Shown here: positions 1 to 30,920 of the stretch, piece by piece
Numbering within the stretch: the stretch's first letter is position 1
Layout of the letters: every line of letters begins with the position of its first letter
IMG/VR virus record: IMGVR_UViG_3300025168_000393
Location: 1 to 30,920 of that record
Length of the DNA stretch: 30,920 nucleotides
Source: a virus
Direction: 5' to 3' (one strand)
Position numbers and translations under genes: made by a program
Notes under the pieces: model-generated
The model's input: only the letters and a program-made list of their open reading frames with translations
The model's database searches: none
What the model was told of the DNA's origin: nothing

Positions 1-1
1 T

Positions 2-409
2 TATACTGATGGATCATGGTTAACCTATGCTGATTATCTTTCTAAAAGAAGAACAAAACCTGGTAAGACAAGCTTCTTATCTTATATGGAGAACATATGG
101 ACTTATGCAGGTACTTGGTCTATAGAAGAATATGAAACGGATCCAATTAAAATTAAGGATGCGAGACCGGGAGACCTCTTCATTGAAGGTGGTTTTCCTG
201 GACATGCTGTGACTATTGTTGATATGGTAGAGAATGATGAGGGTAAGAAATTATATATGCTTGCCCAGTCATTCATGCCAGCACAGTCACATCACATATT
301 ACTCAGTATAAATAACTCAGTATGGTTTGACTTTGATAGAAACAAAGAGGTAGTAGCTACACCAGGCTGGGTATTTAGTAAGAGAAGCGTTAAACGATTC
401 AATAATTAA
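2..409 (+). CDS. DUF4846-type protein, C-terminal part (cut by window edge)
   Basis: The frame is open from base 2 with no stop before the window edge, so this is the C-terminal ~135 residues of a longer protein; the ATG at 86 is internal. It shows the blocks I associate with DUF4846, a Bacteroidota family of unknown function: a PGDLFIEGGFPGHAVTIVDM stretch followed by LAQSFMPAQSHH. The Gly-His-Ala segment followed by an Asp resembles the His part of an NlpC/P60-like papain fold, but any catalytic Cys would lie outside the window, so hydrolase activity is only a guess. It is followed 3 bases later by the next gene. The family call is from memory of motifs; the function is unknown. Confidence 0.7.
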   Translation, partial: YTDGSWLTYADYLSKRRTKPGKTSFLSYMENIWTYAGTWSIEEYETDPIKIKDARPGDLFIEGGFPGHAVTIVDMVENDEGKKLYMLAQSFMPAQSHHILLSINNSVWFDFDRNKEVVATPGWVFSKRSVKRFNN

Positions 410-412
410 ATA

Positions 413-595
413 ATGTATATTATGAATATGTATCAATTTAATGAGAAGAATATTTTAGATACTCTTTCGGCTAATAAAGAAAATCCGGAAGAGTGTCTTA
501 AAATAATAACACAGTTAAAAGAACAGTGTGGAGAACTTACAGAGTTCTTAATAAGACAAGAGAAATTTTTCAAAAACTATAAAAAGAATAAATAA
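413..595 (+). CDS. small hypothetical protein, 60 aa
   Basis: A short, charged protein with a predicted helical, Lys/Glu-rich centre and no Cys pair, signal peptide or membrane segment beyond a single Cys-Gly. I do not recognise it. Three in-frame starts are possible (413, 422, 428); a GTATATT element like those before other genes here lies at 415-421, so if that is a promoter the real start would be 422 or 428. It sits 3 bases after the DUF4846-type gene and 1 base before the next gene, which suggests cotranscription. Confidence 0.6.
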   Translation: MYIMNMYQFNEKNILDTLSANKENPEECLKIITQLKEQCGELTEFLIRQEKFFKNYKKNK

Positions 596-596
596 T

Positions 597-1205
597 ATGG
601 GAGTAGACTGTTATGGCTTAAAGCCTCACAATCCTAATCAGTTTGTGAAACCAACAATAAACTGGGATGATGCCCCAAGTGAAAGAGAAACACAAAAGTT
701 TTTTAATGAAACAGAAGCCTATGAAGAACAAGTAAAAGGATCTTATTTCAGAAATAACTGGTGGTGGTGGAGACCTATGTGGGCATATGCAACAAGCATA
801 GGTTTAGAACATGGTATAATAACCAAGGAACAAGCAAACTACGGTGAAGGTAATGACGGTAGTAAGATTAATGGAAAAATTGCTAAGAAATGGGGTGAAC
901 TTATACTATGGGATATAGCTGAAGGCAATGTACGAGATCATGAGACAGAGTATAAGATACAGTATGATATGGCAAAAGAGCATAATGATGAGCTCGATAA
1001 AGCTATGCAAATACTTCGTGAAGTTGTACAAGCAGAAACAGGTGACAAAGATATTGTACCTAATAGCTATCCAAGAAAACATAAGAAATCATGGCAAGAG
1101 CTATGGGATAGAAGAGATCATAGAGCAAGCTACCCTTTTAGTGAAGAAAACTTAAAAGAGTTTGCAGAGTTTATGATAGAATCGGGAGGGTTCTCGATAT
1201 GTTAG
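597..1205 (+). CDS. conserved hypothetical protein with tryptophan-rich motif
   Basis: 202 residues, acidic overall, starting MGVDCYGLKP. The distinctive feature is YFRNNWWWWRPMWAYA around residues 50-65, a block I have seen in uncharacterised phage and bacterial proteins that also start MG(L/I/V)D. A Lys/Glu-rich helical segment (residues ~105-140) follows, then a basic patch with Trp-Arg (~160-175). No catalytic motif, signal peptide or membrane helix is visible. The last 7 bases overlap the 21-residue peptide gene. The function is unknown. Confidence 0.75.
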   Translation: MGVDCYGLKPHNPNQFVKPTINWDDAPSERETQKFFNETEAYEEQVKGSYFRNNWWWWRPMWAYATSIGLEHGIITKEQANYGEGNDGSKINGKIAKKWGELILWDIAEGNVRDHETEYKIQYDMAKEHNDELDKAMQILREVVQAETGDKDIVPNSYPRKHKKSWQELWDRRDHRASYPFSEENLKEFAEFMIESGGFSIC

Positions 1206-1264
1206 GATTATTAACCGGAGGTTTATACTTAGTATTAGTATACCTCTACTTAAAAGCGGAATAA
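1199..1264 (+). CDS. 21-aa single-span membrane peptide
   Basis: ATG at 1199, TAA at 1262-1264, encoding MLGLLTGGLYLVLVYLYLKAE. Residues 2-18 are almost wholly hydrophobic, and a short charged tail (Lys-Ala-Glu) follows. The start overlaps the stop of the preceding gene by 7 bases and the stop lies 1 base before the lipoprotein gene, which is tight coupling typical of a translated gene. Its place next to a lipoprotein would suit a lysis (spanin or holin-like) or superinfection-exclusion role, but nothing in the sequence proves this. It could be a chance open frame. Confidence 0.45.
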   Translation: MLGLLTGGLYLVLVYLYLKAE

Positions 1265-1265
1265 A

Positions 1266-1421
1266 ATGAGAAAAGTAAGAATATTTTTAACAGTATTAAT
1301 AACAGGATTATTTTTAGTAAGTTGCGGTTCATCCAGAGATATGTGTAAAAGTAAAAAGAAATACTATAAAGCAAACTCGAAATGTTGGAACGCAAAGAAA
1401 CAAAAATATACACGATGTTAG
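1266..1421 (+). CDS. small basic lipoprotein, 51 aa
   Basis: ATG at 1266, TAG at 1419-1421. Residues 1-19 form a signal peptide: MRKVR positive start, hydrophobic core IFLTVLITGLFLVS, then Cys20 in an LVSC lipobox. The mature peptide is only 32 residues, strongly basic (many Lys/Arg), with three further cysteines at 27, 40 and 51 that could form disulfides in the periplasm. No acidic surface-export signal follows Cys20, so the inner leaflet of the outer membrane is the likely site. Possible roles are outer-membrane spanin or superinfection exclusion, both inferred only from size and location. It lies 1 base after the membrane-peptide gene. Confidence 0.7.
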   Translation: MRKVRIFLTVLITGLFLVSCGSSRDMCKSKKKYYKANSKCWNAKKQKYTRC

Positions 1422-1444
1422 TATAAATCATAAATCAAATCATA

Positions 1445-1684
1445 ATGGCAAGACTATTAAAATCAAGTGGAGAGGTGCTACCTAATGTAGACATCTCTTC
1501 ACTCAAAAAAATGCAGAACCTTGTTCAAGGTTATATCGAATTCGTTTACATAAAGGATAAGATATTAATAGTAAACGAAGAAGGTTTACTAGACCAACTG
1601 CCGCCAAACATTGAAGCAAGTCGAATATACGGGAGCCCTTTAGTCGGGGATGTAATAGAGTGTGGAATCAAAGAAGTTAACTGA
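1445..1684 (+). CDS. DUF3846 family protein
   Basis: 79 residues. The segment ending LIVNEEGLLDQLPPNIEASR (residues ~41-60), followed by GSPLVGDVIEC, matches the DUF3846 pattern of phage and plasmid proteins: a short beta-rich module with an NEEGLL...LPxNxxAS signature and a closing G(N/D)V/I strand. The molecular function of this family is not established. It ends 3 bases before the DNA polymerase gene, so it is probably cotranscribed with it. Confidence 0.72.
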   Translation: MARLLKSSGEVLPNVDISSLKKMQNLVQGYIEFVYIKDKILIVNEEGLLDQLPPNIEASRIYGSPLVGDVIECGIKEVN

Positions 1685-1687
1685 TAT

Positions 1688-3541
1688 ATGAATTATTTAA
1701 TAACAAACAATAAGAGTCAGGTTGTATATGATAATATGCAATCTATTTCAGTTGATACCGCAATTTCACAGTTAAGAAGCTGTGAGGTTGTGGGTGTTGA
1801 CACAGAAACTACCGGTTTTAACTGGAATGATAATGCATTATTGTTGTTACAGATATCTACGAAAGAAAACAATTACATATTTGATTGTACAAGTGTAGAT
1901 ATATCAATACTGAATAAAATGTTCTTAAGTGATAAGGTTACTAAAATCTTTCACAATGTAAAGTTTGATTACAAGTTTTTACGTGCGAATAATCTTAATA
2001 CTGAAAATGTATATGATACTATGCTTGCTGATCAAGTTATACACTGTGGTAAAAAGAGTATAAAATACAGTCTTGATGCATTATTAGATAGATATTTTGA
2101 AATATTTATAGATAAGAGCACAAGATTATCATTTGTTACACACAACCCTGGTAATCCATATACTAAGCAGCAACTTAAATATGCATTTACTGATACTGAG
2201 TTTTTATTACAAATTGTAGAGAAACAACAAGAATTAATTAACGAATATGATCTAAATGAGGTAATTAAGCTTGAAAATCAAGCTGCACTTGCCTTTGCAG
2301 ACATAGAATACAATGGTATTTACTTAAATAAGACTAAATGGGAAGAAAACTATAACAAAATCAAGATAGATTTAGAACAATCTATGGAACAGCTTGATAA
2401 TTTTATAGAACTTGATCCTATGTTCGATCGTTTTAAGCTAAAACAAGTACAAACAGACATGTTTCTACCTATGGAAGAGCTTAGAAAGACTAATATGTTA
2501 TGGAGTTCACCTACACAAGTGTTAAAACTTATGCAGTGTGTTAGTCCAGAACTTGAGAGTGTTAATGGTAAAGTATTATTGATGCATAAAAATATGCACC
2601 CTATTGTGTCTAAATATATAAAATATAAGGAACAAGCTAAATTATGTAATGCATATGGCTTGGATTTCTATAAATATCTGCATAAAGATGATAAAATACA
2701 TACATCATTTCAACAGATATTAAATACAGGTAGAGTTTCGTCAAGAAGCCCTAACATGCAGCAGATCCCTAGTAATAATTCATATAGAAATGCATTTGTA
2801 CCTGAAAATGGTGAAGATGTGTTTGTGTCTTCTGATTTTTCCTCTCAGGAGCTTTGTATTATTGCTTTTGGATCTGGTGATCCTGTATGGTTAAATGCAC
2901 TAGAAGAAGGTAAAGATTTACATTCTATATGTGCTGAACTTATATTTGGAAATACATGGATAGACGCAGAAGGTGATACTAAAGAACGTAAGAGACTACG
3001 TACAGCTGTAAAAGCTATTAATTTTGGTCTTGCTTATGGTATGTCAGAGTTTAAACTATCTGATACTTTGGGAATAACAGTCAAAGAAGCTAAGAAAATG
3101 ATTAAGAAATACTTTACAGTGTTTCCTGCCATTAAAAAGTTTCTAGACAATCTAGGAGCATTTGGTACAGATAATGGATTTATCAGAACCTTCTCTCCTT
3201 ATAGACGCATACGATGGTTTGAGGATTGGTCACAAGAAATGGAAGACTTTGCTGCATTAGGCAGTATAGAAAGAGCTTCTAAAAATACACCAATACAAGG
3301 CACCGGTGCAGACATGACTAAACTAGCTTTAGTTATGGTGAGAAAGTCCATTAAACAACAGGATTTACCTGTTAAATTGATTATGACAGTGCATGATCAG
3401 ATTGATACTATATGTAAAAGTGATTTTGCAGAAGAGTGGAGCATAATGCTTAAAGGTATCATGGAAGAAGCCGCACTTAAAATCATTACAAATGGACTAT
3501 TAAAATCAGATACTAATATTACTAAACAATGGCAAAAATGA
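1688..3541 (+). CDS. family A DNA polymerase with 3'-5' exonuclease
   Basis: Replicative DNA polymerase of the Pol I/T7 type, 617 residues, without a 5' nuclease domain. The proofreading domain is complete: Exo I VDTETTGF (D38, E40), Exo II HNVKFDYKFL, Exo III YAFTD. In the polymerase domain, motif A is SSDFSSQEL (catalytic D383), motif B is RTAVKAINFGLAYG (R438, K442, F446, Y450) and motif C is MTVHDQID (H569, D570). Motif C has Gln571 where Glu is usual, and motif A has Cys in place of the Arg after the conserved EL. Phe446 at the Klenow F762 position predicts discrimination against dideoxynucleotides. The gene overlaps the next one and heads the replication block. Confidence 0.95.
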   Translation: MNYLITNNKSQVVYDNMQSISVDTAISQLRSCEVVGVDTETTGFNWNDNALLLLQISTKENNYIFDCTSVDISILNKMFLSDKVTKIFHNVKFDYKFLRANNLNTENVYDTMLADQVIHCGKKSIKYSLDALLDRYFEIFIDKSTRLSFVTHNPGNPYTKQQLKYAFTDTEFLLQIVEKQQELINEYDLNEVIKLENQAALAFADIEYNGIYLNKTKWEENYNKIKIDLEQSMEQLDNFIELDPMFDRFKLKQVQTDMFLPMEELRKTNMLWSSPTQVLKLMQCVSPELESVNGKVLLMHKNMHPIVSKYIKYKEQAKLCNAYGLDFYKYLHKDDKIHTSFQQILNTGRVSSRSPNMQQIPSNNSYRNAFVPENGEDVFVSSDFSSQELCIIAFGSGDPVWLNALEEGKDLHSICAELIFGNTWIDAEGDTKERKRLRTAVKAINFGLAYGMSEFKLSDTLGITVKEAKKMIKKYFTVFPAIKKFLDNLGAFGTDNGFIRTFSPYRRIRWFEDWSQEMEDFAALGSIERASKNTPIQGTGADMTKLALVMVRKSIKQQDLPVKLIMTVHDQIDTICKSDFAEEWSIMLKGIMEEAALKIITNGLLKSDTNITKQWQK

Positions 3542-3882
3542 GAATAGACTATAAAATTTTAAAAGAACTAAAACGAATCTTTGGTGATTACCAAGTTGGA
3601 TCAGAAAAAAACGGAAGATTGTACTTCAGATTTGGTTATTGGCAACATATTGACAAAGATTTGTTTGCGTCTGTATTTCCTACTTATCTTTCTATAGAGG
3701 AGTTTATTGTTGACGAAGACGACGATACTGGTATAGCTTACATATATTATGTGTGGGATGATCAGATTAATAAAGAACGATGGAGGAAAAAGAAAGAAAG
3801 AGACTACAAATTATTTGGATGGTCTATGTTAGGATTAGTTCTATGTATTTTATATATGGTACTATACAAGTACATATTTTAA
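3529..3882 (+). CDS. hypothetical protein with C-terminal membrane helix
   Basis: 117 residues: a mixed, aromatic-rich soluble part with an acidic DEDDD patch (~residues 63-67), a very basic stretch (RWRKKKERD, ~84-92), then one membrane helix (~residues 97-117, LGLVLCILYMVLYKYIF) at the extreme C-terminus. The basic stretch before the helix predicts a tail-anchored protein with its N-terminus in the cytoplasm. Start 3529 overlaps the polymerase gene by 13 bases; ATG 3538 would give an ATGA stop-start overlap and is equally plausible. I do not recognise the family. It might tether replication proteins to the membrane, but that is only a guess from position. Confidence 0.7.
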   Translation: MAKMRIDYKILKELKRIFGDYQVGSEKNGRLYFRFGYWQHIDKDLFASVFPTYLSIEEFIVDEDDDTGIAYIYYVWDDQINKERWRKKKERDYKLFGWSMLGLVLCILYMVLYKYIF

Positions 3883-3913
3883 TTTGATATGTATATAATT
3901 AATCGTATATTTT
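3883..3913 (+). promoter_or_regulatory. candidate promoter before the SF2 helicase gene
   Basis: TTTG at 3883-3886 is followed after 19 bases by TATATTTT at 3906-3913, close to the Bacteroidota -33 TTTG / -7 TAnnTTTG pattern, 6 bases before the ATG at 3920. The downstream part (TTAATCGTATATT) also matches sequences at 7353-7366 and 13943-13956. The region is very AT-rich, so chance matches are easy. Confidence 0.4.
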
Positions 3914-3919
3914 ATTAAT

Positions 3920-5158
3920 ATGAAAATAGATGAAAATAAATTAAAAAGACAGCGTAGAGCTATTGATGTTTGGAAATCAAGTGGCTATAAGGGAACAATT
4001 GAAGCAGTAACAGGCTTCGGTAAAACCTTTGTAGCTTCCTTGATAATACAAGACATGAATAGTAAATTTCCAGATAATACTACACTAGTTATTGTGCCTA
4101 CAAGATACCTATTAGATCAATGGAAGAAAGAAATAGAAACTCATGATCTTAAAGGTGTAAGCGTAATGGTTATAAATACCGGTGTAAAAGCAATAAGACA
4201 AACTGATTTGCTAGTATTAGATGAAATACATAACTATGCTTCTGATATCTTTAAGAGTATATTTACTCTTACACATTACAGTTATATACTTGGTTTAACA
4301 GCTACCTTGGAAAGAAGCGACAAGAAACATTACATAATAGAGAATGAGTGCCCTGTAGTAGATACTATATCTATGAAAGAAGCACTTGCTATGGGATATG
4401 TTTCTAACTTCAAGATATTTAATTTAGGTTTAGAACTACATGCTAAAGAACGTATAAGATATGAACTTATGCATGATAGTTTTAATAAATATTTTAAATG
4501 GTTTGATTTTAATTTTCAGATAGCTATGAAATGTCTACAGAACCAAGAATATAGAGAGCACTATGCTGCGAGAACAGGGTATGATCCCAAAGGTATAATG
4601 AGTGCTGCAGTCAATTGGAGTAAAAATATGAGAAATCGCAAGACATACTTATATAATCACCCCATGAAGATAGAAGCAGCAAAAGAACTAATAGATACCT
4701 TTGACGTTCCTACCATTACATTCTCAGAAAGTGTTAGCTTTGCTGACGAGCTTACAAAAGCCTGCTTTCCGTGGGCAGTGTCATATCACTCTAAAATAGG
4801 TAAGTACAGAAAGATAAAAGCAATAGAAGATTTCAATGATAAAAAATCAGATATTAAAGTTATCTCAACTGCTCGTGCCTTAGATGAAGGATTTGACATT
4901 CAAGACGTAACTCTTGCTGTTGTATGCAGTGGTACCTCTACAAGTAGACAGGATCTACAGCGTACAGGTAGGGCTATACGATTTGCACCTGGTAAGACGG
5001 GTTTGATTGTGAATCTATATTTAAAAGATACACAAGATGAAAAGTGGTTACGTAACCGTCAGAAAAAAACGATAAACGCTACTCACGTGGACTCGATTAA
5101 ACAAATTAAAGAAGCCTTGAGTCAAGCTTCGCTTAATTATTTAAATGTAGAACAATGA
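3920..5158 (+). CDS. superfamily 2 DNA helicase (DEIH box)
   Basis: 412-residue ATP-dependent helicase of the ResIII/UvsW-like SF2 group. Motifs run in order: Walker A TGFGKT (31-36), motif Ia VPTRYLLDQW, motif II DEIH (101-104), motif III TAT, a Ser/Thr-rich motif IV region, motif V ARALDEGFDI and motif VI QDLQRTGRAIRF with arginine fingers. Both RecA-like lobes are complete, joined by a ~100-residue insertion rich in aromatic and basic residues (~170-260). In phages such enzymes remodel replication forks and recombination intermediates. It ends in an ATGA overlap with the next gene, so translation is probably coupled. Confidence 0.92.
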   Translation: MKIDENKLKRQRRAIDVWKSSGYKGTIEAVTGFGKTFVASLIIQDMNSKFPDNTTLVIVPTRYLLDQWKKEIETHDLKGVSVMVINTGVKAIRQTDLLVLDEIHNYASDIFKSIFTLTHYSYILGLTATLERSDKKHYIIENECPVVDTISMKEALAMGYVSNFKIFNLGLELHAKERIRYELMHDSFNKYFKWFDFNFQIAMKCLQNQEYREHYAARTGYDPKGIMSAAVNWSKNMRNRKTYLYNHPMKIEAAKELIDTFDVPTITFSESVSFADELTKACFPWAVSYHSKIGKYRKIKAIEDFNDKKSDIKVISTARALDEGFDIQDVTLAVVCSGTSTSRQDLQRTGRAIRFAPGKTGLIVNLYLKDTQDEKWLRNRQKKTINATHVDSIKQIKEALSQASLNYLNVEQ

Positions 5159-5721
5159 TCTTAGAATCTCCAGGACAGTGGGTAGACTTTTTGTGCAAAC
5201 ATAAGTTGTCGCCCACACAATTCTTATTCTTGTATATAATATATGAAAACGATTATCCGGCTTTATATAAATATGTACATCAAAATGGAGGCTTTGACAT
5301 GTCAGAACTAAACGATCTTGAGAAAAGAGGGTACATGACAAATGATAACCCTAATTTAGCTAGCTCTTTAGCGGATTGCTATACAGTTACAAATAAGTTT
5401 ATTAAGGAACTCTATAATACGGATGTTAACACAGCGTATGATGAGTTCTTTGAGGCTTATCCTGTACAGATATATGTAGACGGTCGAAGACTACCAGGCA
5501 GAAATGCCACGCTTAAAACACGAACTTACTATAAGAAACAGATTGCTACTAAGCGAACTCTTCATAAAAAAGTAATGGAATGTTTAGATTACGCTAAGCG
5601 TAATAATCTTGTCACTATGGGTATGGAAAAATGGATAGAGACAGAACAGTATAAAAGTATTTTAGAAATAATGAAAACAAACATAGATGAATTTGAATCA
5701 CCAAACGACAAACTTTACTAG
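5155..5721 (+). CDS. putative winged-helix replication protein / helicase loader
   Basis: 188 residues, starting inside the stop of the SF2 helicase gene (ATGA). Residues ~19-62 (LSPTQFLFLYIIYE ... ELNDLEKRGYM) look like a winged helix-turn-helix module as in phage replication initiators. The C-terminal half (EFFEAYP, then basic TRTYYKKQIATKRTLHKKV and a helical ...MEKWIETEQY end) is basic and helical, resembling the C-terminal part of O-like or DnaD-like initiators. It overlaps the DnaB-like helicase gene by 35 bases; phage genes next to a DnaB-type helicase are often its loader or the origin-binding protein. The function is inferred from fold impression and context only. Confidence 0.5.
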   Translation: MILESPGQWVDFLCKHKLSPTQFLFLYIIYENDYPALYKYVHQNGGFDMSELNDLEKRGYMTNDNPNLASSLADCYTVTNKFIKELYNTDVNTAYDEFFEAYPVQIYVDGRRLPGRNATLKTRTYYKKQIATKRTLHKKVMECLDYAKRNNLVTMGMEKWIETEQYKSILEIMKTNIDEFESPNDKLY

Positions 5722-6649
5722 CCTTCAAATAAAGACAGCTGAACAAGCTCTTAAAGAAGCAGATGTATTTTTAGAACAAGGAGCTAAAGGGGAAAGACCC
5801 TTTCTTGCTACTAGGTGGGACAAAGTTAATCGGATGTTGCTAGGAGGTTTTCATTTTGGTCAAACTTATTTTCTTGCAGGTGCTTCAGGACATGGTAAAT
5901 CTTTTTTTGTAAATATGTTACATACAGATTTCACCTCCTATTATTTAGGTAACCAAGACGTAAAGATATTACACTTTAGTTTTGAGATGCATGCAAAAGA
6001 CGAGATGATTAGAAAGATATCACAACTTAGTGATATAGATTATAGAAAACTAGTATCGTCAGATAAACCTTTGTCTATTCAGGAACTGGAGATTATAAGA
6101 AAGAATTATGATAGGATGAAAAACAAGAATGTATTTTATGTTGAGACTCCTTCTTCTAGAGAGAGAATATATGCTACTATCAATGAGTTTTGTAATGAAT
6201 TCAAAGATAGTAAGGTAGTTGTATCTCTAGATCACACTTTACTTGTAAACCCTAGTCCTGGTGAGAATGAAATACAATCTCTTGCAGAACTTGGCAAGAT
6301 GTTTATACAAGTCAGAAAAGAGTTTAATACATGTAATATCCTTGTAGGACAAATGAATGATAAAATGGAGTCAAAAGAACGTAGAGATCCTACTAACCCC
6401 GCTTTACATTATCCTACAAAAACAGATATACACGGTAGTAAACAGATATATCATGCAGCTGATGTTGTTATGGTATTACACCAACCAGTACTCCTTAACT
6501 TAGAGTATTATGGTAAGAAGCGATTTCCTACTACAGATCTTGTAGCAATACACTGTCTAAAGAATAGAACAGGAACTGCAGGTCTAACTAGATTGAAGAA
6601 CAATCTACAAAACGGTCGCTTCGACGCTTATGAGAGTAAATTATTTTAA
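5687..6649 (+). CDS. DnaB-like replicative helicase (RecA-fold domain)
   Basis: 320 residues matching the C-terminal ATPase domain of DnaB; the N-terminal primase-binding domain is absent. Walker A is GASGHGKS (65-72), the catalytic Glu is E100 in HFSFEMHAKDEM (DnaB motif H1a), Walker B is VVVSLDH (D182), then ILVGQMND corresponds to the Q/N sensor region, and GSKQIYHAADVVMVLHQP equals the DnaB motif H4 (GS...I...ADVV). It unwinds duplex DNA at the phage fork as a hexamer. The missing N-terminal domain suggests that primase coupling differs from E. coli. The start at 5687 lies inside the previous gene. Confidence 0.9.
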   Translation: MNLNHQTTNFTSLQIKTAEQALKEADVFLEQGAKGERPFLATRWDKVNRMLLGGFHFGQTYFLAGASGHGKSFFVNMLHTDFTSYYLGNQDVKILHFSFEMHAKDEMIRKISQLSDIDYRKLVSSDKPLSIQELEIIRKNYDRMKNKNVFYVETPSSRERIYATINEFCNEFKDSKVVVSLDHTLLVNPSPGENEIQSLAELGKMFIQVRKEFNTCNILVGQMNDKMESKERRDPTNPALHYPTKTDIHGSKQIYHAADVVMVLHQPVLLNLEYYGKKRFPTTDLVAIHCLKNRTGTAGLTRLKNNLQNGRFDAYESKLF

Positions 6650-6673
6650 TAACTTAATAAATCAATAGTAAAT

Positions 6674-7348
6674 ATGGAATTACCAACGAAAGTAATCAAG
6701 TCAACAACAGTAAACCCTTCACTGTTAACTGTCTTCGGACAATCAAAAGTGGGTAAAACAACAATGTTATCTAAGCTAGACAATTGTTTAATTTTAGATA
6801 CGGAGAAAGGTACTAAATATATAGATGCATTGAAAGTACAAATCAATAATAGCGTAGATTTAAAGAACACAGTTAGAGCATTGAAAGAATCAGGAGATCA
6901 GTATACTTACTTAGCTCTTGATACTATAGACAATGTAGTATCCTGGTTTGAAAAAGATGTAGCTAGAGATAATAATGTAGATAGCTTCGCTAAGATTCCT
7001 TTTGGTGATGGTTATAACCAAGTTCGTACAAGAACAATGGCTATGATTAGCGCTCTTATGGAATGCTGTGAACATATAATTATTATAGGTCACAGAAAGA
7101 AGACTATTATCGGTAATGACTCAGTAGAGGTTAATGTAAGCTCTCTTGATTTATCCGGTAAATTAAAGAACTATGTAATGGCAAAATCAGATGCAATTGG
7201 TTTTGTTTACAGAGACGAAGAAGGCAATTTAAAAATATCATTTGAAGCATCTGATGAGGTAGAAGCTGGTACTAGATTACAGCACCTTGCAGGTAAAATA
7301 CTTGATTTTAAATGGTCTGAGATATACAAGACTGCAGTAGGTAAGTAA
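6674..7348 (+). CDS. Sak4-like RecA-fold ATPase (AAA_24)
   Basis: 224 residues. Walker A is FGQSKVGKTT (21-30), a conserved LDTEKGTKYID follows (40-51), and Walker B is YLALDTID (D83). The domain plan matches AAA_24/Sak4 single-strand annealing ATPases, which are shortened RecA-like recombinases that work with a phage SSB. The SSB-like gene directly downstream supports this. A His-Arg-Lys-Lys segment (GHRKKTII) could be the sensor loop. Found between helicase and SSB-like genes, it probably serves recombination-dependent replication or repair. Confidence 0.85.
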   Translation: MELPTKVIKSTTVNPSLLTVFGQSKVGKTTMLSKLDNCLILDTEKGTKYIDALKVQINNSVDLKNTVRALKESGDQYTYLALDTIDNVVSWFEKDVARDNNVDSFAKIPFGDGYNQVRTRTMAMISALMECCEHIIIIGHRKKTIIGNDSVEVNVSSLDLSGKLKNYVMAKSDAIGFVYRDEEGNLKISFEASDEVEAGTRLQHLAGKILDFKWSEIYKTAVGK

Positions 7349-7352
7349 TGAT

Positions 7353-7367
7353 TAAATTCGTATATTG
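7353..7367 (+). promoter_or_regulatory. candidate phage promoter before the SSB-like gene
   Basis: TAAATTCGTATATTG in the 52-base gap between the Sak4-like and SSB-like genes. It shares TTAA-x-T-x-GTATATTG with 13943-13957 and, with one base of offset, with 3898-3912. There is no TTTG at the -33 position, so if functional it would be a phage-specific rather than a typical host promoter. ATG follows 34 bases after the element. Confidence 0.35.
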
Positions 7368-7400
7368 CATTAATAGTAAAACAATTTTAAAGTAAATTTT

Positions 7401-8024
7401 ATGTACAAATTAGTAGAAACACAGAGTAACGCACCAGGCTACACATTGATGAAAGCCGGTGTTAATGAGAATGTTCGTTTAGTAGATGTAACATTCGACG
7501 CCCTTAGAAAAGATGGCACAGGAGGTAATTGCATTAGGTTTTATTTCCAAGACGAGGCAGGTGCTAAATTCACACAAACATACATGGAGGTAACATCTCT
7601 AGAAAGGTTAAAAGAGTCTGCAAAGAATGCGGCTCAATCAGGTAGAAGCTGGTCTTCAACACCTGAACAACTACACGCCGACTTATTAAGGAATGTAGGA
7701 GAATCTTTATACCATATGCTATCTGCGTTTGTACCAAAAGAGAAAGTAAGTATCGGCGGTGCAACTTGGGATGAACTTGGTAAAAATGTATTAAACTTGG
7801 TAGGTAATTCTTATGAAAACCTAAAGTTTAAAATCAAATGTGTGTATGACAAGCAAGGAAAGTATTTACAATTTCCTAATCGTCCACTACAGCCTTTTAT
7901 GGCACCACAAGATAGCGATGTTCAGCTAACAGTCTCTTCTAGAGATAATGTTACAGCTGCAGAGCCTACACCAGAAGCATCTATAAGCACAAAACAAAGT
8001 GCTAGTAGCGGTGACTTATGGTAA
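7401..8024 (+). CDS. putative single-stranded DNA-binding protein
   Basis: 207 residues. The N-terminal ~150 residues are beta-strand rich with an OB-fold-like pattern (RLVDVTFDALRKDGTGGN, IRFYFQDEAGAKFTQTYMEV, later FKIKCVYDKQGKYLQFP). The last ~50 residues are a low-complexity Ser/Thr/Ala/Pro tail ending SASSGDLW, echoing the disordered tail with acidic-hydrophobic tip of bacterial SSB, though the tip has only one acid. It lies after a Sak4-like ATPase, the common SSB position in such phages, and it ends just before a rho-independent terminator. I do not recognise a signature motif, so the role is mainly inferred. Confidence 0.5.
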   Translation: MYKLVETQSNAPGYTLMKAGVNENVRLVDVTFDALRKDGTGGNCIRFYFQDEAGAKFTQTYMEVTSLERLKESAKNAAQSGRSWSSTPEQLHADLLRNVGESLYHMLSAFVPKEKVSIGGATWDELGKNVLNLVGNSYENLKFKIKCVYDKQGKYLQFPNRPLQPFMAPQDSDVQLTVSSRDNVTAAEPTPEASISTKQSASSGDLW

Positions 8025-8051
8025 GATAGAGTCAAATTTTCATTCATAATT

Positions 8052-8090
8052 AAGGGGTTTAAGGATATACGTATCTTTGCCCCTTTTTTT
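8052..8090 (+). terminator. rho-independent terminator after the SSB-like gene
   Basis: AAGGGG at 8052-8057 pairs with CCCCTT at 8080-8085; inside, AAGGATA (8061-8067) pairs with TATCTTT (8072-8078, one G-U), giving one long hairpin followed by a run of seven T (8084-8090). It lies 28 bases after the SSB-like stop and 17 bases before the primase ATG, so it separates two transcription units or attenuates read-through. Confidence 0.85.
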
Positions 8091-8106
8091 ATATAAAATA
8101 ATAAAT

Positions 8107-9117
8107 ATGTATAATCTAAATCCAGTAGTAACTAAAGAGTTTATTTTAGGAAATTTAGATCAAGTGCAAATACTCGAACACTATTTAGGAATAAAAGTAC
8201 AGAAGAAGAAAGTAAGGTCTCCGTTACGTACGGATAATAATCCTTCATGTTCTTTTTCTGCTAACGGTAATGGTATTATATATTTCAAAGATTGGGCACA
8301 GGGATTTACAGGTGATTGGATAAAAGTCATACAATATAAGTATGGTCTAACTTATCAACAGTCATTAGATAGATGCGCTGAAGACTTTGGATTAATAAAA
8401 ATAGGTCTTAGATCTATTACTCCTATTAACCGTGATTACACAAAGATACAAATTGAACCTACAGAGTCAGTAATACAAATAAAAATTAGATCTTGGGATG
8501 TGAACGATAGAGAATATTGGTCAACCTATGGTATAAACAGAGAGACTCTACAGTTATATGATGTATATCCTTGTGAGATAGTATTCTATAATAGTAAAAT
8601 AGTATATAACAGAACCAAAAACGATTTAGCATATGCTTATAGATTTGGTCCAGGTAAGTATAAAATATACATGCCTCAGCGTAGTTCATTTAGATGGTTA
8701 TCTAATTTTACAAGCTGGCAGGGACTAGAACAGTTGCCTAATACAGGTGATTGTGTGGTAATAACAAAATCTATGAAAGATGTTATGTGCTTAAGACAAT
8801 TTGGTATACATGCATGCTCTCCGGCGAGTGAGGTAGCAGAACCTGAAGAGAAGATTCTAGCGGATCTTACTACAAGGTTTCATGATGTAGTTACATTAAT
8901 GGACTTTGACTATACAGGAATTAAGATGGCTAATAAACTTTATAAGCAGTATAATTTCACACCTCTATTTTTAACTAATGGTAGGTTTGGTACTTATGAT
9001 TATAAAGCAAAAGACATCTCAGATTTCTATGAGTTAAAAGGACATAATGAGACACAAGCACTAATTAATAATTCTATAATAACGTTAAATAATAAAATAT
9101 GGCACAGAAACCCTTAG
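8107..9117 (+). CDS. DnaG-like primase with degenerate zinc domain and TOPRIM
   Basis: 336 residues from ATG 8107; the same frame is open upstream from a TTG at 8077, but that lies inside the terminator hairpin, so ATG is preferred. Residues ~5-95 correspond to the CHC2 zinc-binding domain (SPLRTDNNPSCSF ... GIIYFKDWAQGFTGDWIKVI), but the zinc-ligand Cys/His are replaced. Residues ~213-310 are TOPRIM: VVITKSMKDVM, TLMDFDYTG (D266, D268) and AKDISDFY (D303, D306). The usual first TOPRIM Glu is Lys221. It presumably makes RNA primers for the phage polymerase. It overlaps the RusA-like gene by 19 bases. Confidence 0.82.
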   Translation: MYNLNPVVTKEFILGNLDQVQILEHYLGIKVQKKKVRSPLRTDNNPSCSFSANGNGIIYFKDWAQGFTGDWIKVIQYKYGLTYQQSLDRCAEDFGLIKIGLRSITPINRDYTKIQIEPTESVIQIKIRSWDVNDREYWSTYGINRETLQLYDVYPCEIVFYNSKIVYNRTKNDLAYAYRFGPGKYKIYMPQRSSFRWLSNFTSWQGLEQLPNTGDCVVITKSMKDVMCLRQFGIHACSPASEVAEPEEKILADLTTRFHDVVTLMDFDYTGIKMANKLYKQYNFTPLFLTNGRFGTYDYKAKDISDFYELKGHNETQALINNSIITLNNKIWHRNP

Positions 9118-9710
9118 AAATATCTATTCCTTTATTTATAAAGAAAGTAATGATATCCAAAGCACGTAGAATGAAATATTATAAAAAAGGTGGTAAAATA
9201 CCTAAAAAATATTCATCCTATGGATTTGATAGTAAAAATAGACTGATTGATAATAATGGTGAATGCGTAGTAGCTAATCCTAGAACAATAGGTAAGCCTA
9301 AGTATGTTACTATTAATGGTCAAGCTTTGTATAATGCAAGAATGAGTCCACATATTAGATCTAAAATAGTTAATGCTGTTAAAGATTCTTTTCTACCTCA
9401 TATACAAGGTATAGAGCCTATAAAAAATCTACCAGTAAGAATATCATTGAAACTGTATGATACTATAAGGCAAGCAAACTGGGATCTTGATAACCAATGG
9501 TTATATAACAAGTGTTTCCAGGATTTGATTGCTAAACATGGTATTATACCTGATGATGATATTAAATATATAACAAAAGCAGGAGCACCAGAGTTTTGTC
9601 CGGTGGATAATGAACAAGATAGAAAACTAGTTTTTATTATAACTCCAGAAACAAGAGATGAAGTAATCAAACACAAATATTATGATGAATTTTATAGCAA
9701 CGATTCGTGA
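9099..9710 (+). CDS. RusA-like Holliday junction resolvase
   Basis: 203 residues. The C-terminal ~95 residues carry the RusA pattern: VRISLKLYDTI strand, then NWDLDN (D129, D131, N132), helix LYNKCFQDLIAKHGIIPDDD (acids 152-154) and a closing strand KLVFIITP. These acids bind metal in RusA family endonucleases that cut four-way junctions. The N-terminal ~90 residues are strongly basic (KARRMKYYKKGGKIPKK) and not part of standard RusA, which is about 120 residues; they may bind DNA. Junction cleavage fits a genome replicated by recombination with Sak4 and the nuclease downstream. It overlaps neighbours on both sides. Confidence 0.75.
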   Translation: MAQKPLEISIPLFIKKVMISKARRMKYYKKGGKIPKKYSSYGFDSKNRLIDNNGECVVANPRTIGKPKYVTINGQALYNARMSPHIRSKIVNAVKDSFLPHIQGIEPIKNLPVRISLKLYDTIRQANWDLDNQWLYNKCFQDLIAKHGIIPDDDIKYITKAGAPEFCPVDNEQDRKLVFIITPETRDEVIKHKYYDEFYSNDS

Positions 9711-10158
9711 AGGTAGAATAATACCGGATGAACCACTAGTTATTAACGATGAACTTAGAAATTTCCACGAAAAAATAGTTAAGATAAGCATAGAGAAAAC
9801 AAATCAGAGATCAATACCACAAAATAGATATTATTGGGGTGTAGTTGTACACACAATAAAAGAAAGATTCACAGAATTAGGGTATACAAGAACTGACGTG
9901 TCGGATCATGGCGTGTCTTCACCATTGACTAGAGATGATGTACATCAATTTCTTAGATCTAATTTTCTAAGAGATGATCTCATTTCTGGAGATGGAGAAA
10001 TTCTAGGCACTTTATCTAAATCTACTAAACAGCTGTCAACTGACGAGTTTGTAAAGTATTTAGATAACGTCAAGAACTGGGCTGTTGTCTCATTAGACAT
10101 TGAGATACCGGACGCAGAGACTAAAATAAAGTATAACATAGAAATAAAAGAAAAGTAA
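9682..10158 (+). CDS. NinB-like recombination protein (tentative)
   Basis: 158 residues. RSIPQNRYYWGVVVHTI (residues ~43-59) followed by STKQLSTDEFVKYLDNVKNWA (~113-133) and a short D/E-rich IEIPDAET end resembles the layout of NinB-like phage proteins (a QN-x-x-YW motif, then S-T-x-L-T/S-x-E-F and a final helix), which act with recombinases and bind single-stranded DNA. The N-terminal ~35 residues form short strands. The place between a RusA-like resolvase and a zinc ribbon protein agrees with a recombination role. Two adjacent ATGs (9682, 9685) make the start uncertain by one codon. Confidence 0.45.
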   Translation: MMNFIATIREGRIIPDEPLVINDELRNFHEKIVKISIEKTNQRSIPQNRYYWGVVVHTIKERFTELGYTRTDVSDHGVSSPLTRDDVHQFLRSNFLRDDLISGDGEILGTLSKSTKQLSTDEFVKYLDNVKNWAVVSLDIEIPDAETKIKYNIEIKEK

Positions 10159-10400
10159 TGGGTAAAATGAAACGATTGTTTATTGAAATGCAAGAAGAAG
10201 CTGCACAAGAAGCAAGAGATCAGTTTGGTTTGCACATTCCAGAAGAACCTATAATGACTAGCAATAAGATACCGGCAATACAGTGTCCTAATTGTAATGG
10301 TGGTTATTTAATGTTTGACTGGAAAACAAGCGAAGCAAATTGTTCCAAATGCGGGCAAGATTTTGTTCATGTAGAAAATAACACAATAAAATTTAAGTAA
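10158..10400 (+). CDS. small zinc ribbon protein
   Basis: 80 residues. CPNCNGGYLMFDW (from ~residue 43) and CSKCGQDFVHV form two CxxC knuckles 15-20 residues apart, a classic zinc ribbon that binds DNA, RNA or protein. The N-terminal half is a charged amphipathic helix (MKRLFIEMQEEAAQEARDQF). The start shares one base with the stop of the NinB-like gene (TAATG). A role as a small nucleic-acid-binding accessory protein is likely, but the partner is unknown. Confidence 0.75.
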   Translation: MGKMKRLFIEMQEEAAQEARDQFGLHIPEEPIMTSNKIPAIQCPNCNGGYLMFDWKTSEANCSKCGQDFVHVENNTIKFK

Positions 10401-10411
10401 AACAATAAAAT

Positions 10412-12751
10412 ATGAAATTAGTAAGTAATTCAGATATACAACATGTTGGTACTATAAATAAAAGTATTGACTTTGGTATAGATAAAGAGAATATAGGTGT
10501 ACTATTTAGAGGATTTTCAGACACTTTATATTCTAACAAGATAGGATCTATTGTACGTGAGCTAACGTCTAACTGCTTTGACTCTCATAGAGAAGCTAAA
10601 GTAAAAGATGACGTAGTTATCATATTACAAAATGCAGATCCCTTAACTGGAAAGACGGGTAAGATATGTTTTAAGGATGTAGGCGTAGGTCTAAGCACTG
10701 ATCGTATCGAAGACATTTATTCTAAGTATTTTTCCTCTACCAAGAGAGAAACCAATAATGAAATTGGTGGTTTTGGTATTGGAGCAAAGAGTCCTCTAGC
10801 GTACACAGATATATTTGAAGTTAATACTATATATAACGGTATAGCTTATAACTATATTGTGCATAGAGGTGAGCAAGTTCCTATGATTAAATTAATATCT
10901 AGTCAATCTACAGATGAACGTAATGGTACGTCTGTTATATTACCTGTAAAAGCAGGAGACGAAGAAAAGTTTATATCAGAGTGTAGACATCAACTTAGAT
11001 TCTTTGATAATATTACATACAAGGGTATGAATATTAACAATAATTATAAGGTATACAGAGGTAAACATTGGATTGCTTCTCTTCATTCAAAGTCAGATCA
11101 TATTGAGTACAAATTATCTATATGTCTTGGTGGTGTTAGTTATCCTTTAGATACTAACCAGGTTAGATTCGAAGAGTATTACAAAGATTATAGTAATACA
11201 TCTGTAGCACTGCATTTTGATATAGGTGAAATAGATGTTACTATGTCTCGTGAAAACATAGAATATAATGATAGAACTATAGAAGCTATAAAACAAAAGT
11301 ATAAACTAGTTTCTGAAGAGCTATGTAGTATGTATGATAAGTCTTGGGCTAAAGTTACCGATTTTAGAGAGTATTTTCTTAACACAAAAAAACAGAATAG
11401 TTACAATGTTAAACTCCCTATTAATGATAATTTTGTCGACATGTCTTTTTGTAAAGAAGATGCAGGACAAGTTACTTTTTCTCCTTGGGGTATTCATGTA
11501 GATCAGAAACAAGTAGATATGATTCTTAAGACCTATGTAATACATCAAGGTAAGAGAGATATGAAGAAGTATGATAACTATGCTACTAGATTGTTACAAC
11601 AATACAATCCTGCAGAATACTGGTTTAGAAAACGTGGCAAACTAAATACGTTGAAGAGTAATTATATACACGACGAGTGGTTAGATAATTATAATGACAC
11701 ATTTGTTTGTGTTGAATTGCAAAGTGAACCAGATTGGACAAGCTATACATATACTGATAAAGATGAGGCTAATTATAAAATAGTAAAACCTCTTCTTCTT
11801 AAGTATATAATAGATACATGTGTAGGTAAGTATGACGACATAGAAGTTCCTGATTCTTACAAACCCTCCTCAAAATCAGCTGTAAAAGCTAAAGTACCTA
11901 GAACACAGGTTTGTGCTAGATACACTAGATGGAGAGGAGAATATGATAAGTCAGATTGGACTGATGTAGTTTTTTCTAAACAAAATTATATGTATGATGG
12001 TATAGAAAACCTTATTAATCAAGGTCATACTATTATATATAGTAATATGGAAGACGAAGAAACTCTGCGTCAACTAGCTTTTGTTATAAGTGCTATTCCT
12101 GAATGGAGATCTAATGACTATTGTACTATGCATAGAAATAATATTCATATACATAAGATTGCTAATAATCATAGAAAGCACTATAAAACTCTAGGAGCTA
12201 TAACTCCTAAAGATTTTATGATAAAATTCTATAATCAGCTTATGAGTATTTCAATGTGTGATTTATTAGGTGATATGTATAAAGCGCACTCTAAATTGTT
12301 TGATCCTATATACGGTGTATTTCCTAAAGATATGGTTTCTATGATGGAACACATTGGGATGTACGATGATAGGTTTAGAATGCATGATGAAAATACTCCC
12401 AAGTGGAAAGACTGGACAAAAACCCATAATTATAGTCTTGCAAAAATAGAAGCTGATGGAACTCATGTTAAAACTTTGAAAAAGTTATGTGACAAATTTA
12501 GTATACCTTATAATACAGAAAATCACGTATTACATTTTGGAGAACATGCACTTCATACAAATAGCTTTTATAAACTATTAAAACAAGTAATAGAAGAGCT
12601 TGGATGGATTGATCTGTATTTCGATCTCAACGCTAAGACTCAAAAAGAGTCTGTTATAGATAACAAAGCACTAAGTATTATTAAAGAAATACCTAGTAGA
12701 AACTATAGTAAATTAATGTATAAAATCAATAATTATTTTAAAAATGGATAA
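10412..12751 (+). CDS. rIIA-like GHKL ATPase
   Basis: 779 residues. The N-terminal domain is a GHKL ATPase as in T4 rIIA: N-box RELTSNCFDSH (E50, N54, D57), G1 box DVGVGLS (~89-95) and G2 box IGGFGIGAKSPLAYTD (~118-133). The remaining ~570 residues are rich in Tyr, Asn and Lys with no motif I know. In T4, rIIA and rIIB affect lysis timing and exclusion by a lambda prophage, but their biochemical role is unresolved; homologues are common in crAss-like phages. The stop overlaps the rIIB-like gene by 8 bases, preserving the T4-like gene pair. Confidence 0.88.
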   Translation: MKLVSNSDIQHVGTINKSIDFGIDKENIGVLFRGFSDTLYSNKIGSIVRELTSNCFDSHREAKVKDDVVIILQNADPLTGKTGKICFKDVGVGLSTDRIEDIYSKYFSSTKRETNNEIGGFGIGAKSPLAYTDIFEVNTIYNGIAYNYIVHRGEQVPMIKLISSQSTDERNGTSVILPVKAGDEEKFISECRHQLRFFDNITYKGMNINNNYKVYRGKHWIASLHSKSDHIEYKLSICLGGVSYPLDTNQVRFEEYYKDYSNTSVALHFDIGEIDVTMSRENIEYNDRTIEAIKQKYKLVSEELCSMYDKSWAKVTDFREYFLNTKKQNSYNVKLPINDNFVDMSFCKEDAGQVTFSPWGIHVDQKQVDMILKTYVIHQGKRDMKKYDNYATRLLQQYNPAEYWFRKRGKLNTLKSNYIHDEWLDNYNDTFVCVELQSEPDWTSYTYTDKDEANYKIVKPLLLKYIIDTCVGKYDDIEVPDSYKPSSKSAVKAKVPRTQVCARYTRWRGEYDKSDWTDVVFSKQNYMYDGIENLINQGHTIIYSNMEDEETLRQLAFVISAIPEWRSNDYCTMHRNNIHIHKIANNHRKHYKTLGAITPKDFMIKFYNQLMSISMCDLLGDMYKAHSKLFDPIYGVFPKDMVSMMEHIGMYDDRFRMHDENTPKWKDWTKTHNYSLAKIEADGTHVKTLKKLCDKFSIPYNTENHVLHFGEHALHTNSFYKLLKQVIEELGWIDLYFDLNAKTQKESVIDNKALSIIKEIPSRNYSKLMYKINNYFKNG

Positions 12752-13889
12752 AAATCAAGTATTTGCAATTCGTAGTAACAAAGCTGTTACTGCGCTAGTT
12801 AATGGTGTTAGTTATTATAAAAATGAAGCTAACAAAACAAGTGCGCAATCTCTATATGAGAAAATTAAAACTGTAGCACTAAATCCTACTGATGGTCTCG
12901 TAAACCAACTAGTAGAAGACTTTGACCCAACCCAGAAAGTGTTTGATGCACAGAGTTTGGTTAGAGATGAGTTAGGTAATTGGTATTTAAAGGGGTTCAC
13001 TGAGCCCCTACCAACTAAACTACTTACAAAGATGAAAGAGTTTATAGACAAAGGATTGCCTTTGACTCCTCTTGTTAATTTCTGGAAGTTGTTGATGTTG
13101 AATCCTGCAGACCATGTTAAGAAAGATCTATATAGTTTTATGGATCAGTATGAGTTTCCTATCACAGACTCTGGTTATTTTATAGCCTACAAATCTGTAA
13201 AGAAAACTGAAAAAACATATAAAGCAGTAAATATGTGGGTACCAAAGGAGTATATACAATTAAAAGCATCTGGTAAGGATCCAAAAGATTACACTGTTGT
13301 AGATAAGAGAGGTGATTTCTCTATTGTAGAGACTGGTCTTATTACAGACGACAAGGGTAATTTTATTGCTCCAGATCATGTTGCTGGTAATCTACAAGAG
13401 ATGTTTGATTCTATAAACAATCTTACAGATGAAACTGTAGAAGCTCCAGAGTTTACTGACTGGCATGGTGGTAGTACACAGATTAGACTAGGTTCTCCTG
13501 TTACAATGGATAGATCCCAATGTGATGGTGATCCTAGAAACACGTGTTCTACTGGTTTGCATGTTGGTGCTCCAGACTACGTCAAAGGATTTGGCGGAGG
13601 TGGAGGTGGAGGTAACGTTTACCTTGCAACTCTAGTTAATCCTATGAATGTAGTAGCAGTTCCCTCTGATTATTCTTATATGAAGATGAGATGCTGTGAA
13701 TACTATGCATATGGTATTGTAGATTTGACTAACGACGTAACTATTACTACGCCATACTTTGAGTATGACTATAAAACGTGGGAAACAGAGACGTTAGAAG
13801 AGCAATTGGCTGAATTTCAAGGTTCTAGAAGTCAAGAAATCGCAGAGAAAGCAAACATTATGAGAGAAAGACTTGTGATGGTTGCATAG
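12744..13889 (+). CDS. rIIB-like protein
   Basis: 381 residues, the expected partner of rIIA and directly coupled to it. The N-terminal part (MDKNQVFAIRSNKAVTALVN) is a small beta module. The middle (KEFIDKGLPLTPLVNFWKLL, DSGYFIAYKSV) and the C-terminal block (DGDPRNTCSTGLHVGAPDYV; VNPMNVVAVPSDYSYMKMRC) match rIIB-type proteins of Bacteroidota phages and T4-like phages. A run of seven glycines (residues 284-290) sits in the loop between the CSTGLHVG block and the following strand. The gene ends 18 bases before a strong terminator. Confidence 0.83.
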   Translation: MDKNQVFAIRSNKAVTALVNGVSYYKNEANKTSAQSLYEKIKTVALNPTDGLVNQLVEDFDPTQKVFDAQSLVRDELGNWYLKGFTEPLPTKLLTKMKEFIDKGLPLTPLVNFWKLLMLNPADHVKKDLYSFMDQYEFPITDSGYFIAYKSVKKTEKTYKAVNMWVPKEYIQLKASGKDPKDYTVVDKRGDFSIVETGLITDDKGNFIAPDHVAGNLQEMFDSINNLTDETVEAPEFTDWHGGSTQIRLGSPVTMDRSQCDGDPRNTCSTGLHVGAPDYVKGFGGGGGGGNVYLATLVNPMNVVAVPSDYSYMKMRCCEYYAYGIVDLTNDVTITTPYFEYDYKTWETETLEEQLAEFQGSRSQEIAEKANIMRERLVMVA

Positions 13890-13907
13890 ATAAGATGGTT
13901 TATAATC

Positions 13908-13931
13908 GGGGGGTCTTCGGATCCCCTTTTT
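13908..13931 (+). terminator. rho-independent terminator with UUCG loop
   Basis: GGGGGTC (13909-13915), loop TTCG (13916-13919), GATCCCC (13920-13926) and then five T. The 7-bp stem has one G-U pair and the loop is the extra-stable C(UUCG)G tetraloop. It closes the rIIA/rIIB transcription unit. Confidence 0.92.
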
Positions 13932-13942
13932 ATATTTAATAA

Positions 13943-13957
13943 TTAATTAGTATATTG
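13943..13957 (+). promoter_or_regulatory. candidate phage promoter before the PDDEXK nuclease gene
   Basis: TTAATTAGTATATTG lies between the terminator and the nuclease ATG at 13967. It matches the element at 7353-7367 in TAA-x-T-x-x-GTATATTG. Its place directly after a strong terminator means that the downstream gene needs a promoter here, which makes it the best supported of the set. Confidence 0.45.
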
Positions 13958-13966
13958 TATAAAGAC

Positions 13967-14884
13967 ATGGAGTATTTTAAAGATAAAAGAGTAAGTAATT
14001 CTTCCTTAAGTTATATTAACCCAAAGCAAGGAGGAAGTGCAAGAAAGTTTAAAGATTATCTAGATGGAAATCTAGCACATTTAGAAACCCCTTCATTATA
14101 CCACGGAAGTATGATTCACAAGTTTTTACTAGAGCCTGAAACATTTGCAGTTGCGGATGTAGAAAGACCTAGTGATACTATTGTTAAAATTATAGAAATG
14201 GTATATGACATAACAAAAGGGGAAATAGATACAGATATAGACAAACACCATGAATACATATTTGGTTCTGCAAAAGAATTAAATTATGGACAAACATGGA
14301 AACCCGATACATTAATCAAAAAGGTTATTGATCAAGGTAAAGAATATTATGATTTCTTATTACGCGCTGACGGTAAAGTATGTATAGATCAAAAAATGGC
14401 TGGTATGTTATCAGCAATCAAAGATTCTATAAGTACACATAAAGCAGCAACTAACTTGTTATTTACAGGTGAAGGTGAGAACGAATCAGAATATTTTTGG
14501 GGACCTAACAAAGAATATAAATCTAAAATCGACAGGTATCAGAAGACTGGTACTAAAGTCAACCTTATAGATCTCAAAACTACCTCTAAAAGTATAGAGA
14601 TGTTTAGAGACTCCTTTGAGTATTATCAGTATGACAGGCAAATGGCATTCTATGTGGATGCATTGGAAGACAATTTCATGCTTGTTGACAAAGTATATAT
14701 AATTGCAGTAGAAACAACAGGTTATTATCAAGTAAGAGTGTTCGAGATAAGTAAAAATTTAATAGAAGAAGGTAGAAAAAAATATAAAGATCTACTAGAA
14801 CGTGTTAAATGGCATCAAGAGCAACAGCTATGGACGGAGTCTCGGGAGAGTTTTGAATCCAAAGGTGTAATACTCTTAAATTGA
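13967..14884 (+). CDS. PDDEXK (RecB/RecE-type) exonuclease
   Basis: 305 residues from ATG 13967; the frame is also open from a TTG at 13955, which lies in the promoter-like element. RecE/exonuclease VIII-like layout: N-terminal helix YHGSMIHKFLLEP (45-57, GxxIH block), then SKIDRYQ (D189), NLIDLKTT (D202, K204; the D...DxK core), and YYQYDRQMAFY (Q-x-x-x-Y block, ~222-232). This is a magnesium-dependent 5'-3' dsDNA exonuclease that would make single-stranded ends for annealing by the Sak4-like protein. It starts a new unit after the rIIB terminator. Confidence 0.88.
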   Translation: MEYFKDKRVSNSSLSYINPKQGGSARKFKDYLDGNLAHLETPSLYHGSMIHKFLLEPETFAVADVERPSDTIVKIIEMVYDITKGEIDTDIDKHHEYIFGSAKELNYGQTWKPDTLIKKVIDQGKEYYDFLLRADGKVCIDQKMAGMLSAIKDSISTHKAATNLLFTGEGENESEYFWGPNKEYKSKIDRYQKTGTKVNLIDLKTTSKSIEMFRDSFEYYQYDRQMAFYVDALEDNFMLVDKVYIIAVETTGYYQVRVFEISKNLIEEGRKKYKDLLERVKWHQEQQLWTESRESFESKGVILLN

Positions 14885-14890
14885 TAAATT

Positions 14891-15085
14891 ATGATAACAA
14901 ATGAGGAAAAAAAGCGATACTTAAATAAATCTAATAAAACATTAGATAAGATTAAAACAAGTATCAAAAAACACAAAGACAATGATAATATAGCTGGTCC
15001 TTTTTATAAGGACGGCTGTATTATTTATTGCAGTAAAAATAGATTAGAAGAAGTCAAAAGTAAATACAAATTAGATGAACAGTAA
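14891..15085 (+). CDS. small basic hypothetical protein, 64 aa
   Basis: 64 residues, very Lys-rich N-terminal half (KKRYLNKSNKTLDKIKTSIKKHKD), then a short beta-like segment (GPFYKDGCIIYCSKNRLEEVKSKY). No known domain. It lies 6 bases after the nuclease gene and overlaps the next gene by 11 bases, so it is very likely translated. The charge suggests nucleic-acid binding or a nuclease partner, but this is only inference. Confidence 0.65.
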   Translation: MITNEEKKRYLNKSNKTLDKIKTSIKKHKDNDNIAGPFYKDGCIIYCSKNRLEEVKSKYKLDEQ

Positions 15086-15542
15086 AGAATTCAAAAAAAG
15101 TACACAACAGTTAAAAAAGTTAGCTGACGGCATAATGAATGCTAAACAACCAGAGTATACTAATAATAATACAGATATACTATACAACTTTAAATCAACA
15201 GCAGAAAGCATAGGGATTGAACCTATGGAAGTATGGGCAGTATTTTTTCATAAACATGTACAAGCAATATTATCACATGCGCATAACCCAGAGATGCATG
15301 AAGCAGAACCTATAGAAAGTAGATATGCTGATGCAACAAATTATTTAAATTTAGGATATGCACTAATGAAAGAACGTGATTGTAAAGTAGAGATTATAGG
15401 TAGAGCAGCAAATTCAGTAGGTGAATCATATGATCCACAATTTGGTAATTATGAAGTACAACCAGGTGATGCAGGAACTGAAGGAGCTTACTTAAGAAAA
15501 ATAAGTAATTTAAATAATAAAAAAGATGAAAACACCAATTAA
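15075..15542 (+). CDS. putative MazG-like / DUF6378-type protein
   Basis: 155 residues. YNFKSTAESIGIEP (~38-51), EVWAVFFHKHVQAILSHAHN (~53-72) and EPIESRYADATNYLNLGYAL (~80-99) follow the pattern of the all-alpha NTP-pyrophosphatase-like families DUF1599/DUF6378: a helix with NF, a helix with W...KH, and a helix with ExxxDxxNY. Such proteins are thought to hydrolyse or handle nucleotides. The tail (~105-155) is Asn/Gly rich and looks disordered. With UDG encoded nearby, a nucleotide-pool role would fit. The family match is from motif memory and is uncertain. Confidence 0.45.
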   Translation: MNSKEFKKSTQQLKKLADGIMNAKQPEYTNNNTDILYNFKSTAESIGIEPMEVWAVFFHKHVQAILSHAHNPEMHEAEPIESRYADATNYLNLGYALMKERDCKVEIIGRAANSVGESYDPQFGNYEVQPGDAGTEGAYLRKISNLNNKKDENTN

Positions 15543-15597
15543 AAAATTAGATACACGTTGGTTTCTTAATACACAATATAATAATAAAAAAGATGAA
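15513..15597 (+). repeat. 18-base direct repeat around two start codons
   Basis: AATAATAAAAAAGATGAA occurs at 15513-15530 and 15580-15597. Each copy contains an ATG (15526 and 15593), and the second is the start of the DnaA domain IV-like gene. The copies fall in different reading frames, so this is a DNA-level or initiation-region duplication, not a repeated protein motif. Confidence 0.8.
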
Positions 15598-15630
15598 GAC
15601 AGTAGAACTAATAGTAGAAACAAAAAATAG
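15526..15630 (+). CDS. possible 34-aa leader ORF
   Basis: ATG 15526 to TAG 15628-15630, overlapping the preceding gene by 17 bases and the next by 38. The peptide begins MKTPIKKLDTRWFLNTQ and is Lys/Asn/Arg rich. Its start context is identical to that of the DnaA domain IV-like gene. It could be a real small protein, a leader coupling translation across the 50-base gap, or a chance frame created by the repeat. Confidence 0.3.
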   Translation: MKTPIKKLDTRWFLNTQYNNKKDEDSRTNSRNKK

Positions 15631-16087
15631 AGACATACTAAATTTACAAGATATAGAAGCTGCTATATTACAAATTACAAGACATGATATGAAACAAAGA
15701 AAAAGAGACAGATCTTTTGTTGGTGCAAGAGGTTTATTCTTTTATCTAGCTTCTAAATATACTTCTTGTAATTTAAGCACCATTTCTAGATATATAGGAA
15801 TGAATCATGCAAGTGTAATATATCATCTAAAAAATATTGAGTATACTATTCCACAAGATCCAGAATTACAAACATGGTATGATTATATTACTTCTCATTT
15901 AGATGAAATAATACTTGCAAAAAGTGGAGAAGGATGTGATCATGCTATAGATACGATGAATATACTAGAAAAAGTAGAATTTCTAATGGGAGAAGTAGCC
16001 AGACTTAGTATGAGATATCATCGTTTAGATAGTAATATAATAAAACATATAGAACTAAAAGATCATGAAAAAGTCAAAGGAATATAA
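15593..16087 (+). CDS. DnaA domain IV-like DNA-binding protein
   Basis: 164 residues. Residues ~40-82 (SFVGARGLFFYLASKYTSCN, then LSTISRYIGMNHASVIYHL and KNIEYT) reproduce the DnaA C-terminal domain pattern: AR-x-x-x-x-YL helix, helix-turn-helix with an IG turn, and an NHASV recognition helix in place of the bacterial DHTTV. There is no AAA+ ATPase domain, so it cannot load helicase as DnaA does. It may bind DnaA-box-like sites as a phage origin or transcription factor, or compete with host DnaA. The C-terminal ~75 residues are helical and unrecognised. Confidence 0.75.
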   Translation: MKTVELIVETKNRDILNLQDIEAAILQITRHDMKQRKRDRSFVGARGLFFYLASKYTSCNLSTISRYIGMNHASVIYHLKNIEYTIPQDPELQTWYDYITSHLDEIILAKSGEGCDHAIDTMNILEKVEFLMGEVARLSMRYHRLDSNIIKHIELKDHEKVKGI

Positions 16088-16241
16088 ATTAATATATACA
16101 GAACAACTTCCTAACGAACCAGAGGGACGTGAGGATTATGTAATATTAATAACTGAAAACATTCAATGGAGTGTAGATCAATTTATGAGAAACAGATATA
16201 TAACAGAATATAAAATAATAGCATTAAATGAAAAAGAATAA
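16065..16241 (+). CDS. small hypothetical protein, 58 aa
   Basis: ATG 16065 to TAA 16239-16241. It begins MKKSKEYKLIYTEQLPNEPE, and its middle (EDYVILITENIQWSVDQFM) gives a strand-strand-helix impression. It overlaps the DnaA-like gene by 23 bases and the UDG gene by 14, filling the otherwise empty 140-base gap exactly. This is the best evidence that it is real. No family was recognised. Confidence 0.62.
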   Translation: MKKSKEYKLIYTEQLPNEPEGREDYVILITENIQWSVDQFMRNRYITEYKIIALNEKE

Positions 16242-17319
16242 TTTAGAAATAAAAGACCAACATAAAAACACGTTGGTTATAGAAAAACAATCTCCTTATC
16301 AAGTATTTATAAAACAAGCCGATGAAGATCGTACTCGTATGGTTGGTTATTTAGAACCAGATCAAGACGGAACTTTTACTTATAAAAAACATGAGAAAGA
16401 AGAGGATATATACAGAAAAACAAAAGCATGGAGTATACATGCTAGAATTTTAGATTTTGCACAACGTATAGAATATACAACTAATAGAGCTGTATACACT
16501 ATAAACACTATAGACGCTAAAACCAGATCAGGTAGAATGCTATATAAGAATGCAAGCTATACAAAAAAAGTTTATGTCCCGGTTAAATACTGGAACATAG
16601 AATTTAAAGAGCCTAAAGATCAAAAGCTATGTGATAAATTAGGATACGAATGGTGGTCTGAATTAAAATCTATATTTAATACAGCTAAGATGTTACAACT
16701 TAGTATGTTTTTAAAAGATAGATATAAACAGACAACAGTCTATCCCCCGGTTAACGAGATATTTAATGCTTTTAGACATTGTAATTTGTTAGATACTAAT
16801 GCAGTTATAATAGGACAAGACCCTTATCATGACGGCAGTGCGCATGGTTTAGCCTTTTCAATAAGAGAGGGACAAAGAAAAATACCACCTTCTTTAAGAA
16901 ATATACTTAAGGAAGTACAAGACGATGTTTATACAAATACCTTTGCATTTAAATCCGCTCATAGTCCTACTCTTACAAGATGGACAACACAAGGTGTATT
17001 ATTATTAAACAGAGCTCTTACTGTTGAAGCAGGTAAGCCTAATTCACATAAAAAACAGTGGGATGGTTTTGTAGAAATAGTAGTAAATTTACTAATAGCG
17101 TTCAAAAAGAAAAGAAATGAACCTATAGTATTTATTTTGTGGGGTAAAGACGCACAAACCTGTGTACAGGAAGACAATTCAGATCTTGTACATATAATAA
17201 AAGCACCGCATCCTGCTTCTGAAGCTTATACCGGTGGGAAGTCTGGGTTCTTCGGGTCAAAACCCTTTACAAAGTGTAATACGTTTTTAGAAAAATATAA
17301 CCTATCTATAAATTGGTAA
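16228..17319 (+). CDS. ung: uracil-DNA glycosylase with long N-terminal extension
   Basis: 363 residues. From about residue 135 it is a family 1 uracil-DNA glycosylase: VIIGQDPYHDGSAHGLAFS with catalytic Asp198, IPPSLRNILKE, WTTQGVLLLNRALTVEAGKP, FILWGKDAQ, and the Leu-loop region APHPASEAYTGGKSGFFGSK with His328. It removes uracil from DNA. Family 1 enzymes are about 225 residues; here ~135 extra N-terminal residues form a strand-rich, aromatic and basic domain (YQVFIKQADEDRTRMVGYL, later KAWSIHARILDFAQRIEY) that I do not recognise. It overlaps the 58-residue gene by 14 bases and is followed by a terminator hairpin. Confidence 0.93.
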   Translation: MKKNNLEIKDQHKNTLVIEKQSPYQVFIKQADEDRTRMVGYLEPDQDGTFTYKKHEKEEDIYRKTKAWSIHARILDFAQRIEYTTNRAVYTINTIDAKTRSGRMLYKNASYTKKVYVPVKYWNIEFKEPKDQKLCDKLGYEWWSELKSIFNTAKMLQLSMFLKDRYKQTTVYPPVNEIFNAFRHCNLLDTNAVIIGQDPYHDGSAHGLAFSIREGQRKIPPSLRNILKEVQDDVYTNTFAFKSAHSPTLTRWTTQGVLLLNRALTVEAGKPNSHKKQWDGFVEIVVNLLIAFKKKRNEPIVFILWGKDAQTCVQEDNSDLVHIIKAPHPASEAYTGGKSGFFGSKPFTKCNTFLEKYNLSINW

Positions 17320-17323
17320 TTAT

Positions 17324-17399
17324 AGAGTGGGTAACTAGATTTTGGTCATTATAGAATAACTTGGTCGTCATCTATAATGCTGGTTACTCACTCTTTTTT
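17324..17399 (+). terminator. two-storey hairpin terminator between convergent genes
   Basis: Outer stem: 17324-17338 pairs with 17380-17394 over 15 bp with two G-U pairs. Inner stem: CATTATAGA (17347-17355) pairs perfectly with TCTATAATG (17371-17379) around a 15-base loop. Six or seven T follow at 17393-17399 on the plus strand, so it ends the UDG transcript. Transcripts from the minus strand would form the same fold without a U tract. Confidence 0.85.
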
Positions 17400-17404
17400 A
17401 TTTT

Positions 17405-17446
17405 CTAGCAACCATTACAAAAAGGACAATTGAAATCACAATCCAT
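17405..17446 (-). CDS. possible 13-aa cysteine-rich micropeptide
   Basis: On the minus strand, ATG at 17446 to TAG at 17405, reading MDCDFNCPFCNGC: four Cys in a CxxxCxxCxxC spacing. It lies 18 bases after the stop of the giant gene and just before the terminator hairpin. It is very short and may be chance. It is recorded because the Cys spacing is striking and the 145-base gap holds nothing else besides the hairpin. Confidence 0.2.
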   Translation of the reverse strand: MDCDFNCPFCNGC

Positions 17447-17464
17447 AATTATAAAATTTAAAAG

Positions 17465-20400
17465 TTATCGTTCAGTTATCATTAAGAAATTTCTTAATGC
17501 AGTTTCTGGGTCTGTCTGTAATCCGCTGATTCCTAGCCACTGTAAGGCACGTACTTTAAGTTTGTTTTCACCTTTTTCCCACGGACCTGAGTCTCTTTGA
17601 TATTCCTCCGTAGGTGCTCCAATTTGATTTAACAACTTCATAGTTCTTTCTATACTAGTTGTCATAGCTGTCGGAGATCTTAATATTCTAAGAAACTCTC
17701 CAGCTGCTGTTGGTGTAGGAGCAAAAGCCATTATTTCAGCTTTAGTAGTAGTTAATAAATATAATAAATAATATGCAGGTACACTAATTTCTTCATCGTC
17801 ATCGTCTTGCATACCCATTAATATACTAACAAGAGACGATAATATAGCTAATAGTGTAATTTCATGCATAGTTTTCATAACAGCCTCTTTGTCTTGAGGA
17901 GTAAGCATGCTTCTTCTTTTAGTATCTAAAGCTCTTTTTATTAGATCACTTTCCGCACTAGTCTTCCAGGCATTCCACATGTTAGATATAGCTCTTCTAT
18001 AAAATCCACCATCCGGTTCTCCTTTCTCATGATTAACAAAATCAACTCTCCATCTATTCATTACTGTAGGTATGAGGAATTTTCTAAATAATTCTATCAT
18101 TCTACCTGCAGCTGTCTGTGACAATACAGATTTGTCTATAGATTTATAATTACCATTTAATCTTCTGTTCATTTCTGCTATCTCCAATGTAGTAGTTCTA
18201 ATAATTTCTTGAGCTGTTTTCTTTTCTGCAGCTGTACCTTTAAATTCAAACTTACCTGTTTTTTTATCTACTTTAAATGCATCATATAATCCTACCTCTT
18301 CACCATTTACAACTACTTTTCGTTTTTTAAGCAATGCAATAGCCGCTGCTCCTTGGGCTGCAACCTCTCCTATATGATAATTTATTAATAAGTTATCTGG
18401 ATTTAATAATGTTTGTCTTAATAAAGTATTACCTGTAGTTTGTTTACCAGAAGCAAAATCATCAAACTCTCCTTGTATAGCATCAAAGTATAATAACAAT
18501 TGACCTAGATAACTTTTGTTGCCTAATTTTTGATATTTATCATCGAACAATGCTTTCATATTAGTAGGACTAACCATAGCTTTGTGTCCATCCAAAAACT
18601 CTGTTAATGATATTTTTCCTTTGTTTGCTCGTGCTGCTCCGGCTTCTATACCTTGTTGCCAGACAGCTGTTAAAAAGTTTCTTGACCCTTTTAAGAAATC
18701 TAATCCTAAAGTTGTTATAGCTGTATATCCTAAAATATTATCGACTATTTTATCTATCTGTATATTTGTACCAGGTAGCATTGTAACGTTTTTAGTTTTA
18801 CCTAATAACACCATTTCAATATATTTTTCTAATCTTTTAGCTACATAACTCTCTCCTTGTTTTATACTTGCTATTTTTCTACCAAGTTTATTGATACCTA
18901 TAACATCAGGTTTTGTAGGATCTATAATTCTATTTTGATTATAAGTATCTCTTAACATATATGCTAATTTAAGAACCTCATTGTTTTGTTCTGTTCTTAA
19001 CGCTGCATTAGAAAAAGTCATTAAAGATCCTTTTACATCTAAAGAAACTTCATTAGCATCTATATCTTCCATAAAATATACCGGCGCATAATTTCTTGTT
19101 TGATTTTGCATAGCTGCATATCCATATACAAATGCGTCATCTTCATCTACTCTGAATAATCTTTCAGCCTCTTCCTTTATACCTTCAAAAGTTTTCTTAT
19201 CTAATATTCTATCATAGAAACCTTTTCGTAGAGATGGTAATGTCATATCTACGCTTTGTTTTTTATACACTTTTGCTAGTGCATCTCTATAGATCTCTGT
19301 AAACTTAGCATGCGCTTCTCCAATTTTATTTTTAGGTTTATCTGTCTTATCATATAAACTAGACCATTTATTATTTATAAACTTATCATTTGGTTGTGTT
19401 ACCTGATATCCAAAGTATACAGGATTATTATTTTTCATACCAGAACTAGCTGCTTCTACAGATTGCATCATATCAAACTCTTCTTTAGTTATAATACCTA
19501 ATTTATACATTGCAGCTGGATTCATTTGACTTCTAGCCCATCCTCTCAAATTACTTTGTCTTTTCATTACATATCTAATCTCATCTTCTGTTTTGGGTTT
19601 CATGTTATTTTTATACCACCCTGTTTTTCTAAGCTGTAATCTTAACAAGTCTTTTTCATCTGGTCCTACTTTTTTATTTGTATCTAATCCTTGTAGCTGT
19701 GTTTCTAAATCACTTATAATATCTGCTACGCCTTCCTGGTCTTCTTGTAGTTTGTAACCTTCTAGTTGTGCTTGTAATTTTTTGATACGTCTATTTAAAG
19801 CAGTAATATATTCTACTCTCAACCTTTTCATTAATTCACTATTACCTGCTATTTTTAGCTCTGCTTCCTCTAGTGCTTTTTCAAATAATGAAATATCATA
19901 TTTAGTAACAAGGGTCCAAACATCTTTATTACCTGTTCCTCTATGATTTATCAACTCTATAATATCTTCATATAATTCTCTAGGATTATTAGATACTTTA
20001 CCTCCTTGTTCTTTTTTAGCTTCCTTTAATAAGTTATCTGTGCTTTCTAATTCATTAGATATATTAATAGCTTCTCGTCTAGCTTCTATTGCTAAAGATG
20101 ATGTATAATTAACAAGTGCTGCTAACCCTGGATCTGATGTAGTACCGGGTGCCATAAGCATATAACCTAACCAATCCATGTCATGTGAACTATATAATAA
20201 GAAGTTAGCAAAGTCTGCTTCTGATTGTGGTGCTTGTTCTGCTAGTTTAGAAAACTTAGCTACTCGTCCTTTTAATCTACGAATTTTATCTGCTTTTGCT
20301 TTATCATCTAAGTCTGATGCTAGTATTATATCTATCTGTTTATTTGTATCCTCTAACCTTATATCTACAAACTTTTTAGTTTCTATTCCTGATTTTTTAA

Positions 20401-23400
20401 CCATAGGATATAGTTTATTTGCTAGCACAGGTATAAACTCTTTACGTAAACTAGTCTTCATATCTTCTAAAAGAGTAACAGATTCTTGTAGCTTTTTAAG
20501 CATCTTCTCACTCTCTTTATATTTTGTATTTTTAAGTTTAGATTTAAATGCATCAGGCAACTCATTAATAAAAGACATGTCTTCTAGTAATATTCTATAT
20601 TTAGTAAGACCATCTATCATTTCTTCTACAGATCTATTCTTAGTTAAAAATGCATTAAGCAATGTATATTGCGCTTTAACGTCATCATAGAAATCATCTA
20701 TACTATTAAATACATCTTGTGCTAATTCTATATCAGTTATAATTTTAGCAAGTCTTGCAGATCTATTTTTAACAAAAGCAGTGTTCTTAACATTACCTTT
20801 TTGTATTTCTTGTAATTGTTTATTTAAAAGTATTAATACATTATTGGTAACGTTTCTATCCGGGTCAACACTTCTCATCTTAACAAGATCTTCAGTAGTT
20901 TCTGGCATATATGGTTTTAATTTAAGAACCATACCTGCAGATCGTAATCCTTTTATATAATCTTTCTCTAATTTAGTACCATTTTTCTTCCAGTCTTCTA
21001 GGTTTTTGTATCCTAATTCTTTAGCTAAATCTTCTTGTTGCAATTTACGTAAGTCTGAAAATTGTCCTAAAGCAGTTTTACCTTGTATAGATGCCATTCC
21101 TCTGTCTTTACTGCCTTCAAACATTCTTACAATAGATTCTAATATAGGCATTGCTTCTCCATCAAATACCATTTGAGAAAAATCCTGGTTAGTTAATAGT
21201 TTAGATACATTAGAAGCTGTAGTTTTAACTACTATATCACTAAACATACTAGAACTACCTGCAGGTAGATTAAACATCTGGTCCTGTGAGAAACTTGCGT
21301 ACTGATAGTCTTTACTTAGCAGTCTATCTACCGGGGTTAACAATCTAGATAACTCAGCTAACTCTGAGCCTTCTTGTATCTCTATACCAAATGCATCGGC
21401 TAATAGTTTTACAAATCTACTCCACATGCTTTGTAGTATACCTATTTCATTAGGAGATCTTAGATTATTTAAGTCATTGACTAGTGCTTCATCTTTATAT
21501 ACTAAATGTGTTATTAGTTCTTCAGCTGCTTTTTCTTCATCTTTATAAAACTTATTATATCTATTAAATATAGCTTGTATACCTTTTGCATTCTTTTCAC
21601 CCGCATGGTTTTTAACAAGTTGTTTATACCACTTTAATACATCTTTTCTTAGTTTAGTTTTTTCTGCTTTAGGTAAGGTATCTAAGCCCGCATGTAACGC
21701 TTCCTCTAAAAATAAAGAAGTGCTAAGATTATTTAATGTGATTTTACCCTGCATGTAGTTACTTCCTTTAGCTTGCGGATCATATATTACTTTAACACCT
21801 GCCTTTTCTAAATTATTCATCAAAGGAGTAAATTTCTTTACATTAAGCTCTTTTGCTATTTGTGTAGGAGTATACTCTCCAGCTGCAAAAGTCTCTGTAG
21901 CCTCTTCTGTTTGCTCTAATTCAACAGTTCCTTCTATAAATACAGGCTTTTCTTTAGGTATAACACCTGTTTCTTGTGCCTGGTCTAATGCTTTAGAAAA
22001 CTTCTCGAATGTTTTTGCAGGTAAGTATTTTACAAAAGAATTATTTACAAAGTCTAGCTTACTAGTACCAAATAAGTAACGTAACAAGCCTTCTGCTAGT
22101 TCTTTATTATCTTCAAATAAGTCCTCAAAGTTACCAATAAGTAATCCTTCTATCTCCGGACTCATTTTAGTCTGACTATCTGCTATTAATTGACCATCTA
22201 CAACTCTTAATAATGAATGCAGTGCAATGTTATTTACATATTTTGGATTCTTTTTAAGCTCTTGTATTTTTTGTATAATTCTAGCTGCATCTTCTTTTGT
22301 AGTATTACCGTATACACTTACAAAAACTTTTTGTACCTCTATATTATCTAAAAATCCTTTATCATATATATTATTTAAGTTATCTAATACATTTTTGCTA
22401 TTTTCATATACAGGATGAACTTGTCTTAACGCTTTATTATCATTAAGACTTTTCATAAGGAAGCCTCTTCTTTTATTGTTAGTAGCAAACTGCTGATCTA
22501 ATCCACTAACTGTAGATAATACCTGAGTTAATTCTCTTACATTATCTGCAGCTGGTCCAGTTAATATTTTTCCTACAACTTCTAAGGCTCCTTTTTGTAT
22601 TTGTAAATATTTTATTTCTGCAGGAGATAGCTCTTGATTATTATTAAGTTTATTTAATACATCAGCAAATACTAAATCAGATTTTAGATATTTATCTAAC
22701 TCTTTACTATTTAACTCTGTTGTTTTTATACCTTTTAATTGTTGTTGTAACATTTCAAAATGAAAGTTGCCTTTGTAATTTTTTGGTGGTGTTACAAGTT
22801 CTTGTTGATCTGTATAATATTTTAAGATAGGCTGGTTGACTACCATAAGAGTTCTCATCTGACCTATACCTAATGCTATAAGATCCGTAGCAGCTACAGT
22901 CATATCTGCACTCAAGTTAACTTGTGGTGCTAATCCTAACTTAACATTATCTACAAATAATGTAATAATAGAAGACATAGAATCAAATTTACTTCTAGTT
23001 CCTTCTTCTAATTCTAGCTTATCGTTTATATCATCTTCTTTTACTATAGTATAAGTATTATATTCTTTGCCGTCTATAGTAATAGGATTTACAGGTATTT
23101 GCATTTGTTCTGCAAACTGTGTAATTATAGAGTAAGCGCTGTTAGCATTGGCTCCTATACCTACGTTTCCAGCACCTATTTTATTTTGTACATGGTAATC
23201 TAGCATACCTGTAATAGTAAATATAGATTTTTTAGTTTCTTTACCTCCATACTTTTCTACAAAGTCTTTTGCTTTACCTTCAGTAGCAGGTTGGAACATT
23301 ACCTCTTGTACTTCTGCAGTATTAAATATTGCAAACATGTTATCTAGCATATTGTTTTGTAATGCTTGAGGATGTGAGTATGCAGCTTGCCCTTCATTAT

Positions 23401-26400
23401 TTAATATACCAAGTCTTTGCATTGCTTCTGTAGGTCCCAGACCAAATACTTGTTGTGCAAGTTTAACATATTGATTTTCACTCCAATATTGTTTGTATTG
23501 TGCTAACGTTGGTTCTGCAGGTAATACAACTCTTTGACCCTCTTCATTTAGTACAGATGCATATCTATGTAAGTATAATTTATCTAAGTCATAATCAGAT
23601 CCTGCAAGAGCCGGTAACTCTAAAGGGGTTACTACGGAATCTCCATTAGCATCAGGTAAAAATCCTACAACTTTTAAAGGTATCATAGAGTGATGCGCTT
23701 GTACAGGAATACGTACACCAAATGCGGTTAAGAGTTTAGAGGGCACATCTTTTATGTTTCCAAACTCATTAAGATTAAACATCTTTTTAGATGCTAATAT
23801 CTCAGCGTATTCAATAGTTCCATTTACATTTCTATGTATTCTAAGTGGTTGACCTGTTTGCGGATTTACAAAGTGTGTACCAGATATAAGAGTAGCTTGA
23901 CCTCCTACAGCTTTACTACTAAGCGCATCTCTATTAAACAAGTTTAGTATAGAAGTCTTTACTAAAGTTTTAACGTGTGGTATATTGTAATTATAGTTTT
24001 CAAATAAGTCAAGAACTGTGTCATTTCGTCTACCTCTATTGTTTTCTAGTATAATAGCTTTTGCTAAGTCTCTGTTATTCGGGTCAGATACAATTGTATT
24101 AACAAGCTCATTAAATATAGCTTTATTATCTGCATTAGATTGATTAATAACATCTACTATTTGTCTGTTATCTCCTTGTACTACAGATCCTATTAGATCG
24201 TGCAGCTGTTTAGCTACTGCAGATTCAGTTTCTATTCCATATCTAGACTTAGTTTTATTTACTACCTGGTCTCTTTCATATTGCATGCTACCTTCAAAGA
24301 TTAAATCTTCGTTAATATCTTGTGCTGTATTAAAGAAGTCAGACGATACACCAGGATCTGATTTTCTTTTACTAGCACTCTGTGCAATAAGGTACATTAC
24401 TTTATTATTGTTAAGTGCATTATATATGTTTAACAATTGCGGATTACCTGCTCTATCTTGTTCTTCAGCAAGAGCTTGTGTTAAAATAAAATCTGATTTC
24501 TTAAAATATCTATTAGCATCTTCATACACAGTTTTTGTGCTGTTTAGATCTAGTCTATTCATTTCAGAAGGAGTTAGTCTTATAGATGGATCATCCAAAC
24601 TTTCCTTTAATTTTTTTAGTATTTGTTTTTGTTTATCTGATGTATAATTATCTGACTCTAATTCTCTTACAGCATACATTTTATCTGTAATAATTACCTG
24701 GGCGTCATTTGTTACACTCTCTACACCAAAATCTGTATCAATGATATTATCATCTATCATCAAATATTTATAATTTATGTTACCTTTTTTAAGACCAGCT
24801 GCATTGAAACCGGCTAAACGTTTATTAAAGTCTACATCATTTTTAAAATTAGAATCTCCTAGCGCTAATTGTGTATAGTTACCACCTATTATTAAGTAGT
24901 TTAAAGCTATATTACCTACCTTAGAATTATAATCTCCTACACTAGGACCGTCTAACACTAACTTATCTATATCGTCTCTTAGATTTAATTGTGTTATTCT
25001 ATTATTTAGATCTGCAATTGTAGTTTGTAATGCAGGTTTTATAATATTATCTTTTATAAATGACTCTATACCATCTAATGTTTCTCTGCCTTTTAAAAAC
25101 TCGGGTACAGTTTGTTGTTCACCATTAATACCTGTAATCTCCATATTTTCTAACATAGATAGTATACCAAAGTATTGACCACCATCTAATTTACCTTCAT
25201 CTGTTAGGTTACGTTCAAACTCTCTAACAAATAAACTATTATACATATCATCTATAGCTAGTTGTGTAACTCCTCCATCATAATATTGTTTCTTAGGTAG
25301 TCTTAAGGCGTATAAAGATTTTTTACTTTCTATTACATGTGGTGTGTAATAAGCATGTCCTTGTATCTCTTCGTTTAAGAAAAGTCCAAACATTAACATT
25401 ACTCTTTGTTTATCAGATATAGTTTTATTAGTAGCAGTATCTTTTCCTTCTACAAAGTCTCCTGCCATTTTTATTTCTATACCAGATACATTATCTTTTA
25501 ATAAGTTATTAGGTAGTAATGTAAACTTATCATTTAATTTACCTTCTTTAGCAAGTCTCGCAACTTCCATGTAGAGGTTTCTTGGTACATATCTATATCT
25601 AGATTTACCCTCTGCATCTCTATAGTTAGCTTCATATGTAGATGGATCAAAGATAGCAGCTATCTGTGCCATTTTATATAGAGGATGATTTTGTTTTAAA
25701 CTGTTTGGTTTCTTGTTATAACTATTTAGTTTACCTAAGAACCCTTTAAAATTACCAAGTTCATTATACATTAGTTCAGGATATGCGTCTCTAAGTACTT
25801 GATCTCCTAGCATATACGCAGCTGCGGCTGGTGTTATTTCCCATCCTAATTTATCAAATGCTTTAACTAGCGCTTCTGTATTACTATATGCAGTGCCTTC
25901 CTTCTCTAATATAGTTTTAATTAATTTTATAGCTTCATTTTTAGTTTTTGTATCTATACTAGCACTTCTACTGTACCATTTATTTAGTATTTGATTAGGC
26001 GTGTCCTGTGATATAGGGTCTACAATGTTACCTTTATTATCTTCTACTAACATTTTTAAGTATCCTAACTCAAATCTGTTAAATGCATTCACAAACCCTG
26101 GTACAAAACTAGGATTGTTTTTTAATGCTAATCTGACTTGTGCCATTTGCGGATCATACGTTGCAACAGCATCAAGTCTAGCCATTATATTACCCTCATT
26201 TGTTTGATTAGATAACATCATCATAAGCTTACCTGCTATAGTATGACCATTTAATGTCTTAAGTATTTGTGTAGTACCATACTTTTCAGATTGCCATGTA
26301 GTTCTACCAAATATATCTGTAGCAGGTGTAGTTAAGTTAGATATAAATTGTTTTATTCTAGAGGGAAGAGATTCTATACCTCCTAACTCTGTAAAATCCA

Positions 26401-29400
26401 TGTCCCAATTTACACTTAATATATCAGCTTCTTCTTCTACATATTTATATTGAGCTTTTACTTTATCAAATAAAGAAGACTTATCAAACTCAGGAGATTC
26501 TAATATAACTTTCTGTCTTAAAGCAAACTTAGCTTGTTCTCTTACTTGATTAAACTCCTCTTTAGTGTATGTTTTATTAGGGTCTATAAAAGATTTAATA
26601 GTTATACCTTGTATATATTTATCTAGTATTTGATTTAATGCTTCGCTAACATCTTCTGTAAATACATCTCCATCTTTTAATTGTGCAAACAACTGCGATT
26701 CTAAATCTAATCTTACACCATTGTTAAGATTTTTAACATCTAGGTTAGCCATTTCATTACCTAGTTCTTTACGCAATTGTTCTTCTAGCTCTTCAGCTGT
26801 ATAAACTTCTTTTTCTACTAAAGAGATTTCCTCTTCTATCACTTCCTCTGTAAATGTAGGTTCTTGTAAAGTATATATATCATTACTAACCTCAATAGAC
26901 ATAGTAGGATTAACAAAGCTTGCTCCTGGTAGTAAACTACTTTCAAAGTCTGCAGAATTTATTTCTGATCCGTCATCGGGTATACTCTCTTTAAAACTAG
27001 CGCTTGTTATCTGTGATCCTCCTTGTATATTAGCAAGAGCTCCATTAATAGTATTTATAATAGTTTTAAGAGAAGCATTGTTAGCAAGTCTTACATTATT
27101 TAAACCTTTTATTTTTTGGTATTGGTCTTTAATTTTACGTTGTCCATATATACTAAGCTTATAAGAGTTAGTTTTTTTATCAAAGTCTGCTCCTACTTTA
27201 ATATCTATACCATCAATTGCTATAAACATATTTAGTTTTTTATTTATAGCTTTTAGTTCTTCGTTATAATTTAATTCTATTCCGGTTTTTATTTGTTGGT
27301 TTAATCTAGATATATCTTTTTTTAATGTTTGTAATCTTTTATTAACTCCTTTTTCATCTACTCTTTTAGGAAATATTCTAACCCAATTAACAACATTACC
27401 CCTTTTAACTAATGCAAAGTATCTACCTTCAAACTCATTACCAGGTAACATAGACATATGTTCTTTATTAGGATTAGTTCCTAATACAACTTTACCTAAA
27501 TGTTTGTCATATATAATATAGTCTCCATCAAATGTATGAGGACTAGTAATATTATCAATACTTATTCTTGCCTCTTGGTTGTTATTAGCTAACCCTCCTT
27601 GAAATTTAAAAGAAAATAAACTATCATCTAATACTTGTGGATTTTCTAAAGTAGAATTAGGATATAAAGTTTCTAGTTTAGTTAATGCATCATTTAATAT
27701 TTTATAATTATTCTGAAACTCTGCCCATGTTTGATCTGTAAAAGGCTGTCCGGTTTTCTTAAAGTTTTTATAGAAAAACTCTTTTGTCATTTTATCTCCA
27801 GGTATTAAATTACTTTGTTTATCATAGAACCTATTACTAGATCTTACAACTCCTAATAAATTACCACTTCTTAGATCACGTATTTGTAAAAAGGATCCAT
27901 TCATGTTTATTTGCATGTCTCCTTGCTCTATAGGATTATTACCAAGTTCTCTAGGTACAGAAACAAATTCTATTTGTATATTTTTAATCAGGTCTGGGTC
28001 GGTAAGAATTCTATCAGCTAGTTCTTCCTTTGTCATAGTACCCATAGATCCTGCTTCTGACACTACATGTAACCAGTAAGTTGTTAGGAAATTATCCATG
28101 TGCTTATTGTTGTCTATAGTAGGCGCTAAATACTCCCCTTTAGCTTTACTTTCTGGTACAACAATGTTTTTACCTTCTTTATCTTTTCCTTTTAGTATAT
28201 ATTGTTTTTTACCATCAGGTCCTATTTCTATTCTTTCTATTTCACCGGTTTGATTGTTTCCGTATACTATATGAGTAGGAGGTACAGACTCTACAGTTCC
28301 TCCTATAACACTTTCTACAGCTCTAGCTTGATTGTCTGCTTGCTGTTGTGCTTTAACTTGTGCCTCTTTTTGTTTTCTTTTTCTTTTTTCTGAAAAAGTT
28401 TCTTTAGGTGTATTTTCATCCTCTTTTGTCTTTTCACTTTTTGGAGCTTCTTGTTCTTCTTGCTGTTCTTCATCTGTTTTCATAGACTCAGATATAGCTT
28501 GATCGTATTCAGCCCATGTATCAGGAGAAGTTAAGATTTCATTAATCTTATCATCATGTTGTTTTATATTTTCATCAAGAGTTTGTATAAGAGCATCATA
28601 TGCTTCTTGTTCTTTACCGGCTTGCGCAGCTCCTGTTACTTTTAAGCTTTCTACTATGTCTTTAAATCTTGGGTCTTTACCTAAAGATTTTAATAATTGA
28701 GTAAACTTTCTTTTTTTACCTGGTTGTAAAGAATTAAACAACTCTTCTATTTTTTGTTTTTGATACTCTGATCTAGTTTTTTGTAATGCTAATTGTTTTA
28801 ATCCTTGAACTATAGTATTAGGTATATTTTCTAAATTATATTGTTTTGCTAGATTTGGATCAGCAAAGTATTCAAGCATAGTATCATTAATGCTTTTAAG
28901 ATTAGTAATACCTAATTCTTCAGCTTTAATTTTATCTAACCTTTTTTGTTTTTCAACATCAGTTAGCTTATCATTAGATTCTATATCAGCTCTTCTTTTA
29001 TTTAATCTATTTAATCTGTCTTTATAATTTACACCATGAAGTAAACTTTGACCTACTACATATTGTCCTTTAGGCGATAGATAACTATAAGCTATTTCAT
29101 TTTGTTTCCATAGTTCATTTAATCCCTCTACTTTTTTCTTTAATTTATTTCTTTGATACAGACTTAATGTTTTTTCTCCATATAGGTGATCTATCATCTG
29201 CGTTATATCTGTATATCTACCTTCAGCAATAAGAGTCATAAGATCCGGTTCATAAGCACTGTCCATTATAGTACGTGCTCCTGCTCCTAGTATAAATCCT
29301 AAAGCTCCTTCTTGTATAAGTTGACCAGTATCAAAGGCTCCTACTCTAAATTTACCTTTACCAAACTGTGCATCTTCTGGTGCAAAATAAGCATTATATG

Positions 29401-30920
29401 TTTGTTCTGTTGCTTGTACAATACTTCCTTGTACTATTTCTTCTGACCCTTCTTCAATACCAGAACTTAATCCTCTACCTATTCTGCCTACTAATTTAGA
29501 TCCACTTTGTGCTCCTAATCTTTCTAATCCTTCAAATACCTTTTTTAATATAGGACCAGTTGCTTTATCTAGAAAGCCTTTACTATTAACTTTCATACCT
29601 GTTTGTTTAGCAACTCCGAATATAGCATTATATATTACAGATTGACCTCTAACTCCCATAGCTCTATTAGCTAATGCATTTGATCCAAGACCGTATTCTA
29701 CAAGAGAATTTACAAATCCTACTGCTAATCCCATGGTAGCTGCAGCATTATCATCTAATCCATCTAGTTTAGCTTTTTTATATATTTCACCTGCATTTAT
29801 AGGAGTACCTCCTGCAATGTGACCCATAAAACTAGCTAATTTTCTAGGAAATTTCTTACCTAATTTTTTAGCTAAGAACAATCCTCCTTTTGTTGTAATT
29901 TTAGCAGCAGCTCCACCCATTCCCCAAAACGATAGTAAAGATGCAATACCACTACCTAATCCTCCTGCTAACGCTGTACCATTTTCAAACATATTATCTG
30001 TTTGTTCCATTGCAGACTTAGCATAATCATGGAATTCAGAGCTTGCTCTTGCACTTGCAGCTACTCTATCAGTCCATCCATTTGGATTAGAATCCCAGTC
30101 TCCAGTACCAAAAGCTTTATTATAACTAGCTTCTCCTAAATCTGTTACCAACTCCGCAAAGTTTACCATATCAGGACCTAAGCCTCCTAAAGTATGACTA
30201 AAATTATCTACAAAAGCTCCTGTAGCTGTTTTAGCCATAGGCGCTGGACCGTAAGGATTTAATAGTGCTCCTCTTACTCTTCTAAAACTCTCTTCGTCTA
30301 AACTTGTTTCTTGTAATACGTATTGTTCTGTGTCTTCGTCCCATACTGGATAATATCCTTTAGATTCATATCCTTGAAACATTTTATCTACTAGTTGAAA
30401 AGGAACCATGCTTCTAGCCATTTCAGCATCTTGTTGTACTGCCTTTTCATATGTAGTATCTTTATCTAAACCAAACATGTCAATAAGAGATAGTCTTCTT
30501 TTTTCTTCATCTGGTCCAGTAGCTTTAAATATAGGAGCATAATCGTAAGTACGTTTATATAATTTACCTTGTGAATCATCTCCCCACATTCTATCAAACC
30601 ATGTAGCATTATCAAACTCAGCTCCTTCTCCATCTCGCATATTAACAAACTCTCCTGCTTCGTTTCTAACAATACCTTTTCTTCCTAAATCAAACGCCAT
30701 CTCTTGACCTATACTCATAGATTTAGTTTCTCCTACTGTGCTCATACTACTAGCACTAGGAAGCTGACCAAAGCTATAATTCTCAGGAGCAAAATCTGTA
30801 GGTACATTATATTCATCAGGTTCTAGACCAGAAAAATCTCCAGTGCCTTGTAAGTAATCTATGTTTTGTTTGATATTTGGATTTAACTCTGAAACCAGTT
30901 TATTAAATCTACTTAAACTG
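17465..30920 (-). CDS. giant crAss-like virion RNA polymerase polyprotein (5' end outside window)
   Basis: One minus-strand frame of 13,456 bases runs from the right edge to a TAA at 17465, giving more than 4,484 residues. The ATG at 30745 is not the start: the frame stays open through the last 175 bases (…DFSGLEPDEYNVPTDFAPEN…). Residues below count from that ATG. The core GSDYDLDKLYL (D2384, D2386, D2388), preceded by RIPVQAHHSMIPLKVVGFLP, matches the metal-binding double-psi beta-barrel loop of crAss-like virion RNA polymerases such as phi14:2 gp66. The polymerase part probably covers roughly residues 1400-2900. The rest is Gly/Ala-rich hydrophobic (~250-310), low-complexity (~750-810), degenerate zincin-like (~2970-3130), long coiled-coil (~3250-3650) and a C-terminal hydrophobic helix (~4292-4311). 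It is probably packaged and ejected to transcribe early genes. Confidence 0.85.
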   Translation of the reverse strand, partial: SLSRFNKLVSELNPNIKQNIDYLQGTGDFSGLEPDEYNVPTDFAPENYSFGQLPSASSMSTVGETKSMSIGQEMAFDLGRKGIVRNEAGEFVNMRDGEGAEFDNATWFDRMWGDDSQGKLYKRTYDYAPIFKATGPDEEKRRLSLIDMFGLDKDTTYEKAVQQDAEMARSMVPFQLVDKMFQGYESKGYYPVWDEDTEQYVLQETSLDEESFRRVRGALLNPYGPAPMAKTATGAFVDNFSHTLGGLGPDMVNFAELVTDLGEASYNKAFGTGDWDSNPNGWTDRVAASARASSEFHDYAKSAMEQTDNMFENGTALAGGLGSGIASLLSFWGMGGAAAKITTKGGLFLAKKLGKKFPRKLASFMGHIAGGTPINAGEIYKKAKLDGLDDNAAATMGLAVGFVNSLVEYGLGSNALANRAMGVRGQSVIYNAIFGVAKQTGMKVNSKGFLDKATGPILKKVFEGLERLGAQSGSKLVGRIGRGLSSGIEEGSEEIVQGSIVQATEQTYNAYFAPEDAQFGKGKFRVGAFDTGQLIQEGALGFILGAGARTIMDSAYEPDLMTLIAEGRYTDITQMIDHLYGEKTLSLYQRNKLKKKVEGLNELWKQNEIAYSYLSPKGQYVVGQSLLHGVNYKDRLNRLNKRRADIESNDKLTDVEKQKRLDKIKAEELGITNLKSINDTMLEYFADPNLAKQYNLENIPNTIVQGLKQLALQKTRSEYQKQKIEELFNSLQPGKKRKFTQLLKSLGKDPRFKDIVESLKVTGAAQAGKEQEAYDALIQTLDENIKQHDDKINEILTSPDTWAEYDQAISESMKTDEEQQEEQEAPKSEKTKEDENTPKETFSEKRKRKQKEAQVKAQQQADNQARAVESVIGGTVESVPPTHIVYGNNQTGEIERIEIGPDGKKQYILKGKDKEGKNIVVPESKAKGEYLAPTIDNNKHMDNFLTTYWLHVVSEAGSMGTMTKEELADRILTDPDLIKNIQIEFVSVPRELGNNPIEQGDMQINMNGSFLQIRDLRSGNLLGVVRSSNRFYDKQSNLIPGDKMTKEFFYKNFKKTGQPFTDQTWAEFQNNYKILNDALTKLETLYPNSTLENPQVLDDSLFSFKFQGGLANNNQEARISIDNITSPHTFDGDYIIYDKHLGKVVLGTNPNKEHMSMLPGNEFEGRYFALVKRGNVVNWVRIFPKRVDEKGVNKRLQTLKKDISRLNQQIKTGIELNYNEELKAINKKLNMFIAIDGIDIKVGADFDKKTNSYKLSIYGQRKIKDQYQKIKGLNNVRLANNASLKTIINTINGALANIQGGSQITSASFKESIPDDGSEINSADFESSLLPGASFVNPTMSIEVSNDIYTLQEPTFTEEVIEEEISLVEKEVYTAEELEEQLRKELGNEMANLDVKNLNNGVRLDLESQLFAQLKDGDVFTEDVSEALNQILDKYIQGITIKSFIDPNKTYTKEEFNQVREQAKFALRQKVILESPEFDKSSLFDKVKAQYKYVEEEADILSVNWDMDFTELGGIESLPSRIKQFISNLTTPATDIFGRTTWQSEKYGTTQILKTLNGHTIAGKLMMMLSNQTNEGNIMARLDAVATYDPQMAQVRLALKNNPSFVPGFVNAFNRFELGYLKMLVEDNKGNIVDPISQDTPNQILNKWYSRSASIDTKTKNEAIKLIKTILEKEGTAYSNTEALVKAFDKLGWEITPAAAAYMLGDQVLRDAYPELMYNELGNFKGFLGKLNSYNKKPNSLKQNHPLYKMAQIAAIFDPSTYEANYRDAEGKSRYRYVPRNLYMEVARLAKEGKLNDKFTLLPNNLLKDNVSGIEIKMAGDFVEGKDTATNKTISDKQRVMLMFGLFLNEEIQGHAYYTPHVIESKKSLYALRLPKKQYYDGGVTQLAIDDMYNSLFVREFERNLTDEGKLDGGQYFGILSMLENMEITGINGEQQTVPEFLKGRETLDGIESFIKDNIIKPALQTTIADLNNRITQLNLRDDIDKLVLDGPSVGDYNSKVGNIALNYLIIGGNYTQLALGDSNFKNDVDFNKRLAGFNAAGLKKGNINYKYLMIDDNIIDTDFGVESVTNDAQVIITDKMYAVRELESDNYTSDKQKQILKKLKESLDDPSIRLTPSEMNRLDLNSTKTVYEDANRYFKKSDFILTQALAEEQDRAGNPQLLNIYNALNNNKVMYLIAQSASKRKSDPGVSSDFFNTAQDINEDLIFEGSMQYERDQVVNKTKSRYGIETESAVAKQLHDLIGSVVQGDNRQIVDVINQSNADNKAIFNELVNTIVSDPNNRDLAKAIILENNRGRRNDTVLDLFENYNYNIPHVKTLVKTSILNLFNRDALSSKAVGGQATLISGTHFVNPQTGQPLRIHRNVNGTIEYAEILASKKMFNLNEFGNIKDVPSKLLTAFGVRIPVQAHHSMIPLKVVGFLPDANGDSVVTPLELPALAGSDYDLDKLYLHRYASVLNEEGQRVVLPAEPTLAQYKQYWSENQYVKLAQQVFGLGPTEAMQRLGILNNEGQAAYSHPQALQNNMLDNMFAIFNTAEVQEVMFQPATEGKAKDFVEKYGGKETKKSIFTITGMLDYHVQNKIGAGNVGIGANANSAYSIITQFAEQMQIPVNPITIDGKEYNTYTIVKEDDINDKLELEEGTRSKFDSMSSIITLFVDNVKLGLAPQVNLSADMTVAATDLIALGIGQMRTLMVVNQPILKYYTDQQELVTPPKNYKGNFHFEMLQQQLKGIKTTELNSKELDKYLKSDLVFADVLNKLNNNQELSPAEIKYLQIQKGALEVVGKILTGPAADNVRELTQVLSTVSGLDQQFATNNKRRGFLMKSLNDNKALRQVHPVYENSKNVLDNLNNIYDKGFLDNIEVQKVFVSVYGNTTKEDAARIIQKIQELKKNPKYVNNIALHSLLRVVDGQLIADSQTKMSPEIEGLLIGNFEDLFEDNKELAEGLLRYLFGTSKLDFVNNSFVKYLPAKTFEKFSKALDQAQETGVIPKEKPVFIEGTVELEQTEEATETFAAGEYTPTQIAKELNVKKFTPLMNNLEKAGVKVIYDPQAKGSNYMQGKITLNNLSTSLFLEEALHAGLDTLPKAEKTKLRKDVLKWYKQLVKNHAGEKNAKGIQAIFNRYNKFYKDEEKAAEELITHLVYKDEALVNDLNNLRSPNEIGILQSMWSRFVKLLADAFGIEIQEGSELAELSRLLTPVDRLLSKDYQYASFSQDQMFNLPAGSSSMFSDIVVKTTASNVSKLLTNQDFSQMVFDGEAMPILESIVRMFEGSKDRGMASIQGKTALGQFSDLRKLQQEDLAKELGYKNLEDWKKNGTKLEKDYIKGLRSAGMVLKLKPYMPETTEDLVKMRSVDPDRNVTNNVLILLNKQLQEIQKGNVKNTAFVKNRSARLAKIITDIELAQDVFNSIDDFYDDVKAQYTLLNAFLTKNRSVEEMIDGLTKYRILLEDMSFINELPDAFKSKLKNTKYKESEKMLKKLQESVTLLEDMKTSLRKEFIPVLANKLYPMVKKSGIETKKFVDIRLEDTNKQIDIILASDLDDKAKADKIRRLKGRVAKFSKLAEQAPQSEADFANFLLYSSHDMDWLGYMLMAPGTTSDPGLAALVNYTSSLAIEARREAINISNELESTDNLLKEAKKEQGGKVSNNPRELYEDIIELINHRGTGNKDVWTLVTKYDISLFEKALEEAELKIAGNSELMKRLRVEYITALNRRIKKLQAQLEGYKLQEDQEGVADIISDLETQLQGLDTNKKVGPDEKDLLRLQLRKTGWYKNNMKPKTEDEIRYVMKRQSNLRGWARSQMNPAAMYKLGIITKEEFDMMQSVEAASSGMKNNNPVYFGYQVTQPNDKFINNKWSSLYDKTDKPKNKIGEAHAKFTEIYRDALAKVYKKQSVDMTLPSLRKGFYDRILDKKTFEGIKEEAERLFRVDEDDAFVYGYAAMQNQTRNYAPVYFMEDIDANEVSLDVKGSLMTFSNAALRTEQNNEVLKLAYMLRDTYNQNRIIDPTKPDVIGINKLGRKIASIKQGESYVAKRLEKYIEMVLLGKTKNVTMLPGTNIQIDKIVDNILGYTAITTLGLDFLKGSRNFLTAVWQQGIEAGAARANKGKISLTEFLDGHKAMVSPTNMKALFDDKYQKLGNKSYLGQLLLYFDAIQGEFDDFASGKQTTGNTLLRQTLLNPDNLLINYHIGEVAAQGAAAIALLKKRKVVVNGEEVGLYDAFKVDKKTGKFEFKGTAAEKKTAQEIIRTTTLEIAEMNRRLNGNYKSIDKSVLSQTAAGRMIELFRKFLIPTVMNRWRVDFVNHEKGEPDGGFYRRAISNMWNAWKTSAESDLIKRALDTKRRSMLTPQDKEAVMKTMHEITLLAILSSLVSILMGMQDDDDEEISVPAYYLLYLLTTTKAEIMAFAPTPTAAGEFLRILRSPTAMTTSIERTMKLLNQIGAPTEEYQRDSGPWEKGENKLKVRALQWLGISGLQTDPETALRNFLMITER
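17808..17870 (-). other. C-terminal hydrophobic helix of the giant protein
   Basis: EITLLAILSSLVSILMGM followed by DDDDEE and then AYYLLYLLTTTKAEIMAF. One or two potential membrane helices separated by an acidic cluster, ~115 residues from the C-terminus. They could insert into the host membrane during ejection, or form buried helices. Confidence 0.5.
21330..21860 (-). other. degenerate zincin-like domain in the giant protein
   Basis: KAGVKVIYDPQAKGSNYMQG, then SLFLEEALHAGLD (EEALH at 21692-21706) and, ~60 residues on, EKAAEELITHLV. This is the layout of metallopeptidase-like domains found in large polyvalent phage proteins, where HExxH is followed by an EE pair. Here the first His is Glu3014, so zinc binding and peptidase activity are doubtful. 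Confidence 0.5.
23560..23720 (-). other. RNA polymerase catalytic double-psi beta-barrel segment
   Basis: This encodes RIPVQAHHSMIPLKVVGFLP, a spacer with DANGDSVVTPLELPALA, and GSDYDLDKLYLHRYA. The three aspartates (codons within 23582-23596) correspond to the DxDxD that holds the catalytic magnesium in multisubunit-type and crAss-like RNA polymerases; the following Lys and aromatic are also conserved in the crAss-like group as I recall it. Confidence 0.82.
28322..28485 (-). other. low-complexity charged linker in the giant protein
   Basis: Residues ~753-808: an acidic Glu/Gln run (EEQQEEQEAPKSEKTKEDE), then basic SEKRKRKQKEAQVK and an Ala/Gln-rich run. It probably forms a flexible linker between the N-terminal part and the next globular part, and would be an obvious place for proteolytic separation. 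Confidence 0.65.
29846..29985 (-). other. Gly/Ala-rich hydrophobic segment near the N-terminus of the giant protein
   Basis: ALAGGLGSGIASLLSFWGMG followed by AAAKITTKGGLFLAKKLGKK: hydrophobic small-residue stretches alternating with Lys, typical of phage ejection proteins that cross or line membranes. Similar stretches recur ~30 and ~170 residues further on (MGLAVGFVNSLVEYGLG; ALGFILGAGARTIMD). Confidence 0.5.

Follow-up and report, generated by a model that had tools for sequence, protein, structure and literature searches.

Introduction

Giant RNA polymerases of up to ~6,000 residues have been called a hallmark of the crAss-like phages (PMC10136315), and Yutin et al. found the transcription proteins to be large and multidomain in every group except Epsilon (PMC7886860). 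In the prototypes the material is divided among separate genes. Virions of crAss001 contain gp47, gp49 and gp50 by mass spectrometry, and this cargo is thought to unfold partly in the tail, which is too narrow for folded proteins (PMC10172136); gp50 and gp49 are two genes, with gp47 on the other strand. In phi14:2, the polymerase (gp077, published as gp66; 2,180 aa; structure 6VR4) and gp076 (1,421 aa) are likewise separate, gp076–gp078 are annotated as structural proteins detected by mass spectrometry, and gp66 drives early transcription, as retold in a review (PMC10136315).

Single giant chains are also on record. The Delmidovirus (Intestiviridae) proteins of cr110_1 (QOR59078; 4,417 aa) and cr11_1 (QOR58811; 4,388 aa) join a crAss-like RNA polymerase core to a gp49-like C-terminal segment; like that of MT835547, they have about 4,400 residues and are collinear with the chain described here. 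Flavobacterium phage Fpv20, an isolated phage, encodes a giant single chain (gp33; 4,419 aa) with a DYDIDK motif. Farther afield, the virion RNA polymerase (vRNAP) of coliphage N4 (gp50; 3,500 aa; Schitoviridae) is injected as one chain that combines an N-terminal membrane domain, a T7-like single-subunit polymerase, a zincin-like domain and a large, helical C-terminal domain, and Thermus phage P23-45 gp96 (5,002 aa) holds a two-barrel vRNAP within a giant virion protein (PMC10770324).

Here we compare with these systems a giant gene in a linear IMG/VR virus record of 30,920 bases (the whole stretch is hereafter "the window"). We consider it highly likely that the product of this frame is the early RNA polymerase that a phage of a deep crAss-like lineage packages and injects, fused with a gp49-type cargo protein in a chain of about 4,570 residues. 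The gene, its modules, predicted fold and conservation are established for the window by computational analysis; packaging and early transcription are known from relatives. As giant chains are already known in this virus group, the gene is a well-supported further example; a possible novelty lies in the connection between its N-terminal module and N4.

Results and Discussion

The window belongs to a deep crAss-like lineage

The plus strand of the window is a replication block by PHROG matches—a family A DNA polymerase, helicases, a Sak4-like protein, a primase, a RusA-like resolvase and an exonuclease, together with RIIA-like and RIIB-like proteins. Three of its genes serve as landmarks:

1688..3541, plus strand: family A DNA polymerase (PHROG 17, E 8e-100)
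8077..9117, plus strand: DnaG-type primase of the crAss-like clade (PHROG 12622, E 8e-44; tblastn)
16228..17319, plus strand: uracil-DNA glycosylase-like gene (GQDPYH motif; PHROG 12143, which gives no function), convergent with the giant frame and named from its GQDPYH motif

In tblastn the primase matched 117 records, nearly all crAss-like by name. Further evidence comes from a 67 kb contig (G001) that shares synteny with the window throughout the replication block, carries a complete homolog of the giant gene (L023) and also encodes TerL, portal and major capsid protein (MCP) genes. Its capsid (MCP 34%) and TerL match crAss-like phages, with TerL closest to Flavobacterium phages of the genus Fipvunavirus. 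Crassvirales membership, judged on crAss-like MCP, TerL and primase, is thus indicated by the primase in the window and by MCP and TerL in the syntenic contig, and by these sequence comparisons the phage is a member of a deep crAss-like lineage. The clade is rare: besides the window, we found L013–L016/L022, L023 and L116. A scan of genome contigs returned no integrated relatives.

Two local observations may be added. The RIIA-like and RIIB-like genes adjoin one another (10412–13889, plus strand), here in a crAss-like phage. Upstream of the giant gene, the syntenic contig carries three cargo-like genes of 835, 542 and 657 codons (L106:3476-9575), of which the first matches crAss001 gp45 weakly, over 54 columns, and the other two do not; no separate gp47-like gene was seen in that upstream region.

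The giant frame is a genuine gene with a start very probably beyond the window

The minus strand holds one frame that is stop-free from the right edge of the window down to position 17465 and still open at that edge, in agreement with a sequence-only reading of this DNA that had described an unbroken frame (though no strand) and an internal ATG:

17465..30919, minus strand: giant virion RNA polymerase gene, 4,484 codons, 5' end cut by the contig edge (homologs L022 and L023)
30743..30745, minus strand: internal ATG, codon 59, with homologous sequence continuing upstream

Given the base composition, the chance of a stop-free run this long is ~10^-180. Two homologs from different contigs, L022 (4,458 codons, 5' open) and L023 (4,609 codons, complete), both reached through the catalytic motif in a profile-based IMG/VR scan, align over the whole window chain at 44–46% identity with no break or frameshift, strongly and weakly conserved stretches alternating. 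For the C-terminal module the same kind of scan gave close IMG/VR relatives at 98, 89 and 57% identity. Against two close relatives the C-terminal part is under purifying selection, with dN/dS of 0.11 and 0.14 and with 41/33/130 and 11/5/32 changes at the first/second/third codon positions.

These data bear on the possibility that the phage itself keeps the genes apart and that they were joined by an assembly error or missed frameshifts, as raised already with the sequence-only reading, or by lost stop codons. That the two genes are separate and adjacent in most relatives would fit such a joining. Because the unbroken chain recurs end to end in two independent contigs, in one of them complete, and the C-terminal part is moreover under purifying selection, this explanation is already refuted, short of an artefact shared by the contigs, and we give it almost no weight: the gene is real.

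Its start very probably lies outside the window. Sequence upstream of the ATG at 30745 still aligns, weakly, to the complete homolog, in which window residue 100 corresponds to residue 188; hence this ATG is very probably internal, about 84 N-terminal residues would be absent from the window, and the full chain would have roughly 4,570 residues.

The yield of searches differed along the chain. A direct search of the whole chain against Pfam, PHROGs and PDB sequences gave no significant match, and exact-peptide searches for relatives were productive with the C-terminal alignment (A3) and a short core alignment (A4), with zero matches for the raw core or alignment A1.

A crAss-like two-barrel polymerase occupies the middle of the chain

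Profile comparison places the polymerase in the central third of the frame:

21980..26410, minus strand: crAss-like two-barrel virion RNA polymerase module, residues 1504–2980 (HHalign; fold match to 6VR4)
23582..23596, minus strand: catalytic DxDxD motif DYDLD, residues 2442–2446 (aspartates invariant in 17 relatives)

Residues 1504–2980 align to crAss001 gp50 (HHalign prob 100, E 2e-39) and residues 1991–2974 to phi14:2 gp66 (prob 100, E 1e-39), and a tblastn search with the core matched 74 phage records, mostly crAss-like. An AlphaFold2 model of residues 1900–2990 (mean pLDDT 73) matches 6VR4 with VIA Z 21.4 over 922 residues (rmsd 5.9; Foldseek E 1.3e-25), ahead of the eukaryotic RNA-interference two-barrel polymerases QDE-1 and RDR2 (Z 12–13.5). 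Since the model alignment (A8) contains phi14:2 and AlphaFold2 may know 6VR4, the fold match is partly tied to the sequence match and backs that result rather than standing by itself; a match of profile A8 to 6VR4 in the PDB was discounted as circular for the same inclusion. Two marks of the phi14:2 gp66 family—two-barrel fold and DxDxD motif—are present, and we identify the module, from sequence and model, as a crAss-like two-barrel RNA polymerase; that the chain carries the virion RNA polymerase had been proposed in the sequence-only reading. By homology, virions would carry it and it would transcribe early genes.

An inactive polymerase within what is mainly an ejection scaffold would be compatible with DYDLD where DFDxD is common, and with the long non-polymerase parts of the chain. 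Yet D2442, D2444 and D2446 are invariant across 17 divergent relatives, as are K2129, K2140, R2403, N2522 and D2657, among others, which makes this reading very improbable.

Other systems share parts of this layout. The phi14:2 polymerase has the same fold and, with gp076, the same module order, and its 2,180 aa are, as claimed earlier, about half the window chain. In the Delmidovirus giants the order also agrees, although the stretch ahead of the catalytic motif is shorter by ~900 residues and the one separating core from C-terminal segment is longer by ~830. Fpv20 gp33 matches environmental crAss-like giants at HHalign prob 100 and the window directly at 77% over 75 columns; unlike in the window chain, a gp49-like part was not detected. 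In P23-45 gp96 the two-barrel polymerase, though embedded in a giant virion protein as here, lies at the N terminus and is fused to the tail tape measure protein.

Some further polymerase loci were observed on the way. Fpv20 (NC_031912) lies outside the named Crassvirales families, and its gp33 (L113:34468-47727), annotated "virion structural protein," is by profile a giant crAss-like vRNAP (prob 100 to the L070 family). The late half of MT835492.1 (49–121 kb; L007 and L008), which includes a 3,401-residue RNA polymerase frame, is open only if TAG is recoded, with a coding fraction of ~0.75 under code 15 and at most 0.06 under code 11. In bajarodcaudo virus 1 (L011:15624-23807), the polymerase gene is split beside the catalytic motif by an insert with an annotated endonuclease, each half matches the core separately, and the insert is probably a self-splicing intron.

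The polymerase is followed by a gp49-like protein with a degenerate zincin motif

Behind the polymerase, three features and one candidate membrane segment can be placed:

17546..20188, minus strand: gp49-like cargo module, residues 3578–4458 (HHalign to crAss001 gp49; BLAST)
21323..21883, minus strand: zincin-like subdomain, residues 3013–3199 (model topology; weak match to N4 vRNAP C1)
21692..21706, minus strand: degenerate zincin motif EEALH, residues 3072–3076 (same placement in 23 of 77 relatives)
17813..17869, minus strand: sole segment above the transmembrane hydropathy threshold, residues 4351–4369

Residues 3578–4458 align to crAss001 gp49 566–1325 (HHalign prob 99.9; BLAST E 7e-27), and by sequence we assign residues ~3000–4484 to the next cargo protein, crAss001 gp49, fused to the polymerase. 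The claim that material kept separate in the prototypes stands here in one chain is borne out: the modules are homologous to crAss001 gp50 and gp49, and to phi14:2 gp077 and gp076, in the same order. Of the crAss-like proteins then named for comparison, gp66, gp50 and gp49 all match at the probabilities given above, whereas crAss001 gp47 has no direct profile match to the N-terminal part (prob <2).

A zincin-like element had also been predicted, and it can be located in the gp49-like part, in degenerate form. Its model shows beta strands followed by the EExxH helix (pLDDT 73–88 at the start, lower afterwards), the strand-strand-helix order being that expected of a zincin; against the HExxH-bearing C1 domain of N4 vRNAP the match is weak (VIA Z 6.3; Foldseek not significant). 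In 23 of 77 relatives, where composition predicts 0.8, an [HE]ExxH motif lies ~530–1,030 residues ahead of the gp49 C-terminal domain, so the element belongs to the gp49 family. The HExxH catalytic motif was not found in the window clade: its three members carry EEALH or EEAVH, with Glu for the first His, and among relatives outside the clade some have HExxH and others EExxH. In cr110_1, unlike the window, the zincin-annotated RNA polymerase-associated protein is a separate gene. Long-helix matches of one model (mc4c769d418cb; e.g., 6gy8, Z 8.5) were dismissed as coiled-coil noise, and the lack of a Foldseek match in that case carries no weight.

The joining of polymerase and gp49 is a minority state—9 loci fused, 66 separate and 15 undecidable, with near-duplicate records counted too. 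A quick core tree, in which several long branches are uncertain, requires four or more changes of the fused label; the joining probably arose more than once, and polymerase and gp49-like partner therefore probably work as one complex. The case shows that a polymerase and its partner protein can be joined in cis.

Were the chain a true polyprotein, its N-terminal, polymerase and gp49-like parts would be released by cleavage, either ahead of packaging or once injected, with the zincin-like domain of the chain as a possible protease. Zincin-like domains have been proposed to process large phage proteins (PMC5512222), and polymerase and gp49 are separate genes in 66 of the 75 loci where both are seen. 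Against this, the motif lacks its first histidine throughout the clade, full-length N4 vRNAP is present in cryo-EM samples with no evidence of degradation (PMC12633501), and repeated fusion of the two genes suggests that their separation is not needed. Cleavage is possible, but no evidence of it was found and the sole protease candidate in the sequence is a degenerate motif; we judge a polyprotein unlikely. The Flavobacterium phages with the 4,419-residue homolog offer a cultured system in which full-length and cleaved chains could be told apart.

The length of the chain is less exceptional than its description as among the longest phage proteins implied. Among the IMG/VR loci (the best 80 of at least 500 matches, not a random sample), the frame around the motif was identifiable in 76, with at least 4,000 codons in 31 and at least 4,484 in 12; the 54 complete frames of this sample reach 5,683 residues at most, and their median is 3,932. 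Chains of 3,400–5,700 residues are thus common in the group, besides the ~4,400 of Delmidovirus and the up to ~6,000 of the review, and that description is not supported.

The N-terminal part resembles the membrane domain of N4 vRNAP

Two regions precede the polymerase:

29249..30079, minus strand: N-terminal Gly/Ala-rich helical module with EEGxEExxQG, residues 281–557 (HHalign to N4 vRNAP NTD; proposed membrane/ejection module)
26411..29248, minus strand: N-terminal region with no assigned family, residues 558–1503 (no significant Pfam or PHROG match)

Residues 1–1503 gave no relatives outside the close clade at E<0.1, and residues 558–1503 no significant Pfam or PHROG family. Residues 281–557, conserved in L022 and L023, match the N4 vRNAP N-terminal domain (NTD; residues 197–444) at HHalign prob 85 over 214 columns. 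As controls, the reversed N4 profile gives 0.1 and 24 locally shuffled profiles at most 0.5. On trimmed segments the match is at prob 80, and none of 22 further profiles, among them the remaining N4 domains and the crAss cargo proteins, exceeds 1.6. Another family of crAss-like giants (L036) matches the same N4 segment at 90–93%. The shared block consists of an EG/EE-x-x-Q element with a glycine-rich helix behind it. Homology nonetheless falls short of proof, because the match is short (about 80–270 columns), its composition is biased and the window and L036 profiles match each other weakly (3.8%).

The N4 NTD is reported to insert in nanodiscs, with membrane helices predicted at 224–278 (PMC12633501), and there is moderate evidence, from sequence similarity, that residues 281–557 act likewise in membrane insertion. 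For the membrane-like part of the earlier description, this N-terminal similarity is the stronger argument; by hydropathy a single segment (4351–4369) passes the threshold.

The likeness to N4 suggests a shared injection scaffold. Tentatively, and with somewhat less than even confidence, we propose that crAss-like giant vRNAPs and N4-type vRNAPs share it by descent, as a membrane-inserting N-terminal module plus a zincin-like domain behind the polymerase. If so, unrelated polymerases—two-barrel in the window, T7-like in N4—would each have entered this common injected chain, and that history would account for giant single-chain polymerases in both groups. The N4 C2 domain has no HHalign match to the gp49-like module. 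If the likeness is homology, N4 membrane insertion and C-terminal autoinhibition give direct hypotheses for crAss-like phages.

An origin of the N-terminal part from crAss001 gp47, phi14:2 gp078 or the zincin-annotated protein of cr110_1 was rejected, each lacking a direct profile match (prob <2); a weaker link through the EG-EE-Q motif and environmental giants (prob 3–27) is not claimed.

A proposed path for the injected chain

For the preferred reading—an injected early polymerase fused with its cargo partner—we propose the following course. The chain would be made late and packed in the capsid and, on infection, would pass the tail partly unfolded, ahead of or with the DNA. Its N-terminal module may then insert in or contact the cell envelope, and the polymerase module would refold and transcribe early genes. 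The helical gp49-like part would stay attached, perhaps as a regulatory or scaffolding domain, and the chain would presumably work uncleaved; the equally placed C-terminal domain of N4 vRNAP lowers polymerase activity (PMC12633501). Fusion would guarantee one gp49-like domain per polymerase. More broadly, giant injected polymerases pose the question of how chains of at least 4,000 residues are packed, threaded through the tail and refolded.

A separate observation concerns the gene before the phi14:2 polymerase, gp078 (L009:10908-16301), ~500 residues of which are homologous (E 3e-32) to the N terminus of an environmental giant (L070:2-12532), so this gene, too, has become fused to the polymerase in some lineages.
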